A stretch of DNA of 64,000 bases, taken from NCBI RefSeq assembly GCF_014203735.1, contig NZ_JACHJQ010000010.1, positions 186,001-250,000 of the forward strand, read 5' to 3'. The translations under genes were made by a program, and so were the position numbers. This DNA is from Actinophytocola algeriensis. GTDB taxonomy: Bacteria > Actinomycetota > Actinomycetes > Mycobacteriales > Pseudonocardiaceae. The notes under the pieces are model-generated. The model did no database searches and had not been told where the DNA came from. It was given only the letters and a program-made list of their open reading frames with translations. Below are positions 1-64,000 of the stretch, one piece after another. Within the stretch, counting starts at the first letter, position 1. Each line of letters opens with the position of its first letter.

Positions 1-633
1 CCGCCAGTCGTCCTCGGCCGTGTGCGGGCGCCGGATCTCCAGCCCACCGGGGTCCTCCCTCGCCGAGACCAGCGTGATGCCGTCCTCGTCGGTGTGCGCG
101 CTGAACCGCACCTGCCCGGGCAGAGGTGCTTGGTTCCTGGCCGGGTAGTTGTTCACCGCCAAGCCGCAGTAGGGCCTTTCCGTCCAGGCCGGGACATCCT
201 CTCGGGGCAGCTCCAGTTCGGTCGCGACCATGTCGATCACCCGGGTGGACAGGTCGCGGTACAGGTTGAAGGCCCTCAGCCACACCGACCGCATCCTGGC
301 CGGCCGCTCGGGCCACAGGTCGAAGGACTCGAACTCGTGTCCCTGGAACCATTCGACGAGATCGGGCACCTTCCCCGGCTCCACCAGGTCCGGGTCACCA
401 CGGTACATCGGCACCCATCCCTGCCACAGGCCCTGCTCGGGCGAGCGGACCTTGCCCTTCTCCTGCTCGGGCAGGTCGAAGAACTCCGCCGAGACGTCAG
501 CCAACTCCTGCTGCAGGTCATCGGGAATTCCGTGACCGGTGACCAGCACGCACGACCAGTCGATCAGGGCCTCGGTCAGCTCGCCGGCACTCGTCGTGGC
601 CAGGTCGAGGACTGGGACGGTGGCGGTTGCCAT
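1..633 (-). CDS. isopenicillin N synthase-like Fe(II)/2OG oxygenase, 3' end outside window
   Basis: Reading the minus strand from an ATG at 633 gives 211 codons without a stop, running off the left edge, so the C-terminus is missing. It starts MATATVPVLDLATTSAGELT and has the N-terminal DIOX layout (VTGHGIP, then EFFDLPEQEKGKV). The first half of the iron triad is visible as AHTDEDGITLV, with His about 180 and Asp about 182. The distal His and the Arg that would bind 2-oxoglutarate lie beyond the edge. GGGAGAAGG precedes the ATG. Family members hydroxylate, desaturate or cyclise small molecules or carrier-bound amino acids. It is divergent from the carbamoyltransferase operon across 245 bp, so joint function with that operon is an inference. 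Confidence 0.85.
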   Translation of the reverse strand, partial: MATATVPVLDLATTSAGELTEALIDWSCVLVTGHGIPDDLQQELADVSAEFFDLPEQEKGKVRSPEQGLWQGWVPMYRGDPDLVEPGKVPDLVEWFQGHEFESFDLWPERPARMRSVWLRAFNLYRDLSTRVIDMVATELELPREDVPAWTERPYCGLAVNNYPARNQAPLPGQVRFSAHTDEDGITLVSAREDPGGLEIRRPHTAEDDWR

Positions 634-878
634 GGTGCTGGCCTTCTCCCTTGCCGATGGCAAAGCGTGAACGGTAGCGAGAAACCGGCCCCATGACTTT
701 GTCGACGGTCCTGAAACGGGCCGGGAAGATTGCTCATGCCAGTCTCGCGAATGGGGCAGGAGTCGTCAAGCGACCTTGCAACCCTTGGCGATAGGTGGGC
801 GGCGGTGCATACTTGTGGTTGCCCGGGCGCAGAACATTGGTTTACGGCTCACCACACCGATTTTGGAGGTCGTCAGGC
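634..878. promoter_or_regulatory. divergent intergenic region of the first biosynthetic locus
   Basis: These 245 bp separate the divergent oxygenase and carbamoyltransferase starts and must carry both promoters. The plus-strand ribosome site GGAGG is at 865-869, 9 nt before the GTG start at 879. I see only weak promoter-like matches (TTGCAA near 776, TACTTG near 810) and no convincing palindrome. Confidence 0.4.
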
Positions 879-2672
879 GTGTGGATTCTCGGCCTTTCTT
901 GTTTTCGAGATGATGCGACAGCGGCCTTGCTCAAAGATGGCGCGGTGGTGGGCATCGCGGAAGAGGAGCGTTTCCTGCGCGTGAAGCACGCCGTGGAGCG
1001 TCCACCTGGAACATTCGTGTCCTCGCTCGGCGAATCACACGCACTCGACGGCTTCGAGCTCCGCTACTTTCCGGAGCAGAGCATCAACTACCTGCTGCAC
1101 GCGGCAGGCATCGAGCTGACCGATATAGACATCGTCGCGTACGACTTCGATTTCGATCGGCGAATCAGGCACTGGGACCGTTTCCTACCGGTCAGTGCGC
1201 TGTCGTCCGCGCAACAGAATGAGCAGTCCGTGGCGGTGCTGCGGTACTGGCAGCGAATGCTGGCGGATTTCGCGGAGCGCTGCGGGGCGCGACTGGAATA
1301 TGTGCCGCATCATCTGGCACACGCGAGCGGCACTGTGTTCGGCTCCGGCCACCTTGACACAGCTTTCCTGATAATGGACGCACTGGGCGAGCTCGAATCC
1401 AGTACGCTCGGTCACTTCGACGGAGATTTCCGTTTTACCCGGCAGGTTGCGCTTCCGCATTCACTGGGAATCGTCTACGCCGCGGTCACCAGCTTCCTCG
1501 GGTTCCGTCCGTTCAGCGACGAGCAGAAGACGATGGGCCTGGCCGCTTACGGTGACCCGGCCGTGTTCGCCGCTGAGTTCGGCAAGATTCTCCGCCCGGC
1601 AGCCGACGGGTTCACGACCGAGCCCGATGCGGTGTGGGGCAGTGATGTGATCGAGGTGGACCGACCGCCCCAGCTGGGCGGCGTCCTCGGCTTGCCGGCC
1701 GGCCCGTCGGCCACGCAGGTCTGCCGTCCTCCCTACACCCACGTCGCGGCCGCCTTGCAGAAGACCCTCGAAGGCGTCGTGAACCACCTCGTCGACCAGG
1801 CACTGGCCACCACGCGCAGCCGGCGGCTGTGCCTGGCCGGGGGCGTGGCGCTGAACTGCGCGGCCAACGGGACCCTGCTGGCGAGGGACGACATCGACGA
1901 ACTGTACGTTCAGCCGCAGGCCGGCGACTCGGGCACAGCGCTGGGGGCGGCCTACTACGCCCATTTCCGCTCGACCGGTAGCAGGCCGGAGCCGCTGCCC
2001 CACGCATACTGGGGGCCCGGTTACGCCGACAGCGAGGTCCGTGACCTGCTCGACCGCCTGAAGCTCCCCTACCGGCAGACCGACCGGCCCTGGGACACGG
2101 CGGCAGAGCTGCTTGCCGACGGTAACGTGGTCGGCTGGTTCCAGGGCCGATCGGAATGCGGCCCGCGGGCACTGGGCAATCGCAGCATCCTCGCCGACCC
2201 CCGGGACGTCGCGAACCGGGACCGCATCAACACGGTCGTCAAGGACCGGGAGTGGTGGCGGCCGTTCGCGGCGTCGATCCTCGACGAGCAGCGCTCGCGA
2301 TACCTGGCCTTCGACGTACCCTCCCCGTTCATGTTGCTCACCATCCCGCTGACCGAGGTTGGCCGGCGGGACCTGGCGGCGGCCGCGCACATCGATGGCA
2401 CCACCCGGCCGCAGACGGTTTCCGCGGCGGTCAACCCGCGCTATCACCGCCTGATACGGGCATTCCAGGACCGGACGGGTGTCGGTGCCGTGCTGAACAC
2501 CTCGCTCAACGTCAAGAGCGAGCCACTCGCCAACGACCCCGTGCACGCGATCACCAATCTGTACACCACGGCGATGGACGCGCTGGTGATCGAGAACTTC
2601 GTGCTCGTCAAGCAACCCTCCCCGGCGGGATCAGCCGTGCACCCGGCAACCAGGACGATGGTCCGGCCGTGA
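879..2672 (+). CDS. NodU/CmcH-family carbamoyltransferase
   Basis: 597 aa. It is predicted to transfer a carbamoyl group from carbamoyl phosphate, via carbamoyl-AMP, to a hydroxyl or amine of a small molecule. The N-terminus GLSCFRDDATAALLKDG and the following AEEERFLRVKHA are typical of the family. The Kae1-like core has HHLAHASG near residue 160 and GGVALNCAANG near residue 325, and the C-terminal domain has GRSECGPRALGNRSIL. Length is normal for the family. GTG at 879 is chosen because GGAGG lies 9 nt upstream and family homology begins there. An upstream in-frame ATG at 795 has no ribosome site. The stop overlaps the next start (GTGA), so it is translationally coupled to the LanB-like gene. 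The acceptor is unknown. Confidence 0.88.
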   Translation: MWILGLSCFRDDATAALLKDGAVVGIAEEERFLRVKHAVERPPGTFVSSLGESHALDGFELRYFPEQSINYLLHAAGIELTDIDIVAYDFDFDRRIRHWDRFLPVSALSSAQQNEQSVAVLRYWQRMLADFAERCGARLEYVPHHLAHASGTVFGSGHLDTAFLIMDALGELESSTLGHFDGDFRFTRQVALPHSLGIVYAAVTSFLGFRPFSDEQKTMGLAAYGDPAVFAAEFGKILRPAADGFTTEPDAVWGSDVIEVDRPPQLGGVLGLPAGPSATQVCRPPYTHVAAALQKTLEGVVNHLVDQALATTRSRRLCLAGGVALNCAANGTLLARDDIDELYVQPQAGDSGTALGAAYYAHFRSTGSRPEPLPHAYWGPGYADSEVRDLLDRLKLPYRQTDRPWDTAAELLADGNVVGWFQGRSECGPRALGNRSILADPRDVANRDRINTVVKDREWWRPFAASILDEQRSRYLAFDVPSPFMLLTIPLTEVGRRDLAAAAHIDGTTRPQTVSAAVNPRYHRLIRAFQDRTGVGAVLNTSLNVKSEPLANDPVHAITNLYTTAMDALVIENFVLVKQPSPAGSAVHPATRTMVRP

Positions 2673-5023
2673 CCAGCGGGCCTCAGTGGTACTTCACCAG
2701 GCGTCTGGTGTTCCGGATGGCGGGGTTCCCGGTCTCCTGGCTGCTGCGACTCCAGTCGACGACGGCGACCGGGTGGGTGCGCGACCTCCTTGCCCTCGAA
2801 GCGGATCTGCTCAGCCTGCGGAGCGAGTACCTCGACTGGCTCTTCGAGGAGCGGCGGGCGACAGTCGACGCACTGGTCCGCAACGGGGCCAACCGGGCCG
2901 CGCGACAGATCTGGCGGTTGCAGCCGGTGCCGCCGGACAGGCTGCCCGGCACCTGGCCGGAGCGACTGGAACCGTGGAACGTGGCGGCACGCAAACGCGA
3001 GCAGCTGCTCGCCGCGGCGTCCGGTGGATGGCCTGCCGAGCTGAAGCGCCTGGAAGCGGTCCTGCAACGCACTGTCTCATCGCCGGATCTGCAGGAGGCC
3101 GTGTTCCTCAACAGCCCTGACGCACTGACCGGAATCCGCCGGTTCGCGGGCGGGCGGAAATCCGCGCCGCTGCGCAGGCTGGCCGTTCGGTACCTGCAGC
3201 GGTTCTGCGTCAAGGTGGAGACCGGTGGCTTCTACGGCCCGATCAACCACGGGCAGTTCGCGCCCGGTTCGCCGGATCCGGTGACACTGGCGGCCCGCGG
3301 GGATGGCCGGGCCGGGCAACGGCGTACCTTGCTCAGCTATTGGACGGCGCAACAGATCGCGTCCGCGTGGGCCCGCGACGAGCGGCTCACCGGCCTGCTC
3401 CGGCTGTACCGCGCGGCCCGCCGTGACGCGGGGAGCGGCCCGGCGCCCGACGGTGCGCTGCTGGCCCTGGCGACCGGGGAGCACACTCTCGAATCGGTAG
3501 CAGCACAGCTCGGCATGCCGCTGGACACCCTCCACGCCGTAGTGCTGGACGCGCAGTCCCGAGGATGGCTCCGCACCGGCATCCGGGTGCCCGCCACCGC
3601 AGGCGACCCGCTGGCCGCGCTGCGCGGCCTGGTCGCGGACTCGGCGCTCGCGGTCCGCGCGGGCCTGCTCGACCGGCTCAGCGAAGTGGAGCGCCTGCTC
3701 AGCGATTTCGCGCAGGCCGATCTGCCCGGGCGTGAACGGCTGCTGGCCGAGGGGACCGAGATCATCGCCGCGCTGACCGGAGAACAACCGACCCGGGGAG
3801 CGGGATCGTTCTATGCGGACCGCTTCTGGTACACCGACGAAGCCATCGGCAATCTCGGGCACATGACGTTCGGGCAGCCGGTCGCGGAACGACTTGCCCG
3901 CGCACTCGCACCCGCACTGGACATCCTGGCCAGCAGTGCTGTGGCCGAACGAGAGGCCCAGCACGAAGTCGTGCGCCGGCTCCGCGCCCGCGCAGGTGGC
4001 GTGCTCGGGGCGGAGCAGCTCGCGGACATGCCAGAACCCGAGTGGACAGACGGCCCGGGTGCATGGGCGGGTGTGCGGCTGACCGGGGCATCGCGGCTCG
4101 AGCTCACCCTCGACGACGTGCGCGACCTCGGACTGATTCGCGACGACCTGGACCAGTGGCCGCTGTTCTGTGCCCCTGACGTGATGCTGGTGGCCCGCGA
4201 CCGTGCACAGCTCCGCGGTGCGGACTGGCAGGTCGTGCTGTCGGAGGCGCACCACATCTGCCCCCCGACGCAACTGCCGTTCGTCACGTTCGACCCAGAG
4301 CCGGCCAGAGTGCGGGCAGAGGTGGGGGCCGCCGTCCGTACTCTGGCCGGGGCGGCGCGGCCGCTGCTGCAGGGAATCGACCGGCAGAACAAGGTCCGGG
4401 ACTACACTCCGGCAGGCCACTCGGTGCTCTGGCTGAACTGGCAGGCCACCGAGCCACGGGCCGACAGCGTGCGCATCGGCGACTGCCGGGTGGGCGTGGG
4501 CTCGGACGGCAGGCCGGCCCTGCACGACGGTGACGGTGCCCAGCTGGCGCTCTTCCCCGAGTACGAAGACGCCTACCCCGACATGCGCATGCTGCGGGCT
4601 GTCGCGCTGCCGGGGATGGACAAACGACCGATCCGGCTGTCGACCATGACGCCGCGAATCACGATCGGCGGGCTGGTCCACCAGCGGCAGCGGTGGGATC
4701 TGACCGCGGGCGACCTGCCCCGCTGGGGGGTTCCGGCCGGGTCGTTCGGGGAGTACCTCGCGGCGTGGCGGTGGAAGACCGAGTGGAAGATGCCCGACCA
4801 GGTGTTCGTCCGGCTGCCCGGCGAGGAAAAGCCGATGTTCCTGGACTTCCGCAGCCCGCTTTCGGTGGACACGTTCCTACGTGCCGCCGCCGGATGTGAC
4901 CGGCTGAGCCTGGATGAGATGCTGCCGGGCTTCGACGACCTGTGGCTGGAGATCGCGGGCGAGCGGTACTGCTGCGAGCTGCGGCTCACCGCATTCCGGG
5001 ACAGCGGCGGGTGTCCGCGGTGA
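2669..5023 (+). CDS. stand-alone LanB-like protein (lantibiotic dehydratase N-terminal/glutamylation domain)
   Basis: 784 aa. It begins VTSGPQWYFTRRLVFRMAGF, the R-x-AGFP opening seen in actinobacterial proteins annotated as lantibiotic dehydratase. The central FCVKVETGGFYGPINHG matches the conserved core of LanB glutamylation domains, and the C-terminal part has RITIGGLVHQRQRW and VRLPGEEKPMFLDFRSPL, also typical. Full LanB enzymes add a roughly 300-aa SpaB_C elimination domain, and none is present here. Relatives use aminoacyl-tRNA either to glutamylate Ser/Thr or, in the PEARL class, to append amino acids to a peptide. No precursor peptide, LanC or elimination partner is nearby, so the substrate is open. 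Overlaps both neighbours by 4 nt (GTGA at 2669 and at 5020). Confidence 0.72.
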   Translation: MTSGPQWYFTRRLVFRMAGFPVSWLLRLQSTTATGWVRDLLALEADLLSLRSEYLDWLFEERRATVDALVRNGANRAARQIWRLQPVPPDRLPGTWPERLEPWNVAARKREQLLAAASGGWPAELKRLEAVLQRTVSSPDLQEAVFLNSPDALTGIRRFAGGRKSAPLRRLAVRYLQRFCVKVETGGFYGPINHGQFAPGSPDPVTLAARGDGRAGQRRTLLSYWTAQQIASAWARDERLTGLLRLYRAARRDAGSGPAPDGALLALATGEHTLESVAAQLGMPLDTLHAVVLDAQSRGWLRTGIRVPATAGDPLAALRGLVADSALAVRAGLLDRLSEVERLLSDFAQADLPGRERLLAEGTEIIAALTGEQPTRGAGSFYADRFWYTDEAIGNLGHMTFGQPVAERLARALAPALDILASSAVAEREAQHEVVRRLRARAGGVLGAEQLADMPEPEWTDGPGAWAGVRLTGASRLELTLDDVRDLGLIRDDLDQWPLFCAPDVMLVARDRAQLRGADWQVVLSEAHHICPPTQLPFVTFDPEPARVRAEVGAAVRTLAGAARPLLQGIDRQNKVRDYTPAGHSVLWLNWQATEPRADSVRIGDCRVGVGSDGRPALHDGDGAQLALFPEYEDAYPDMRMLRAVALPGMDKRPIRLSTMTPRITIGGLVHQRQRWDLTAGDLPRWGVPAGSFGEYLAAWRWKTEWKMPDQVFVRLPGEEKPMFLDFRSPLSVDTFLRAAAGCDRLSLDEMLPGFDDLWLEIAGERYCCELRLTAFRDSGGCPR

Positions 5024-6474
5024 GCTGGGCCGACCTGGTGAGTCCACCGTATGAGCCGTGGCGATTCATGCTCACCGTCGACGACGTCAACTACGACCTG
5101 CACGAGATAGCAGCGCTGGCCGGCAGTGAGCGCGCACCGGCGATCATCAACCTGTCGTCCGGGATCAACTCTTGGCACCCACCGCAGCGGCTGGTGTCGT
5201 TCGTGGTCAACGCGGCCAGTGACCCGCTGTTCTGGGAAGACTACGACGGCCCGTACGGCCACGTGGTGGGCCGGGCAGCCGTAGCGGCATGCGAGTCCCT
5301 GCGGGGTGACGGGCAGCTCGAGCTCGGCGTCGAGAACGTGCTCGTCACCGCCGGCGCCAGCGCGGCGCTGACTGTCGCCGCTCGCGGGATGCGTCACACA
5401 CTGTCGGCGAGCGCGGGCGGGGAGCCTCCGCAGGCCATCATCCCGGTACCCACCTTCCCGATGGCAGCCGCCTGCCTGGCCCAGGCGGGCTTCAGGATCG
5501 TGGAGCTGTCTGCCGCACCGGGGCATCGCTGGCTGCCCTCAGTGGCCGAGGTGACCGCGGCCACCACCCCGCACACCCGGGTGCTGTACCTGAACACGTT
5601 CAACAACCCGAGTGGGGAGTTCTACGACGGCACCGAGCTACGTCAACTGGTGGTGTGGGCCAGGGACCACGACGTCACGATTCTGCACGACACCGTCTCC
5701 TCGGACATCTCGTGCGCCGGACCGGTTCCGCACCTGCTGTCGATCGCTGCCGCGGCAGGGTATCCGGACGGCGTGGTCACGGTCGGCAGCATGTCCAAAT
5801 CGCGGTCCATACCGGGGTTCCGTGTCGGCTGGCTCATCGCAGGCGTCCAACTGGCCCGGCAGTTCGCCCGGCTCAACGACCTCGTCGCGCCGTCCTCACC
5901 CGCGATCGCCTCCCCTGCGCTGCTGGTGGACCGCCTCGCCGCCGTTGCCGGAGAGCAGCTCGACACCGCTGGTGACCCAACGCTGCCGCACGCGGCCCAC
6001 GACCTGGCCGCGACGGTCGGTGCGGCCTGGAACCTGGTGCTGGAGCTCACCGGTCCGTACCTGCCGGCCTTTCCCGGCCTGGACACGTTCCTCGGCACGG
6101 CGGCAGCCGAACTGGCCGAGAACGGGGCGGTACACGAACTGGCCCGATGGCGCGCATCTCTCCGGGATCAGCTGGCCGGCAACGCCGCGATCCTCAGCGA
6201 GGAGTTCAGCGACCTGGTCGGGAAGGTGCCCGCCTGGCACGGTGACTTCAACACGTTCGTGGAACTGCCCGCGCTGCGGGGCCGCGACTACCTCGACACC
6301 ACGTACCGCTTGTTCCGGGACCACGGGCTGCAGACCCTGCCCGCCCCTGCCTTCGGCTACCACAGCGCGTGGTGGGCCGAACGGGGCTACTTCACCCGCC
6401 TGTCGTTCGCGCTCCCCGTGGAAACGTGGACCGAGGGACTCCAGCGGCTGCGCCGGGCGGTCATGGAGGCATGA
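5020..6474 (+). CDS. PLP-dependent class I/II aminotransferase
   Basis: 484 aa from GTG 5020, which overlaps the previous stop. GTG 5011 is an in-frame alternative. It is a fold-type I enzyme: VTAGASAALTVAARGM binds the cofactor phosphate, LNTFNNPSGEFYDG and LHDTVSSD (the Asp pairs with the pyridine nitrogen) follow, and GSMSKSRSIPGFRVGW places the Schiff-base lysine at about residue 260. It most resembles the aspartate aminotransferase/capreomycidine-synthase-like group, in which both transamination and replacement or cyclisation chemistry occur, so substrate and exact reaction cannot be read from sequence. It lies between the LanB-like gene and the adenylation-PCP gene with overlapping stops and starts, which points to a role in making or modifying the amino acid used there. 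Confidence 0.85.
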   Translation: MSWADLVSPPYEPWRFMLTVDDVNYDLHEIAALAGSERAPAIINLSSGINSWHPPQRLVSFVVNAASDPLFWEDYDGPYGHVVGRAAVAACESLRGDGQLELGVENVLVTAGASAALTVAARGMRHTLSASAGGEPPQAIIPVPTFPMAAACLAQAGFRIVELSAAPGHRWLPSVAEVTAATTPHTRVLYLNTFNNPSGEFYDGTELRQLVVWARDHDVTILHDTVSSDISCAGPVPHLLSIAAAAGYPDGVVTVGSMSKSRSIPGFRVGWLIAGVQLARQFARLNDLVAPSSPAIASPALLVDRLAAVAGEQLDTAGDPTLPHAAHDLAATVGAAWNLVLELTGPYLPAFPGLDTFLGTAAAELAENGAVHELARWRASLRDQLAGNAAILSEEFSDLVGKVPAWHGDFNTFVELPALRGRDYLDTTYRLFRDHGLQTLPAPAFGYHSAWWAERGYFTRLSFALPVETWTEGLQRLRRAVMEA

Positions 6475-8156
6475 TGGCGCTCGAGGCTGCTCCACTCATC
6501 CACTCCCGGTTCGTGCGGATAGCCGAGGCCGACCCCGGCCGACCGGCGCTGTTCGGTGCGGACCGGTGTCTCACCTACGGCCAGCTACTCGAATCCGCTC
6601 GGCGCGTCGCGGCGTCGCTGCTGGGTCTGGGGCTGGAACCCGGTTCCCGGGTGGCGATCATCGCCAGGAGGAACCCCGGCCTCGTCATCCAGCTGCTCGG
6701 GGTGCTGCTGGCCGGGTGCCAGTTCGCGGTTCTGGACCGGATGTATCCGCGGGCCCGGCTGCGAGCGATGATCGACGCGTGCCTGCCGCACGCCGTGCTG
6801 GACGAAACCCGGCTGGAGAAGCGGGACGAAGCGGGCCTCGCGGTGGCCGGCCCGACACAAGCCGGGCCGCCCGCCTATCTGGCGTTCACATCCGGCACGA
6901 CCGGAACACCGAAGTGCGTACAAGGTGGGCACGCAGCCGTCGCCCACTACCTGACGTGGTCTCCGGACACGTTCGGCCTGCGCGCCGACGATCGCTTCAG
7001 CATGATCTCAGGCCTGTCCCACGACCCGCTCGTCCGGGACGTCTTCAGCCCACTTTCGCTGGGCGCTCAGCTTTTCGTCCCGGACCCGCGCACCTGGGCG
7101 CGCCCGGAGGCACTGGCGACGTGGATGCGTGAATGCCGGCTCACCGTCACGCACCTGACACCCACGACAGCGCGCCGCGTCTTCCTCCCAGGACAGGCGT
7201 CACTGCCTGAACTGCGACGTGTTGTCCTGGGAGGCGAGGTGGTTCACGCTGGGGATCTGCAGACTTTCGCACAGGTCGCGCCGGGTGCGGAGTTCACCGT
7301 CGTGTACGGCTGCACCGAGACCCCCCAGGTCGTCATGCATCACACGGCCGGCCGCGATGTCCTCACAGGCGACCCGGCCGCGGTGGTGCCGCTCGGTGAG
7401 CCGGCCCCGGAGGCGGAGGTCGAACTCGTCCCGGCGACCGGCGCAGCCGCACCGGCCGGCGAACACGGGGAACTGGTGGTGCGCAGTCCGCACCTCGCGT
7501 TCGGCTACCTCCGGTGTGACGGCGAGGGATTGCGGCTCGAGCCGTTCGGAAAGCAGTACGCCACCGGGGACCTGGGACACCGTGACCCCGATGGACGCTT
7601 GCTGTTCGCGGGCCGGTCGGACCGCCAGGCCAAGATCCGCGGTGCTCGCGTTGAGCTGGACGAGGTCGAGCACCACCTTCGGTCCTGTCCCGGGGTCGTC
7701 CTCGCGGCCGCGAGCGTGGAACCATCCGGTGACGGCCCGCGCGTCCGCGCCACGGTGGTGGTACGGCCCGACGTCCCGGTCACGGAGCGAGAGGTGAAGA
7801 AACACGTGGCAGCACTGCTGCCCACCGCGGCGGTGCCGTCAGCGGTTACGGTCCTGAACGCGGTTCCTGTGAGCCCGAATGGAAAGTTCGACATGAACAG
7901 CGACCAGTCAGCCCGGTCTGCCGAGGACGTGGCCCGCCGAGTCCGCGAGATCCTCGGTGCCGCCCTGGGAAGGGGGCCACTCGCCGCCGGGGACGACTTC
8001 TTCGAGTTGGGCGGCGACTCGCTCGCGGCCATCGAAGCGGCAGCGGCAGTGGAGGAAGAGCTGGGATACGAGCTGTCCATTGAGGACATCTTCACGGTGT
8101 CGGACGTGACGGAACTGTCTGCGCTGGTCTGGAATGGCCTGCGCGCGGACTTGTGA
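6471..8156 (+). CDS. amino-acid adenylation domain fused to a peptidyl carrier protein (A-T didomain)
   Basis: 561 aa. It activates an amino or carboxylic acid as acyl-AMP and loads it on its own carrier domain. Core motifs are in order: AFTSGTTGTPKCVQGG (A3), VVYGCTETPQ (A5), YATGDLGHRDPDGRLLFAGR (A7/A8) and PVSPNGKFDMNS (A10 with the catalytic Lys). The carrier motif DDFFELGGDSLAAIEAA puts the phosphopantetheine serine at about residue 517. No condensation, thioesterase or reductase domain is present. The A4 region reads SGLSHDPLVRDVFSPL, resembling aminoadipate-reductase (Lys2) type adenylation domains more than ordinary NRPS modules. Start is ATGATG at 6471/6474, overlapping the aminotransferase stop, with GGAGG at 6465-6469. 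Last gene of the operon. Confidence 0.9.
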   Translation: MMALEAAPLIHSRFVRIAEADPGRPALFGADRCLTYGQLLESARRVAASLLGLGLEPGSRVAIIARRNPGLVIQLLGVLLAGCQFAVLDRMYPRARLRAMIDACLPHAVLDETRLEKRDEAGLAVAGPTQAGPPAYLAFTSGTTGTPKCVQGGHAAVAHYLTWSPDTFGLRADDRFSMISGLSHDPLVRDVFSPLSLGAQLFVPDPRTWARPEALATWMRECRLTVTHLTPTTARRVFLPGQASLPELRRVVLGGEVVHAGDLQTFAQVAPGAEFTVVYGCTETPQVVMHHTAGRDVLTGDPAAVVPLGEPAPEAEVELVPATGAAAPAGEHGELVVRSPHLAFGYLRCDGEGLRLEPFGKQYATGDLGHRDPDGRLLFAGRSDRQAKIRGARVELDEVEHHLRSCPGVVLAAASVEPSGDGPRVRATVVVRPDVPVTEREVKKHVAALLPTAAVPSAVTVLNAVPVSPNGKFDMNSDQSARSAEDVARRVREILGAALGRGPLAAGDDFFELGGDSLAAIEAAAAVEEELGYELSIEDIFTVSDVTELSALVWNGLRADL

Positions 8157-8199
8157 TCCCGTCCCTCGGCTGACCAACGCGCATACCGCCAGCTTCCGG

Positions 8200-8519
8200 A
8201 GAAGTCACCTTCGACGCCAGCTGTCCGCACCTGGACGCGACCGCCGGCCACGTCACCGAGTTCGCCAAGATCCTCACCAACCTGGGCGGTGACCGCCTCG
8301 ACGACTGGATGGCCGCGGTCGAAGCCGACGACGCCTCACCTGCACCGGTTCGTGCGCGGCCTGCGCCGTGACTACGATGCGGTCCTCAATGGACTCACCT
8401 TGCCGCACAACTCAGGTGCGGTGGAAGGCAACGTCAACCGCATCAAAATGATCAAGCGACAGATGTACGGCCGCGCCAACTTCGACCTCCTACGCAAGCG
8501 CATCCTGCACGCCGCCTGA
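8200..8519 (+). pseudogene. ISL3-family transposase C-terminal fragment
   Basis: Two adjacent frames together encode the end of an ISL3 transposase. The first reads CPHLDATAGHVTEFAKIL (from 8200) and the second reads HLHRFVRGLRRDYDAVLN, then NSGAVEGNVNRIKMIKRQMYG. A one-base slip near 8333 separates them. The catalytic N-terminal two-thirds are missing. It starts 44 bp after the A-T gene and marks the right edge of that locus. I saw no intact terminal inverted repeats. Confidence 0.8.
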
Positions 8520-8520
8520 C

Positions 8521-8946
8521 CAGTAAGGGGTCGATCTCGAACACGAACGTACTCGCGCACAGCCGCTGTCAGAAGCGGGAATCCGGCACGCTGCTCTTGC
8601 GTGTCACCTGCCATTCGCCCGGCGCGGTCTCTTCTGAGAGTTCTCGAATTCTCTCTGCGCTCCACGACCCCGGCCAGTGTGTGTGCCGGACGACCATCGC
8701 CCCGACATGAGGATGCCCGAGCGCGCGTGTCCGCGCCCCGCAGATCAGCGCCCGACAACCTCGTGCCAGCCAGAATGGCGTGCCTCAAGGAGGCATTTGT
8801 CAACTGCGCGTTCGTGAGATCCGCGCCTGGCAGGCGCGTGCCGCCTAGGGTCGCCTCCCACAGGTCCGCGTGCTGGAGCCTTGCCTCGAACAGGTTGGCG
8901 CCGTCCAGCTTCGCACCCGACAGGTCCGCCCTTCAACGATACTCAC
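8521..8946 (-). pseudogene. pentapeptide-repeat protein remnant
   Basis: Read on the minus strand, about 8940 to 8729 encodes consecutive A(D/N)LxxA-type pentapeptides: ADLSGAKLDGANLFEA, HADLWEATLGGTRLPGADL and GTRLSGADLRGAD. A GTG at 8946 with GAGGAG 6 nt upstream is the likely original start, but one base is missing near 8929, so the repeats are entered out of frame. The 3' part runs into the transposase remnant and is not repeat-like. Pentapeptide proteins form right-handed beta helices and some protect gyrase. This copy is unlikely to be functional. Confidence 0.65.
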
Positions 8947-9237
8947 GCCCGGCTCCTCTGAGACAGGACAAATAGCCCCATCGGGCCCGTGGCCAACCTG
9001 AGACGAGAAACGAATCGGGCCAGATCAGCTGAGACCGAAACCGGGGCGTTCGAGACCGGACACCAGGCGAAGGGTCACTTCCATTACGAAAATCGGGAGA
9101 ACCGGCCAAGGCCTCAGGTCGACATTGCTCGCCCGACCGGTTGGGCCGCGTTGTGCATGCCGTCCAGCGACGCCGCCGCTGGTTCGCCAAGCGCCGCAGT
9201 CGATCTGGACGGCTGACCGTAGCGGTTCTCGGCGGCA

Positions 9238-9283
9238 TGGACACGGGCATGGGACTGTTGTATGTTTTTCCGAAATTCCGGAA
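9238..9283 (+). promoter_or_regulatory. promoter and possible operator of the ArsR/protease pair
   Basis: TGGACA at 9238-9243 and TATGTT at 9261-9266 are separated by 17 bp, a good sigma-70-type promoter. Just downstream lies TTCCGAAATTCCGGAA (9268-9283), containing the palindrome TTCCGGAA, placed where a bound repressor would block transcript start. Autoregulation by the ArsR-like product is an inference. Confidence 0.5.
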
Positions 9284-9287
9284 CAAC

Positions 9288-9773
9288 ATGGTGAGTGATG
9301 GACGACATCGAGGAACGCCTTGTCGCACACTTGAAGAGCGGGTCGCTGTGCTGGAGGGCGCCCGGACACCGGTTAAGCGGGTACAGGCGCGGGTCGGGGA
9401 CGGTGAGGTCACCTACGCCGGATCGGTCGGCTTCGGCGACCGGGAGTACGTGTGGGCCAAGGACCACGCGGTCGACGATCTACTGGCCGAGGACTGGCGC
9501 AGCGCGGCGGCGGTGTTGGAACGCCTCGGCAGCCCGGCACGGTTGGCGCTGCTCGCCGCGCTGCTGACGGCGCCACGCACCCGGGCACAACTGCAGGAGG
9601 CACTGGGCGACACGTCGACCGGCCACCTGTACCACCACCTGCGCGAGTTGCAGGGCGCCGGTCTGATCGCGCAGCGCAGACGGGGCGAGTACGAGATCGT
9701 CGCGCAGGCTCCGGTCCCGCTGCTGGCGATCGTCGCGGCCGCCTTGGACCTGAGCACGGGACTACCAGCATGA
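9288..9773 (+). CDS. ArsR-like winged-helix transcriptional regulator, probably frameshifted near its start
   Basis: The HTH region SAAAVLERLGSPARLALLAALL, the recognition segment GHLYHHLRELQGAGLI and a C-terminal PLLAIVAAALDL identify an ArsR-type regulator. The uninterrupted frame can start at ATG 9288 but then opens with an uncharacteristic MVSDGRHRGTPCR. ATG 9298 reads MDDIEERLVA and then leaves the frame. Removing one CA from the CACA at 9326-9329 joins MDDIEERLVA directly to LEERVAVLEGARTP, a plausible N-terminal coiled coil. So the gene may carry a 2-bp slip, or initiate further downstream. It ends in ATGA overlap with the protease gene. Confidence 0.75.
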   Translation: MVSDGRHRGTPCRTLEERVAVLEGARTPVKRVQARVGDGEVTYAGSVGFGDREYVWAKDHAVDDLLAEDWRSAAAVLERLGSPARLALLAALLTAPRTRAQLQEALGDTSTGHLYHHLRELQGAGLIAQRRRGEYEIVAQAPVPLLAIVAAALDLSTGLPA

Positions 9774-10849
9774 AGGCCGCCCGCCGCGCCTGGGCACGCG
9801 GCGACGTCGAGGAGGCCGGGCGGCTGGCGACCGACGATCGCCAGCGCTTCCTGGTCCACTACGTGCGTGGTCGCTACGAGCAGGCCCTGGCCTGCTACGC
9901 CGCCGCTGGTCGTCCCCGCTCGCTGGACGAGCCGGTGGCACACGCCCTGCTGCACCGGGACCGCCCCGCCGAAGCGGCCGAGCACCTGCGCCGCCGGGGC
10001 AGACGGTTACCCCCGGACCTGGTGTCCCGACTGGACACCCCACTTGCCGCCCACCTGACCGGCCCGACCGTGCTCCCCTTCGCCGACCATGCCCTGGCCC
10101 AGTACCTGCCCGCGGTCAGCGCGACCATCGACAACCACCCCGTGCTCGCGCACCTGGACACCGGCGGCACGTTCCTCGTCATGGGTGTCGAGCGCGCCAG
10201 GGCACTCGGCATCACCCTCACCCCCAACGGCCGCGCCCACCACGGCACCACCCGCACCACCTTCTACACCGGCACGGCCGGCGAACTCACCCTCGGCGGA
10301 GCCACGCTGACCAACGTCCCGGTCGAGGCCGCGCCGACGCTGCGCGGCACCCAGGACGTGATCATCATCGGAACCAACATCCTGCAACGGTTCCTGGCCA
10401 CCATCGACGCCCCGGCCGAACGCCTGGCCCTCGCCCCGCGCGGCACCCCACCACCACCCGGCCATCGGGTGGCGTTCCACCTGTGGGCCGACCACTTCAT
10501 GTTCGCCCGCGGCGGCTTCGGTCCCCACCAGGACCTGAACTTCTTCATCGACTCCGGCCTGGTGTACGTGATCGACGACCGGCAGGCGTGCCTGTACACC
10601 ACCGCCCAGCACTACCGCCGCTGGGGCATGCCACACCCGCCCCCGCACTTCACCGCCCCCGCCCCGATCCACCTCGGTCCCCTGTCCCAATCGGACCAGT
10701 TCGTGGCCACCACCCCCACCCGCCGCGTCCCATGGCGCGACTTCGGCGGCGTCCGCATCGACGGCCTACTCTCCTGGGCGTTCCTCAAGAACTACACGTG
10801 GACCCTGGACTTCGACCGCCACGAATACACCTTCTCCCAGTCCCAGTAA
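9770..10849 (+). CDS. retropepsin-like aspartic protease with two D(T/S)G motifs
   Basis: 359 aa. Residues 1-85 are a helical, TPR-like lead (RFLVHYVRGRYEQALACYAA). Two retropepsin-like halves follow. The first has LAHLDTGGTFLVMG (Asp about 130) and closes with IIIGTNILQRFLATID. The second has NFFIDSGLVYVIDD (Asp about 261) and closes with LLSWAFLKNYTWTLDF. Each half therefore supplies the catalytic Asp loop and the distal hydrophobic-Gly/Ser segment, as in bilobal pepsins but in one bacterial cytoplasmic-looking chain. No signal peptide or membrane helix is seen. The start overlaps the regulator stop (ATGA), so the two are co-translated. The physiological substrate is unknown. Confidence 0.78.
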   Translation: MKAARRAWARGDVEEAGRLATDDRQRFLVHYVRGRYEQALACYAAAGRPRSLDEPVAHALLHRDRPAEAAEHLRRRGRRLPPDLVSRLDTPLAAHLTGPTVLPFADHALAQYLPAVSATIDNHPVLAHLDTGGTFLVMGVERARALGITLTPNGRAHHGTTRTTFYTGTAGELTLGGATLTNVPVEAAPTLRGTQDVIIIGTNILQRFLATIDAPAERLALAPRGTPPPPGHRVAFHLWADHFMFARGGFGPHQDLNFFIDSGLVYVIDDRQACLYTTAQHYRRWGMPHPPPHFTAPAPIHLGPLSQSDQFVATTPTRRVPWRDFGGVRIDGLLSWAFLKNYTWTLDFDRHEYTFSQSQ

Positions 10850-10918
10850 CGCAGCGGATGATGTCGCTCCCAGCAGGTACCGTGATTCGACGGTCGTGGG
10901 CAGGGAGAACGCCGGACG

Positions 10919-12223
10919 GTGTCGATTACCAGGATGCTGTCGGGAGACACTGGCGAAGCCGTACGGAAGAGGGGAGCCGGGGCACTGGCACTGTCTGTCG
11001 AGGATGCCCACCGCCGCATCCAGCAGGCCGCGCTGACCGAGTCGGCGGTCGGCCGGATCGGTTTGGAGCTGGAGAACCACGTCGTCGACCTCGGCGACCC
11101 GGCGCGGCCGGTGTGCTGGGACCGGCTCGAACCACTGCCTGCCGCCGTGCGCGAGGCGGCCGGGGCCTGCGCCGTGAGCAGGGAGCCAGGAGGACAGCTG
11201 GAGCTGTCGGCGCCGCCGAGGGCGAGCGTGTCCGCCGCGGTCGCCGCGTTGCGCGCCGACCTCGACCGCGTCCGGGCCGCCCTGGCGCCGCACGGTGTTG
11301 GTCTCGCCCAGGTGGGGACCGATCCGCTGCGCACCCCGCGCCGGGCCAACCCCAGCGACCGGTACCGGGCGATGGAGGAGCACTTCGCGGCGGTGGGCAC
11401 GGTGGTGCCCGGCAGGGTGACGATGAACGCCACCGCCTCCGTCCAGGTCAACCTGGACGCAGGCCCGCGACGAGTCTGGCCGGACCGGGTCGCCCACGCC
11501 TACCGGCTGGGCCCCGCCCTCGTGGCGATCTCGGCCACTTCGCCGTGGTTGTGCGGCGCGCCGACCGGTTGGCAGTCGTCGCGTCTGCGGGCGTGGTTCG
11601 GCCTGGATCAGCGGCGGTGCCTGCCCTTCTTCGACGCCGGGAGCCGGGGGACAGTCACCGACCCGACGACCGCGTGGGCCCGGTTCGCGTTGCGGGCCCC
11701 GTTGATGTTCGTCAGGACGGGCGACGGCCTGTCCGCGGTGCGGGCGGACGTCACGTTCGAGCAGTGGGTGACCGGCGAGGTGCGGCTGAGCGGCAGGTCG
11801 CCCACGGTCGCGGACCTCGATCTCCACCTGACCACGTTGTTCCCGCCGGTGCGGATGCGCGGCTACCTCGAGCTGCGGTACCTCGACGCGCTGCCCACCC
11901 GGTGGTGGCCCGCGGTCGTCGCCGTCACCACTACGCTCATGGACGACCCGGTCGCCGCCGACCTCGCGGCCGAGGCAGCCGAACCCACCGACTCGCTCTG
12001 GTCGCAGGCCGCGCACCAGGGCCTGGCGGACCCGCGGCTCGCCAACGCCGCCTCCCGGTGCCTGCACATCGCCGCCGACCGGGTGCCCACCGAACTGCGC
12101 CCGGCGGTGGCCGACCTGGTGGACCTGGTGGAGTCAGGCCGCTCGCCGGGCGACCTGCTCGCGGAGCGGTTCCGGGCGATCGGCCCTCAAGCCGCCCTCG
12201 CGGAACTCGCCCGGAGTACGTGA
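10919..12223 (+). CDS. egtA: EgtA-like glutamate-cysteine ligase
   Basis: 434 aa. It would make gamma-glutamylcysteine, the sulfur donor used by EgtB in ergothioneine synthesis. Strong family landmarks are GRIGLELENHVVDLGDP, the substrate region GTDPLRTPRRANPSDRYRAM, TMNATASVQVNLDAGP and LTTLFPPVRMRGYLELRYLD. GTG at 10919 begins MSITRML, and ATG 10934 is an alternative. The rest of the pathway (egtB, C, D, E) is not in this window, which is unusual because actinobacterial egt genes are normally clustered. It sits alone 69 bp after the protease gene, in the same direction. Confidence 0.85.
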   Translation: MSITRMLSGDTGEAVRKRGAGALALSVEDAHRRIQQAALTESAVGRIGLELENHVVDLGDPARPVCWDRLEPLPAAVREAAGACAVSREPGGQLELSAPPRASVSAAVAALRADLDRVRAALAPHGVGLAQVGTDPLRTPRRANPSDRYRAMEEHFAAVGTVVPGRVTMNATASVQVNLDAGPRRVWPDRVAHAYRLGPALVAISATSPWLCGAPTGWQSSRLRAWFGLDQRRCLPFFDAGSRGTVTDPTTAWARFALRAPLMFVRTGDGLSAVRADVTFEQWVTGEVRLSGRSPTVADLDLHLTTLFPPVRMRGYLELRYLDALPTRWWPAVVAVTTTLMDDPVAADLAAEAAEPTDSLWSQAAHQGLADPRLANAASRCLHIAADRVPTELRPAVADLVDLVESGRSPGDLLAERFRAIGPQAALAELARST

Positions 12224-12358
12224 TCGCCTACACCGGACTTGCGGTGGACTTGTCCTCGTCTTATCCCCATCGCCGACGTCGATGACCTGCCACTCCCCCG
12301 CACGCCATCGTCCACTGGTCGCGGCGCGTCAAGGAGCAGACGCTCGCACGAAGGCTGA

Positions 12359-12934
12359 TCAGGGTGCGACGAGCGCGCGTCGCAGCTGGGCGGCGAGGTC
12401 GGCGCGGTCGAGCTGGTCGTCACGCAGTACCGACTGCATGAGCAGGCCGCACAACAGGGCGCCGAGCATCTGCCCGGTAAGCGGGTCGGTGCGGGCCCGC
12501 AGCACGGCGGCCAGTGCGTCGTCCCATGCCACGGCGGCCTGCCGCAGGTGCGGGCGGTGCAGCGCGAGCGCGTAGAGGTTGTACTCGGCCATCGTGTCGG
12601 CTCGCTTCTCGGTGACCGAGCGGAGCACGAAATCGGCGAGTGCCGCCGCGAGGTCGGCGTCCGGTTCGAGCGACTGCTCCCAGGCGCGCAGTTCGGTGAC
12701 GCTGCGTTCGGCCGCCTTGTCCAGCGCCGCGGCGATCAGGTCGTCCAGGGTGGCGAAGTGGTAGGTGGTCGAGCCGAGGGGCACACCCGCGGCAGCGGCG
12801 ACCTTGCGGTGGGTCAGGCCGTCGATGCCCCGCTCGCCGACGACCGTGACGGCCGCCCTGGCGATGCGGTCGCGGCGGTCGCGGTCCGTCGGGCCTCGTC
12901 GCCGCACCACGGTCGCACCTTCGTCCCCACTCAT
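12359..12934 (-). CDS. betI: BetI-like TetR-family repressor of choline/betaine genes
   Basis: 191 aa. The N-terminal HTH is recognisable: ARAAVTVVGERGIDGLTHRKVAAAAGVPLGSTTYHFATLDDL. The C-terminal ligand domain has LLCGLLMQSVLRDD. TetR repressors of this type bind near their own promoter and release DNA in the presence of choline or betaine aldehyde. It is divergent from betB, and the 91-bp space between them holds a 33-bp palindrome that is the obvious operator. ATG 12934 is taken as start, because longer in-frame extensions run through that operator. Confidence 0.85.
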   Translation of the reverse strand: MSGDEGATVVRRRGPTDRDRRDRIARAAVTVVGERGIDGLTHRKVAAAAGVPLGSTTYHFATLDDLIAAALDKAAERSVTELRAWEQSLEPDADLAAALADFVLRSVTEKRADTMAEYNLYALALHRPHLRQAAVAWDDALAAVLRARTDPLTGQMLGALLCGLLMQSVLRDDQLDRADLAAQLRRALVAP

Positions 12935-12961
12935 GGCATCAACGGTATCCCGCCTGTATGT

Positions 12962-12994
12962 GGACGAGCGTACACATAATGTGTACGCTCGTCC
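12962..12994. promoter_or_regulatory. 33-bp perfect palindrome, probable BetI operator
   Basis: Arms GGACGAGCGTACACAT and ATGTGTACGCTCGTCC (16 bp each, no mismatch) flank one A. It lies midway between betI and betB and contains CATAAT at 12975-12980, a likely -10 element for betB. The mirrored sequence serves the other strand. A dimeric TetR protein bound here would shut both promoters. Confidence 0.85.
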
Positions 12995-13025
12995 GCATTT
13001 CCGTTCGGGGACGGAGGGGCAGACG

Positions 13026-14495
13026 ATGCCGGAGTTGTTCATCGACGGGCGGTGGACCTCGTCTGCCGGCAGCCGGGACGTGGTCAGCCCTGCTGACGGC
13101 AGCACGCTGGCCACCGTGTCCGAGGCCGATGCCGGCGACGTGGCCGCCGCCGTCGCGGCCGCCAGGGCGGCGTTCGACACCGGGCCATGGCGTGCGACCA
13201 GTGCCCGCGAGCGGGGCGACCTGCTGCGCGGGGTCGCCGATCTGCTCGTCCGCGACCGCGAGGAACTCGCTCGTACCGAGACGCTGGACACCGGCAAGAC
13301 GCTCCGTGAGGGGCGGATCGACGTCGACGACGTGGCAGCCGTGTTCCGCTACTACGCGAACCTGGCCGACTCCGATGCGGGCCGGGTGGTCGACACCGGC
13401 AATCCGGGTGTGGTCAGCAGGGTCGTGCGTGAGCCGGTCGGGGTGTGCGCGTTGATCGCACCCTGGAACTACCCGATGCTGCAGATGTCCTGGAAGCTCG
13501 CGCCCGCTCTCGCCGCCGGCAACACCGTGGTGTGCAAGCCGAGCGAGGTCACTCCACTGTCGACGGTCCACATGGTCCGGCTGGTGGCCGAGGCCGGTGT
13601 GCCGGACGGTGTGGTCAACCTGGTGCTGGGTGACGGCGCGGTCGTCGGCTCCGCGATGGTGGAGCATCCGGACGTCGACCTCGTGTCGTTCACCGGGGGG
13701 CTCGCCACCGGCAGGCGGATCATGGCGATGGCCGCGCCGGACGTGAAGCGGGTGGCGCTGGAGTTGGGTGGAAAGAACCCCAACGTGGTGTTCGCCGACG
13801 CCGATTTCGACACCGCCGTCGACTACGCGCTCACCGCCGCGTTCCTCCACTCCGGACAGGTCTGCTCGGCAGGCTCCCGGCTGATCGTCGCGGAGTCGAT
13901 ACACGACGAGTTCGTCGCCGAGCTGGCGTGGCGTGCCGAACGGATCCGGCTCGGCAACGGCATGGACGAGGCGAGCGAGTGCGGGCCGCTGGTGTCGGCC
14001 GCGCACCGGGACAAGGTCGAACGCCACATCGAGAAGGCGGTCGCCGAGGGCGCCACGCTGGTCACCGGCGGCACTCGCCCGGACGGCGAGGAGTTCAGCG
14101 CGGGTTACTTCCTGCGGCCGGCGATCTTCACCGGCTGCCACTCCGGCATGGCGATCGTGCGCGAGGAAGTGTTCGGCCCGGTGGTCACCGTCGAGACGTT
14201 CGGTTCCGAAGCCGAAGCCGTGGCGATCGCCAACGACACCGACTACGGCCTGGCGGGCGCGGTGTGGACGACCGACGTCTCCCGCGCGCAGCGGGTGGCG
14301 AACGCCCTGCGGCACGGCACGGTGTGGATCAACGATTTCCACCCGTACGTACCGCAGGCGGAATGGGGTGGCTTCGGCAGATCGGGCATCGGCCGCGAGC
14401 TGGGACCGTCCGGTCTGGACGAGTACCGGGAGGCCAAGCACATCTACCACAACATCGCGCCGACCCCTGGCCGGTGGTTCGGGGGCGGTTCGTGA
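13026..14495 (+). CDS. betB: betaine-aldehyde dehydrogenase
   Basis: 489 aa, aldehyde dehydrogenase family. It oxidises betaine aldehyde to glycine betaine with NAD(P)+. Cofactor and active-site segments are intact: [47 protein letters not shown] (general-base Glu) and [14 protein letters not shown] (nucleophilic Cys). The ATG at 13026 follows GGAGGGG at 13013-13019. The gene ends in GTGA overlap with betA. Assignment to betaine aldehyde rests on the betI-betA-betT context, since the motifs are shared by the whole family. Confidence 0.9.
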
Positions 14496-16153
14496 GCACT
14501 GAGCGCTTCGACTACGTCATCGTCGGCGGCGGGTCCGCCGGGTGCGTGCTCGCCAACCGGCTGTCCGCCGATCCCGGCACGACCGTGCTGGTGCTGGAGG
14601 CGGGCCGCCCGGACTGGCGGTGGGACCTGCTCATCCACATGCCCGCCGCGCTGACCATGGTGATCGGCAACCGCTTCTACGACTGGTGCTACGAGTCCGA
14701 GCCCGAACCGTTCATGGGCGGGCGGCGGGTCAGCCACGGTCGAGGCAAGGTCCTCGGCGGCTCCAGTTCGATCAACGGCATGATCTTCCAGCGCGGCAAC
14801 CCGATGGACCTGGAGCGCTGGGCCGCGGATCCCGGCATGGAGACCTGGGACTTCGCGCACTGCCTGCCGTACTTCAAGAAGATGGAGCACTGCGTCGCGG
14901 GCGCCGACGACTGGCGCGGGCAGGGCGGCCCGCTCTGGCTGGAACGCGGCGCGGCGGTCAACCCGCTGTTCGACGCGTTCCTCGCCGCCGCGGAGCAGGC
15001 GGGTCACCCGCTCACCGACGACGTCAACGGCTTCCGGCAGGAGGGCTTCGCGCGCTTCGACCGCACGATCCGCGACGGCCGCCGCTGGTCGGCCGCCCGC
15101 GCCTACCTGCACCCGGTGCGCGACCGGCCCAACCTGACCGTGCGCTGCCTCTCCCAGGTCGACCGGGTGCGCTTCGCGGGCACCCGCGCGGTGGGCGTCG
15201 ACTACCGCAGGACGGGCGGTCGCACCCGCCGCGTCGAGGCCGGTGAGGTCATCCTGTGCGGCGGCGCGGTCAACACCCCGCAGCTGCTGCAGCTGTCCGG
15301 CATCGGCAACCCGGACGAGCTGACGCCGCTCGGAGTGGAGATGGTCCACGCGCTGCCGGGCGTCGGCGAGAACCTGCAGGACCACCTCGAGGTCTACGTC
15401 CAGCACGCCTGCACCCAGCCGATCTCGTTCAACCCCGCGCTGAAGCTGCGCAACCGGCCGGCCGTCGGACTGCGGTGGCTCCTCGGACACAAGGGTCCCG
15501 CGGCCACCAACCACTTCGAGGCGGGTGGTTTCGTCCGCGGCAACGACGAGGTCGCCTACCCGAACCTGATGTTCCACTTCCTGCCCATCGCGGTGCGCTA
15601 CGACGGCACCCAGGTGGGCGCGGAACACGGCTACCAGGTCCACATCGGACCGATGTACTCCGACGTGCGCGGCTCGGTGAAGATCACCTCCACCGATCCC
15701 CGGAAGCACCCGGCGCTGCGGTTCAACTACCTGTCGACCCCGAACGACCGCAAGGAGTGGCTCGAGGCGATCCGGGTGGCACGCGACATCCTCTCCCAGC
15801 CCGCGTTCGCCCCCTACGACGGTGGAGAGCTCTCCCCCGGCCCCGATGTCCGGTCCGACGAGGAGATCCTCGGCTGGGTGGCCAGGGACGCCGAGACCGC
15901 CTACCACCCGTCGTGCTCCGCACGGATGGGCATCGACGACATGTCCGTCGTGGACCCGGAGTCCATGGCCGTGCACGGCGTCACCGGGCTGCGGGTGGTC
16001 GACGCGTCCGCGATGCCCTACCTCACCAACGGCAACATCTACGCCCCGGTGATCATGCTCGCCGAGAAGGCCGCCGACCTGATTCTCGGCAACACCCCGC
16101 TTCGACCAGCCACAGTGGACTACTACCGGCACGGAGCCGACCAGGAGAGGTGA
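14492..16153 (+). CDS. betA: choline dehydrogenase, GMC oxidoreductase
   Basis: 553 aa from GTG 14492, coupled to betB. It oxidises choline to betaine aldehyde. The FAD site is [22 protein letters not shown] signatures are [19 protein letters not shown] and [18 protein letters not shown], and the C-terminal catalytic region has [10 protein letters not shown] and [18 protein letters not shown]. Length is normal. The operon order B-A-T, with a 4-nt gap to the transporter, indicates a complete uptake and oxidation unit for osmoprotection or choline catabolism. Confidence 0.92.
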
Positions 16154-16157
16154 CGCC

Positions 16158-18260
16158 ATGTCGTCCGCCCAGGACGTACCGGCCAAGGACAGCAGGCTCA
16201 ACCCCGTCGTGTTCTACGGTTCGTCGGCACTGATCATCGCGATCTCACTGTGGGCCATCATCACCCCGTCCGGCGCCGAACAGGCCATCGGCGTCGTGGT
16301 CGGCTGGGTGTCCGGGAGCCTGGGCTGGTACTACTTCCTCGCCGCCACGATCTTCCTCGTGTTCGTCGTGTTCATCGCGGTCTCCCGCTACGGCACGATC
16401 AAGCTCGGCCCCCAGCACTCGAAACCGGACTTCAGCCTGTTCGCCTGGGCGGCCATGCTCTTCGCCGCGGGCATCGGGATCGACCTGATGTTCTTCTCCG
16501 TGTCCGGCCCGGTCTCGCACTACCTCGCCCCGCCGGAGGGCGCGGCGGAGACGGTCGAGGCCGCTCGCCAGGCCATCGTGTGGACGATGTTCCACTACGG
16601 CATCACCGGCTGGGCGATGTACGCGCTGATGGGCATGGCGCTCGGCTACTTCGCCTTCCGCTACCGGCTGCCGCTGTCGATCCGCTCCGCGCTGTACCCG
16701 ATCATCGGCAAGCGGGTGCACGGCAGGCTCGGTGACGCCGTCGACCTGGCGGCGGTGATCGGCACGATCTTCGGCATCGCGGTGTCGCTCGGCATCGGCG
16801 TGGTACAGCTCAACCACGGCCTGAAGATCCTGTTCGACCTGCCCGAGGGCGTGCCGGCGCAGATCGGGTTGATCGCCGTCGCCGTCCTGATGGCCACGGT
16901 GTCCGCGGTCGCGGGCGTCGACAAGGGCATCCGGAGGATGTCCGAGCTGAACGTCGTGCTGGCCATCGTGCTGATGCTGTACGTGGCGATCATGGAGAAC
17001 CCGGTCCAGCTGCTCAACGCGTTCATCATGAACATCGGCGACTACGTGAGCCGGTTCCCCGGGATGACGCTGAACACCTTCGCCTACGACCAGCCCACCG
17101 AATGGCTCAACGCCTGGACGTTGTTCTTCTGGGCGTGGTGGGTCGCGTGGGCGCCGTTCGTCGGGCTCTTCCTGGCCCGGATCTCCCGCGGTCGCACCAT
17201 CCGGCAGTTCGTGGCGGCGACCCTGATCGTGCCGTTCCTGTTCACGCTGGCGTTCCTGTCGATCTTCGGCAACAGCGCGCTGTCCATCGTGCGCGGCGGC
17301 GACGCCGAGTTCGGTCAGACCGCGATGAACGCGCCGGAACAGGGTTTCTACGCCTTGCTCGACCACTACCCCGGGGTCACGTTCGCCGCCGGTCTCGCCA
17401 CGTTCGTCGGGCTGCTGTTCTACGTGACCTCCGCCGACTCCGGCGCACTGGTGATGGGCAACTTCACCTCCCGCCTGCGGACACCGACCACCGACGCGGC
17501 CCGCTGGGTGCGGGTGTACTGGTCCGTCGCGACCGGTGTGCTCACACTTGCCATGCTGCTGGTCGGCGGCGTCGGCGCGCTCACGAACGCGACGATCATC
17601 ATGGGCTTGCCGTTCTCGTTCGTGATGTTCCTGGTGATGCTCGGGCTGTACAAGGCACTGCGGATCGAACGGTTCCGCGAGGACGCCGCCCGTACCAGCC
17701 TGTCCTCGTCCCTGTCCGAACGGACGACGATCGAAGCCCGGGGCGTCACCCGCACGTGGCGGCAGCGGCTGGCACGGGCGATGCACTACCCGGACGAGCA
17801 GGCCGCGGCCCGGTTCATGACCGAGGTGTGCCGGCCGGCGTTCACCGAGGTCGCCGCTGAACTGCGGGAACAGGGTGCCGACGCCGACGTGCGCGAAGGT
17901 GTGGTCGCCGAACTCGGCATGCCGTACTACGAGCTCACCGTGGCGATGGGCACCGAGGAGGAGTTCACCTACCGCGCCTGGCCGTGCCGGGCACGGACGC
18001 CGTCGTTCGCACCGCGCAGGGGTGGTAGCGCGGAGACCTACTTCCGGGTCGAGGTGTACCTGACCGAAGGCAGCCAGGGCTACGACGTGCTCGGCTACAG
18101 CACCGAGCAGCTGATCAACGACCTGCTCGACCAGTACGAGCGGCACCTCGAGTTCCTGCGGCTGCACATGGAGACCACCCATGGCGCGTTGCCCGACCAC
18201 GCCGAGGACATCGTCACACCGGAGCCACCGGCCGTCCCCGACCCCGTCGGCAAGGACTGA
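16158..18260 (+). CDS. betT: BCCT-family choline/betaine transporter with C-terminal extension
   Basis: 700 aa inner-membrane symporter with about 12 hydrophobic segments between residues 15 and 510. The BCCT signature region includes NAWTLFFWAWWVAWAPFVG, and FAAGIGIDLMFFSVSGPVSHY lies in TM3-4. A roughly 180-aa hydrophilic C-terminal domain follows (from DEQAAARFMTEVCRP), as in E. coli-type BetT, where this tail senses osmotic strength. GGAGAGG precedes ATG 16158, which lies 4 nt after betA. Choline is the likely substrate given the operon. Confidence 0.92.
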   Translation: MSSAQDVPAKDSRLNPVVFYGSSALIIAISLWAIITPSGAEQAIGVVVGWVSGSLGWYYFLAATIFLVFVVFIAVSRYGTIKLGPQHSKPDFSLFAWAAMLFAAGIGIDLMFFSVSGPVSHYLAPPEGAAETVEAARQAIVWTMFHYGITGWAMYALMGMALGYFAFRYRLPLSIRSALYPIIGKRVHGRLGDAVDLAAVIGTIFGIAVSLGIGVVQLNHGLKILFDLPEGVPAQIGLIAVAVLMATVSAVAGVDKGIRRMSELNVVLAIVLMLYVAIMENPVQLLNAFIMNIGDYVSRFPGMTLNTFAYDQPTEWLNAWTLFFWAWWVAWAPFVGLFLARISRGRTIRQFVAATLIVPFLFTLAFLSIFGNSALSIVRGGDAEFGQTAMNAPEQGFYALLDHYPGVTFAAGLATFVGLLFYVTSADSGALVMGNFTSRLRTPTTDAARWVRVYWSVATGVLTLAMLLVGGVGALTNATIIMGLPFSFVMFLVMLGLYKALRIERFREDAARTSLSSSLSERTTIEARGVTRTWRQRLARAMHYPDEQAAARFMTEVCRPAFTEVAAELREQGADADVREGVVAELGMPYYELTVAMGTEEEFTYRAWPCRARTPSFAPRRGGSAETYFRVEVYLTEGSQGYDVLGYSTEQLINDLLDQYERHLEFLRLHMETTHGALPDHAEDIVTPEPPAVPDPVGKD

Positions 18261-18309
18261 ACGCTTCACCACAACCCGAAGGCAGACCGAACAGCGGACA
18301 GCACGTCAC

Positions 18310-18892
18310 GCGGTCATCGTTCCCACCTGGCGAGCCTTTGGTTCGAGGGCCGGGCGGTGAGATCGGCGAGCGGCTCAGCGCCAGCGCCGGGTCGGTGTCG
18401 ACCGCCCTCAGGTCGCTCGCCGCAGAACAGCACGGTGCAGGCGATGCTGCGGGCCGCGGACTGGCCTGCCACCGCCACGGTGCTGTCATCGGCACCGCAT
18501 GGGGCGGCCTGACCACGGAGGCCATTGACAGCACGAGCAATGACGTGTTCGCGATCGACCAGGTGCCCTTCCACCAGCTGTTCCCGAGGGTGGCGGCCGT
18601 GATCCACCACGGTGGCGCGGGCACCGTCGCCGCGGGACGGCCCCAGGTCGTGTGCCCGTTCGTCGCCGACCGACCGTTCTGGGGACAGCGGGTGCACGAC
18701 CTCGGAGTCGCACCAGCACCCGTTGGCCAACGCCATCTCGACGTCGATCGGCTCGCCGCGGCCATCGAACAGGCCGTGCGCGATACGCGACTCGCTTCGG
18801 CGGCGACCAGGCTTGGTCGACAGGTCCGGGCCGAGGACGGCGTCCGCGAAGCGGTTCGTCAACTGGAGACGATCGCCGCCCGGCGCTCCTGA
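18310..18892 (+). pseudogene. chimeric remnant: HTH fragment plus GT1 glycosyltransferase C-terminal half
   Basis: Around 18355-18420 the plus strand reads GEIGERLSASAGSVSTALRS, a MarR/GbsR-like winged-helix fragment. It is followed by pieces of a macrolide-type GT1 glycosyltransferase. TVQAMLRAADW (near 18440) is in one frame. AVIGTAWGGL, then VFAIDQVPFHQLFPRVAAVI and HHGGAGTVAAGRPQVVCPFV, are in another. The donor-binding HHGGAGT box is present, but several residues normally following it are missing and the N-terminal acceptor domain is absent. A 184-codon frame (18338-18892) remains open but is unlikely to encode an active enzyme. Confidence 0.65.
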
Positions 18893-18908
18893 CCTGGCCG
18901 TACCGGAA

Positions 18909-20279
18909 CTACAGCGCCTTCACCGCGGCCACGAGCTTGCTGAGCGATTCCTTGGCGTCGCCGAACAGAAGGGTTGTCTTCGCGTCGTACAGGAGTTCGT
19001 TCTCGATGCCCGCGAAACCGGGCCGCATGGACCGTTTGAGGAACACGACGGCATCGGCGTGGGCGACTTCGAGGATGGGCATGCCGTAGATCGGTGAACC
19101 GGGTGCGGAGTGCGCGGCCGGGTTCACGACGTCGTTCGCGCCGACGACGAGTGCCACGTCCGTGGTGCGGAACTCCGGGTTGATCTCGGTCATCTCCTTG
19201 AGCTTGTCGTACGGGACGTCGGCCTCGGCCAGCAGGACGTTCATGTGGCCCGGCATCCGCCCGGCCACCGGGTGAATCGCGAAGGTGACCTCGATCCCGC
19301 GCTTTTCCAGTTCGTCGGTGAGATCACGCATGGCGTGCTGGGCCTGGGCCACCGCGAGTCCGTAGCCGGGCGCGACGATCACCTTGCGGGCATAGCCGAG
19401 GAGGATCGCGACGTCCTGCGGACCCGCCGAGCGCACCGGGCGGTCCGACTCCGTGGTGCTGCCCAGCGTCGACCCGCCTGCGAACGCGCCGAACAGGATG
19501 TTGACCAGCGACCGGCCCATCGCGTCGGCCATCATCTTGGTCAGCAGCGTGCCCGACGCGCCGACCAGGGTGCCCGCGACGATCAGCAGCGTGTTGGACA
19601 GCACGTAACCGCTCGCCGCCACCGTGATCCCGCTGAACGCGTTGAGCAGCGAGATCACGATCGGCACGTCCGCGCCCCCGACCGGCAGCACCAGCAGCAG
19701 ACCGAGCGCCAGCGTCAGGACCGCCAGCAGGACCGCACCGAGCACCTCGCCGTCGACCGCCACCCAGACACCGGCGGCGAGAGTGCCCGCGACCGTCGCC
19801 AGGGCCACCCAGCGCATGCCGGGGAAGAGAATCGGCCGGCCGGTGACCAGTTCCTGCAACTTGCCGAAGGTGAGCACAGAACCGGAGAAGGTGATGGATC
19901 CGATGAGGACGGTGAACGCGGTCACCGCGAGATGTGCCAGGTCGCCCGAGGTGCCCTCAGCCAGCTCCAGCAGCGCGACCAGGGCGCCCGCCGCGCCGCC
20001 GACACCGTTGAACAGCGCGACCATCTGCGGCATCGCGGTCATCGCGACGCGCCGCGCCGCGAGTGTGCCGATCGCACCACCGACGGCGATCGCCACCAGG
20101 ATCCACACGAGACGGTCCGGGCGCTCGGCGGCGAACACGACGAGCACCGCCACCAGCGCTCCCGCCGCACCGACGAGGTTGCCCACCCGCGCGGTACTCG
20201 GCGATGACAACCCCTTGAGCGCGAAGATGAAGCAGACCGCGGCGACCAGGTACAGCAGTGCCGTCCAGTTCTCGCTCAC
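18909..20279 (-). CDS. pntB: NAD(P) transhydrogenase subunit beta
   Basis: 456 aa from GTG 20279 (VSENWTALLYLVAAVCF). It contributes the dII membrane part and the NADP(H)-binding dIII domain of the proton-translocating transhydrogenase. The N-terminal half is eight or nine hydrophobic helices. dIII contains KVIVAPGYGLAVAQAQHAM (NADP-binding GYG), HPVAGRMPGHMNVLLAEADV and VALVVGANDVVNPAA. The start overlaps the pntA2 stop by 4 nt. The enzyme couples hydride transfer from NADH to NADP+ to proton influx and supplies NADPH. Confidence 0.93.
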   Translation of the reverse strand: MSENWTALLYLVAAVCFIFALKGLSSPSTARVGNLVGAAGALVAVLVVFAAERPDRLVWILVAIAVGGAIGTLAARRVAMTAMPQMVALFNGVGGAAGALVALLELAEGTSGDLAHLAVTAFTVLIGSITFSGSVLTFGKLQELVTGRPILFPGMRWVALATVAGTLAAGVWVAVDGEVLGAVLLAVLTLALGLLLVLPVGGADVPIVISLLNAFSGITVAASGYVLSNTLLIVAGTLVGASGTLLTKMMADAMGRSLVNILFGAFAGGSTLGSTTESDRPVRSAGPQDVAILLGYARKVIVAPGYGLAVAQAQHAMRDLTDELEKRGIEVTFAIHPVAGRMPGHMNVLLAEADVPYDKLKEMTEINPEFRTTDVALVVGANDVVNPAAHSAPGSPIYGMPILEVAHADAVVFLKRSMRPGFAGIENELLYDAKTTLLFGDAKESLSKLVAAVKAL

Positions 20280-20578
20280 GCGCGGGGCTCCCGTTCTTTC
20301 CTGCCCCTGGCGCGGAACATCCGGAGCATCCGGTCGGTGACCACGAACCCGCCGACGAGGTTGACCGTGGCCAGGACGATGGCGACGAGTTCGAGCACGA
20401 AGATGGCCGTCGACTCGGTGTGCGCGGCGACCGCGATGGTGCCGACCAGCACGATGCCGCTGATCGCGTTCGAGCCGGACATGAGTGGGGTGTGCAGGGT
20501 CGAGGACACCTTCGAGATGACCTCGTACCCGACGAAGACCGCCAGCACGAAGACCGTCAGCAGCGCGATTCCATCCAC
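20276..20578 (-). CDS. pntA2: NAD(P) transhydrogenase subunit alpha, membrane part (split PntA)
   Basis: 100 aa. Starting at GTG 20578 (VDGIALLTVFVLAVFVGYEV), it has three or four hydrophobic helices, including SGSNAISGIVLVGTIAVAA, corresponding to the membrane tail of E. coli PntA. In many actinobacteria and alphaproteobacteria PntA is split like this into two genes. The GTG shares one base with the TAG of pntA1 and the end overlaps pntB by 4 nt, so all three subunits are translationally coupled. Confidence 0.9.
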   Translation of the reverse strand: MDGIALLTVFVLAVFVGYEVISKVSSTLHTPLMSGSNAISGIVLVGTIAVAAHTESTAIFVLELVAIVLATVNLVGGFVVTDRMLRMFRARGRKEREPRA

Positions 20579-21717
20579 TAGGACCGCTCCTCTCCACCGC
20601 CGTTGCCGAGCAGGTCCCTGGTGGGCGCGTGCCGGACCTCGCCACGGTGGGTGACACAGCACGCGGAGATGATCTCGTCGTCGAAGTCCGGCGCCAGGGT
20701 TTCGCCGGAACGCATGAGGAGCAACAGGTTCACGACGTTCGTGCTGTAGAGCCGGCTCGCCTGGGCGGGCAGCTGGCTGGGTACGTTGCGGCCGCCCCAG
20801 AGCAGCACGTCGTCGACGGTGAGCTCCTCGCCTGGTTTCACACCCTCGACGTTGCCGCCGGACTCCGCCGCGAGGTCCACCACGACCGAGCCGGGGCGCA
20901 TTAAGGCCACCATGTCCGTGGTCACCAGCAGCGGCGCGGGCCGCCCCGGCACCGCGGCGGTGGTGATCAGCACATCCGCCGCGGCCACGTGTGGTGCGAG
21001 CAGCTCGCGCTGCAGCCGGGCGCGTTCCTCGCCCATCTGTCTCGCGTACCCGCCCGTGCCCTCCAGCGTCGGCAGCTCCAGCTCGACGAACTCCGCACCC
21101 AGGCTGCGCACCTCGTCGGCGGCGGCGGCGCGCACGTCGTACGCGTGCACCACCGCGCCGAGCCGTCGCGACGTGGCGATGGCCTGCAGCCCAGCGACAC
21201 CGGCGCCGAGCACCAGCACCCTCGCGGGCGGGATCGTGCCGGACGCTGTCATCGCCAGCGGCAGGAACTTCGGCAGCCGCTCGGCGGCGACCAGCGCCGC
21301 CCGGTACCCGGCGACGAAAGCCTGTGAGGACAAGGCATCCATGGCCTGCGCACGAGCGATGCGCGGCACCAGCTCCATGGCGAACGCGGTGTGCCCGGCG
21401 TCGCGTAGCGCCCGCACCAGGTCCAGCTCCTGCGCCACCGGCAGAAACGACACCGTGATCGCGTTCGGGGCCAGCAGGTCGAACCGGTGCGCGGCGATCG
21501 GTTGCACGGACAGCACCACGCCGGCACCGTCCAGCGCGCCGCTGTCCACGGCCGCACCGGTATGCCGGTAGTCATCATCGGTGAATCCCGCGGCCTCACC
21601 GGCGCCCGGCTCGACCACGACTTCCAGTCCGGCTTCGGCGAGACGCGGCACCAGGTCAGGAACGAGCGCGACCCGCCGCTCGTCGGGTCTGGTCTCGCCG
21701 GCGATGGCGACCTTCAC
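20578..21717 (-). CDS. pntA1: NAD(P) transhydrogenase subunit alpha, NAD-binding part
   Basis: 379 aa soluble dI domain that binds NAD(H), related to alanine dehydrogenase. It starts at GTG 21717 (MKVAIAGETRPDERRVALVP). The Rossmann site is ARVLVLGAGVAGLQAIATSR, followed by VHAYDVR. Further conserved parts are SSQAFVAGYRAALVAAE and MRPGSVVVDLAAESGGN. AAGG lies 7 nt upstream of the start. It is the first gene of the pntA1-pntA2-pntB operon. Confidence 0.93.
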   Translation of the reverse strand: MKVAIAGETRPDERRVALVPDLVPRLAEAGLEVVVEPGAGEAAGFTDDDYRHTGAAVDSGALDGAGVVLSVQPIAAHRFDLLAPNAITVSFLPVAQELDLVRALRDAGHTAFAMELVPRIARAQAMDALSSQAFVAGYRAALVAAERLPKFLPLAMTASGTIPPARVLVLGAGVAGLQAIATSRRLGAVVHAYDVRAAAADEVRSLGAEFVELELPTLEGTGGYARQMGEERARLQRELLAPHVAAADVLITTAAVPGRPAPLLVTTDMVALMRPGSVVVDLAAESGGNVEGVKPGEELTVDDVLLWGGRNVPSQLPAQASRLYSTNVVNLLLLMRSGETLAPDFDDEIISACCVTHRGEVRHAPTRDLLGNGGGEERS

Positions 21718-21950
21718 AATCGCACCTTAACGCACAAACGCGGTGTGAATAAGGTGGTGTTTCCAGTCGAGACGACAACTGTGACGTGTCGGTCCACTTG
21801 AAACACGACACCGAAAGTCGAGTGAGGAAGGACCAAAATGCCGCCTGGTGAACACCGGGGCGGGATCCCGATGTCGACCCCGGAGGCGCCCAGTGGTGTC
21901 GTGTCGAGCTTGCCGCGCAGTTGCCGCCATGTCGGTCGTACGCTGCGACC
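21718..21950. other. intergenic region upstream of pntA1
   Basis: 233 bp between the pnt operon and the decayed CBS gene, presumably with the pnt promoter. The strongest plus-strand feature is GAGGAAGG before an ATG at 21838, but the frame it opens (MPPGEHRGG...) runs out of frame into the CBS remnant and has no recognisable product. I cannot assign promoter boxes with confidence. Confidence 0.35.
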
Positions 21951-22257
21951 ATGCACGCCAACGAGATGGCCGAGGCCTTCCCGGTGGTCGTCGCGGAGTC
22001 CGACGCCTGGGCCGCGGTCACGCAGATGGCGGAGCGCCGGCTACCCGGGCTGGTGGTCACCGACGCCACGGGCAAGCCGGTGGCGGTTCTGCCTGCCTCC
22101 CAGGTCGTGCTGATCCTCGTGCCCAGCTACGATCGTCGAGGTCGCCGCCGTGATGGCCCGCCTGCGCGGCCCGCTCGCCGCGGTGATGGACGGCGACAAG
22201 CTGGTCGGAGTGATCACCGCGTCCCGGCTCCTGCAACTCGCGCTCACCCGGCGCTAG
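21951..22257 (+). pseudogene. CBS-domain protein with internal deletion
   Basis: The first 60 codons (MHANEMAEAFPVVVAESDAW to ASQVVLILVPSY) match the start of a two-CBS regulatory protein. The frame then changes, and the last 43 codons (TIVEVAAVMARLRGPLA through GVITASRLLQLALTRR, stop 22257) are the end of the second CBS domain. About 80 family residues between them are missing and the joint near 22130 is out of frame. It lies 34 bp before an equally damaged permease gene, so the pair was probably an operon. Confidence 0.75.
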
Positions 22258-22291
22258 CCACGTCGACGCCCTCCCGGGCACGGAGTTCGGC

Positions 22292-22974
22292 GTGAGCACG
22301 GGGATCGCGATCACCGTCTTCGTCGTCGCGTACCTGTCCATCGCGACCGAGCGGATCCCGAAGACCGCCGCGGCGCTCGGCGGTGCGGCTCGACATCAAA
22401 CCGCTGCCGTTCCTGATCGCCGAGGTGCTCGCGTCCAACTCGTCCTCGCGGCCGTGTTCGCCGCGTTCATCGGCCACTCGGTGTTCCACATCGAACCCTC
22501 GGTGGTCGCGCTGCTCGGCGCCGGTGTGCTCGTGCTGATCTCCGGCACCAGGCCAAGGACTACCTCGCCGGGGTCGAGTGGGAGACGCTGCTGTTCTTCG
22601 CGGGCCCGTTCATCATGGTCGGCGCGCTGGTCAAGACCGGTGTCATCGGAGAGCTCGCCGCGTTGGCGGCCGACGCCACCGGAGGCGACGCGCTCGTCGC
22701 GGTCATGCTGATCCTCATCGTGTCCGCCTTCCTGTCCGGGATCATCGACAACATCCCGTACGTGGCGACAATGAGCCCGATCGTGCTCGAGCTTGCCAAC
22801 GACTCGGCATCGCCATGCGGGCGGGCTCCCCGATCTCGTTCTGGGAGTTCACCAGGAAGGGCGCGGTGATCACCGCGATCACGATCGCCATCGCCGCGCC
22901 CTACCTGTGGCTGCGGTACTTCGTCCTCGCCCGAAAGACCGGCCGACACGGACGGTGCACCGACGTCAGGTGAC
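22292..22974 (+). pseudogene. SLC13/ArsB-NhaD-type permease, multiply deleted
   Basis: Pieces of one permease follow one another in different frames. GIAITVFVVAYLSIATERI (N-terminus) comes first, then [18 protein letters not shown] (22388-22441), then [38 protein letters not shown] leads into [20 protein letters not shown] (to 22802). [20 protein letters not shown] runs to the stop at 22974. Against the usual length of about 430 aa only some 225 codons remain, so at least three or four internal segments were lost, with frame changes. Remaining residues are well conserved, indicating recent decay. Confidence 0.8.
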
Positions 22975-24612
22975 GTTGACCTCCCGTTCCCGGAACGCGA
23001 GCAGACCACCCACCGCCAGCGCGGCGGCCAGCGCGGTGAGCGCCAGGAGCGGCACGAAGTCGAGGTCGTCGACCGGCAACTGGGGGATGTGGCCGAACGG
23101 GGAGAGGTTGTTCATCCAGTTCGGGAACTGGAGGATCTGGCCGAGGTAACCGACCAGGAACGCGTACAACGGCACGATCCACGCCAGCGCTGCCGCGCGG
23201 GGCACGAGTCCCACCAGCAGTACCGCGATCCCGGCCGTGACCCACAGCGCGGGCAGGTACGCCAGCGACGCGCCGACCAGCTTCCCGACCATGCTGCTGT
23301 CGCCCATGGACGACGCCCCGGACAGGCCGATCCCCAGACCGGCGGCGAGCAGCATCACGACCGAGCCGATCAGGACGACGACGAGGTGGCTGCCGAGCCA
23401 GCGGACGCGGGACAAAGCGGTCGCCAGCACCGGCTCGGCACGGCCTGCGTTCTCCTCGGCCCTGGGCCGCAGCGCGGCCATCACCACGTACACGGAGGCG
23501 ATGATCGCCATGATGACCATGACCATCGAGGCGAACGACTCGGCGACCGTCGCGCCACCGATCTCGGCGATGACGTCCTGGAACGCGTCGATCCCAGCCA
23601 GCATGTCCTCGGCCTCGCCGAGGATCGAGCCGTACGTGACGCCCAGCAGCAGCATCGCGACGCCGAACCCGAACATCAGCCCGCGGTGCAGCCGCAGCGC
23701 GAACCCGATCGGGTGGGCCAGCGCGTTCGACGCGGCCGCCGCCCCACTCCGAGGCTGGCGCAGGCCCGCGCCGACGTCGCGCCGGCTGCTGAGCTGGAAC
23801 GCGACGAGCACGAGCCCGACAGCCAGCGCGACCGCGAGCAGCAACGGCCACCACCGGTTCTCCAGGAACGCCCACGTCGCCTGGACCCACCCGATCGGCG
23901 ACAACCACGACAGCCCGTTGTCCCCGACGTCACCGGCGGCACGCAGGACGTAGGCGACGCCGACGACCGCGAGCGCCAGACCGGCCGCGCCTCGCGAGTG
24001 CTCGGTGATCTGCACGGTCACCGCGGCCACCCCGGCGAACACGATGCCGGCCGCGGCGTGCGCGGCGCCGTAGAGCAGCGCACCGCTCCAGGTGATGCCA
24101 GCCATGCCGAGCCCGCCGAGGCCGGCCGCGATGAGCAGGGCCAGCACCACGTTGGTCGCGGCGACCACGGCGAGCGCGGCGACCAGGTGTGCGTGGCGGC
24201 CGACGACGTTGGCGCGAACCAGCTCGGCGCGACCGGTCTCCTCCTCGGCCCGGGTGTGCCGGACCACGGCCAGCACGCTCATCAGGCCAACCATGATCGC
24301 CATGAAGCCGAGCATCTGGTGGCTCATCATCGCGCCGAGCGTGTAGTCGCCCAGGTAGTGCGCGGGCCCGGTCATCGCGAGCCCCGCGGGCGTGCTCATC
24401 GTCTCGGCGACCTGGGCACGGTTGGTGTCGTCACCGTAGAGGTCCTGGAAACTCTGCGCGGTGCCGACGGTGGTGAGGGTGAGGGCGGCAAGCCACACCG
24501 GGATGCGTACCCGGTCCCTGCGCAGGATGAACCGCACGAGGGCGCCGGTGCCGGTGAACGTGCTGCCGCGATCGTGTGCGGTGACCGCGGGCCGCGTGGT
24601 CGTGATGGTCAT
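22966..24612 (-). CDS. ABC-2 type exporter permease (12-TM, polyketide/antibiotic export type)
   Basis: 548 aa, with about 12 hydrophobic helices in two similar halves ([20 protein letters not shown] and, later, [20 protein letters not shown]). This double-length permease is the type found in tetronasin-like exporters. The start overlaps the ATPase stop by 1 nt (TGATG at 24612), so the two form one exporter. The end overlaps the dead permease gene on the other strand. The cargo is unknown. Confidence 0.85.
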
Positions 24613-25541
24613 CAGGCGCTCCGGGTGGTGGTGACGTCAGCGTTGAGGTCGTCGCCGTAGTGGCGCATGAACAGCTGCTCGAGCGTCGGGGGCTGACTGA
24701 CCAGCGAGCGGATGCCGAGGCTGTGCAGGTACCCGATCACCGCGTCCAGCTGCTCGGTGTCCACGTCGAACCGCAGTTGTCCGTTGTGGACGGCCGGATC
24801 GTGCACGCCGGGCAGCTCGGCGAGCCGGTCAGCGGGTCGCGCGGTCTCGGCGATGACCGTGGTGCGGGTGAGGTGCCGCAGCTCCGACAGCGATCCGGAC
24901 TCCACGATGTGGCCGAGGCGGATGATCGAGACACGATCGCACAGGGCCTCGACCTGCGCGAGGATGTGGCTGGACAGCAGTACCGTCCGCCCGGCGGCCT
25001 TCAGCTCGCGAACGCACTCGGCGAACACGGATTCCATCAGCGGGTCGAGACCCGCGGTCGGCTCGTCGAGGACGAGCAGCTCGACGTCGGACGCGAGCGC
25101 GGCGACGATGGCGACCTTCTGCCGGTTGCCCTTGGAGTAGGTGCGCCCCTTCTTCGTCGGGTCGAGGTCGAACCGGTCGCACAACGCGTCCCGGCGCTTC
25201 CGGTCGAAACCGCCGCGCAGCCGGGCGAACAGATCGATCGCCTCTCCCCCGGTGAGGTTGGGCCACAGGTTGACGTCACCGGCCACATAGGACAGACGGC
25301 GGTGCAGTGCGACCGCGTCCCGCCACGGATCGCCACCGAGCACCGCCGCGGTCCCCGCATCGGAGCGCAACAACCCGAGCAGCACCCGGATCGTGGTCGA
25401 CTTCCCCGCTCCGTTCGGGCCGAGAAAGCCGTGCACTTCTTCGGTGTGCACGGTCAAGTCGAGCTGGTCGAGCGCCTTGGTCGTACCGAACGACTTGTCG
25501 AGGCCCGACACCGAGATGGCAGCGTCAGTCAGAGCAGGCAT
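24612..25541 (-). CDS. ABC exporter ATP-binding protein
   Basis: 309 aa. Walker A is [14 protein letters not shown]-loop region is [18 protein letters not shown], the signature is [16 protein letters not shown] (divergent, SKGN rather than LSGGQ), Walker B is [13 protein letters not shown], and the H-loop is [10 protein letters not shown] 25541 is taken as start because the ABC domain begins 10 residues later. It pairs with the overlapping permease, as an ABC-2 exporter of a hydrophobic or antibiotic-like compound. It may be controlled through the repeated CTTCACAAA motif upstream. Confidence 0.9.
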
Positions 25542-25851
25542 GAGATGTCCTCGTTGACAGGCGCACCGGCGATACCGGTGCGCAAGCGGATGTGCGAACC
25601 GCCACCCGGGATCGTCACCGGGCGGCCAGTCGAAGAACGAAAGAAAAGGCGGGAGTGCTCTACCGAACCGGCGGATCGGAGTCCGCGCGGCGCGCACCCG
25701 CGTGCGACGACGACAGGCGACCGGCATCGGCCAGGGGCACTCCCCTGACAGCCGCGTCCGTACCCGTCATACCTTCACAAACTACAGCATCTTCACAAAT
25801 TCGTGACGTTAAGAAAGCGCAAAGACTGGCATTGAGGCAGCCAGAAACTTC
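25542..25851. promoter_or_regulatory. ABC exporter upstream region with two CTTCACAAA repeats
   Basis: 310 bp without a gene. CTTCACAAA occurs at 25773-25781 and 25791-25799 (period 18 bp) inside an AT-richer patch, followed by TTCGTGACGTTAAG. On the minus strand these read TTTGTGAAG. Direct repeats spaced in this way suit a two-component response regulator or a SARP-like activator of the exporter gene. No clear -35/-10 pair was identified. Confidence 0.35.
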
Positions 25852-26121
25852 CTAACCTCGTTCCGGTCGATCACCAGAGACCCGAACCACTCGCGCTACC
25901 AGCCGAGCTGGTTCCGAGCCGGTGCGCGGCGCGATCAGGTGATACGACTGCACCTGGACAGCGGTGCCGTCGGCCAGCGCGACGATCGTCCCGCGAGGCA
26001 GTACCACCGCTCCTCGCAACTGAAGCAAAGGCACGTTGTCGAGCTGGTCGTGCAACACGGTGACGACATCGACAAGGTCAGTGCCGTCCGTCGATGAAGA
26101 GGAGTTCTGGCGATCGGTCAT
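25852..26121 (-). CDS. small hypothetical protein
   Basis: 89 aa from ATG 26121 (MTDRQNSSSSTDGTDLVDVV). An in-frame GTG at 26172 would add 17 residues. A polar Ser-rich start is followed by a compact beta-rich part (VPLLQLRGAVVLPRGTIVAL, then TAVQVQSYHLI). No membrane helix, cysteine pair or known motif is seen. The initiation signal is weak. Function unknown. Confidence 0.4.
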   Translation of the reverse strand: MTDRQNSSSSTDGTDLVDVVTVLHDQLDNVPLLQLRGAVVLPRGTIVALADGTAVQVQSYHLIAPRTGSEPARLVARVVRVSGDRPERG

Positions 26122-26197
26122 GAAGCAACCACCGCCGGAGTGACCGATGATGAACGCGGCATGCGATTTCACTCCCTGGTCGACAGCACAACACCGA

Positions 26198-26222
26198 TGC
26201 CGACCAGACTTCCCGGCGCGCC
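26198..26222. repeat. 25-bp direct repeat, copy 1 (left of antiporter)
   Basis: TGCCGACCAGACTTCCCGGC continues with GCGCC. The same 25 bp with one T/C difference recurs at 27648-27672, so the two copies bracket the antiporter gene about 1.45 kb apart. This copy also forms a hairpin: TGCCGAC at 26198-26204 pairs with GTCGGCA at 26224-26230. Confidence 0.7.
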
Positions 26223-26394
26223 TGTCGGCAGGCTAGCGCATTCGGGTTGATCTCGTGATCGGGCACCTGAGGTACTCACCCAGGTGCCGAAGGCGGTGCT
26301 GCTCGCCACCGCGGAGTCGCCCACCCCAGGCGCCCGTCCACCACCAGTTGGCAGAGCGACCAGGTGACGATCACCGACATGATCGCGCCCCAGG

Positions 26395-27606
26395 TCAGCG
26401 TGGTGGTTCGGTGACCGGAGCGGTGCCCGGCGGAAGGTTGTCGGGCGGTTCGACGCGGAGTGCCTTGGCGATGGGCACATCGGTCGAGGAGTGCAGGACG
26501 ATCGAGAGCGCGATGGTGATGGCCACGAGGTCGAACACGTGCTCCCCCGTCGGCAGTCCGGCCTGCAGGACGAGCAGGCCGTAGACCACCGACGCGAATC
26601 CCTTGGGGCCGAACCACGCCGCGACCCACCGCTGCTGTGCCGGCAACGTGGTGCGCAGCAACGACAACAGCATCGCCGCGGGGCGTACCAGCAGGATCGC
26701 GAGCACCGCGACCAGCCAGTCCCCCGCGGTGAGGTCACCGATTCGCTCCGGGGTGATCAGTGCGCCGAACACCAGCAGTGCGGCGAACTTCGTCACCTCC
26801 GAGAGCAGGTCGCCGAAGTGTTCGAACCGCTCGGCCGCGACGTGGTCCAGCGTGGCGATGGTCGAACCGGCCGCGAATGCCGCGAGGTACGGGTTGGCGT
26901 GCGTGAGGTGGCAGGCGGCGTAGAGCATGACGGCGATCGCGAGCGGCCCGAGCGCCTGCAGGCGCGGCTCGGCGGTGAGGATCCGCAGCCGCCAGGCGAG
27001 CACCGCCGCCGCCGGGATCGCGATCCCCAGCGCGAGCCCGGCGACCAGTTCGAAGGCCACCTCACCGAGGTGCGCGTCCTGGTTCGCCGCCGTGGCCAGG
27101 AAGATCAGCACGAACGGCAGCGCGAGCCCGTCGTTCAGGCCCGACTCGACGTTGAGCAGCCGCCGCAACCGCAGCGGCACGTCGTCCCGCCCGACGATCG
27201 CCGCGGCGAACACGGGGTCGGTCGGCGACAGGATCGCGCCGACCAGGAACGCGGTCGGCCAGTCCATCCCGGCCAGGAAGTGCGCGGGCAGCGCGATGCC
27301 TACCATCGTCAACGGCATCGCGAGTCCCAGCGCCCGGCCCGACAGCCGCCAGCCCTCGCGCAGCGCGGGCAACCCGGCCCGCTGGCCGTCGGTGAACAGG
27401 ACCGTGAACAGGGCGAGGTCGGCGAGCCCGGTCACGAACGCCCCGTCGGACGGGATGTCCACCAACCCCAGGCCACCCTGCCCGATCAGGGCACCGGCCA
27501 GCAGGAACAACAGCGCGGTCGACAGGACCGTCCTCGCCGCCACCCCGGACAACGACACGCTGATGAGCAGCACGACACCGAACGCGAGCACAAGCGCCAC
27601 CGACAC
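26395..27606 (-). CDS. CPA1-family Na+/H+ antiporter (NhaP-like)
   Basis: 403 aa, about 12 membrane helices. The family core is LVGAILSPTDPVFAAAIVG, followed by RRLLNVESGLNDGLALPFVL, whose ND dyad is the ion-binding site of NhaP-type antiporters. RFEHFGDLLSEVTKFAALLV and RWVAAWFGPKGFASVVYGLL are also typical. GTG 27606 (VSVALVLAFGVVLLISVSL) is chosen because the first helix begins there. It exchanges cytoplasmic Na+ (or K+) for protons. No regulatory C-terminal domain is present. The gene is bracketed by near-identical 25-bp repeats. Confidence 0.88.
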   Translation of the reverse strand: MSVALVLAFGVVLLISVSLSGVAARTVLSTALLFLLAGALIGQGGLGLVDIPSDGAFVTGLADLALFTVLFTDGQRAGLPALREGWRLSGRALGLAMPLTMVGIALPAHFLAGMDWPTAFLVGAILSPTDPVFAAAIVGRDDVPLRLRRLLNVESGLNDGLALPFVLIFLATAANQDAHLGEVAFELVAGLALGIAIPAAAVLAWRLRILTAEPRLQALGPLAIAVMLYAACHLTHANPYLAAFAAGSTIATLDHVAAERFEHFGDLLSEVTKFAALLVFGALITPERIGDLTAGDWLVAVLAILLVRPAAMLLSLLRTTLPAQQRWVAAWFGPKGFASVVYGLLVLQAGLPTGEHVFDLVAITIALSIVLHSSTDVPIAKALRVEPPDNLPPGTAPVTEPPR

Positions 27607-27647
27607 ACCCCGTCCACTTCGGAAACACCCATACACCCCAGAGGGTG

Positions 27648-27672
27648 TGCCGACCAGACCTCCCGGCGCGCC
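27648..27672. repeat. 25-bp direct repeat, copy 2 (right of antiporter)
   Basis: TGCCGACCAGACCTCCCGGC continues with GCGCC and matches 24 of 25 bases at 26198-26222, in the same orientation. It lies 41 bp upstream of the antiporter GTG, between this gene and the end of the ABC permease gene. Confidence 0.7.
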
Positions 27673-27716
27673 GCCGGTAAAGATGCCGCACAGACCGCCT
27701 GGAACACAAGTCGGGG

Positions 27717-29129
27717 TCAGAGCGAGTCGAACCGGCGCAGGGTTCGGCGCGTCAGCAGAGCCGCGACGATCGCGGTGAGGATGATGCCGACGAGCAGGCC
27801 GAGTGGACTGGGTCGCCACAGGGCGTCGACGGTCCAGAAGTGCGGGAACAGCTGGAGCGGCCACTGCGCGGCGTCGGGCAGCCACCACATGGCGGGCGCG
27901 ATCCCCGTCGGCACCAGCCCGAGAACCTTCAGCCAGGCCAGTCCCTCGACTTTGTTGCGGGCGACGGCCGCGGTGGCGAGCGTGATCAACGGCGCCTGTG
28001 CCGCCGCCAGCACCAGCGCCGGCAGGTCGAAGCTGGGCGCGAGCCCGGACACGGGCACCACGACGACGAGCATGAGCAGCGCCGCCGCGGCGACCGTGGC
28101 CATCCGGTAGACGAGATAGCGCCGCGCGGTGACCGGGCTGACCCGGAGGACCAGCAGGGTGCGGTCGTCGATGTCGTCGAGGACGAGCAGCGCGCCCACC
28201 ATCCCGGTGATCAGCGGCACGTGCAGCACAAGGAGTGCTGCGAGCAGGATCGGTTGGTACGGAACGAGATCGACGCTGAACCGTTCCTGTAGGTACGCCG
28301 CCAGCGGCGGGTAGCCCAGCCGCAGCGCGATCGCGAGCAGAAGGGGCCCGGCGAGCACCACCAGCAGCAGCGCGCTGCGCACGGAGGTCCGCCGGTCGAT
28401 GCCCACCAGCGCGGCGAGCCATCCGCGCGGCCGCCAGCGTGTGCCGCGCGGCCGTGCTCGGCTCTCGGCGCCCACCGGCTCGTGGGTGAAACGTCCTCGG
28501 GCGAACCAGATGGCCACGGCGGTGGTCGCCAGCAGGTAGCCGAGTGCGAGCGGGTCGAAACGGCCCTGGATCACGGCCGCGGCCGCGGTGGTGGGCACGA
28601 GGAACAACAGCAGGTGGTCGGCGACACCGGTGAGGTGGGCCAGCGGCGCCGCGATGAGCGGGGCCAGCGGCAGCGGGGCGACGGTGAGGAACGCGGTGAG
28701 CGACGGCCGCCGGACCACGAGCGCGAAGCTCACCGTCAGGAACAGCACCGCCAGCAGGACCACGCCCAGCAATGCCGCCACGAGGTTCACCCCGGCGGCC
28801 AGCGCGACCGGAACCGCCGACACCACCGACAGTCCGGTCAGGACGCCGACCTTCGCACCCAGGTACTCACCGAACCGCAGCGGGCTGACCGTCAGCGCGG
28901 CCAACGCGCCCTCGCCGCGCTCGAACAACACCAGTGCGGCGATGAAGAACGATCCGAAGGTGGCCGTGTCGATGGTCAGGATGACCGGACCGGCACCACG
29001 GGCCAGCGGGCCGGGCACAGCCAGCAGTACCAGCGTCCACACCGCGGTCAGGCCGAGCGCGACGGCGGGAATCCGGTACCGCCACTCCACTTGCCACTCC
29101 AGCGCGACGGCTGCACGGAGCCGGTTCAC
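27717..29129 (-). CDS. ABC-2 type transporter permease
   Basis: 470 aa from GTG 29129 (VNRLRAAVALEWQVEWRYR), overlapping the ATPase stop (GTGA). About 12 hydrophobic helices form two halves. ALVLFERGEGALAALTVSPL and LLVLDDIDDRTLLVLRVSPV are the paired cytoplasmic E/D-rich loops typical of fluoroquinolone/daunorubicin-type ABC-2 permeases. It belongs to one operon with the TetR gene and ATPase, suggesting inducible export of a toxic compound. Confidence 0.85.
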   Translation of the reverse strand: MNRLRAAVALEWQVEWRYRIPAVALGLTAVWTLVLLAVPGPLARGAGPVILTIDTATFGSFFIAALVLFERGEGALAALTVSPLRFGEYLGAKVGVLTGLSVVSAVPVALAAGVNLVAALLGVVLLAVLFLTVSFALVVRRPSLTAFLTVAPLPLAPLIAAPLAHLTGVADHLLLFLVPTTAAAAVIQGRFDPLALGYLLATTAVAIWFARGRFTHEPVGAESRARPRGTRWRPRGWLAALVGIDRRTSVRSALLLVVLAGPLLLAIALRLGYPPLAAYLQERFSVDLVPYQPILLAALLVLHVPLITGMVGALLVLDDIDDRTLLVLRVSPVTARRYLVYRMATVAAAALLMLVVVVPVSGLAPSFDLPALVLAAAQAPLITLATAAVARNKVEGLAWLKVLGLVPTGIAPAMWWLPDAAQWPLQLFPHFWTVDALWRPSPLGLLVGIILTAIVAALLTRRTLRRFDSL

Positions 29130-29989
29130 AGCCGCCCACCGGTGACCTCGACGAACACGTCGTCGAGGCTGGCTTCCCTGGTGTGGATCGTCTCCACCCG
29201 GTGCGCACGCAGCAGGGCGGCGAACGCGGGGTCCTCGCCGATGCCTGCGAGCGGGAACTCCTTGTGCCGCAGCACGTTCTCGTCCCGGTACTCGACCACC
29301 ACGCACGGCTTGCCATGGGCGAGGCGGAAGTTGCGCGGAGTGTCGATGGCGGCGATACGTCCGTCCACCATGAACGCGACCCGGTCGCACAGCTGCTCTG
29401 CGGTCGCCATGTCGTGCGTGGTGAGGAACACCGTGCACCCCTGCTCGGGCTGGCGGCGGACGAGGTCGCGGACCAGGTTCGCGTGCACCGGATCCATGCC
29501 GGAGGTGGGCTCGTCGAGGAACAGCACGCGGGGACGGTTCACGAGTGCGCGTGCCAGGTTCAGCCGCATCCGCATGCCCTTGGAGAACTCTCCCACCAGC
29601 CGGTCGGCGTCCGCGCCGAGGCCGACCAGGTCGAGCAGCGGACCAGGTTCGTCGGCAGGCCCCCGGTAGAACGCGGCGAACGCGGCCAGGTTCTCCCGCG
29701 CGGTCAGCCGCGAGAAGTGCGCGGGCAGTTCGAACCCGACCCCGATGTGCTCGTAGTAAGCCCGGCCCCACCGCATCACCGGGCGCCCCAGCACGTCCGC
29801 GCGCCCCTCGTGACCGCGGAGCAGGCCGGTGAGGATCCGCTGTGTGGTGGACTTCCCCGCCCCGTTCGGCCCGAGGAACCCGAAGACCTCCCCTTCCGCC
29901 ACCGTGAACGAAATTCCGTCCACGGCGTCCGTCGCGGCGCCCCGGTAGCGCACGTGCAGGTCGTCGACCACGATGACCGGAGCCGTCAT
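29126..29989 (-). CDS. ABC transporter ATP-binding protein
   Basis: 287 aa. Walker A is [15 protein letters not shown], the signature is EFSKGMRMRLNLARALV, Walker B is VLFLDEPTSGMDP, and the H-loop is FLTTHDMATAEQLCD. The C-terminal 60 residues (EASLDDVFVEVTGGRL) are typical of drug-exporter ATPases. Start ATG 29989 overlaps the TetR stop (ATGA), and the end overlaps the permease start. The three are translationally coupled. Confidence 0.92.
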   Translation of the reverse strand: MTAPVIVVDDLHVRYRGAATDAVDGISFTVAEGEVFGFLGPNGAGKSTTQRILTGLLRGHEGRADVLGRPVMRWGRAYYEHIGVGFELPAHFSRLTARENLAAFAAFYRGPADEPGPLLDLVGLGADADRLVGEFSKGMRMRLNLARALVNRPRVLFLDEPTSGMDPVHANLVRDLVRRQPEQGCTVFLTTHDMATAEQLCDRVAFMVDGRIAAIDTPRNFRLAHGKPCVVVEYRDENVLRHKEFPLAGIGEDPAFAALLRAHRVETIHTREASLDDVFVEVTGGRL

Positions 29990-30561
29990 GGCCGCCACCC
30001 CTCCCTCAGCACCGCGAAGGCGTCGTCGATCAGGTGGGGCAGCTCGGCGGAGCCGTCGGTGGCCACCCACTCCTCGAGCGCGCTGGTCAGCGTGGCCAGG
30101 CACGCCGAGGCCAGAATCCGGGTGGCGAAGTCCGGCTCCCCGTCGACCAGCGCGCCGGCGAGCAGTTCCCGCGTGGCGACCTGGTTCTCCCACAACCGTG
30201 CCCGCAACGCCGGAGTCCGCAACGTCAGCCGGACTCGCACCAGCAACGCCTCCCGGTCAGCGGCGTAGATCGCGCCCAGACCCTCACGTACCGCGGCGTG
30301 GATCCGGACCACCGGGTGCTCGGAGCGTGGGCGGGCCTGTATCGCCGCCACCAGCAGCGGGTCGTAGGAGTCACTGAGCACCGCGTCTTCCTTGGTCGGG
30401 AAATACCGGAAGAACGTCATGTGCGACACCCCGGCCGCCGCCGCGATCTGTTCCACCGTGGTCGCGTCGTAACCACGCTCGATGAACAGCCGCGATGCCT
30501 GCTCCTGCAACCGTTGGCGCGTCTGTGCCTTCTTTCGCTCCCGCCAGTGCGGCTCAGCCAT
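29986..30561 (-). CDS. TetR-family regulator of the ABC exporter operon
   Basis: 191 aa. HTH: QASRLFIERGYDATTVEQIAAAAGVSHMTFFRYFPTKEDAV. The C-terminal domain resembles actinobacterial MftR/TetR regulators. ATG 30561 is preceded by AGGAGG 5 nt upstream, and GTG 30564 is an alternative. Two copies of a short palindrome lie directly upstream of the ribosome site. As first gene of the operon it probably represses itself and the exporter, with the exported compound as inducer (inference). Confidence 0.88.
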   Translation of the reverse strand: MAEPHWRERKKAQTRQRLQEQASRLFIERGYDATTVEQIAAAAGVSHMTFFRYFPTKEDAVLSDSYDPLLVAAIQARPRSEHPVVRIHAAVREGLGAIYAADREALLVRVRLTLRTPALRARLWENQVATRELLAGALVDGEPDFATRILASACLATLTSALEEWVATDGSAELPHLIDDAFAVLREGWRP

Positions 30562-30572
30562 CACGACCTCCT

Positions 30573-30600
30573 GTTAGTCACTAACATGTTAGCGGCTAAC
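30573..30600. promoter_or_regulatory. tandem palindromic operator for the TetR regulator
   Basis: GTTAG-TCA-CTAAC (30573-30585) and GTTAG-CGG-CTAAC (30588-30600) are two perfect 5-bp-arm palindromes, 2 bp apart and 12 bp from the TetR start. Identical arms with different centres indicate a selected protein-binding site, probably for two dimers. Confidence 0.85.
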
Positions 30601-30673
30601 GTCATAGCCAACCATCAGCCCGACGTGGAACTCGGCCTCGGCACCGTCAACACCACGCTCGCGGCGGCGATGC

Positions 30674-30838
30674 TCACCGCACTCGCCCGTCCACACCGAC
30701 ACCAATGCTGCGCCCGGGCACGAGGGCAGCGAGCAAGGCCGTGCGTTGATGAGCCGGCAACAGCTCGAGCTCGTCGAACGCGGTCACCGCTCGCATGGCC
30801 TTCACGAGCTGTTCACCGTCGACCGGGGGGCAACACAC
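30674..30838 (-). CDS. possible small protein or gene remnant
   Basis: In an otherwise gene-free 400-bp stretch (30601-30999) the minus strand has a 54-codon frame from GTG 30838: VDGEQLVKAMRAVTAFDELE, then LLPAHQRTALLAALVPGRSI. Composition looks coding (amphipathic, few Arg/Pro runs), unlike shadow frames here. There is no convincing ribosome site and I recognise no family. It may be the tail of a lost gene. Confidence 0.25.
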   Translation of the reverse strand: MCCPPVDGEQLVKAMRAVTAFDELELLPAHQRTALLAALVPGRSIGVGVDGRVR

Positions 30839-30999
30839 CCCAGGCGTTCAGCATGGTGGGTCTGGTCAACACCGCCCGCCACCTCAGATGTTCCACCCAT
30901 CACCACCGAACACACCATCGTCCCGCGGACATCAGGTGTGTCGCCGGGTAGCGGCGGCTAATGTGCCTCGCGTGAACCGTGACGAGAGGATCCGGTGAC

Positions 31000-31397
31000 G
31001 TGCCAGACTCCGACGACAACGCGCGAGACGACGACCTCTTGATCTTGCGGCGCGAGGTGGACAATAGTGCGGTCGTGGTCCACGCCATCGGTGAGGTGGA
31101 CCTCTCCAACGCAGCCCTCCTGTCCGCTGAACTGACGAGCGCCGCGCAGGACGCATCCGGGCGGCTCCTCGTGTTGGACATGAGCCGGGTCTCCTTCATG
31201 AGTTCGTCGGGCGTCGCGTCCTCGTCGAGCACCAGCAACAACCCCGTGCCCGCAGCAACCTGCGAATCGTCGCAAGCGGCAACGTCGTCGCCCGCACACT
31301 GCAGAGAACAGGTCTCCTCGAGCTCCTGGCGCTCCACGCCACCCTCGCGGACGCCCTCGCCGCTGGGTCACCTCCGCCCCGCAGTGGATCCGGCTGA
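31000..31397 (+). pseudogene. STAS-domain anti-anti-sigma factor with one-base deletion
   Basis: GTG 31000, with GAGAGGA ending at 30990, opens VPDSDDNARDDDLLIL and runs through the STAS core: VVVHAIGEVDLSNAALL, then LLVLDMSRVSFMSSSGV (phospho-accepting Ser region). After 31214 one base is missing. In the next frame the domain continues without loss, RVLVEHQQQPRARSNLRIVA then TGLLELLALHATLADALAAG, to a stop at 31397. Restoring one base gives a full-length protein. Either a fresh mutation or a sequence error. Confidence 0.75.
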
Positions 31398-31790
31398 CCA
31401 CACAGCAGTGGACACGAGCACTGGCCTCACACGACCGGTCACAGGCTCGTCTGGGATCGGCCGAGCAGCCCGCATGGTTCGGGTTTCGGGTCGGCCGTTG
31501 AGCCCCGCACAGCGACGGCGCGATGACCGGTTCCGCTGACGGCTTAAGCGAAGTTGTCGATCGACGTGTCGGCGCTACCGCGAGCAATGCGGTCGCCATG
31601 AGGTCCGCCACCAGCGCGGCGTCCAGCAACGGCCCACCTGCGAGCGGACCAGAGGTTCTGCTGTGGAGCGAGAAAGTGCCGATCGCCACGCTTCCGCGGA
31701 CAACGGCCAGCGGAGGTCGTCGGCGGCAAGGTCCGCGACAAGGACGGGAAGTTGTGTGCGCCATGCGTCCGGCGAGGACAACCACACAAG
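31398..31790. other. gene-free stretch with a weak minus-strand remnant
   Basis: About 390 bp without a convincing gene. Minus-strand pieces such as SSPDAWRTQLPVLVADLAAD (near 31780-31720) and, one frame over, LLDAALVADLMATALLA (near 31620) look like parts of one decayed coding sequence. I cannot name the family. Confidence 0.3.
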
Positions 31791-32756
31791 CTAAGCGGGC
31801 ATCCCCTGTGCGGCGCCGAACGTGCGGCGGTAGTTCTTCGGCGGTACGCCGACAACCTTGTTGAAGTGGTGCCGCAACAGTGCAGCCGAACCGAAACCGC
31901 TTTCCTCGGCGACCTTCTCGACCGGCAACTGCGTGTCCTCGAGCAGGTGGCGCGCGTGCAGTACGCGCTGGATGACGAGCCACTTGGCCGGCGTGGTCCC
32001 GGTCTCGGCGACGAAACGGCGGGCGAACGTGCGCTCGGACAGCTGCGCGCGGCGGGCCAGGTCGGGGACCGTGTGCTCGGTCCTGAGGTTGTCGAGCATC
32101 CAGGTCAGCAGCGGCGTGAGGCTGTCGGACGTGCATTCCGGGATCGGTACCTCGACGTACTGGCGCTGGCCACCGTCCCGCTGCGGCGGCACGACCATCC
32201 GGCGCGCGATCGCGTTGGCCGCGGCGGAGCCCAGTTCGCGGCGGACGATGTGCAGGCAGGCGTCGATGCCGGCGGCCGTGCCCGCGCTGGTGACGAGGTT
32301 GCCGTCGTCCACGAACAGGACGTCCGGGTCGAGCTTGATCGTCGGGAAGCGCTCGAGCAGCTCCTGCCCGTTGCGCCAGTGCGTGGTGCAGGGCCGGCCG
32401 TCGAGCAGGCCCGCGGCGCCGAGGATGTAGGCGCCACTGCACACCGACAGCAGCGTGGCACCCCGGTCGATCGCCCGGCGCAGCGAGTCGAGCACGGCGG
32501 GCGGGTACTCGTCCCGCACCGACGCCGCGGGCACGACCACGAGGTCGGCCTCGTCGACGGCGTCGAGCCCGTGTTCCGGGATGAGCATCGCGCCGACGTT
32601 GGTCCGGAGGGGCTCCCCCGGCCGCTCACCGCACACCTTGAAGTCGATCAGCGGCACGCCGTCGTCGGTCCGGTCGAACCCGAAGACCTCGCACACCACA
32701 CCGAACTCGAACGGTGCGACCTGGTCGATCACGATCGCGGCAACGGACCTCAGCAT
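31791..32756 (-). CDS. GlxA-type transcriptional regulator (DJ-1/PfpI domain plus AraC HTH)
   Basis: 321 aa. The N-terminal DJ-1/PfpI-like domain (residues 1-180) has LLSVCSGAYILGAAGLLDGR with the nucleophile-elbow Cys. The C-terminal AraC domain has two HTH motifs, VPDLARRAQLSERTFARRFV and VEKVAEESGFGSAALLRHHF. ATG 32756. These regulators sense small molecules in the N-terminal domain, which is usually not an active protease. It is flanked by a broken STAS gene and the S8 protease gene, with no obvious target operon nearby. Confidence 0.9.
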   Translation of the reverse strand: MLRSVAAIVIDQVAPFEFGVVCEVFGFDRTDDGVPLIDFKVCGERPGEPLRTNVGAMLIPEHGLDAVDEADLVVVPAASVRDEYPPAVLDSLRRAIDRGATLLSVCSGAYILGAAGLLDGRPCTTHWRNGQELLERFPTIKLDPDVLFVDDGNLVTSAGTAAGIDACLHIVRRELGSAAANAIARRMVVPPQRDGGQRQYVEVPIPECTSDSLTPLLTWMLDNLRTEHTVPDLARRAQLSERTFARRFVAETGTTPAKWLVIQRVLHARHLLEDTQLPVEKVAEESGFGSAALLRHHFNKVVGVPPKNYRRTFGAAQGMPA

Positions 32757-32842
32757 GCGCCGAGACTACCTGGCAGAATTTTGTTGCACAAGGCTGATTC
32801 TGCCACTGGCCATGCCGCCGACCCGTGCTGACCCGACAAGGA

Positions 32843-32879
32843 AGGGCCGGTGACACCCGCACGGGGTGCCACCGGCCCT
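32843..32879. terminator. hairpin terminator after the S8 protease gene
   Basis: AGGGCCGGTG (32843-32852) pairs with CACCGGCCCT (32870-32879), and ACCC/GGGT extend the stem inside. It begins 7 bp beyond the minus-strand protease stop. No T-run follows, as is common in high-GC actinobacteria. Confidence 0.75.
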
Positions 32880-32885
32880 GTGCAC

Positions 32886-35800
32886 TCAGCCGAGCTGGTA
32901 CGCGCGGAGAACCGTCTGCGTCAGGCGGTTCCCGTCCGAGTCGGACGCGGTGGACCGCAACGAGACGTGGCCGTTCGCCGGGTGCCGCACGGACACCGCC
33001 CACCTCCTGCCGTCCCGGCGGACGTCCGCCGGCCGCCAGGTCTTCCCGTCGTCGTAGGACACGTCGACCTTCAGCGACGTGATCTTCGCCGGGCCGTCCT
33101 GACGCTCCACGTAGGCCGGGAACGAGAAGCGGCGGTTCCCGGGCGCCTGGTTGCGCACGTCGACCGCCGGATCGAAGCGAGTGGTCAGCATCGGCAGCGC
33201 CTTGCCCTCACCGGCCGCCGAGGAACGGAAGGACCACTCCGCGGTGACCACTGTGGACAGTGTCCAGGTCGCGTTGTGCTGCCGCGCGTCGGCCACCACC
33301 CGGTAGGACGAGTCCGCGTCCGGCACCGGGTACTCGGAGAAGTCGGTCACCGGGACCGTGCCGAGCGCCACGTCGTCCCGGTACACGGTGACCGATCCGC
33401 TGGCGTCGCTGAACGTGTCGACCATCCTCGGCCTGCCCGCCGCGTCGCCGTACATCGGCAGCTTGACGTTGATCCGGCCGTCGTTGCGCCACGACCAGGG
33501 GTGCGGGTCCTCGGGCACGAAGTTCTTCGTCGTGCCGCGCAGCGACGGGCCGACCACCGCCTTGTTCCAGGCGATCCTGGCAGGCGGCCGGTTCGCTTCG
33601 AGCGTCACGGTCTCGTCCGCGACATACGGGCCGGTGGTCGCGCTCAGCTCCCACTCGGTCGGGGTGAAGTACTCCACCCGCTCTCGCCCGCCCGCCGTCC
33701 GCGCGAACCACCCGGTGCCGACGTAGCGCCCGAACAGCTTGCCGAAGGCGACGAACCCGGCGGAGTTCGGCGCGTTGTCGTGGTAGGCCGCGCGCATGGT
33801 GGCCAGGTCCGCGGTCCTCGGCCGGTAGACGACCGGCGCGGTGACCTGCCGCTCGACGCCGTGGATCAGCTCGTAGCGCAGGTCGGTGGTCTCCCTGCTG
33901 GCGTACTCGACCGTGGTCTCTCCCTCCTTGACCAGGTCGGTGAGCCGGTCCACGGTGCCACTGCCGTCACCGTAGAAGGTCGGCACCGGCTCACCCTCGA
34001 TCGGGTCACCAGGGGGCAGCGGGGTGGCCCCCTCGTCGATGAACCGGAACATGGCGAGCTTGCCGCCCGCCTTCGCGATGTTCACGCCGCGCCGCAGCCA
34101 CTCCTCCCGGCCGACGTACGGGTCGAACTCGACGACCACGAGCTTGCCGGTGGCGTCGATCCCGGCGAGATCCTCCGGCGTGCCCGAGCCGCCGTAGACG
34201 GCGGTGAGCGTGGTTTCCTCGGCGGGCGGCAGGCTGAACAGCGCCTGGAGATTGACGTCGAACTCCTGCCCGTCGTCGGCCACCATCTCCAGACCCGGTT
34301 CCGTGGCCCGGCGGGCGACGCCGAGCGCGTAGGCGTCCGACGCCGTGCCCGGCAGCGTCGCCGCGTACAGCGGCTGGAACCGCGCGTCGGCATCGGTGAC
34401 GAACGCGAACCGGCAGTCACATTCCGCGACCTGGGACATGGCGTACATCGCGTGCGTCCCGCCACGGGCCTCCGGGTTGTCCGGCTCGGCGATGACCGGC
34501 TGGCCGATCCGGGCGTCGAACACCTGGGTGACGTCCCGGTCCAGGTTCAGCTCGGGATGGCTGATCGTCGTGTACGACGACTCCTGGCCGGGCGCCGAGG
34601 TGGTGACCGCGGCGTGCACGGCGTACCGGCCGCGGGGCAGTGTGATCGTCTGGCCCGAGGCGGCGGAGTTGATGTCGCCGGACTCCAGGTCGATGACGAA
34701 CGCCGACGAGCTGAACTCGTCCACCGGCTCGGCGCCGGTGCGGTCCAGCAGGGTCGGCGTGAACGAGAACCGCTGTTCCTGCTGGTACACCGAAATCGCC
34801 GTGCGCGTCCGCACGTCGCCCGCGCTGGCGACGAGCACACCGGAGTAGGTGCCCGTCCGGCCCTCCTGGCCGGTGACGACGACCTCGACCGGCGCACTGC
34901 CGCCCGCCGGGACCGTCACGCTGTCCTGTGTCAGCGCGACCAGCCCGGCCGGGGCCGCCGCCCCCTTCTCGTCCACCAGCTCGGCGCTCAGTGCCAGGGT
35001 GACCGGTGCGCCGCCCGTGTTGGTCCAGGTGACCGTCCTGCGCTCCACCGTCCCGGCGTTCGGCCACGGCAGGTATGCCGACACCGCGGCGGTGGCGACG
35101 ACCGGGGTCGCGGTCGCCCCCGCCACGTCCAGCCTGCCCGCGCCGACCTCGAACACCCCCGCGGACACGTCGTGCGCGCTGCTGACCAGCGCCGACTTCA
35201 GCATGGGCGCGGTCCAGTCCGGGTGCTGCTGGGCCAGGATCGCCGCGGCACCGGCCACGTGCGGAGTCGCCATCGAGGTGCCGTCGAGTCGCTGGTAGCC
35301 GTCGCCGACCGGCTCGCCGAGCGGCGGCACGCCAGCGGGCCGGGCCGCGACGATGCTCCCGCCCGGTGCGCTGATCTCCGGCTTGGCCGCGCCGTCCCCG
35401 CGTCGCGGGCCGCGGCTGGAGAAGTCGCTCGGCTCGTCCTGCTTGGACACGCTGCCGACGGTGAGCGCGTCGTCCGCGGCTGCCGGGGAACCCACGGTCC
35501 GGTCCGCGCCGTAGTTGCCCGCGGCGATCACGAACAGCGTCCCGTACTCGCGGCTGAGCGCGTTCACCGCGAGCGACATCGGGTCCTGGCCATCGGTCGG
35601 GTCGCTGCCCAGGCTCATGTTGACGACCTTCGCGCCGGACTCGGCGGCCGCCCAGCGCATCCCGGCGAGCACGCCGTCGTCGGTGCCCCAGCCGCTGTCG
35701 TCGAGCACCTTGCCGACCGCGAGGCTGACGCCGGGCGCCACACCGCGGTACTTGCCGCCCGAGGCGGCGCCGGTCCCGGTGACGATCGACGCGATGTGCG

Positions 35801-36587
35801 TGCCGTGCCCGTGCCCGTCCTCGACCCCGCCTGTCCCGGTGAAGTCCTTGCTGACCACGGTCTTGCCCGCCAGGTCCGGGTGGTCGGTGTCGATCCCGGT
35901 GTCCAGCACCGCGACCCGCACCCCGGCCCCGGTCAGTCCGCGTTCCCACGCGGTCGGCGCGCCGACCTGCGGCACGCTCTGGTCCAGGGTGGCCCGGACC
36001 CGCTTGTTCAGCCAGACCTTGCGCACTCCGGTGGCACTGCGGGCGGTGGGCCGCGTCAGTGCGCCGTAGAGGTTTTGCGCACTGTCCTTGTCCTGGTCCA
36101 GCGCGGTCAGGTTGAACTCGGGCAGCGCCCGGCGGACCGTCGCACCGGCCGGCACCGCGGCCCTGGCGCGCGCTCCGGCGTCGGCGTACTCGACCAGCAG
36201 CGGCACCGCCGCGGTGTGGGCGTCGTCGTAGCGCTGCCGGATCAACCCGGTGACGTTGAACAGTTCGCGGTCCAGCACGCCGGCGCCGACCAGCAGTGCG
36301 GCGTCGCCGGGAACGACGTACCGGTCGCCGTCGTGCCAGTAGTCCTGGAACGGCACCGAGTGGGCGCGCGGCGCGGGTTCGATCCGCAGCGGTGCCGCCG
36401 GGTCACTCCCCCACAGCTGCACCCGGTCGCCGCTGACCAGCGTGACCGAAACCGGTTCGCCCCGGTCGTCCGCGGCCATCGGTTGAGCCACCGCCCCCGG
36501 CCCCGTGCTCGCGACCACACTCGCGGCCAGCGCGGCCGCCAATACGGCCACCGCCCCGCCGCGCCACCATCTCCGTCGGCCCACCAC
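32886..36587 (-). CDS. large secreted S8 (subtilisin-like) serine protease
   Basis: 1233 aa. A signal peptide (MVGRRRWWRGGAVAVLAAAL with a further hydrophobic run) is followed by a propeptide region to about residue 200. The subtilase domain has Asp229 (VAVLDTGIDTDHPDL), His261 (GHGHGTHIASI), the oxyanion Asn (FVIAAGN) and Ser438 (DGTSMATPHVAGAAAILAQQ). The remaining roughly 750 residues are beta-rich, Ig/PA-like extensions typical of large actinomycete subtilases. The start is GTGGTG with GGAGGAG just upstream. It diverges from the S15 peptidase gene across 124 bp, and a hairpin terminator follows. Both neighbours are secreted hydrolases. Confidence 0.92.
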   Translation of the reverse strand: MVGRRRWWRGGAVAVLAAALAASVVASTGPGAVAQPMAADDRGEPVSVTLVSGDRVQLWGSDPAAPLRIEPAPRAHSVPFQDYWHDGDRYVVPGDAALLVGAGVLDRELFNVTGLIRQRYDDAHTAAVPLLVEYADAGARARAAVPAGATVRRALPEFNLTALDQDKDSAQNLYGALTRPTARSATGVRKVWLNKRVRATLDQSVPQVGAPTAWERGLTGAGVRVAVLDTGIDTDHPDLAGKTVVSKDFTGTGGVEDGHGHGTHIASIVTGTGAASGGKYRGVAPGVSLAVGKVLDDSGWGTDDGVLAGMRWAAAESGAKVVNMSLGSDPTDGQDPMSLAVNALSREYGTLFVIAAGNYGADRTVGSPAAADDALTVGSVSKQDEPSDFSSRGPRRGDGAAKPEISAPGGSIVAARPAGVPPLGEPVGDGYQRLDGTSMATPHVAGAAAILAQQHPDWTAPMLKSALVSSAHDVSAGVFEVGAGRLDVAGATATPVVATAAVSAYLPWPNAGTVERRTVTWTNTGGAPVTLALSAELVDEKGAAAPAGLVALTQDSVTVPAGGSAPVEVVVTGQEGRTGTYSGVLVASAGDVRTRTAISVYQQEQRFSFTPTLLDRTGAEPVDEFSSSAFVIDLESGDINSAASGQTITLPRGRYAVHAAVTTSAPGQESSYTTISHPELNLDRDVTQVFDARIGQPVIAEPDNPEARGGTHAMYAMSQVAECDCRFAFVTDADARFQPLYAATLPGTASDAYALGVARRATEPGLEMVADDGQEFDVNLQALFSLPPAEETTLTAVYGGSGTPEDLAGIDATGKLVVVEFDPYVGREEWLRRGVNIAKAGGKLAMFRFIDEGATPLPPGDPIEGEPVPTFYGDGSGTVDRLTDLVKEGETTVEYASRETTDLRYELIHGVERQVTAPVVYRPRTADLATMRAAYHDNAPNSAGFVAFGKLFGRYVGTGWFARTAGGRERVEYFTPTEWELSATTGPYVADETVTLEANRPPARIAWNKAVVGPSLRGTTKNFVPEDPHPWSWRNDGRINVKLPMYGDAAGRPRMVDTFSDASGSVTVYRDDVALGTVPVTDFSEYPVPDADSSYRVVADARQHNATWTLSTVVTAEWSFRSSAAGEGKALPMLTTRFDPAVDVRNQAPGNRRFSFPAYVERQDGPAKITSLKVDVSYDDGKTWRPADVRRDGRRWAVSVRHPANGHVSLRSTASDSDGNRLTQTVLRAYQLG

Positions 36588-36711
36588 TTCTCCTCCAGGT
36601 CGGGAAATCCCTTACCTTCGTGAAGACTCCGCGGCGCCGATCCACGTTGCCCCCAGGTGGCAACTGGCATCACCGGTTGGTCCTGCCACGCCGTACTCAC
36701 CGTGACCTAAC
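36588..36711. promoter_or_regulatory. divergent promoter region of two secreted peptidases
   Basis: 124 bp between the S8 and S15 genes. It contains GTTGCC (36646-36651) and GGCAAC (36659-36664), a 7-bp-spaced inverted repeat in the middle, which could bind a regulator acting on both genes. No clear -35/-10 assigned. Confidence 0.35.
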
Positions 36712-38610
36712 GTGCCTGACATGGTGCGACGAGGCGGAATCATCGCCGGACTGGTCGTGGTGCTGTCCGGGCTGGTGGCGGTGCCCGCGTCGGCGGCCAC
36801 CCCCGCCTTCGTCGTCGCGAACGGGGTGACACAGCCGATCCACGCGTTCGCCGACGCGGTGCGGGAGACCGTGTGGGTGGACATCGGGCTGGACCTGGAC
36901 GGCGACGGGGTCGGCGACCGGGTGGCCACCGACCTCATCCGGCCAGCCACCACCGAGCCGGTGCCGGTGATCATCGACGCCAGCCCGTACTACACGACGT
37001 CCGGGCGCGGCAACGAAAGCGAGCGCAAGTCCTACGACTCCGCCGGTCTGCCGCTCAAGTTCCCGCTGTTCTACGACAACTACTTCGTGCCGCGCGGCTA
37101 CGCGGTCGCGCTGGTCGACTTCAGCGGGTCGTCCCGGTCCACCGGCTGCATGGACACCGGCGGGCGGTCCGAAGTGGCCTCCGGCAAGGCGGTGGTGGAC
37201 TGGCTGAACGGCAGGGCGACCGGCTACTCGGCGGCGTCGGGCGGCTCGCCGGTGACCGCGAGCTGGTCCACCGGCGCGGCCGCGATGATCGGCAAGTCGT
37301 GGGACGGCAGCATCACGCAGGGCGTGGCGGCCACCGGGGTGGACGGGCTGCGCCCGATCGCCGCGATCAGCTCCTGGTACGACTGGTTCCGGTCCGACGG
37401 CGTGTCGTTCCGGAGTTTCGGCACGCCCACCAGCCTGGCGTCGGGCTTCGAGAACGCCAACGCACGGTCGCGGTGCGCAGCCGTGCGGTCGGAGATGACC
37501 GCGGGCGCCCCTGGCAACGGCGACTACACCGCGATGTGGCAGCAGCGGGACTACGTGCGGAACGCCGCGAACGTGCGGGCCGCGGTGTTCTCCGTCAACG
37601 GGCGGGCCGACCTGAACGTCAAGGCGGTGAACTGGGGCCAGTGGCTGGACGCGGTGCCGGCCTCGGTGCCGCGCAAGCTGTGGCTGTCGCAGACCGGGCA
37701 CATCGACCCGTTCGACTTCCGGCGTGCCACCTGGGTCGCCACACTGCACCGCTGGTTCGACCGGTGGCTCCTGGACGTGCCGAACGGGATCGAGAACGAG
37801 CCGAAGGTGTCGGTCGAGCGTGCGGTGGACCAGTGGAGCGACACCGCCGACTGGCCGCCGGCCGGTACGCGGTCGCGGACGCTGTACCCGGTGGCTGGTT
37901 CTGTCGCCGGGGTGGGCACGCTGCGGACCACGCCCGGTACGTCGACCTCGTCGTTCACCGACAACGGGTCCGGCACCCCGTCGCGTTACATCGCCTCGCC
38001 CGGCGCGACGTCGGCCCGGCGGGTCGTCTACAGCACCGGCACGCTGGCGACGGATCTGCGGGTGGCCGGGGTTTCCCGTGTCACGGTCGCCGCCACCCCG
38101 TCGACGTCGACCGCGCACCTGTCCGCCTACCTGGTGGACTACGGTCCGGCGACGGCCCGCGGCAGCTCCGGTGAGGGCATCCGGACGCTGGCCACCGAGT
38201 CGTGCTGGGGCGAGAACCGTCCCGGCGACGACGCCTGCTACCGCGACACGGTGGCCACGACGGCCGCCGTCGACGCCCAGGTCATCGCCCGCGGCTGGGC
38301 CGACCTCGCCAACTACGCCTCACTGAGCACGCCACGCACACTCACCCCTGGCACGAGGTACACCATGACCTTCCGACTGTCCACAACGGACTGGACAGTG
38401 CCCGCGGGGCACCGGCTGGCACTGGTGATCGCCGGGAACGACAGCAGCATGACCACGACCCCGGGTCAGCTTCCCCGCGTGACGATCGGGTTGGCGGAGA
38501 CGTCGGTGCGGATCCCGCTGCTGGGCACCGTGCCGGCCGCGCGGTCGGGCCCGGCCCCCGAGGTCGTCCGGATCCAGCCGGACCCCGTGCCGGGCCGCCT
38601 GGACGGCTGA
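36712..38610 (+). CDS. secreted Xaa-Pro dipeptidyl-peptidase (S15/CocE-NonD family)
   Basis: 632 aa. The signal peptide ends near VPASAATPAF. The alpha/beta-hydrolase domain has the nucleophile in AAAMIGKSWDGSITQG (Ser196), the Asp in NGRADLNVKA and the His in LSQTGHIDPFDF. The C-terminal jelly-roll (from about residue 410) is the XPD_C domain, SRYIASPGATSARRVVYSTG onward. Members release X-Pro dipeptides, and S15/CocE relatives act as esterases, so dipeptidyl peptidase is likely but not certain. GTG 36712 is used, and ATG 36721 also fits. Probably acts with the divergent S8 protease on extracellular protein. Confidence 0.88.
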   Translation: MPDMVRRGGIIAGLVVVLSGLVAVPASAATPAFVVANGVTQPIHAFADAVRETVWVDIGLDLDGDGVGDRVATDLIRPATTEPVPVIIDASPYYTTSGRGNESERKSYDSAGLPLKFPLFYDNYFVPRGYAVALVDFSGSSRSTGCMDTGGRSEVASGKAVVDWLNGRATGYSAASGGSPVTASWSTGAAAMIGKSWDGSITQGVAATGVDGLRPIAAISSWYDWFRSDGVSFRSFGTPTSLASGFENANARSRCAAVRSEMTAGAPGNGDYTAMWQQRDYVRNAANVRAAVFSVNGRADLNVKAVNWGQWLDAVPASVPRKLWLSQTGHIDPFDFRRATWVATLHRWFDRWLLDVPNGIENEPKVSVERAVDQWSDTADWPPAGTRSRTLYPVAGSVAGVGTLRTTPGTSTSSFTDNGSGTPSRYIASPGATSARRVVYSTGTLATDLRVAGVSRVTVAATPSTSTAHLSAYLVDYGPATARGSSGEGIRTLATESCWGENRPGDDACYRDTVATTAAVDAQVIARGWADLANYASLSTPRTLTPGTRYTMTFRLSTTDWTVPAGHRLALVIAGNDSSMTTTPGQLPRVTIGLAETSVRIPLLGTVPAARSGPAPEVVRIQPDPVPGRLDG

Positions 38611-38746
38611 CCGGCATCCCCGGTTCGCGGTGTCGGCTCCCGACTCGTCGAGAACCGCACGACGCGATGTGCGGAGCGCTCCTCGGCGGCACCGCGACCG
38701 AGGAGAATGTACGGGTTTTGTACGGGCCTGTCCGACGGTGTGCGGT

Positions 38747-39583
38747 ATGACAGATCGTCTGGCTCGTCGCGGGTTCCTCACCGTGGTCCCGGCCGCCGCG
38801 GCCGCCGTCGTGCTGGTGCCTCGGGTGGCGGCCGCCAGTGCCGGCACCGCGGACATGGAACTGGTGGTCCTGGCCGCCCAGTGTGATCCGGTGAAGACCG
38901 GCACCGGGCTCACGCCGGGCGCCGGGCCGAGTGTGCTGCTGGTCGAGCAGGCGCTGGTGGACGAGGGGCTGCTCGCCGCGCAGTACGTGGACGGGCACTT
39001 CGGCACCGTGACCCGCACCGCGTACGGGCGGTGGCAGGAGTCGCTGGGCTACGAGGGCGCGGCGGCGAACGGCTTCCCGGGGCGGGCGTCGCTCACGGCG
39101 CTCGCGCAGGGCCGGTTCACGCTCACCCGCACGCTCACGCCCGGTTCCCGCACGACGTTCCAGGGCTTCCCGTTCAACACGCGCACGGTCGCGATGCTGC
39201 GGGAGGCGCAGCGGCTGGCCGGGGTGTCGCTGGTGGTCGAGCAGGGCTCGTACTCGCCGGGCAACGACCCCACCTCGGCAGGCACGCACGACGGCGGCGG
39301 CGCGGTCGACCTCGACGCCGAGGCGCTGACCGCGGCGCAGCGGACCGCGGTGGTGACCGCGTTGCGGCGGGTCGGGTTCGCCGCGTGGCTGCGCAGGCCC
39401 GATCAGGGCGACTGGCCGCTGCACATCCACGGCATAGCCGTGAACGACACCGACCTGTCCACTCCCGCGCAGAAACAGGTCGGCCAGTACTACCTGGGGC
39501 GCAACGGACTGGCGAACAACGGCCAGGACGACGGGCCACAGGTGACCAAGGTGACGTGGGAGCAGTACCTCCGCGCCGCCTGA
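38747..39583 (+). CDS. exported peptidoglycan-binding/M15-like peptidase
   Basis: 278 aa. A Tat-type signal (MTDRLARRGFLTVVPAAAAA) is followed by a peptidoglycan-binding-like part (VDGHFGTVTRTAYGRWQESLGY) and a C-terminal domain with VEQGSYSPGNDPTSAGTHDG, GGAVDLDAEAL and WPLHIHGIAVN. These His/Asp/His positions fit the zinc ligands of D,D-carboxypeptidase-like M15/hedgehog-type domains, though this subgroup is normally annotated only as peptidoglycan-binding protein. No Shine-Dalgarno sequence precedes ATG 38747. A wall-hydrolase role is likely. Confidence 0.7.
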   Translation: MTDRLARRGFLTVVPAAAAAVVLVPRVAAASAGTADMELVVLAAQCDPVKTGTGLTPGAGPSVLLVEQALVDEGLLAAQYVDGHFGTVTRTAYGRWQESLGYEGAAANGFPGRASLTALAQGRFTLTRTLTPGSRTTFQGFPFNTRTVAMLREAQRLAGVSLVVEQGSYSPGNDPTSAGTHDGGGAVDLDAEALTAAQRTAVVTALRRVGFAAWLRRPDQGDWPLHIHGIAVNDTDLSTPAQKQVGQYYLGRNGLANNGQDDGPQVTKVTWEQYLRAA

Positions 39584-39617
39584 TCGCTCGGAAACCCCTG
39601 CACCAGTGAGGAATCGC

Positions 39618-40487
39618 ATGCCCAGACTGAGAACATGGACGCGGACATTGGTGGCCACCGCGGTGGCGGCGCTCGCCGCCGCGGGTGTCACCGCGCTCAC
39701 GGCGACCCCGGCGAGCGCCGCGGCACGGGACGGCGTCTGCGAGAGCGGCGAGTTCTGCTACTACTACAACAGCGACCACGCGGGGTCGATCTCCGACTTC
39801 ACCGGGTCCGTAGCCGACTACGGCACCACCCAGCCCACCTGTTACGACTTCAAGGGTGCGGGCGCCGGTCAGGGCCAGTGCATCAAGAACAACGCCGCGT
39901 CGGTGTGGAACCGCACCGGCGGCACGGTCCGGGTGTACTACAACTCCGGCTACGGCGGCTACTACCAGAACTTCGGCTCCGGCGCGAAGAGCAACCTGAA
40001 CTCGACGCTGAAGAACAACAACGCCTCCCACCAGTTCAACCCGGGCACGACCGGCCGCTTCTGGCTGCCGTTCCCCTGCGGTGAGACCTGGGAGGCGAGC
40101 ACCCGCAGCGGCCACAGCCCGGCCAACGCCGTCGACTTCAACCACTACCCCGAGGACAACGGCTGGAAGGTCTACTCCTCCGCGCCCGGCAGGGTGTCGA
40201 GGGTCGCGAACCTGGGCGACACGTCCTACGGCCGCTACATCGTGATCGACCACGCGGGCGGCTGGCAGACCCTCTACGCGCACCTCAGCTCGCAGGACGT
40301 GTCGGTCGGCCAGTCCGTGACGGAGAAGACGATGATCGGCCGCGTCGGCAACACCGGCGGCTCCACCGGCCCGCACCTGCACTACGAGCAGAAGCTCAGC
40401 GGCTCCGCGCAACGGGTGACGTTCCGGGACGGCAACCCCGTCTACTGGGGCTCGCGCAACCTCGCGCGCAGCACCAACTGCCCCTGA
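39618..40487 (+). CDS. secreted M23 endopeptidase with N-terminal I36 (inhibitor-like) domain
   Basis: 289 aa. The signal peptide is MPRLRTWTRTLVATAVAALA, cleaved near TPASAAARDG. Residues 35-135 are a peptidase-inhibitor I36/crystallin-like domain (GVCESGEFCYYYNSDHAGSI, CIKNNAASVWN, YYNSGYGGYYQNF). The M23 domain has GHSPANAVDFNH, DHAGGWQTLYAHL and GSTGPHLHYEQ, carrying the H-x-H zinc site. GTGAGGA precedes ATG 39618 by 5 nt. Such enzymes cut peptidoglycan cross-links. Pairing with an I36 domain may keep the peptidase latent or protect it (inference). A strong terminator follows. Confidence 0.9.
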   Translation: MPRLRTWTRTLVATAVAALAAAGVTALTATPASAAARDGVCESGEFCYYYNSDHAGSISDFTGSVADYGTTQPTCYDFKGAGAGQGQCIKNNAASVWNRTGGTVRVYYNSGYGGYYQNFGSGAKSNLNSTLKNNNASHQFNPGTTGRFWLPFPCGETWEASTRSGHSPANAVDFNHYPEDNGWKVYSSAPGRVSRVANLGDTSYGRYIVIDHAGGWQTLYAHLSSQDVSVGQSVTEKTMIGRVGNTGGSTGPHLHYEQKLSGSAQRVTFRDGNPVYWGSRNLARSTNCP

Positions 40488-40497
40488 CCGGGTGAGC

Positions 40498-40544
40498 CAC
40501 GCGTCGGTGCCCTGGCCGCGGTTCGGCCAGGGCACCGGCGCGTG
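40498..40544. terminator. bidirectional hairpin terminator
   Basis: CGGTGCCCTGGCCG pairs with CGGCCAGGGCACCG around the loop CGGTT, and the stem extends outward with one mismatch to about 20 bp. It lies between the convergent M23 (ends 40487) and HPF-like (ends 40551) genes and can serve both. Confidence 0.85.
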
Positions 40545-40550
40545 GTCAGG

Positions 40551-40934
40551 TCATGCCGGGGTCTCGGGATCGCCGGGTGTCTCGGGTGCGTCCGGTGCCG
40601 GCATGTGCCGGATGCTGTCGCTCCCCTTGTGGTCGTGCGCGCGGGAGTACCTGGTGTCCAGCACCCGCTCCAGCTTCTGCGCCGCGCCGGTGTACGCCTC
40701 GTCCACCGTGGTCGCGTGGTGGGTGACCGCGACCGGCTGCTTGCCGGCTGGCCGGGCCTCGATCACACAGCGCTTGTCCTCCGGCCTGCCCGCGCCGTCC
40801 TCGCTGAGGTGCACCTCCACCCGGGTCAACCACCCGTCGAACCGGGCCAGGACGGTCGCCAGTTCGGCGCTCACATGGGTGGCCAGCCGTTCGCCACCGT
40901 GGATGTTGTGGTCGGTGTTGACCTGGATCTGCAC
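40551..40934 (-). CDS. HPF/RaiA-family ribosome-associated protein
   Basis: 127 aa. GTG 40934 gives VQIQVNTDHNIHGGERLATH, matching the usual MQIQVNTD start of this family, with GGGAGG 6 nt upstream. The fold pattern continues with RFDGWLTRVEVHLSEDGAGR, DKRCVIEARPAGKQPVAVTH and EAYTGAAQKLERVLDTRYSR. These proteins bind 30S or dimerise 70S ribosomes in stationary phase. The long C-terminal ribosome-dimerising domain is absent, so it is a short form. Reading frames starting further upstream add nothing conserved. Confidence 0.8.
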   Translation of the reverse strand: MQIQVNTDHNIHGGERLATHVSAELATVLARFDGWLTRVEVHLSEDGAGRPEDKRCVIEARPAGKQPVAVTHHATTVDEAYTGAAQKLERVLDTRYSRAHDHKGSDSIRHMPAPDAPETPGDPETPA

Positions 40935-41026
40935 GAGCACCCTCCCGGGGAAACCGGACATGATCATCTTCGTTACCACCGAAGCTACCCGCCCAAACCC
41001 GGTCCGGACATCACTTCGGTGGTTTG

Positions 41027-41929
41027 TCAGCGGCCTGCCAGTGCGCGTACCAGCCTGGACCAGGCGTCGCGGTCGTCCCTGATGGTCCGGCTGATCTCCA
41101 CGTGTGCGAACGGGGTGCCCTGCCTCGCCGCGTCGCGGCCCTGTTCGTTGGTCCTGCCCTCCAGGCGCCCGCAGTCGCGCTGCCAGGACCGGCACACGCG
41201 GAAACCGGCGTCGAGCCGGGTCGCGATCCGGCGCACGAAGTCGCCGTCGTCGCCTGCTCCCGGGGAGATCACGACGTCGGTGTCCGGGAGGTTGTCGTCG
41301 TGGAAGCCGTGCAGCTGGATCTGCGGCAGGTCTCGCCCGGCGAGGTCCCTGGCCACCGCGTGGAACATCGAGTCGGTGCGGTGGGCCACGTCGCCCGCCT
41401 CGTCGTCGGCCCGGCGGTGGGTGCCCGCCACCAACAGGATCGACCCCGGGACCGCCCGGTACAGCGCCAGCCCGATCTCCTCGGTGTGCAGGTCGGAGTT
41501 GGGGTGCGGGACCTCGATCACCAGCTTGACCGGCGCCGACCGGTCGACCAGGTACCAGCCCCACCCGCGCTCGTCCGCCGGGTTGACCAGGAGGCCGAAC
41601 GGGCGGCCGGTCTTCTCGTCGGTGCCGGTGCTCGCCGTGAAGCCCAGGTCCTCGGCCGCCAGTGGCGGCTTCCCCGCCTCCAGCGCCCGCAGACCCGAGA
41701 GCAGCTGACGTCGTTCGTCGCGGCGCGGTGGGCGGTAGGGCGCGTCGTCGTCGAGGCCCTCGGCGAACCGGCGGACCTCCTCGGCGAGGTCGGTGGACGG
41801 GGCCGGGCGGTCGCCGTCCGGCCCGTCGGCGGTCGTGACCGCGACGAATGTGACCGCGACGAACGTGCCCGCGACGAGCACCGCCCCGATGGCGAGCCAC
41901 AGGACCGGTCGGCGGCGGAGTCCCCTCAT
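41027..41929 (-). CDS. membrane-anchored putative amidohydrolase next to the PGA genes
   Basis: 300 aa. An N-terminal anchor helix (VLWLAIGAVLVAGTFVAVTF) is followed by an extracytoplasmic domain. VIEVPHPNSDLHTEEIGLAL, then LLVAGTHRRAD and LPQIQLHGFHDD, have the spacing of His/Glu/His metal ligands, reminiscent of poly-gamma-glutamate hydrolase or N-formylglutamate amidohydrolase folds. Family membership is an inference from these residues and from its place, divergent (57 bp) from the operon that carries pgsB and pgsC. If right, it would trim or release the polymer outside the cell. Confidence 0.45.
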   Translation of the reverse strand: MRGLRRRPVLWLAIGAVLVAGTFVAVTFVAVTTADGPDGDRPAPSTDLAEEVRRFAEGLDDDAPYRPPRRDERRQLLSGLRALEAGKPPLAAEDLGFTASTGTDEKTGRPFGLLVNPADERGWGWYLVDRSAPVKLVIEVPHPNSDLHTEEIGLALYRAVPGSILLVAGTHRRADDEAGDVAHRTDSMFHAVARDLAGRDLPQIQLHGFHDDNLPDTDVVISPGAGDDGDFVRRIATRLDAGFRVCRSWQRDCGRLEGRTNEQGRDAARQGTPFAHVEISRTIRDDRDAWSRLVRALAGR

Positions 41930-41986
41930 CGGCGCGGAGTGTAGACGGACCAGAACGCTTCCGGGCTGGCGTACGTGTAGATCACC

Positions 41987-44173
41987 ATGGGAGTCCGCAC
42001 CAGGCGACCGCGTCGCCCCCAGCCGGGGCACACGTTGACCGACCAGCTACCGGAAAGCGGCTTCCCCTCCGGGATCGGCACCCCCGCCACGACCGTGCTC
42101 GTCCTGTTGCTGCTGCACGCGGGGCTGTGCGCGGTGCTGCTCGGCGGCCGTGAGTCCGGCACCGTGCCCGCCGCCATCGCCGAGTCACAGGCGCAGCTCG
42201 TGCGGGGTGCCGGTGCCGCGGTCGGCGCCGCCGCCAGCCAGGGCATCGCCGACCTCCGCGCCGCGACGGCCGTGCCGGCGGCGACGCCGGAGGACCTGGT
42301 GGCGCGGCTGCTGCAGAACGGGAAGTGGCGCGGCGCGGCGGTGCTGGACGCCGGTTCCCGGGCCCTCGTCGCGTCGCGCGGTGAGCCGGTCGCCGTCCAG
42401 TCGCTCCCCCGGTCGGTGACCGGCACGACCGTCACCCCGGTCGTCGGCGCCGACGGCGCGTTGCGGGTGGTCGTGGCCCAGGCGCTGCCCGGCGCCAGGC
42501 TGCTCGTCGCCGCGCGCGGCAGCAGGCTCCCCGACGCCGCACTCGGCGGCGACCTGCGGGAGACGCTGCTGCTCACCGCGAGCACCGGTCAGGTGATCGA
42601 CTCCCGCGGCGCACCGCTGGACCCCGACGTCGGCAGGCTGGTCGAACTGGCCAGTGCCGCCGCCGCTGCCGGTGAGAAGGGCAACCTCACCGGCAGCACG
42701 GTCGCCGGGCGGCAGCCGACCGTCGTGTACACCCCCGTGTCGTCCGCCCAGGTGGACGGGGTGCTCGGCCTGGCCGTGGTGTCGGTGGTGCGCGCCCCGG
42801 TCACCGACTCGGGGCCGGGCGGGAACGGCGTCATCCCGGCCGTCGCGCTCGCTGCCGTGGCGCTGTCCGGGTTCCTGGTCGTGCGGCGGGTGCTGGTCGG
42901 CCCGGTCCGGCGGTTGCGGGCCGACGCGCTCGCGATCGCGGGCGGGCGGCTCATGACGACCCGCATCAGGCGGTCGAGGACCCGGGAGGTGGACCGGATC
43001 GCCGCCGCGTTCGAGCACTGCCGCGCGGAGCTGGGTGGCGGCACTCCGGAACGGCCGGGCAGCCGTCGGCGCAGGGGCCCGGCCACCTGGTTCGCCATCG
43101 GCCTCACCTCCGCCGCGGTGCTCGGCTGGTCGGCCACCGTGCTGGTGACCGCGGGCAGCCGGGACGTCGTCGTGCCCGACGCGGTGGTGAGCAGTGCGGG
43201 CAACCAGACGACGGCGGCGACCGACGCGCTGCGGCGCAGCCTCAACGACGGGCTCGCCGACCTGACGTCGTTCGCCGCGCTCACCGGCGGCGACGTCCGG
43301 TCCGGTCTCGACGAGCTGATCGCCGGACAGTCCCGGTACCGCAGCGTGTACGTGGCGGACCGGTCCGGCGGCGCGGGCTCGGTGGTGGGCCGCCCACCGC
43401 TGCGCACCGCGGAGCCGTTGCCCGCCGAACCCGGTCTTCTCCTGCGGCAGGGCACCGCTCCCGTGCCCGTGCTGTTCGCCCACGCACCGTTGCCGGACGG
43501 CCAGGCACTGGTCGGCGAGTTCGACCTGGACCACATCGCCAGACTGCTCGGTCGCGCGCCGGGCTCGGTCCGGCTGGTCGACGACGACCTGCGCACGATC
43601 GCCGCCACCGACGGCTTCGTCGCCTTCGCCGAGCTCGGTGCGGAGCTGCGGGACAGCGCCACCGACGCCGGAAAGGACGGCCCGGTCGCCAGGACGCAGG
43701 AGGGCACGGACGGACAGGCCGTCGTCGTGGCCGCCCCGCTGCGCGGTGGGGCGAGCGGGCAGCTGGGGTGGACGGTCGTCGCGGAGCAGCCGGTCGTCGA
43801 CCTCGCGTTGCCCGGCAACGAACAGCGGCGCGACGCCATGGTGGCCGCGCTGGTCGCCGCCCTCCTCGCGGTGCTGCTGTTCGGCTGGCAGTACCTGCTG
43901 CTGCTCCGGCCACTGCGCCGGGTGGCCGAGGCGGCCGACGAGATCGTCGCGGGCCGCTACTCCTCGGTGACCTACCCCCAGCACCAGGACCAGATCGGCA
44001 CGATCGCCTCGTGCCTGGAGATCTGCAGGCAGGCGCTGACCGACGGGGTGCGCAGGCTCGGCGGCGCGCGCAGGCCGAGCGGCGCGGCGACCGACGCGAC
44101 CGAGCTGATCGCCGCGGTGCCCTCGGCACCGCGCACCAGACCGCGGCCGTCTCCCGCGCCCCGGGGCCGCTGA
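41987..44173 (+). CDS. tandem sensor-HAMP membrane protein without output domain
   Basis: 728 aa, an internal duplication. Each half has a TM helix (TTVLVLLLLHAGLCAVLLGG; GLTSAAVLGWSATVLVT), an extracellular cache-like region of 230-250 aa, a second TM helix (VIPAVALAAVALSGFLVV; MVAALVAALLAVLLFGWQYL) and a HAMP-like segment (VGPVRRLRADALAIAGGRL; RPLRRVAEAADEIVAGRY). There is no kinase, cyclase or methyl-accepting domain. The end overlaps the pgsB ATG by one base (TGATG), so it is made together with the polymer synthase. It may replace PgsA as membrane partner or sense polymer (inference). Confidence 0.7.
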   Translation: MGVRTRRPRRPQPGHTLTDQLPESGFPSGIGTPATTVLVLLLLHAGLCAVLLGGRESGTVPAAIAESQAQLVRGAGAAVGAAASQGIADLRAATAVPAATPEDLVARLLQNGKWRGAAVLDAGSRALVASRGEPVAVQSLPRSVTGTTVTPVVGADGALRVVVAQALPGARLLVAARGSRLPDAALGGDLRETLLLTASTGQVIDSRGAPLDPDVGRLVELASAAAAAGEKGNLTGSTVAGRQPTVVYTPVSSAQVDGVLGLAVVSVVRAPVTDSGPGGNGVIPAVALAAVALSGFLVVRRVLVGPVRRLRADALAIAGGRLMTTRIRRSRTREVDRIAAAFEHCRAELGGGTPERPGSRRRRGPATWFAIGLTSAAVLGWSATVLVTAGSRDVVVPDAVVSSAGNQTTAATDALRRSLNDGLADLTSFAALTGGDVRSGLDELIAGQSRYRSVYVADRSGGAGSVVGRPPLRTAEPLPAEPGLLLRQGTAPVPVLFAHAPLPDGQALVGEFDLDHIARLLGRAPGSVRLVDDDLRTIAATDGFVAFAELGAELRDSATDAGKDGPVARTQEGTDGQAVVVAAPLRGGASGQLGWTVVAEQPVVDLALPGNEQRRDAMVAALVAALLAVLLFGWQYLLLLRPLRRVAEAADEIVAGRYSSVTYPQHQDQIGTIASCLEICRQALTDGVRRLGGARRPSGAATDATELIAAVPSAPRTRPRPSPAPRGR

Positions 44174-45516
44174 TGGTGTTCCTGTACTGCGTGCTGCTCG
44201 CCGGGTCCGCGCTGCTGCTGTTCGGCGGGGTCGTCGAACAACGCAGGCACCACGCCAACCTGAACCGGATCCCACACCGGATCATGATCAACGGGATTCG
44301 CGGCAAGAGTTCGATCACCCGGCTGTGCGCGGGCGCGCTGCGTGGCGGCGGACTCGTCACCGTCGCGAAGACCACCGGCACCGCGGCCCGGTTCATCCAC
44401 CCGGACGCGAGCGAGGAACCGGTCTACCGCAAGTTCGGGATCGCCAACGTGATCGAACAGGTCGGCATCGTCCGGCGGGCCTCGGCGTACCGGCCGGACG
44501 CGCTGGTGATCGAGTGCATGGCGGTCATGCCGGACCTGCAGGCGATCAGCCAGGACAAGCTGATCCGCTCCAACATCGGCGTGCTGTGCAACGTCCGGGA
44601 GGACCACCTGGCCGAGATGGGCCCGACACTCGACGACGTCGCGCGGTCCCTGTCCAGGACGATGCCGGCCGGCGGGGTCTGCGTGACCGCGGAGCGGGAA
44701 CGGTTGCCACTGCTCAGGCGCGAGGCCGCGCGCCGCGACTGCAGGCTGCTGGTCGTGCGGCCCGACTCGATCACCGACGAGGAGATGGCCGGGTTCAGCT
44801 GGATCACGTTCAAGGAGAACGTCGCGATCGCACTCACCGTCGCCGAACTGCTCGGCGTCAACCGGCAGTCGGCGCTGACCGGCATGTGGTCCGCGCCGCC
44901 CGACCCCGGCGTGCTCGAGGTCAAGCGGTACCTGGTGGACGGCAAGCTGATCCGCGTCGCCAACGTGTTCGCGGCGAACGACCCCCAGTCCACGCTGATG
45001 AACATCCAGCGCCTGCTCACCTCGGGAGCCATCCGGCGGCCACTGCACCTCGTCATCAACTGCCGCCCGGACCGCATGGAGCGCAACGGACAGATGGGCG
45101 CGCTCGTCACCGACATCAAACCGGAGCGGACCGTGCTGATCGGCACCCCGACCCGCAGCGCGCGGGTGACCATCCCGCAGAAGTGGCACGACACGATCGT
45201 CGACCTCGGCGGCACGCGGGACGCGACCGAGCTCGTCGACGAGATCGTGGACGGCATCGACGAACAGGCCTCCCTCATCGCGATCGGCAACATCCACGGC
45301 CAGGGCGAGCTGCTGCTGGCGGAACTCGAGACGCTGCCCGCCGCCCCCGCGGCCGCCACCGCCTCCGTGCCCCTCCCGGCCGCTCCGGAGGGCACAGTCG
45401 CTCCGGAGGAAGCGCGGGAGCCGCGCCCCAGGCCCACTCCGTACCCGAGGTCGGAGGGCGCGGCCGAGACACAGCCCCTGCCCCGGATCCGGGACCGGCT
45501 CTGGCAGCGGCCGTGA
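44173..45516 (+). CDS. pgsB: poly-gamma-glutamate synthase ligase subunit PgsB/CapB
   Basis: 447 aa. An N-terminal membrane helix (MVFLYCVLLAGSALLLFGGV) precedes a Mur-ligase-like ATP site, IMINGIRGKSSITRLCAGAL (P-loop GIRGKS). Further PgsB/CapB landmarks are TAARFIHPDASEEPVYRKFG, LVIECMAVMPDLQAISQDKL, GVLCNVREDHLAEMGPTLDD and LVINCRPDRMERNGQMG. The family joins glutamate through gamma-amide bonds using ATP. A Pro/Ala-rich tail of about 55 residues is extra. It is coupled to the preceding HAMP protein and overlaps pgsC (GTGA). Confidence 0.9.
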   Translation: MVFLYCVLLAGSALLLFGGVVEQRRHHANLNRIPHRIMINGIRGKSSITRLCAGALRGGGLVTVAKTTGTAARFIHPDASEEPVYRKFGIANVIEQVGIVRRASAYRPDALVIECMAVMPDLQAISQDKLIRSNIGVLCNVREDHLAEMGPTLDDVARSLSRTMPAGGVCVTAERERLPLLRREAARRDCRLLVVRPDSITDEEMAGFSWITFKENVAIALTVAELLGVNRQSALTGMWSAPPDPGVLEVKRYLVDGKLIRVANVFAANDPQSTLMNIQRLLTSGAIRRPLHLVINCRPDRMERNGQMGALVTDIKPERTVLIGTPTRSARVTIPQKWHDTIVDLGGTRDATELVDEIVDGIDEQASLIAIGNIHGQGELLLAELETLPAAPAAATASVPLPAAPEGTVAPEEAREPRPRPTPYPRSEGAAETQPLPRIRDRLWQRP

Positions 45517-45995
45517 GCACCTACGGCCTGCTGCCCGAGGTGGCGACCCTCGGTCTGGCCATCGGCCTGCTGTTCTCGCTGATGTGCTACCTGACCACCA
45601 ACCTGTCCCCCGGCGGGATGATCACCCCGGGCTGGGTGGCGCTGACCCTCGTCGAGGACTACCGGCGGGCGGCGATCGTGGTGTTCATGACCGCGCTCAC
45701 CTTCGGTGCGACCAAGCTGCTGCAACGCGCGGTGATCCTGTACGGAAAGCGGCTGTTCGCCGCGGTGGTGCTCACCGGCGTGCTGTTCCAGAGCACGCTG
45801 TTCCTGTTGATCCAGCGGGACTTCCCGTTGCTGTTCGCGCACCAGACGCTCGGCTTCGTCGTGCCGGGGCTGATCGCCTACCAGCTCGTGCGGCAGCCGC
45901 CGGTGTCGACGTTGCTCGCCACCGGCACGGTCAGTTTCGCCAGCTACGGGGTGCTGGCCAGCGGGGTGCTCGTCGGGCTCGTGCCCGCCGTGTGA
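45513..45995 (+). CDS. pgsC: poly-gamma-glutamate synthase membrane subunit PgsC/CapC
   Basis: 160 aa, four or five membrane helices. LATLGLAIGLLFSLMCYLTT style packing and NLSPGGMITPGWVALTL are characteristic of PgsC/CapC, as are the length and position directly after pgsB. Start GTG 45513 overlaps the pgsB stop. It forms the membrane part of the synthase and export complex. The PgsA/CapA transporter-like subunit that normally follows is absent. A peptidase gene follows instead. Confidence 0.88.
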   Translation: MSTYGLLPEVATLGLAIGLLFSLMCYLTTNLSPGGMITPGWVALTLVEDYRRAAIVVFMTALTFGATKLLQRAVILYGKRLFAAVVLTGVLFQSTLFLLIQRDFPLLFAHQTLGFVVPGLIAYQLVRQPPVSTLLATGTVSFASYGVLASGVLVGLVPAV

Positions 45996-46026
45996 ACCGA
46001 CTCGTGCGCGCGGACGTGCTCAGGGC

Positions 46027-47064
46027 ATGGCGCACAGGGTTCTGCGGACATGTGTGGTGCTCGCGGTGATCGGGCTGAGCGGATTCGGCGTCGTGCAGTT
46101 CGCCCGTCAGCAGACGGACGGCGACGCCGGGCCGGCGTCGTCGTCGGCGACCGCGCTCGCGATCCAGGCGGGCGGTGACGCGGCCGCGCCCGGGGCGGGC
46201 CCGCGCTTCGACCGGCTGGCGAACCCCGGGCGGACGGTGGTGCGGGACCAGGCGGGCGCGGTGCTCGCCACGTTCACCGACGGCGCCAGGACCGTCGCGC
46301 TGACCGGGCCGTCCCGGACGCTCGCCGAGCCGCGGTTCACCGACGCGACGATCACCACGACCACGTGGGTCCGGCTGGCCCCGGTGGTGTGGACGGCCGG
46401 TGCCGAGAAGGCCGCGTGGTTCGGCCAGTGGTTCGAGGCGGCGCGGAAGGACACGAGCCCCGACGTGCTGGGGGTCGCGATGCAGTACGCCGACGGCGCC
46501 GAGGACGTGCGGGACGACGACGGTCTGGTGCTGCACGGCGACGCGATCTTCGGTCCGGTGGAACCAGCGGGCTACGCACGCCTCGAACAGTCCGACTTCC
46601 TCGACTACCTCGGCATCTCCTACGCGTTCCCGGACATCAGCAAGGAGCCCAAGCCGGACCACTGGGGTGCCCTGGACTGTTCCGGCTTCGTGCGGATGGT
46701 CTACGGCTACCGGCTCGGCTATCCGATGCTCGGCACGAACGACCCGGGCCCCGGCCTGCCGCGGCGCGCGTACGCCATCGCCGAGAACGGGCCGGGCGTC
46801 GCACTGATCCCCGACAAGGGCGCCCGGGTCACCACCTACGACGCGCTGCAGCCCGGTGATCTGGTGTTCTTCGAGGTGGAGGGCGGCGAGGACGAGCTCG
46901 ACCACGTCGGCATCTTCGTCGGCATCGACTCGGACGGCCACTACCGGTTCATGTCGAGCCGGGAACGGGCGAACGGCCCGACGTTCGGCGACCTCGGCGG
47001 CACGTCACTGCTCGACGACGGCGGCATGTACTCGCGGGGCTGGCGCGCCGCGCGGCGCATCTGA
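46027..47064 (+). CDS. secreted NlpC/P60 cysteine peptidase, probable gamma-glutamyl hydrolase
   Basis: 345 aa. The signal or anchor helix is MAHRVLRTCVVLAVIGLSGF. The C-terminal NlpC/P60 domain has ALDCSGFVRMVYGYRLGYPM (Cys218) and LDHVGIFVGIDSDGHY (His293). YDALQPGDLVFFEVEG is also typical. The N-terminal 190 residues are unassigned. NlpC/P60 enzymes cut gamma-D-Glu-diamino-acid bonds, and in bacilli such enzymes (PgdS-like) also degrade poly-gamma-glutamate. Placed 31 bp after pgsC in the same direction, it is probably the release or processing hydrolase of this locus. Confidence 0.85.
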   Translation: MAHRVLRTCVVLAVIGLSGFGVVQFARQQTDGDAGPASSSATALAIQAGGDAAAPGAGPRFDRLANPGRTVVRDQAGAVLATFTDGARTVALTGPSRTLAEPRFTDATITTTTWVRLAPVVWTAGAEKAAWFGQWFEAARKDTSPDVLGVAMQYADGAEDVRDDDGLVLHGDAIFGPVEPAGYARLEQSDFLDYLGISYAFPDISKEPKPDHWGALDCSGFVRMVYGYRLGYPMLGTNDPGPGLPRRAYAIAENGPGVALIPDKGARVTTYDALQPGDLVFFEVEGGEDELDHVGIFVGIDSDGHYRFMSSRERANGPTFGDLGGTSLLDDGGMYSRGWRAARRI

Positions 47065-47083
47065 CCCTCGAAGCCGCCGCGCT

Positions 47084-48349
47084 CTACGCGGCCTCGGCCC
47101 CGCGCACGTCCTGTTGTGCCAGGCTCCGCAGTTCGGCGGTGCACATCATGAAACCGTCCGCGGGCAGCGCCCGCACGTAGTGGTCCATGTCGGCGAGCAG
47201 CGAGTACACGTGCACCGGCGTGCCCGCCTGGCGCGCGGAGCCGACCGCCTGCCCCAGTCCGGCCAGGACGGCCGGGTGCCGCGTCTGGTAGGCGCCTGCG
47301 ACCAGGTGGTTGCCGCGGTCCGCGGCGAGGTAGAACTGCACGAGGTCCTTGGTGCCGACGAACAGCTCGCTCGCGCCGGCCGCGCAGAACTCCGGCACGG
47401 AATGCACGGCGGCGGGGGTCTCGACGAACACCGCGAGCGGCAGGTCGTCGGCGAGGTCGAGGTGCAGGCGCAGCCGCAGGTACTCGTAGTGGTCGTTGAT
47501 GAACGGCACCGCGAAGCCGATCTTCTCCGCGTCGGGTCCGAGGCGGTCCGCGACGTGGTCGCGGAGCGCGGCGAACGCACGCGGGTAGCCGCGTTCCTTC
47601 AACAACGCCCGCGCGCCGTGCAGGCCGAGGTCGGGGTTGTTCTCCCGGCGCACCGTCACCCTGGTCGTGATCCGCTCCGCGTCGTCGGACCGGAGGTCGA
47701 GCAGCCGCATGACGAGGCGCTGACCGGGCAGCAGCTCCTTGACGATGCCGCACAGCTCCGCCCCGATGGCGGCCCCGTACCGGTCGGCCTCGAGCGACCC
47801 CGACCGCAGCGCGTCGAGCGGGCTCAGGCCCGCGGACAGGCACACGAACTCCTCGCGCACGAAGAAGCTCGTCACCTGCTCGACCCGGGGAGCCAGCGCG
47901 TTCGTCGTCTCGACGTCGGTCGCGTCGGCGATGACCACGCAGATCGACCCGAGGTCGGCCGGGGTGACGGCGGAGGACCGGCGGGACCGCGCCGGCAGGT
48001 CCACGTCACCGAGGACGACCGACTCACGGTCCGTGCGGACCGTGACCTGGCCGGTGAGCCCGGCGAGCTCGCGCCGGTCGACCCGCAGCACGGGGATTCC
48101 CCGCGACCGGCACAGCGACTCCATGTGACCGGTGCGGCCCCCGTCGCCGCAGATTACGGCGGCCGACGCGACGATGGTGTCGTAGAGGTCCGGGCCGAGC
48201 GCCTCGACGACCAGGATCGATCCCGCGACGGGCCGCCTGGTGTGGTTGCAGACCCCGCGAACGCTCGTCGTCCGCCCGTCGACCAGCAGGACCCCGAGGA
48301 GTTCGCGAACGCTCACGATCTTCAGGCTCGCAGCCGCCCGGCACGCCAC
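47084..48349 (-). CDS. PEP-utilising enzyme, EI-like core without HPr-binding or ATP-grasp domain
   Basis: 421 aa. Residues 1-110 form a phosphohistidine swivelling domain with CGDGGRTGHMESLCRSRGIP, where the His matches that of PtsI (GGRTSH). Residues 165-421 form a PEP-binding TIM barrel: NPDLGLHGARALL, AVPFINDHYEYLR, FVGTKDLVQFYLAADRGN and GFMMCTAELRSLAQ (catalytic Cys region). The N-terminal helical domain that docks HPr in EI, and the ATP-grasp of PEP synthase, are both missing. GTG 48349 has GGGGAG 5 nt upstream. It follows the FAD oxidoreductase gene by 28 bp in one operon. The phosphoryl acceptor is unknown. Confidence 0.75.
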   Translation of the reverse strand: MACRAAASLKIVSVRELLGVLLVDGRTTSVRGVCNHTRRPVAGSILVVEALGPDLYDTIVASAAVICGDGGRTGHMESLCRSRGIPVLRVDRRELAGLTGQVTVRTDRESVVLGDVDLPARSRRSSAVTPADLGSICVVIADATDVETTNALAPRVEQVTSFFVREEFVCLSAGLSPLDALRSGSLEADRYGAAIGAELCGIVKELLPGQRLVMRLLDLRSDDAERITTRVTVRRENNPDLGLHGARALLKERGYPRAFAALRDHVADRLGPDAEKIGFAVPFINDHYEYLRLRLHLDLADDLPLAVFVETPAAVHSVPEFCAAGASELFVGTKDLVQFYLAADRGNHLVAGAYQTRHPAVLAGLGQAVGSARQAGTPVHVYSLLADMDHYVRALPADGFMMCTAELRSLAQQDVRGAEAA

Positions 48350-48377
48350 GCATCTCCCCGCATGCGAGGGGACCGGC

Positions 48378-50189
48378 TCAGTCGACGGACTCCATGCGGT
48401 TCTCCAGACCGAGCAGGATCCGGAGGTCCCGGGGCGTGACGGACATGTCCTTCAGCTTCGCGGCGGCGACCTCCGTGATCGCGAGCCGCACCGCCCGGTC
48501 CGTCGTGGTCGTGCCGTGCCGGGTCGTGATGGCCTGGATCGTCCGCAGGCTGTCCTCGAGGCGCGAGGTGAGCGCCTGGCGGTGGTCGCGGCGCCGCGCG
48601 GTCATCCTGCGGACCTCGATCATCGTCGAGTACGAGACCGCCTCGGTGAGCTCCGGGGCGTCGGTCAACGTGGCGGCGGCGCTGTCGTAACACGACTCGA
48701 GCCGGCACAGCACCGAGGTCGCCACCTCCACCGAGTGGTTCTTGATCGCGGCGAGGTTGAACGTGAACGCACCCGTGCGGCCGTTCTTGACGATCTCGTC
48801 GCCCTCACGCGGACTGCCCACGACCGAGACCGGGCCGGACGGCAGTCCCGCCGAGTCGACCAGGTTGCCGCAGCCGTCGACCTCGACACCCCGTCCGGTG
48901 CGCCGGTGCGCACAGGCGACGCCCTTGCGCAGCAGGTTCGCCCAGAGCGGGGAGGCGACGCGTTCGTAGTTCGACTCCCGGCCGAAGTTCGAGATCACGA
49001 GATCCGCTTCGATGTCGTGCGGCACGGCCCCCGAGATCGACAGGACCAGCGTGCCCGCCTCGGTGCCGTGGATCCCGTCGACCTTTCCCGCGGTGACCGT
49101 GACCGGCCCGCCGCCGGTCATGGCGGCCTCGACCAGCTCGGTCGTGTACGCCATGACGCCGACCCGCTTGATGGCCAGCAGGCTGCCGTACCGGTCGAGC
49201 AGCGCCCGCAGGTCGGCGGACGGAATGCCGGACAGGATTTCGGGGACGTACGGCTCCCACGCCTTGGCGACGTGTTCCGACACCACCGACGCCGGTATTT
49301 CCGGGTGCTCGCGCCGCACCCACCGGCAGGCCCGTTCCCATTCGGCCCTGACCCGCCGGACGAAATCCGCCGTGCCGTCGTAGGTGCCTGCGCCGAGGCG
49401 CGGTGGCGGCAATTCGACGACGCGGTGCCGGTGGTCGACGGGATAGGTCCGCAGCGTCAGCCCGGAACCGGAGATCATGTGGATCTTTCCGGTGTGGCCG
49501 TGCCGCAACAACAGCGCCGCGGAATCGTACGCGCTGAGCAACGTGCCGACGATCGCCACGACCGCGTCGAGCCGGAGACCGAGGATTCTTTCGATTCCCG
49601 CCGCCGAATACGGGTGCCGCACGAATGCGGGGTGATCCATGACCGCGGCCGCGAACGACGGGTATTTCCGTTCGAGTCCGGTCGCGAGCACGACGTGGTC
49701 GGCCCGGACCGTCCTCGTCCCCGTGTCGGCCGTCCGGATGACGACATCGGCGTGCTCACCACGCACATCGAGGTCGACCGCCTCGCCGTCCACCTCGACC
49801 AGGGTCACGCCGTCCATGGCTTCCCGCGCCGCCTGGGCCAGCCGGTCGGAGAGGTAGTCGGGATAGATGCGCCGCGGCGCGGGCCCGGATTCGGTGAAGG
49901 TGAAATCGCGCCACTCCGGCGGCCAGCCGTTCCGGTCGGCCTCGTGGTTGGCCCACGTCACGAAGTCGTCGACGTCTTCCCGGAACGCCGACATCCGCCC
50001 GGCCTGAATGTTGAAGACGTGCTGCCAGTGGTTGCTCTCCCGGTGGTACGCGACGCCGGCCTGCCGGTATTCGGCGCGCCGCTCGAGCACAACGATCTCC
50101 ACCGGCTCGCGGGCGAACTGGAGAAGGCGAACAGCGGTGGCGGTACCCGCGAGCCCTGCTCCGACGATGAGAACTCTGCGCCGCTCCAC
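48378..50189 (-). CDS. FAD/NAD(P)-binding oxidoreductase (NAD_binding_9-like)
   Basis: 603 aa. The N-terminal dinucleotide fold is RRVLIVGAGLAGTATAVRLL, with VLERRAEYRQAGVAYH and NHWQHVFNIQAGRMSAF following. A second motif, DHVVLATGLERKYPSF, and SVVGSPREGDEIVKNGRTGA close the FAD site. The C-terminal 100 residues (EAVSYSTMIEVRRMTARRRD onward) are helical and Arg-rich. The family includes amino-acid or siderophore-type hydroxylase-like proteins of unknown substrate. GTG 50189 starts the Rossmann fold. It is the first gene of a two-gene operon with the PEP-utilising enzyme. Confidence 0.72.
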   Translation of the reverse strand: MERRRVLIVGAGLAGTATAVRLLQFAREPVEIVVLERRAEYRQAGVAYHRESNHWQHVFNIQAGRMSAFREDVDDFVTWANHEADRNGWPPEWRDFTFTESGPAPRRIYPDYLSDRLAQAAREAMDGVTLVEVDGEAVDLDVRGEHADVVIRTADTGTRTVRADHVVLATGLERKYPSFAAAVMDHPAFVRHPYSAAGIERILGLRLDAVVAIVGTLLSAYDSAALLLRHGHTGKIHMISGSGLTLRTYPVDHRHRVVELPPPRLGAGTYDGTADFVRRVRAEWERACRWVRREHPEIPASVVSEHVAKAWEPYVPEILSGIPSADLRALLDRYGSLLAIKRVGVMAYTTELVEAAMTGGGPVTVTAGKVDGIHGTEAGTLVLSISGAVPHDIEADLVISNFGRESNYERVASPLWANLLRKGVACAHRRTGRGVEVDGCGNLVDSAGLPSGPVSVVGSPREGDEIVKNGRTGAFTFNLAAIKNHSVEVATSVLCRLESCYDSAAATLTDAPELTEAVSYSTMIEVRRMTARRRDHRQALTSRLEDSLRTIQAITTRHGTTTTDRAVRLAITEVAAAKLKDMSVTPRDLRILLGLENRMESVD

Positions 50190-50717
50190 CTTGTTTTCTC
50201 GTCCTTTCCAGCGGCCGACACCGGAAATATTACCGCGAAAACACACCATTCCGGCATTTCATGGCGACTCCGTGACCCGGGCGCCGGTCCGTTGGCGGAC
50301 GATCTTGGTCCACGTCCGGCGCCCGCGACCACTTCCTGGTTGCTCTTCGCGAGCCGCGGGCAGGGCTCGCCGCGCCGGCGCGCGCGAGTACCGGTCCGCC
50401 AGCCCTGCTGCTGGTGCTGTGTCCACTTGCGTTGGCCGGGGTGGGGTCGTGGTTTGTCCTTGCCGGACGGGTTTTGCCTCCGGCGGCTCCTCGCCGGAGG
50501 GGCAGGTCTCTGGGATGGCCGTGCGGTTTGGCATCTTCGGTGGCTTGGCGAGGGTCGGTCTGCCTGGGGTGTGGTGTGGGCTTGCGCCCCCGGCGCCTGC
50601 GCACACTGACGACGTCCCGTTGTGCTGTGAAAGGCGCTTTCGCGGCACACCAGCCCACCCGGCACGGCGATCACCGTCGGCTTGGTCGGACCCACCGGAG
50701 GACCCGGCAGACGTCGG
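50190..50717. other. gene-free region with a G/T-rich hairpin segment
   Basis: About 530 bp without a convincing gene. CCTCCGGCG (50477-50485) and CGCCGGAGG (50492-50500) form a 9-bp stem with a 6-nt loop, set in an unusually G/T-rich plus strand (50430-50600), unlike flanking coding DNA. This could be a dispersed intergenic element or a terminator for readthrough. Open frames here are compositional. Confidence 0.35.
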
Positions 50718-50754
50718 TTGACACAGCGCTAGCATGAAACTAGAACCTGTTCCA
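50718..50754 (+). promoter_or_regulatory. promoter with KstR-type operator
   Basis: TTGACA (50718-50723) and TAGAAC (50741-50746) are 17 bp apart. TAGAACCTGTTCCA (50741-50754) fits the KstR recognition pattern TNNAACNNGTTNNA exactly and covers the -10 element, a position suited to repression. It stands 14-23 bp before the hydrolase start. Confidence 0.65.
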
Positions 50755-50767
50755 GCTCCTTGGGGGC

Positions 50768-51637
50768 GTGTGCGTCGTGGCAGAACCGACCCATCAGGAC
50801 ACCTTGCGCGAACTGCGCACCGACAGTGGCGTCCTGCGCTATCACGAAGCAGGTGACGGACCACCGCTCCTGCTGCTGCACGGCTCAGGGCCGGGCGTCA
50901 CCGGCTGGCGCAACTACCACGGCAACCTCGCGGCGTTCGCGCGGCGGTTTCGGTGTCTCGTACTCGAACTGCCCGGGTTCGGCGTCAGCGACCCGACCGA
51001 CGACCACCCGCTGGTCGCCGCGCCGAAGGCGGTTCGCCGGTTCCTGGACGGGCTCGGGCTCGACGGGGTGGACGTCATCGGGAACTCGATGGGCGGGATC
51101 GTCGCGGCGAACCTCGCGATCCGGGACTCCGGGATGTTCCGCCGCATCGTCACCATCGGCGGGCTGGGGACCAACATCGTCAGCCCGGCACCCGGCGAGG
51201 GCGTCAACCTGCTGGCGGAGTTCGCCGACGAGCCGACCCGCGAGCGCCTGGTCCGCTGGCTGCACTCGATGGTGTACGACCGTGCCCTGGTCACCGAGGA
51301 GATGATCGAGGAGCGGTGGTCGCACGCCACGGAACCCAGGACGCTGGAGACCACCCGCCGGATGTACGGCCGGGCGGCGATGACCGCCGCCACGGCCGCG
51401 GCGGCCGCGTCCGACCGCCCTCCGTACTGGGCTCTGCTGCACAAGATCACGGCACCCACGCTCGTCACCTGGGGCCGTGACGACCGCGTGAGTCCCGTGG
51501 ACATGGCCCTGCTGCCCATGCGGACCATCCCCAACGCCGAGGTGCACATCTTCCCCAAGTGCGGGCACTGGGTCATGGTCGAGCAGAAGGCGGCGTGGGA
51601 GAGCGCCGTGCTCACGTTCCTCACGCGGCCGGACTGA
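50768..51637 (+). CDS. alpha/beta hydrolase of the HsaD/BphD (meta-cleavage product hydrolase) type
   Basis: 289 aa. The oxyanion region is LLLLHGSGPGVTGWRNYHGN, the nucleophile elbow is DVIGNSMGGIVAANLAIRD (Ser107), the acid is WGRDDRVSPVDMALL, and the His is FPKCGHWVMVEQKAAW. These match C-C hydrolases that cleave ring-opened aromatic or steroid intermediates such as HsaD. GTG 50768 is used, and GTG 50777 (VAEPTHQDTLREL) is equally plausible. No other steroid or aromatic catabolic gene is in the window, but a KstR-type box overlaps its promoter. Substrate not certain. Confidence 0.78.
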   Translation: MCVVAEPTHQDTLRELRTDSGVLRYHEAGDGPPLLLLHGSGPGVTGWRNYHGNLAAFARRFRCLVLELPGFGVSDPTDDHPLVAAPKAVRRFLDGLGLDGVDVIGNSMGGIVAANLAIRDSGMFRRIVTIGGLGTNIVSPAPGEGVNLLAEFADEPTRERLVRWLHSMVYDRALVTEEMIEERWSHATEPRTLETTRRMYGRAAMTAATAAAAASDRPPYWALLHKITAPTLVTWGRDDRVSPVDMALLPMRTIPNAEVHIFPKCGHWVMVEQKAAWESAVLTFLTRPD

Positions 51638-51649
51638 GCGCCGGGCCCG

Positions 51650-52294
51650 TCACGTCTCGAGCTGGTGTCTCGCCTGTGCGTCGGAGAGCGTGCGGAAGCC
51701 GCCGTCGTAGGTGCGGAGGATGGCCGCACGCGTCAGTTCCGCCTTGTTCCCCACCCCGAGCTTCGCCCGGATGCGCCTGATGTAGGTGTCCACCGTGTAC
51801 CGGCTGATGCCGAGGCGCATGGCGATCTGGCCGTGGGTGAGACCGCTGGCGATCTGCTGCAGCACCTGTTCCTCCCGACTGGACAGCAGGCCCGGCTCGT
51901 CCTGTTGTGGTCTCGCCTCACCGGCTTCACCACGCCGTACGCCGACGAGGCGGCCCGCCGCGACCTCCCGGACGGCGGTCACGAGTGCGTCGGCCGGGTC
52001 CTGCTTGCTGACCACACCTCCGGCACCGGCCCGCAGGTAGGTGGCGGCCACGTCGTCGCTGGGCGGGACACCGACGACGACCAGGGTCGCGCCGGGCAGT
52101 CCACTGAGGTGGGCGGCCAGCCCCACCGGCACGGACATCGTGTCCACCATGTACACGTCCACCTGTCCGGCCCACGCGCCGTGCCCGGCAGGCGACGTGC
52201 GCGCACCGACGACCCTGATACCCCCATCGGACAACGTCTGTGTCAGCCCCCTCAAAAACACCGGACTGCTGTCGAGAATGTCAACACTGATCAC
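51650..52294 (-). CDS. LuxR-family (NarL-type) response regulator
   Basis: 214 aa from GTG 52294 with GAGGAG upstream. The receiver domain (residues 1-115) has an acidic N-terminus (SVDILDSSPVFLRGL), a probable phospho-accepting Asp in VDVYMVDTMSVPV, and RAGAGGVVSKQDPADALVTA with the conserved Lys. The C-terminal HTH is LLSSREEQVLQQIASGLTHG, then ISRYTVDTYIRRIRAKLGVG. No cognate kinase is adjacent. It sits beside the SARP gene and the NRPS operon, so pathway control is plausible. Confidence 0.87.
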   Translation of the reverse strand: MISVDILDSSPVFLRGLTQTLSDGGIRVVGARTSPAGHGAWAGQVDVYMVDTMSVPVGLAAHLSGLPGATLVVVGVPPSDDVAATYLRAGAGGVVSKQDPADALVTAVREVAAGRLVGVRRGEAGEARPQQDEPGLLSSREEQVLQQIASGLTHGQIAMRLGISRYTVDTYIRRIRAKLGVGNKAELTRAAILRTYDGGFRTLSDAQARHQLET

Positions 52295-52561
52295 GTCACT
52301 CCTCGCTCTGAACCGCCCTCGAGCTCACCAGTCACCGATTCGATCCCCGGCACTGGGTTCCAGTTCCCCATTACATCCGTTCTCGACCCAGCAGTACGCC
52401 GGGGAGCGCACATCCTGTGCACTCCCCTGAGCCCGCTCGTGATCCGGATGCGCATCTGACGACCGTAAGCGGCGGCACTTACATTCTGCTTTCGTTCTCG
52501 GCCCGTAGAAGACGGTCGAAAATGGACTCATCGGTATGAAAGGGACATCGCGGTCCACCTG

Positions 52562-54439
52562 TCAGGCCGCCGCCTCGTCCCCGCCCATCGAGCGGGCGTA
52601 CTCGCGCAGAAGGGGGTGCAGGCGGTAGCGACCGACCTTGTCCTGGATCAGCAGGTGCACGTCGAGCAGCTCTTCCAGCACTCGCTCCGCGCTCTCGGGG
52701 TTCATGCCGAGCAAGGTGGCCGCCCTGGTGACGTTGTACTCGGGGTCCGGGTGGGTGCCCAGCAGCCGGAACGAACGCTGCTGTTCGACGGTGAGCCGGT
52801 CGTAGGAGGCCGCGAACACGTTCGCCACGCTGAGATCACCGAGGGACAGCTCGGCGAGCTGCCTGCCCGCGCCGCCCAGCCGGTCCACCAGGTGCCGCAC
52901 GGTCCACGCGGGCCGGTTGCGGAAGCGGGACGCGGCGATCCGGACGGCCAGTGGCAGGTGCCCGCACAGCTCGGCCACGTCCACCACCCCGCGCGGCTCC
53001 GGCGCGGTCCGCTCCCAGCCCGCCACCCGGCGGAACAACGCGGTGGCGTCGCCGGGCGACATCGGCTGGAGCGAATGCGACGACACGCCCTCCAGCGCGC
53101 ACAGCCTGCGTCTGCCGGTGACGAGGACGCCGATGTCCGGTCCGGTCGGCATGAGGGCCCTGACCTGCGCGGTGTCCTCCGCGTTGTCGAGCACCAGCAG
53201 CAACCGCCTGCCCGCCACCTGCGACCGCCACCTGGCGATGCGATCGGGCAGGGTGGCGGGTACCTGGTCGGCAGGCACGCCGAGGCTGCGCAGCAGGAAG
53301 TCGAGCGCGGCGGCCGGATCCAGCGGGCGCCTGCCGAGCGTGTGCCCCTGGAGGTCGATGAACAGCTGGCCGTCGGGGTACCTGTCCGCCAGCAGGTAGG
53401 CGACCCGTACCGCGAGCGCCGTCTTCCCGACCCCGGCCATCCCGTCGATGGCGGTGACCACGGTCGCGGACTCGGTCGGCGCGCCGGCGGCGGCCAGGAG
53501 CCGGGCGATGTCCTCGTCCCGGCCGGTGAAGTCGGCGATGTCGTAGGGCAGCAGGCACGGCCGTGGTGGCGTGGCCACCGAGACGGTGCCGGCGGGGACG
53601 TCCTCGGTGGCGGTGTCCTTCTCGACGGGCGCCGGCACCTCGAACAGCACCCGAGCGGGCGGCACGGCCGGGCCGTCCCCCCGCAGCGAAGCATCACCAC
53701 GCAGGATGCGCTGCTGCAGCTCGCGCATGCCCGGCCCCGGTTCGAGCCCGAGCTCCTCCGCCAGCAACAGGCGGGTCCGCTCGTACACCTCCAGTGCCTC
53801 GGACTGCCTGCCCGACCTGGCCAGGGCGAGTATCAGCTGGGCGCGGAGCCCCTCCCGCAACGGGTGCTCGGCGATCAGCTCGGTGAGCTCCGGGATCAGG
53901 CTGGCCGCCTCGCCCTCCTCGAGCCTGGACTCCACCGCCAGCTCCTGCGCGGCGAGGCGCTGCTCGTCGAGGCGGTGCGCCGCCGCCTCCAGCAGCCTGC
54001 CGGACAGTCCCGCCAGGGCAGGACCACGCCACAGGCGCAGCGCGTCGGGCACCGTGCGGCTGACCGAACCCCAGTCACCGTTGGCGGCGGCCCTGCGGGC
54101 GGCCGTGAGCGCGCGGGTGAAGCGGTGGACGTCCACCTGCTCCGGCGCCACCTGCACCCGGTAGCCCGGTCCATCGGAGACCACGAGCGCCCTGGCGCTG
54201 CCGAGCGACACCCGCAAGCGCGCGATCGCGTTGTGGACCTGCCTGCGGGCGGTCCCCGGCGGGTCCTCCCACAGCAGGTCCACGAGCCGTTCGGTGGTGA
54301 CCACGGCGTTGACGTTGAGCAACAGCGTGGCCAGCACCTTCTTCTGCCTGCAGCCGCCGAGCTGCAGCCGATGACCGCCTACCCACACCTCGAACGCACC
54401 GAGAAGCCGGAACTCCGCTAACGCAGGCACCTCGGTCAA
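52562..54439 (-). CDS. SARP-type regulator with BTAD and NB-ARC ATPase domains
   Basis: 625 aa. An OmpR-like winged helix (EFRLLGAFEVWVGGHRLQLG, QVHNAIARLRVSLGSARALV) leads into a bacterial transcriptional activation domain (to about residue 260). An NB-ARC module follows, with P-loop GMAGVGKTALAVRVAYLLAD and LLLVLDNAEDTAQVRAL. The end has GRYRLHPLLREYARSMGGDE. AfsR-like proteins of this architecture activate antibiotic clusters. TTG 54439 (MTEVPALAEFRLLG), with AGGGGGA upstream, is my start choice, and GTG 54430 is possible. It likely activates the NRPS operon. Confidence 0.88.
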   Translation of the reverse strand: MTEVPALAEFRLLGAFEVWVGGHRLQLGGCRQKKVLATLLLNVNAVVTTERLVDLLWEDPPGTARRQVHNAIARLRVSLGSARALVVSDGPGYRVQVAPEQVDVHRFTRALTAARRAAANGDWGSVSRTVPDALRLWRGPALAGLSGRLLEAAAHRLDEQRLAAQELAVESRLEEGEAASLIPELTELIAEHPLREGLRAQLILALARSGRQSEALEVYERTRLLLAEELGLEPGPGMRELQQRILRGDASLRGDGPAVPPARVLFEVPAPVEKDTATEDVPAGTVSVATPPRPCLLPYDIADFTGRDEDIARLLAAAGAPTESATVVTAIDGMAGVGKTALAVRVAYLLADRYPDGQLFIDLQGHTLGRRPLDPAAALDFLLRSLGVPADQVPATLPDRIARWRSQVAGRRLLLVLDNAEDTAQVRALMPTGPDIGVLVTGRRRLCALEGVSSHSLQPMSPGDATALFRRVAGWERTAPEPRGVVDVAELCGHLPLAVRIAASRFRNRPAWTVRHLVDRLGGAGRQLAELSLGDLSVANVFAASYDRLTVEQQRSFRLLGTHPDPEYNVTRAATLLGMNPESAERVLEELLDVHLLIQDKVGRYRLHPLLREYARSMGGDEAAA

Positions 54440-54617
54440 CGGCGTCCCCCTACCGCCGCAGCGGTGGAATCCTGCTCTCGACCCGCCATCGCCACGTACA
54501 TGACCACCCCCGTCGATCCCTGTACACCCATCATCTGGAGCGGGGATGGACCGCGCATGTCGCCAATACTCGCGACACGGCAACCCTTGCGGTTTACGAC
54601 ATTCGGGGGATCGCCTG

Positions 54618-54833
54618 CTACGGGGTTCGCGCGCCCTGCGGACGGAGGCCGGTCCAGTTCCTCTCGACGTAGGCGAGGCAGCCGTCGCGGGTGTCGGTGC
54701 CGTGCACGACCTCCCAGCCGGAGGGGACCGGGAGGTCGCCGGGCCACAGCGAGTGCCGTGCCTCGTCGTTGCGCACCACGAGGAACACGCCGTCGGGATC
54801 GTCGAACGGGTTCGCGTGGTCCGGGGCACTCAT
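54618..54833 (-). CDS. MbtH-like protein
   Basis: 71 aa: NPFDDPDGVFLVVRNDEARH, SLWPGDLPVPSGWEVVHG, CLAYVERNWTGLRP. It carries the conserved tryptophan pattern of MbtH proteins, which bind and activate NRPS adenylation domains. Start ATG 54833 overlaps the P450 stop (ATGA). Last gene of the NRPS operon. Its partner is presumably the adenylation domain encoded at the start of this operon. Confidence 0.95.
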   Translation of the reverse strand: MSAPDHANPFDDPDGVFLVVRNDEARHSLWPGDLPVPSGWEVVHGTDTRDGCLAYVERNWTGLRPQGARTP

Positions 54834-56209
54834 GAGCCGAGCCGCCGCACGACCCGGCCCCGCGCACCGCGTTCCGGCACCTGGACCACGTGGCGCATCA
54901 CCGGCTTCTCGTCCTGCATCCGGTCCGGTCGAAGGTCGACGTTCCTGAGCACCGTGCGCAGGATGACGTCCATCTCCGTCTCCGCGAACAGGGCGCCGAG
55001 GCAGCGGTGCGCGCCACCGCCGAACGGGAGGAACGCGCGTGAGGGTGGGTCGGGCTCCAGCCAGCGCTCCGGCCGGAACGCGGCGGCGTCCGCACCCCAG
55101 GTCGCCCGATCGGTGTGGGCCGCCGCTATCGATGGCCACACGAACGTGCCTGCAGGGAGGGTGTACCCGCCCAGCTCGGTCGGTGCGGACAGGCGGCGCC
55201 CGAGGTTGTAGCTGAGCTGCCGCAGGCGCAGGGTCTCCTTGATCACCGCCGTCCGGTACTCGTCCCGGGGGTCGTCGAGGCCTTCCCTCGTCCTGGCGAG
55301 CGCCGCCGGGTGCCTGAGCAGGCGCTCGAACATCCACGACGCCGCCACCGCGGTCGTCTCGTGGCCGCCGAGGAGCAGCGTGAGCAGCTCGACCCGGACG
55401 AGCTCGTCGTCGGGGCTGCCGTCGAGGAGCATCGCCAGCACGTCGGGGCGCTCGGCCCGGCCCGGGTCTCGACGAGCCCTGGCGATCTCCTCGAACAGCA
55501 GGTCGTCGGCGAGCTGCATGCCCGCGATCGCCTTGCGCCACGGCCCGAACCCGGTCAGCCGCGGCCAGATCCACATCAGCAGGTCGAGCGTCCGGACGTC
55601 GAGGACCCGGCCGAGAGCCGCGGAGAGGTCGGCCACCCGGCCAGGCTCCTCGACGCCCATGACCACCCGGATGATCACCTTGAGGGTGAGCCGGCGCATG
55701 CACTCCACGAGCGTGAACGTGCTGCCCACCGGCCAGCTCGCCACCTCGTCCTCGGCCAGCCGCTCCATGGTCGACACGACGGCCGCGATGCGCTTGCCGT
55801 GGAAGGGCGGCACCATCCGCTTGCGCTCGACCCGGTGCGCCGCGCCGTCGAGCGCGAGCACGGACCCACGGCCGACGAGTGGCTCGAACAGCAGGTTGTT
55901 CTCGCCGATCGGGAACATCTCCGGCGAGCCGAGTGCCGCCGTTCGCACGTCCTCCGGCCTGCACACGATCACGATCCGGCCGATGGGCGCGACCCGCAGC
56001 GTGAACGTGTCGCCGTACTGCTGCTGCATCTTGGGCCAGTAGGTGTTCCTGGCCGCCCACGTGCGCAGGGACTGGACCGCGATCGGTGCGCGAGGACCCG
56101 GCGGGAACTGTTCACCTGGCCCCGGCTCGGGATGGTTGATCTCCGGGCGCCAGCCGTAGAACCGGTCGCGGGCGGGCCTGCGCCGGTACGTCGGCAGTTG
56201 GTCGGTCAT
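54830..56209 (-). CDS. cytochrome P450 (CYP135/138-like)
   Basis: 459 aa. Oxygen-binding helix TLLLGGHETTAVAASWMFER, ExxR in VIKETLRLRQLSYNLGRRLS, and the heme loop RAFLPFGGGAHRCLGALFAE are all intact. The N-terminal PPGPRAPIAVQSLRTW and the W/F-rich start are typical of the mycobacterial CYP135/138-type group rather than of NRPS-carrier hydroxylases such as NovI. GAGGGA precedes ATG 56209. It lies 25 bp after the lipase gene and is probably a tailoring oxidase of the NRPS product. Confidence 0.93.
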   Translation of the reverse strand: MTDQLPTYRRRPARDRFYGWRPEINHPEPGPGEQFPPGPRAPIAVQSLRTWAARNTYWPKMQQQYGDTFTLRVAPIGRIVIVCRPEDVRTAALGSPEMFPIGENNLLFEPLVGRGSVLALDGAAHRVERKRMVPPFHGKRIAAVVSTMERLAEDEVASWPVGSTFTLVECMRRLTLKVIIRVVMGVEEPGRVADLSAALGRVLDVRTLDLLMWIWPRLTGFGPWRKAIAGMQLADDLLFEEIARARRDPGRAERPDVLAMLLDGSPDDELVRVELLTLLLGGHETTAVAASWMFERLLRHPAALARTREGLDDPRDEYRTAVIKETLRLRQLSYNLGRRLSAPTELGGYTLPAGTFVWPSIAAAHTDRATWGADAAAFRPERWLEPDPPSRAFLPFGGGAHRCLGALFAETEMDVILRTVLRNVDLRPDRMQDEKPVMRHVVQVPERGARGRVVRRLGS

Positions 56210-56234
56210 CGCTGTCCCTCCGTCGTGGAGCCGG

Positions 56235-57161
56235 TCACTTCCAGCCCGGGAAGTACGGGTCGACGCGGAAACTGGGCACGGGCTCGGCGTGCTCCGGGTC
56301 GAGGGCGTTGAGGACGTGCAGCCACGCGCGCTCGTTGTAGATGATGCTGGCGTGCTCGGAGAGGTCCTCCGGGCAGCCGTCCTGCAGGAGGATGTTCGTC
56401 ACGTTGGGACCGTCGAGGAACGCCTTCTTGAACGGCGTCACGATCTGGTCGTGCTCGGTCATGATCACGGTGTAGGTCGGGCCGGGGCGGGTGTCGCCCT
56501 TGCCGTAGATCAGGTCGATCGTCGCGGAGTCCGCTGCGCCCTGGTCGCAGAGCGGGAAGAGCTTGCGGGCCATCAGGTGGTACATGCGCGGGGCGACGTT
56601 GCGGTACACGTAGGTGAGGGTGCTGAACGAGACGCCGTGGTTGGACGGCGCGATGGAGATCGCCTTGTCGATGTTCGGATATCCCTCGAGGACGTTCAGG
56701 TAGTACTGCATGAGCAGTCCCCCGCCGCCGGAGTGCCCGACGAGGTCGATCTTGTCGACGCCGAACCGCCGCTTGAGCCGCTCGACCTCCGCCGCGAGCT
56801 GCTCGGCGCTGTGGCGCAGGTCGGCGCTGCCGTGGAACGGGACGTTGAACCGGCCTGCCCACTTCGGCTTGCCCCAGTTCATGGTGAACACGCAGTACCC
56901 GTGGTTGCGCAGGAACGGTGCGCCGGCCTGGAAGTTGAACGACTGGTTGGACATGAAGGCGTGCAGCAGCAGCACCGGCCGGGGGTGTTCCTCGGTCGGC
57001 GTGACCGTCGGGTCGTTGGCGCCGGGCGGCGGCTTGCCAGGGGTCAGGTACCGCTTCACGCCCGCGCGCATGTCCCACGGCACCGGCAGCTTGCCCGGTC
57101 CAGTGGCCCGGCTCGAACGCCGCACCTGTCCGGTCGTGGTACTGGTCGCGCTGGTGGTCAT
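56235..57161 (-). CDS. triacylglycerol-lipase-like alpha/beta hydrolase
   Basis: 308 aa. PRPVLLLHAFMSNQSFNFQA gives the oxyanion loop, DKIDLVGHSGGGGLLMQYYL the nucleophile elbow (GHSGGG), and a late acidic residue and SEHASIIYNERAWLHVLNAL the remaining triad. This is the lipase class-2/PHB-depolymerase-like arrangement. No signal peptide is seen, only a polar Ser/Thr-rich N-terminus. GGAGA precedes ATG 57161, which overlaps the monooxygenase stop. In the cluster it may hydrolyse or transfer an ester of the product. Confidence 0.82.
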   Translation of the reverse strand: MTTSATSTTTGQVRRSSRATGPGKLPVPWDMRAGVKRYLTPGKPPPGANDPTVTPTEEHPRPVLLLHAFMSNQSFNFQAGAPFLRNHGYCVFTMNWGKPKWAGRFNVPFHGSADLRHSAEQLAAEVERLKRRFGVDKIDLVGHSGGGGLLMQYYLNVLEGYPNIDKAISIAPSNHGVSFSTLTYVYRNVAPRMYHLMARKLFPLCDQGAADSATIDLIYGKGDTRPGPTYTVIMTEHDQIVTPFKKAFLDGPNVTNILLQDGCPEDLSEHASIIYNERAWLHVLNALDPEHAEPVPSFRVDPYFPGWK

Positions 57162-58369
57162 CGCGTGATCTCCTTGTCGGCACTGGGATATCTCGTCGGC
57201 GGCTCCGGCTCGGCCGGAAGTTCCGCTCTCATCGGGGCGAGGTTCTGCTTGCGCACGGCGGACGCCGGGGCGTACCTGATGACGAGGTCGCGCAGGCCCA
57301 CCGCGACCGGGTGCGCGAGCTGTTCGGTCCGGCTCAGGCGCCGGGAGGCCGACACCAGCCACCGGGTGCGTTCGCGGCGCGCGTGCTCGTAGCGGCGCAG
57401 ACCCGCGACGACCCCGTCCGGGTGGCCGTTCGCGTGCGCGAGGTGGTGCGCGAGCGCGTACCCGTCCTCGATCGCGGACCCGGCGCCCTGGCTCAGGCTC
57501 GTGAGCATCGGGTGGGCCGCGTCGCCGACCAGCGTCACCGGTCCGTCGCCCCAGCGGTCGGTGAAGTCCCGGTCCTGGGCCGGCACACTCACGATGCCGG
57601 TCTCTGGCGTCCTGGCGATCACCTCGCCGACCTCGCTCGCCCAGCCCGCGTAGTACCGGCGTACGTCGTCCTTGGTGCCCGCCCACCGGCGTGCTTGCCC
57701 GACGGGGAAGTTCTTCGTTCCCCACCAGTAGACGTCCCCGCCGCCGATGTCGATCAGGCCGAACCGTTGTCCCCGGCCCCAGTAGTGGGCGGCGCCGCCG
57801 GGCGGCAGCGCGGGGTGTTCGAACGCGGTGGTCGCGATCCAGCAGACGTAGCCGTACTCGTTGACGGGCTCCGGACCGACCACCCGTGCCCGGACCGCGG
57901 ACCGGATGCCGTCGGCGCCGACCAGCAGGTCCCCGGTCGCCGTCCGGCCGTCCGCGCAGACGACCGACACGCCACCGCCGGCCCGCTCGTACCCGACGAC
58001 CTCCGCGCCGTGGTGGATCGGCGTGTCCCCCGCCTCGTCCCGCAACAGGGTGACCAGGTCGGCACGGCGCACGTTGACGACCGGCGACCCGAGTTCGGCG
58101 GCGATCGAGGAGATCGGCAGCTCCCGCATCAGCCTGCCGCGCGCGGTGTGGAGGGTGAACCGTTCGCAGACGCGTCCCACCCCCGCCGAAGGGAGGTCGA
58201 TGCCCAGCGCGGCAAGCACCTTCGTCGCGTTGCACGCGATCCCCAGCCCGCCACCCGAGGTCCGCGCCTCCGGCGCCGCCTCGAACACCTCGACGTCGAT
58301 GCCCCGTGCCCGCAACGCGATCGCGGTGGTGAGGCCGCCCACCCCGGCACCGGCGACCAGCGCCTTCAC
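57158..58369 (-). CDS. FAD-dependent aromatic-type monooxygenase
   Basis: 403 aa from GTG 58369 (VKALVAGAGVGGLTTAIALR, GxGxxG). The second FAD motif is VTLVGDAAHPMLTSLSQGAG, and the intermediate DG motif is LLVGADGIRSAVRARVVG. This is the class A flavin monooxygenase (salicylate/zeaxanthin-epoxidase-like) layout at normal length. The start overlaps the SDR stop (GTGA) and the end overlaps the lipase start (ATGA). Probable hydroxylation or epoxidation step of the NRPS pathway. Confidence 0.9.
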   Translation of the reverse strand: MKALVAGAGVGGLTTAIALRARGIDVEVFEAAPEARTSGGGLGIACNATKVLAALGIDLPSAGVGRVCERFTLHTARGRLMRELPISSIAAELGSPVVNVRRADLVTLLRDEAGDTPIHHGAEVVGYERAGGGVSVVCADGRTATGDLLVGADGIRSAVRARVVGPEPVNEYGYVCWIATTAFEHPALPPGGAAHYWGRGQRFGLIDIGGGDVYWWGTKNFPVGQARRWAGTKDDVRRYYAGWASEVGEVIARTPETGIVSVPAQDRDFTDRWGDGPVTLVGDAAHPMLTSLSQGAGSAIEDGYALAHHLAHANGHPDGVVAGLRRYEHARRERTRWLVSASRRLSRTEQLAHPVAVGLRDLVIRYAPASAVRKQNLAPMRAELPAEPEPPTRYPSADKEITR

Positions 58370-59283
58370 GGCGTCTGCTCCGCACGGCCGGCCGCGGGGG
58401 CCACGGCCGCGAACTGCCTGCGCACCACTGCGTCCAGCACCCGGTCCGGCAGCAGGCGCGACGCGATGGCGGCGGCCCACGCGTCCGGTCCGACGTGGTA
58501 ACGGGTCCTGGGGCGGCGGGCGGTCATGGCGTGGATGACCGCGGCCGCCACGTTCTCCGGCCGCGTCCTGCTCGTCCGCGCGCGGTCCTCGTTCATCGCC
58601 ACGAACGCCTCGAAGCGGTCCCGGTAGGATTCGGCCACGTCGTCGGGCGCGGCGTTCAGCACCCGGCGGGCGCCCGTCGCGACCTTGGCCCAGATCGGGG
58701 TCATGATGGCGCCGGGTTCGATGACCGAGACGCTCACCGCGAGCGGCGCGAGCTCCCTGCGCAGTGCGTCCGACACGCCCTCCTTGGCGAACTGCGACGC
58801 GGCGTAGGCGCCGAGGAACGGCGCGGCGACCCGGCCGATACCGGAACTGATGTTGACGATCCGTCCCGCGGGGATCGCCGGGGGCACCACGGCCGTCCGC
58901 ATCCGCAGCAGCGGGAGCAGCTCCTGGGTCAGCGCGACCGTCCCGATGAGGTTCACCTCGAGCTCGGCCCGCAGGTCCTCGACCGGGAGGCACTCCAGCG
59001 GCGCCGACACGCAGACGCCTGCGTTGTTCACCAGGCCGTGCAGGCCTGCCCCGTCCGTCTGCTCGCGCAGCAGCTTGCCGGCCGCCGCGATCGAGCCGCT
59101 GTCCGTGACGTCGAGGATGACGGGGCGGATCAGCGGGTTCGTCCCCGCGAGCCGCTCCGCGTTCTCCTCCGAGCGGACTCCGGTGTAGACGGTGTACCCG
59201 GCGTTGGCGAGCCCGATCGCCGTCGCCTCCCCCAGCCCCGACGACGCGCCGGTGACGAGGACCGCGTGCCGATTGTTCTCCAT
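58366..59283 (-). CDS. short-chain dehydrogenase/reductase with altered catalytic lysine
   Basis: 305 aa. Cofactor motif VLVTGASSGLGEATAIGLAN, NNAG at GLVNNAGVCVSAPLE, Ser region GRIVNISSGIGRVAAP. The active-site Tyr is in GAYAASQFAKEGVSDALRRE. The usual YxxxK is here YAASQ, so Tyr160 is followed by Gln164 instead of Lys, and a Lys appears only three residues later. The enzyme may be impaired, use another Lys, or act non-catalytically. GAGAGG precedes ATG 59283, 2 nt after the acyltransferase gene. Confidence 0.88.
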   Translation of the reverse strand: MENNRHAVLVTGASSGLGEATAIGLANAGYTVYTGVRSEENAERLAGTNPLIRPVILDVTDSGSIAAAGKLLREQTDGAGLHGLVNNAGVCVSAPLECLPVEDLRAELEVNLIGTVALTQELLPLLRMRTAVVPPAIPAGRIVNISSGIGRVAAPFLGAYAASQFAKEGVSDALRRELAPLAVSVSVIEPGAIMTPIWAKVATGARRVLNAAPDDVAESYRDRFEAFVAMNEDRARTSRTRPENVAAAVIHAMTARRPRTRYHVGPDAWAAAIASRLLPDRVLDAVVRRQFAAVAPAAGRAEQTP

Positions 59284-59285
59284 GA

Positions 59286-60641
59286 TCAACCTCTCGTTCC
59301 TGTGCCGACCGCGGTACCGGTGGGCGCCAGCCCGGACAGCAGGGCCCGCACCGCACCGTCCGCGAGCCGCTCGGCTCGCTCGCCGGGGATCGCACCGTCG
59401 ATGTAGGTGAAGTTCCAGTGCAGTGCGGCGTGGCTGGTGTTCACCGTCGCCACCAGGCAGCCGCTGACCGAGACGTCCGCGATGAACTGGGCCCCGGACA
59501 GCGCCCACTCCCCGATCCGGTCGGGGAAGTCGTAGCGCCCGATGTTCGACAGGCAGACGTTCCCCGGTCCCATCCGGTCGACCATCGCGACGGCCCGCGC
59601 GCTCGTGGCGACCGACCGCGGCGACATGAACCGCAGCAGGGAGACCAGCGCGAGGTGCTGGTGGAACCGCGTGCGGCGGCCCAGGTCCCGGGACGCGCCG
59701 CGCGCCACCTCCCACAGGCGCCCCGTGTCCCGCACCTCGACGTGGGACGGGACGGTGGCGACGTAGGCGCCCATGTCGGCGGGGCCGACGGGAGATGCCA
59801 GTTCCGCGCGGAAGTCCACCGGAGACCCGATGGTGACCCGGCCGGGTGCCGATCCAGCCACCGCGATCGCCATCGCCGCGGTGAGTGCACTGTGGACGGT
59901 CACGCCCTCGCGCCTGCACCGCGCGGTCAGCTCGGCCAGCCGCGCGGCGGTGAGCTCGTGGTGGATGAACCTGGTCCGCCGGTGGCGGGGTTCGACCGGC
60001 GTCGACGGCGTGAGCCGCCGCGGCCGGGCGACCGCCGCGGCGATGCCGTCGGCGAGCGTCGTCACCACGAAGTGCACCGCCCTCGGGAGGCGGTTGACCC
60101 ACCTCGGCAGCAGCTCCTCGGGTGGCGGCAGCGCGGGCCGCGACGGCCGGGGCGGCGCCCCGGCGGCCAGTTCCACCAGCCTGCGCAGGAGTTCCATGGC
60201 GGTGGTGCCGTCGGCGACGACGTGGGACACGGTGAGGATCACGTCGTGGCACTCGTCGGCGGTCCCCCGGTTCCTGGTGACGTCGACCAGCCGCGCGGGC
60301 GGTCCGGTGCGCAGGTCGAGCGACGTCGTCAGCTCGACGTCGCCGACCTCCCGCACCCAGCGGTCCACCTCGGACGCCTCGGCGTCGACGGCACGGACCG
60401 GGATCCGCGGGGTCGCCGCGCCGGTGAACCGCGGCAGGCCGCCGACAGGCCCGGCGTCGACCGCCACCCGCAACAGCGGGTGCTCCGCCACGAGCAGCGC
60501 CGCCGCCCGCTCGAGGTCCTCCGGTGTGCACGCACCACGCACGTGCACCCTGGCGACGACGTTGAGCGGCGAGAGCTGGTCGCAGACCCAGTACCAGCGC
60601 TCCATCGGGCTCATCGCCCGCCGCACCTCATCCGCGTGCAT
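59286..60641 (-). CDS. condensation/PapA-like acyltransferase
   Basis: 451 aa. A single condensation-fold domain with the catalytic motif ILTVSHVVADGTTAMELLRR (His and the xxxDG are conserved, and the first His of HHxxxDG is Ser, as often in PapA-type enzymes). The start RRAMSPMERWYWVCDQLSPL is typical of polyketide-associated (PapA5-like) acyltransferases. The C-terminal NVCLSNIGRYDFPDRI is the DFGWG-equivalent region. GGAGG precedes ATG 60641, which overlaps the NRPS stop by one base. It probably esterifies or amidates the carrier-bound or released peptide. Confidence 0.85.
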   Translation of the reverse strand: MHADEVRRAMSPMERWYWVCDQLSPLNVVARVHVRGACTPEDLERAAALLVAEHPLLRVAVDAGPVGGLPRFTGAATPRIPVRAVDAEASEVDRWVREVGDVELTTSLDLRTGPPARLVDVTRNRGTADECHDVILTVSHVVADGTTAMELLRRLVELAAGAPPRPSRPALPPPEELLPRWVNRLPRAVHFVVTTLADGIAAAVARPRRLTPSTPVEPRHRRTRFIHHELTAARLAELTARCRREGVTVHSALTAAMAIAVAGSAPGRVTIGSPVDFRAELASPVGPADMGAYVATVPSHVEVRDTGRLWEVARGASRDLGRRTRFHQHLALVSLLRFMSPRSVATSARAVAMVDRMGPGNVCLSNIGRYDFPDRIGEWALSGAQFIADVSVSGCLVATVNTSHAALHWNFTYIDGAIPGERAERLADGAVRALLSGLAPTGTAVGTGTRG

Positions 60642-63600
60642 CAGTCCACCTCCGGCCGGTTGCCGGTATCGGCGTGGCGCATGGCGTCGCCGAGCCTCGC
60701 CGCGACCACACCCACCTGCGGGGTGTCCAACATGGACAGGTGGTTGCCCGGCACGGTCACCGTCTCGGCGAGCGACCCGGCCCAGTGCCGCCAGCCGTTG
60801 TCCGGGCTCGCGAACATGCTGCGGAGCGCGCGGTGCGCACCGGCGAAGGCGGACGGCAGCTCCTCGGTCGCCCGCAGTACCAGCAACCGCCGGTCCAGCT
60901 TCTCGAAGCGGTACGCGATCGTGGCCTGGTAGTTGGCCCGGAAGACCCCGTACAGCCTGCGGAGCAGCTGCGGCGACCCGTCGGCGGGCAGGATGCCGAG
61001 CTCGATCGTCGTGCGGAGGACCGCGTCGAACAGGTCGCCCGCGTTCTCGCCGACCGGGTCGGGTTCGGCGGCCAGCCGCTCCTCGCCACCCGAATACCAG
61101 AGCAGTTCGCGGAAGAACAGGAGGATCAGCTGCTTCTCGTCGAGCGGGGTCCTCGGCCCGTCCCCGATCGCCATGGTGTCGAGCAGCGTCACCGTGGACA
61201 GCTCCGCCTCGTCGAGCCTGCCTGCGATCTCGTACGCGACGTAACCGCCGAACGACCAGCCGGCGAGGTGGAAGGCGCCCGCCGGGTGCACCCGGCGGAT
61301 CGCCGCGAGGTACGAGTCCGCGATGGCCTCCATCGACGCCATCGGCACGGTGCCCGGTTCGGCGCCCGCCGCCTGCAGGCCGTACACCGCGCGTCCGGCG
61401 GGGAGGTGCCGGACCAGCTCGCGGTAGCAGAAGACGTTGCCGCCGATGGGGTGGACGAGGAACAGCGGCGGCCCGTCCCCGTGCTCGCGCAGGGGAACGA
61501 CGGGGTCGAAGGCGCGGTGGTCGTCGCGGGACCGGATGGCGGCGGCGAGCTCCCTGGCGGTCGGGCCCGCGAGGAACGCGTGCAGCGGCAGCTCCACTCC
61601 CCACCGCCGCGCGATGGTCATCGCGACCCGGGTGGCGCCGATCGACGTGCCCCCGGCGTCGAAGAAACTCGTGTCCACCGCGAGCTCGTCGAGCCCGGCG
61701 AACTCCGCCAGCACACCGGCGACCGTCACCTCGAGGTCGTCGCCCGGCGGGCTCTGGTCGCCGACGGCCGGTGACCTGCGCGCGCCGAGCGCACGCAGTG
61801 CCGCGTCGTCGCGCTTTCCGCTCGGGGTCAGCGGAATCGCGTCGACCCACTGGAACGTCGACGGCACCATGTGCGGTGGCAGGACCTGGCGCAGCTCGGC
61901 GCGCAGCGTGTCGGTCCCGGCCCGGTGCGGGCCGCCGACCAGGAAGGCCCGCAGCACCGCGTCCGCGCCGCCGAGCCTGCTCGGCACGACCGCCACCTGC
62001 TCGATGCCGTGGTGCTTCCCGCCCACCGCGAGCAGCGCGAGCTCGACCTCGGCGCTCTCGACCCGGTAGCCCCGGACCTTGACCTGGCCGTCGGCACGGC
62101 CGAGGCACACGATGTCACCGTTCGCCAGGCTGATGCCGATGTCACCGGTGCGGTAGCGGACCGAGCCCCGGGGCCCGGCGACGAACCGCTGAGCGGTGAG
62201 GGCCGGCCGGTTCTCGTACCCCAGCGCGACGGCGGGACCCTCGACGTAGATCTCGCCCTTCACCCCGGGCGGCACCGGCCGCAGCCGTTCGTCGAGCAGC
62301 GAGACGCCCGTGTGCGCCACCGCCGTGCCCACCGGCGGCAGTGCCGGGTGGTCGGCCACCGCGGCGGGCAGCTCGTGCGCGAGCACGACGTGGGTCTCGG
62401 TGGGACCGTACTGGTTCTCGAGGGCCGTGGCCGGGTTCGCACCGCACAGCGCCCGGATCTCGGGAGTGATCCGCAGCTGCTCGCCGGAGGACACGATCCA
62501 CCGCAGGGACGCCGGGTACTCGCCGGTCGCGGCGGCGACCTCCGCGAGTGCCTGCAACGCCACGTAGGGCAGGAACACCCGCCGCACCCCGGCCCGGTTG
62601 ATGACGCCCAGCACCGCACCCATGTCCTGCCGGACCTCGTCGGCGATCATGCGGAGCGTGCCCCCGCCCGCGAGCGTCGAGAAGATCTCCTGGAAGGAGA
62701 CGTCGAAGCTCAGCGGCGCGAACTGCAGCGTGGTCGCGCCCACCGCCCCGCTGGCGCGGCGGTTCTGCCACTCGATGAGGTTGGCGAGCGCGCGGTGCGG
62801 CAGCGCGACGCCCTTCGGCTCACCGGTCGAGCCGGACGTGAACAACACGTAGGCGACGTCCTCGAGGTCGATCCTGGGCAGTGCCGGTGCGTCCGCGCCG
62901 GGGCCGCCGAGGAGGGCCGCTGGTTCGACGACCGTGGTCACCTCGGCGAGCACGGCCGCCCCGTCCTGGTCGGCCACCGTGAGGTACGGGCAGGCGATCG
63001 CCGCCATCTCACGGAGGCGGGCCGCCGGGTAGGCCGGGTCGAGCGGGACGACGGCGGCGCCGGCGCGCATCACGCCGAGCACCACCGCGATGAGGTCCAC
63101 CGACCGTCGCATGTGGACGGCCACGCGCGCCCCGGGCGGCATGCCCCTCGCGAGGAGCTCCTGCGCGACCGTGTCCGCGGCGTCCGACAGCCCTCGGTAG
63201 TCCTGCTCCTCCGCGTCGTCCGCGACCGCGGTGGCCGCCGGGCGCAGCGCCGCGACCCTGGCCACCATCTCGGTGACGTCGTGCCGTCGTGCCCGCGCGA
63301 GGTCGACCGGGCTGTCGAGCTCCCGCACCATCTCACCGAGCAGCTCGACGAAGGCCCGCCCGAACTCCGCGCACTGCGCGCCGGTCAGCGTGTCCCCGCC
63401 CGTGCTGATCCGCAGCGAGATCCGGCTGTCGCGCGGGTCGACCAGCACGGTGTTCAGCAGTGCGAAGTTGGTTTCCTCCCGCACGGTCACGTCCGTGAGC
63501 TCGATGTCGCCGGGAACGTCACCGAGGACGTCACCGAGGTTGTGGTAGCTCACGAAGTTGAACGCGGTGCCGAAGACCGGCAGGTCGCGGCCGGAGTCGA

Positions 63601-64000
63601 GCGCGGCGACCGGCAGCCGCCGGTGGCGGAACGCGTCCCGTTCCCACCGGACGATCCGCGCCACGGCCTCACGCCAGGTCTGCCGCCGGACGTCGAGGCG
63701 CACCGGAACGGTGTTGATGAACAGCCCGGCGCACAGGTCGGCGCCGTCGCGTTCCGGCCGGGCGTGGGTCACGGCCCCGGTCACGACGTCGTCCGACCCG
63801 GACATCATGCCCAGCGCGAGGCAGTGCGCGGTCAGCAGGACCGACTTCAGCGGCAGGCGGTGCCGAAGGGCGAACTCCTTGACCGACCGGTCCAGCCACC
63901 GAGGCAGGCTCATCGTCCTGACGTCGTCGTCCCCGGGAGCGACGTGCCTGCGGGCGGGTTCGATAGTCGTCGTCCGGGCCCCGGCCAGCGCCTGGTCCCA
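60641..64000 (-). CDS. NRPS module C-A-T-TE, 5' end outside window
   Basis: 1119 codons to the right edge, with no start seen. An ATG at 63913 is internal, because the frame continues upstream without a stop. Order: C-terminal half of a condensation domain (LCAGLFINTVPVRLDV, FNFVSYHNLGDV), then an adenylation domain (VLFTSGSTGEPKGVALPHRA, LSFDVSFQEIFSTLAGGG, ENQYGPTETHVV, RYRTGDIGISLANGDIVCLG, LTPSGKRDDAAL). A carrier with VDTSFFDAGGTSIGATRVAM and a type I thioesterase (FLVHPIGGNVFCYRELVRHL, HLAGWSFGGYVAYEIAGRL) follow. The DVSFQE A4 motif resembles domains for hydroxytyrosine/His-type substrates, but specificity is uncertain. The first gene seen of the seven-gene operon. Confidence 0.93.
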   Translation of the reverse strand, partial: WDQALAGARTTTIEPARRHVAPGDDDVRTMSLPRWLDRSVKEFALRHRLPLKSVLLTAHCLALGMMSGSDDVVTGAVTHARPERDGADLCAGLFINTVPVRLDVRRQTWREAVARIVRWERDAFRHRRLPVAALDSGRDLPVFGTAFNFVSYHNLGDVLGDVPGDIELTDVTVREETNFALLNTVLVDPRDSRISLRISTGGDTLTGAQCAEFGRAFVELLGEMVRELDSPVDLARARRHDVTEMVARVAALRPAATAVADDAEEQDYRGLSDAADTVAQELLARGMPPGARVAVHMRRSVDLIAVVLGVMRAGAAVVPLDPAYPAARLREMAAIACPYLTVADQDGAAVLAEVTTVVEPAALLGGPGADAPALPRIDLEDVAYVLFTSGSTGEPKGVALPHRALANLIEWQNRRASGAVGATTLQFAPLSFDVSFQEIFSTLAGGGTLRMIADEVRQDMGAVLGVINRAGVRRVFLPYVALQALAEVAAATGEYPASLRWIVSSGEQLRITPEIRALCGANPATALENQYGPTETHVVLAHELPAAVADHPALPPVGTAVAHTGVSLLDERLRPVPPGVKGEIYVEGPAVALGYENRPALTAQRFVAGPRGSVRYRTGDIGISLANGDIVCLGRADGQVKVRGYRVESAEVELALLAVGGKHHGIEQVAVVPSRLGGADAVLRAFLVGGPHRAGTDTLRAELRQVLPPHMVPSTFQWVDAIPLTPSGKRDDAALRALGARRSPAVGDQSPPGDDLEVTVAGVLAEFAGLDELAVDTSFFDAGGTSIGATRVAMTIARRWGVELPLHAFLAGPTARELAAAIRSRDDHRAFDPVVPLREHGDGPPLFLVHPIGGNVFCYRELVRHLPAGRAVYGLQAAGAEPGTVPMASMEAIADSYLAAIRRVHPAGAFHLAGWSFGGYVAYEIAGRLDEAELSTVTLLDTMAIGDGPRTPLDEKQLILLFFRELLWYSGGEERLAAEPDPVGENAGDLFDAVLRTTIELGILPADGSPQLLRRLYGVFRANYQATIAYRFEKLDRRLLVLRATEELPSAFAGAHRALRSMFASPDNGWRHWAGSLAETVTVPGNHLSMLDTPQVGVVAARLGDAMRHADTGNRPEVD

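Follow-up and report, generated by a model that had tools for sequence, protein, structure and literature searches.

What a LanB-like protein does beside an amino-acid-loading carrier didomain is the question raised by the left end of the window, a stretch of 64,000 nucleotides from Actinophytocola algeriensis. The preliminary description saw there a compact locus that may build a small metabolite in which tRNA-dependent and carrier-dependent chemistry meet. The locus is not compact; the cluster runs ~17 kb further left and comprises 18 genes over ~25 kb (C10:169031-194156 of the same genome), of which the window holds the right third only (Table 1).

Table 1. Features at the left end of the window
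Feature	Position	Strand	Evidence
Non-haem Fe(II)/2OG-type oxygenase, truncated at the window edge	1..633	-	PF14226 and PF03171; HTD and RQS motifs
Divergent intergenic region, presumed promoter region	634..878	.	Sequence
NodU/CmcH-type carbamoyltransferase, 597 aa	879..2672	+	PF02543 E 1e-41, PF16861 E 1e-62; HHLAH motif
LanB-like protein, 784 aa, probable PEARL-type aminoacyl-tRNA-dependent ligase	2669..5023	+	PF04738 (Lant_dehydr_N) E 4e-18
Fold-type-I PLP enzyme, putative GntC/VioD group, ~484 aa	5020..6474	+	PF00155 E 6e-20
A-PCP didomain, 561 aa	6471..8156	+	PF00501 (AMP-binding) E 5e-58, PF13193, PF00550 (PP-binding) E 3e-13
ISL3-type transposase remnant, 76 aa, right of the last cluster gene	8289..8519	+	PF01610 E 3e-7, profile 183-240 of 240

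The four plus-strand genes and their tight overlaps were confirmed, with three junctions of 4 nt each (GTGA at 2669, GTGA at 5020 and ATGA at 6471), and Pfam matches bear out the families of the carbamoyltransferase, LanB-like, PLP enzyme and A-PCP genes. The divergent oxygenase that faces them is likewise real, a DIOX_N and 2OG-FeII_Oxy protein whose whole gene spans C10:185695-186633 and encodes ~312 aa from the ATG at 633 (start read from the sequence); its earlier label as IPNS-like holds at the level of the superfamily but no closer. The likely starts of the carbamoyltransferase and PLP genes are GTG 879, with GGAGG upstream, and 5020 (read from the sequence), against 795 and 4942 for the listed ORFs. 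The carbamoyltransferase scores 106.6 bits against the NodU equivalog cut-off of 1000 bits. The divergent intergenic region contains no match to a sigma-70-type consensus and no convincing precursor peptide, and the small ORFs in it are not conserved in the two relatives described below. The divergent oxygenase is the first of a three-gene row with a VioC/GntD-type 2OG oxygenase (viocB) and a StrB1-like amidinotransferase. Beyond this row, to the left, the cluster encodes a condensation domain that stands free, a second oxygenase of the VioC/GntD type, a protein resembling ATP-grasp enzymes (ATP-grasp-like), and transporters (MFS, Opp-type). The amidinotransferase and the ATP-grasp-like gene gave no match in the Pfam search of the 18 cluster genes.

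The LanB-like protein probably belongs to the PEARL (peptide aminoacyl-tRNA ligase) type and does not act as a dehydratase. Its homology to the LanB glutamylation domain is the sole Pfam match over its length, and the elimination domain is absent. The AF2 model (pLDDT 81) best matches TbtB in the PDB (E 2.4e-23), and TbtB, GodF, MadB, MibB and NisB are the only fold matches at E<=0.001 (11 chains). A phmmer search against the PDB returned a single match, 1apx (E 0.0024), which we regard as chance. Fifteen site residues of BhaB7 are named in the available parts of PMC11962472 and PMC12945691, and were mapped by motif and spacing only. Eleven could be placed and match in the window protein (R16, Y175, R178, D504, E526, H528, R673, F713, K721, E770 and R772); of the remainder, two tRNA-site residues mismatch and two are not placeable in this way. 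In the ATP-grasp-like site of PEARLs (R34, Y426, D558, E575, H577, R715, F755, K763, E813 and R815 of BhaB7), nine of ten residues match, Y426 being the one not placeable. In the set for the tRNA 3' end (R197, Q201, Y205, R208 and R429), two of five match (Y205, R208); by ungapped offset from Y175, Leu stands for Q201 and Pro for R197, and R429 is not placeable. The residues described in the same parts of these papers as critical in TglB (D558/E542, E813, R815, R34 and R208) have their counterparts among the eleven matching positions. The spacings R-40-F-8-K and E-x-R are retained, and the Asp-Glu spacing is 22 compared with 17 in BhaB7. Across 16 related proteins, with F/Y and K/R counted as equal, ten of the eleven positions carry a single accepted residue in every covering row; E526 deviates in 3/16.

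A seven-gene core consisting of the regulator, oxygenase, PLP enzyme, PEARL, ATP-grasp-like, MFS and amidinotransferase genes is found in three of three loci, namely the window locus and those of Actinophytocola xanthii and Plantactinospora endophytica; the PLP gene is common to them by construction, as the loci were sought through it. A scan for PLP homologues by two peptide patterns gave two named loci. A homologue occurs in 1/394 genomes of the class (E<=1e-60) and 1/396 of the phylum (E<=1e-50), the sole match being the window's own genome, and in two of six genomes of the genus, again including its own. The three core PEARLs form one clade (support 100/99); the window protein shares only 31-32% identity with the two relatives nearest to it. 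The 21.4 kb of Plantactinospora contain an ATP-grasp ligase, and no A-PCP or C domain was found in them; A. xanthii gives weak matches only for both. The A-PCP and the C domain fall outside the conserved core. Single ORFs of the composition C-A-PCP-LanB and A-PCP-LanB, in which a LanB-like domain is fused to NRPS modules, occur in related genomes. We also note that homologues of SbnA lie at six places elsewhere in the window's own genome, the best with 36% identity and an internal stop.

The amidinotransferase, the two VioC/GntD-type oxygenases and the condensation domain, all outside the window, point to a guanidino-amino-acid pathway. The PLP enzyme, described earlier as an aminotransferase, is indeed a class I/II PLP enzyme (PF00155), but kinship with the GntC/VioD cyclases describes it better. 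Its best NCBIfam match is GntC (NF041364, E 7e-35, 120.6 bits against a cut-off of 415); with VioD (TIGR03947, E 2e-16) it scores 59.6 against 390.9 bits, and it appears nearest to the GntC/VioD arginine-cyclase group, below the cut-offs of both. Its K286 lies in SKSR (numbering of the ORF from 4942). The oxygenase at L003:8531-9511 scores 288.6 bits with GntD and 257 bits with VioC, and that at L003:17623-18687 scores 224.7 and 183.7 bits, under the cut-offs of 345 and 418.6 bits, respectively. Among solved structures, these oxygenases match 6daw (E 3e-45), then VioC, and also CmnC (E 8e-55). The solved sequence closest to the amidinotransferase is StrB1 (1bwd; E 7e-103 over residues 52-393 of 395), and the protein contains a GGFHC motif. 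We take an active-site Cys to be required of an arginine amidinotransferase and presume it to be that of GGFHC, which together with homology over most of the length assigns the protein to this class. A KPxxGSxGxGV motif recognised by eye is the main ground for the name ATP-grasp-like, because the AF2 model (pLDDT 41) is uninformative and Pfam gives weak hits only (Plectin E 0.068, NMB0537_N 0.13, CP_ATPgrasp_1 0.17, GSH-S_ATP 0.35).

The capreomycidine and streptolidine pathways (VioC/VioD, CmnC, OrfR) likewise combine a VioC-family oxygenase and a PLP cyclase-like enzyme with NRPS parts, whereas the window cluster misses the equivalog cut-offs and has in addition the PEARL, the amidinotransferase and the NodU-type carbamoyltransferase. 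With the guanitoxin pathway (GntA, GntC, GntD; available parts of PMC10367076) it shares a PLP enzyme that scores best against GntC and two oxygenases that score best against GntD. Unlike that pathway, as far as this text describes it, the window cluster has peptide-forming enzymes, and an uncontrolled search found no GntA homologue in the window genome; in the Plantactinospora relative, one protein scores above the cut-off for the GntA family. In contrast to streptomycin biosynthesis, the source of StrB1, no aminocyclitol genes were recognised among the 18 cluster genes.

The carrier and condensation domains are encoded together with the PEARL, in the A-PCP gene, whose PCP Ser lies in LGGDS, and in the free-standing C domain at L003:15123-16376, with the motif FHHIIVDG. 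A precedent is threopeptin (sna) of Stackebrandtia nassauensis. According to the available text of PMC11212132 (2024), which puts the number of NRPS/PKS clusters containing annotated LanBs at about two thousand, the PEARL-like SnaE is required to add Thr to the NRPS/PKS product, and the authors account for it by chain reversal via a ureido group. SnaE is the only characterised PEARL of an NRPS cluster found in our literature search, within the portions of text that it covered. As far as the same text describes it, sna resembles the window cluster in encoding a PEARL-like enzyme alongside A-T and C domains, in that no precursor peptide was found, and in guanidino residues (arginine in threopeptin, inferred here). 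Its NRPS is A-T-C-A-T, and it also has a PKS and a C domain of the ureido-forming EHHxxHDG type; the window cluster, in contrast, has a single A-PCP, the free-standing C domain, no PKS among its 18 genes, and an arginine-tailoring gene set. Since its C domain reads FHHIIVDG rather than EHHxxHDG, ureido reversal of the threopeptin type is not why a carboxylate is free here.

The A domain might instead load Glu, Asp or aminoadipate by the side-chain carboxyl, in which case the C domain would form an isopeptide and the PEARL would extend the free alpha-carboxylate; we consider this unlikely, though the pocket code, DPRHVGVQVK by hand from alignments to LgrA and CmnG, argues for it. The microcystin iso-Glu and iso-MeAsp codes start with DPRH or DARH, which counts in its favour. 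So do DPRHLALLAK of aminoadipate and DPRHVSLLAK of Asn domains (PMC12283262, available parts). On the other hand, searches for such codes in the accessible literature came up empty, and neither DPRH nor DARH stands in the microcystin papers examined; CmnG, the capreomycidine domain (available text of PMC11253843), shares D235, P236, H278 and G301 by hand reading; and the Plantactinospora PEARL has no A domain found nearby (21.4 kb). Side-chain loading, if true, would add to ureido reversal a second chemical rationale for PEARL use.

It is distinctly improbable that the LanB-like enzyme extends a ribosomal scaffold peptide, later modified and cut off, with the A-PCP acting separately. In favour of such a pearlin-type pathway, the next LanB-like proteins by score after those of the core lie in another genome (G273), in a locus that has four LanB-like genes together with two proteases of the PmbA/TldD type. 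We take this gene set to be pearlin-like. In the window cluster, however, neither a scaffold peptide gene nor a TldD-type protease was found, its intergenic gaps are at most 245 nt, and no protease family is among the Pfam matches of its 18 genes (the amidinotransferase and ATP-grasp-like genes being without any match). Small ORFs of 20-130 aa lying less than 60% inside listed genes (85, 31 and 35 from the three loci) were compared, and no pair between the window locus and either relative falls below E 0.03; strong matches between the two relatives are shadows of an SbnA-type gene. The preliminary description had singled out a LanC-like or precursor gene to the left as the finding that would count against it; no LanC-like gene was found among the 18 cluster genes, nor any conserved precursor candidate. 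Compared with the pearlin pathways of TglB, AmmB and BhaB (available parts of PMC11962472 and PMC12945691), the window protein shares the enzyme family and most ATP-site residues, and differs in the two named tRNA-site residues. Dehydration of Ser/Thr by glutamylation, whether the peptide is NRPS-bound or lanthipeptide-like, is very improbable: the PF04738 homology, the best folds TbtB and GodF (LanB-type enzymes from the thiomuracin and goadsporin pathways) and the two tRNA-site mismatches would suit it, but we reject it because of the domain content, the ATP-site residues and the absence of LanC. No elimination domain or precursor peptide was found among the cluster genes either. The protein carries the C-terminal ExR of PEARLs, and its profile match to TbtB ends before it; PF14028 is unmatched in the whole genome, a weak result as all 14 controls were also unmatched.

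We give about even chances to a product that is an (iso)peptide of guanidino amino acids, with a free carboxylate to which the PEARL-type enzyme would add a tRNA-borne amino acid. Beyond what is observed (the gene content, the predicted PEARL fold with most ATP-site residues, the core in three loci, and the association of LanB-like proteins with NRPS in related genomes), we infer every substrate and product, the tRNA used and the step order of the following pathway. One or both VioC/GntD-type oxygenases would hydroxylate or desaturate arginine or a related guanidino acid, and the GntC/VioD-like enzyme would remove the hydroxyl and close a cyclic guanidine of the capreomycidine or enduracididine type. 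The StrB1-like amidinotransferase would convert an amine of another building block into a guanidine. The A-PCP would load an amino acid, which the free-standing condensation domain would join to the guanidino acid. The PEARL-type enzyme would then phosphorylate the free carboxylate with ATP and condense it with aminoacyl-tRNA, from which the tRNA would be hydrolysed off. Finally, the carbamoyltransferase and the third oxygenase may decorate the product, and the MFS and/or Opp-type transporter may export it.

A more tentative and somewhat doubtful possibility is that the PEARL of the core family works on its own, as a tRNA-fed peptide synthetase whose substrates are free small amino acids; it would join a cyclic guanidino amino acid, or a short isopeptide, directly to aminoacyl-tRNA with no scaffold peptide or NRPS-bound chain. 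If so, the Plantactinospora locus, whose 21.4 kb showed the core but no NRPS part, would be its purest form, and the NRPS parts of the window cluster would do the job of the relatives' ATP-grasp ligase.

The small-molecule pathway proposed earlier thus fits the gene set, in which both amide-forming enzymes are predicted; the two chemistries have met before, as SnaE shows in the available text of PMC11212132, and tRNA-dependent modification of the PCP itself is without direct support. As PEARLs in NRPS clusters are already published (threopeptin, 2024), the combination of tRNA and carrier is unusual but has precedent. Since a ureido-type C domain is absent here, the cluster can test whether PEARLs are used wherever thioester chemistry cannot reach a carboxylate. 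The same core with different peptide-forming parts, A-PCP and C domain here and an ATP-grasp ligase in the relatives, provides three comparable loci, which point to an uncharacterised group of guanidino peptides.

The host genome comprises 9.7 Mb in 23 contigs. The four plus-strand genes at the left end of the window and the divergent oxygenase facing them are present as the preliminary description reported, with three 4-nt overlaps (GTGA, GTGA and ATGA) joining the four. The "compact locus" it delimited at window positions 1-8156 proved too short, however, as the cluster extends leftward beyond the window into L003 (C10:167001-187000, the stretch overlapping the window start). From strand, spacing and family, we infer that 14 left-side genes and the four window genes constitute one cluster of 18 genes, C10:169031-194156. 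A transposase remnant of 76 aa lies directly to its right. A helix-turn-helix protein and a GCS2-family ligase are among the genes farther out on that side, where no additional core gene was noticed among the ORFs listed up to 13 kb.

Features of the cluster and its right flank, with identities of core proteins to counterparts in A. xanthii and Plantactinospora
Feature	Location	Strand	A. xanthii	Plantactinospora
Helix-turn-helix regulator (core)	L003:2031-3167	+	40%	47%
Opp-type permeases, two genes	L003	+
Opp-type ATPases, fused pair	L003	+
Aldo/keto reductase	L003	+
VioC/GntD-type oxygenase (core family)	L003:8531-9511	+
ATP-grasp-like protein (core)	L003:9578-10933	+	36%	40%
MFS transporter (core)	L003	+	39%	34%
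F420/luciferase-type oxidoreductase	L003	+
SBP_bac_5 binding protein	L003	+
Condensation (C) domain, free-standing	L003:15123-16376	+
Amidinotransferase (core)	L003:16508-17695	-	56%	59%
Second VioC/GntD-type oxygenase (core family)	L003:17623-18687	-
Oxygenase at window edge	L003:18695-19633	-
Carbamoyltransferase	window 879-2672	+
LanB-like protein, putative PEARL (core)	window 2669-5023	+	32%	33%
PLP enzyme (core; counterpart given by search design)	window 5020-6474	+	52%	55%
A-PCP	window 6471-8156	+
ISL3-family transposase remnant	window 8289-8519	+
Helix-turn-helix protein	window 9141-9773
GCS2-family ligase	window 10919-12223

A search of genome_contigs (84,980 species) with the PLP protein, in a scan limited to two peptide patterns, identified relatives in Plantactinospora endophytica NBRC 110450 and Actinophytocola xanthii; A. 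xanthii 11-183 had first come up in the search with the LanB-like protein. Stretches of 36.0 kb from A. xanthii (L020) and 21.4 kb from Plantactinospora (L026) were compared; the latter stops 1.7 kb past the amidinotransferase, and more genes may follow. Seven cluster proteins have clear counterparts in both relatives, that of the PLP enzyme by construction. The VioC/GntD-type oxygenase of the core is a single gene in each relative (46% in A. xanthii, 44% in Plantactinospora) and is matched by both oxygenases of this type in the window cluster. Neither fetched stretch gave a match at E<=1e-4 for the carbamoyltransferase, the oxygenase at the window edge, the two Opp permeases, the SBP_bac_5 protein or the aldo/keto reductase. 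The C domain, A-PCP, ABC ATPases and luciferase-type oxidoreductase find no match in the 21.4-kb Plantactinospora stretch and weak matches only (26-38% identity) in A. xanthii. There, the interval from the ATP-grasp-like gene to the amidinotransferase holds an A-domain-like match (28%, 692-aa ORF), and PCP, C and second A-like matches are situated beyond the regulator. ORFs resembling APH/choline-kinase-type phosphotransferases by eye adjoin the core in both relatives (L026 ~17622-18613, +; L020 ~12400-13368, -) and possibly serve in self-protection.

The core points to guanidino chemistry, the individual reactions being putative and assigned by family. Among solved chains, the amidinotransferase is nearest to StrB1 (E 7e-103), followed by SxtG and HsvA. 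The second VioC/GntD-type oxygenase is nearest to 6daw (3e-45), which we take to be the arginine desaturase NapI, with VioC entries next, and the first to CmnC (8e-55), then 6daw and VioC-type entries; both fall below the curated VioC and GntD scores. The PLP enzyme, among 59 families, matches GntC best (E 7e-35; 120.6 of 415 bits) and also VioD. SbnA is above cut-off in Plantactinospora, with a similar ORF in A. xanthii, and SbnB is above cut-off in A. xanthii and not seen in the Plantactinospora stretch; neither was recognised among the 18 genes of the window cluster. From this gene content, A. xanthii probably makes 2,3-diaminopropionate, and Plantactinospora perhaps does so too; this amino acid is a likely amidination substrate. 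The Plantactinospora guanidino cluster further contains a GntA-family heme-dependent N-hydroxylase (L026:5911-6684, +; above NCBIfam cut-off) and an ATP-grasp ligase with a LAL_C2 domain, and an ORF similar to each was seen by eye in A. xanthii.

The A-domain pocket code, hand-read against LgrA and CmnG alignments with GrsA motifs as a guide, is DPRHVGVQVK. Similar codes occur in microcystin modules of the kind that loads its substrate through the side-chain carboxyl; the literature search found no published support for DPRH-like codes in such modules. If the A domain activates a side-chain carboxyl, it would leave the alpha-carboxylate available to the peptide aminoacyl-tRNA ligase (PEARL). 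Against this, the Plantactinospora PEARL occurs in a stretch where no such A domain was seen, and CmnG, a capreomycidine domain, has part of the same pocket code. In passages of PMC12283262, DPRHLALLAK belongs to aminoadipate domains and DPRHVSLLAK to Asn domains.

The LanB-like protein has the PF04738 glutamylation domain as its sole Pfam match, and 16 related proteins, when aligned, all share Y175, R178, D504, H528, R673, E770 and R772. Passages of PMC11962472 and PMC12945691 assign 15 residues of the PEARL BhaB7 to the binding of ATP, a carboxylate or the tRNA 3' end. Motif and spacing allow eleven of them to be located on the LanB-like protein, and all eleven agree (R16, Y175, R178, D504, E526, H528, R673, F713, K721, E770 and R772); among the 16 aligned proteins, three have another residue in place of E526, three have Tyr for F713, three have Arg for K721, and two do not cover R16. 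Against the PEARL reading, the Asp-Glu distance is 22, versus 17 in BhaB7, whose Tyr426 and Arg429 have no placement. In the tRNA-site helix, moreover, Gln201 and Arg197 of BhaB7 fall on Leu and Pro (ungapped offset from Y175), which slightly raises the odds of a dehydratase, a reading we consider very improbable. At E<=0.001, every structural match of the AlphaFold2 model (pLDDT 81, pTM 0.84) is to a LanB structure, 11 chains in all, with TbtB on top (2.4e-23, 16% identity). Weak matches to glutathione synthetase and RimK (E 0.1 to 2) are in line with the published report of ATP-grasp kinship. From domain content, site residues and predicted fold, we therefore read the LanB-like protein as a PEARL-type enzyme.

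A tree of 16 rows groups the three core PEARLs in a clade of their own (support 100/99), separate from a clade (100/100) whose five LanB-like members either are fused to NRPS adenylation domains or adjoin them. Fusions in two genomes of the same family unite C, A-PCP and LanB in a single 1914-aa ORF (G254; L031:9382-15126, -) and A-PCP with LanB in a single 1989-aa ORF (G278; L030:4415-10384, +). The core PEARLs are also apart from LanB-like proteins of multi-LanB loci such as that of G273 (L022:6226-18029, +), which holds four LanB-like genes and two PmbA/TldD-type proteases, directly preceded by a flavin reductase, and looks like a pearlin cluster. The host genome holds a second LanB-like match at C5:351604-352434 (34% over query residues 502-776). 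LanB-like matches at E<=1e-10 occur in 63 of 297 genomes sampled from the family and the PLP protein in one of 394 genomes of the class, the window's own; LanB-like proteins are thus common and the PLP-containing core is rare.

No pathway with this gene combination was found in the literature, as judged from titles and abstract openings in a search whose coverage mostly excluded subscription journals. SnaE of threopeptin biosynthesis (PMC11212132) is a PEARL-like enzyme in an NRPS cluster with a ureido-type C domain. In contrast, the present cluster has a guanidino core, its C domain reads FHHIIVDG and hence is not of the ureido type, and in the Plantactinospora stretch a PEARL was found and NRPS parts were not. 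The simplest overall explanation is a pathway to a guanidino-amino-acid (iso)peptide that uses both NRPS-type parts and a tRNA-dependent ligase, in which the former would form one amide bond and the latter another.
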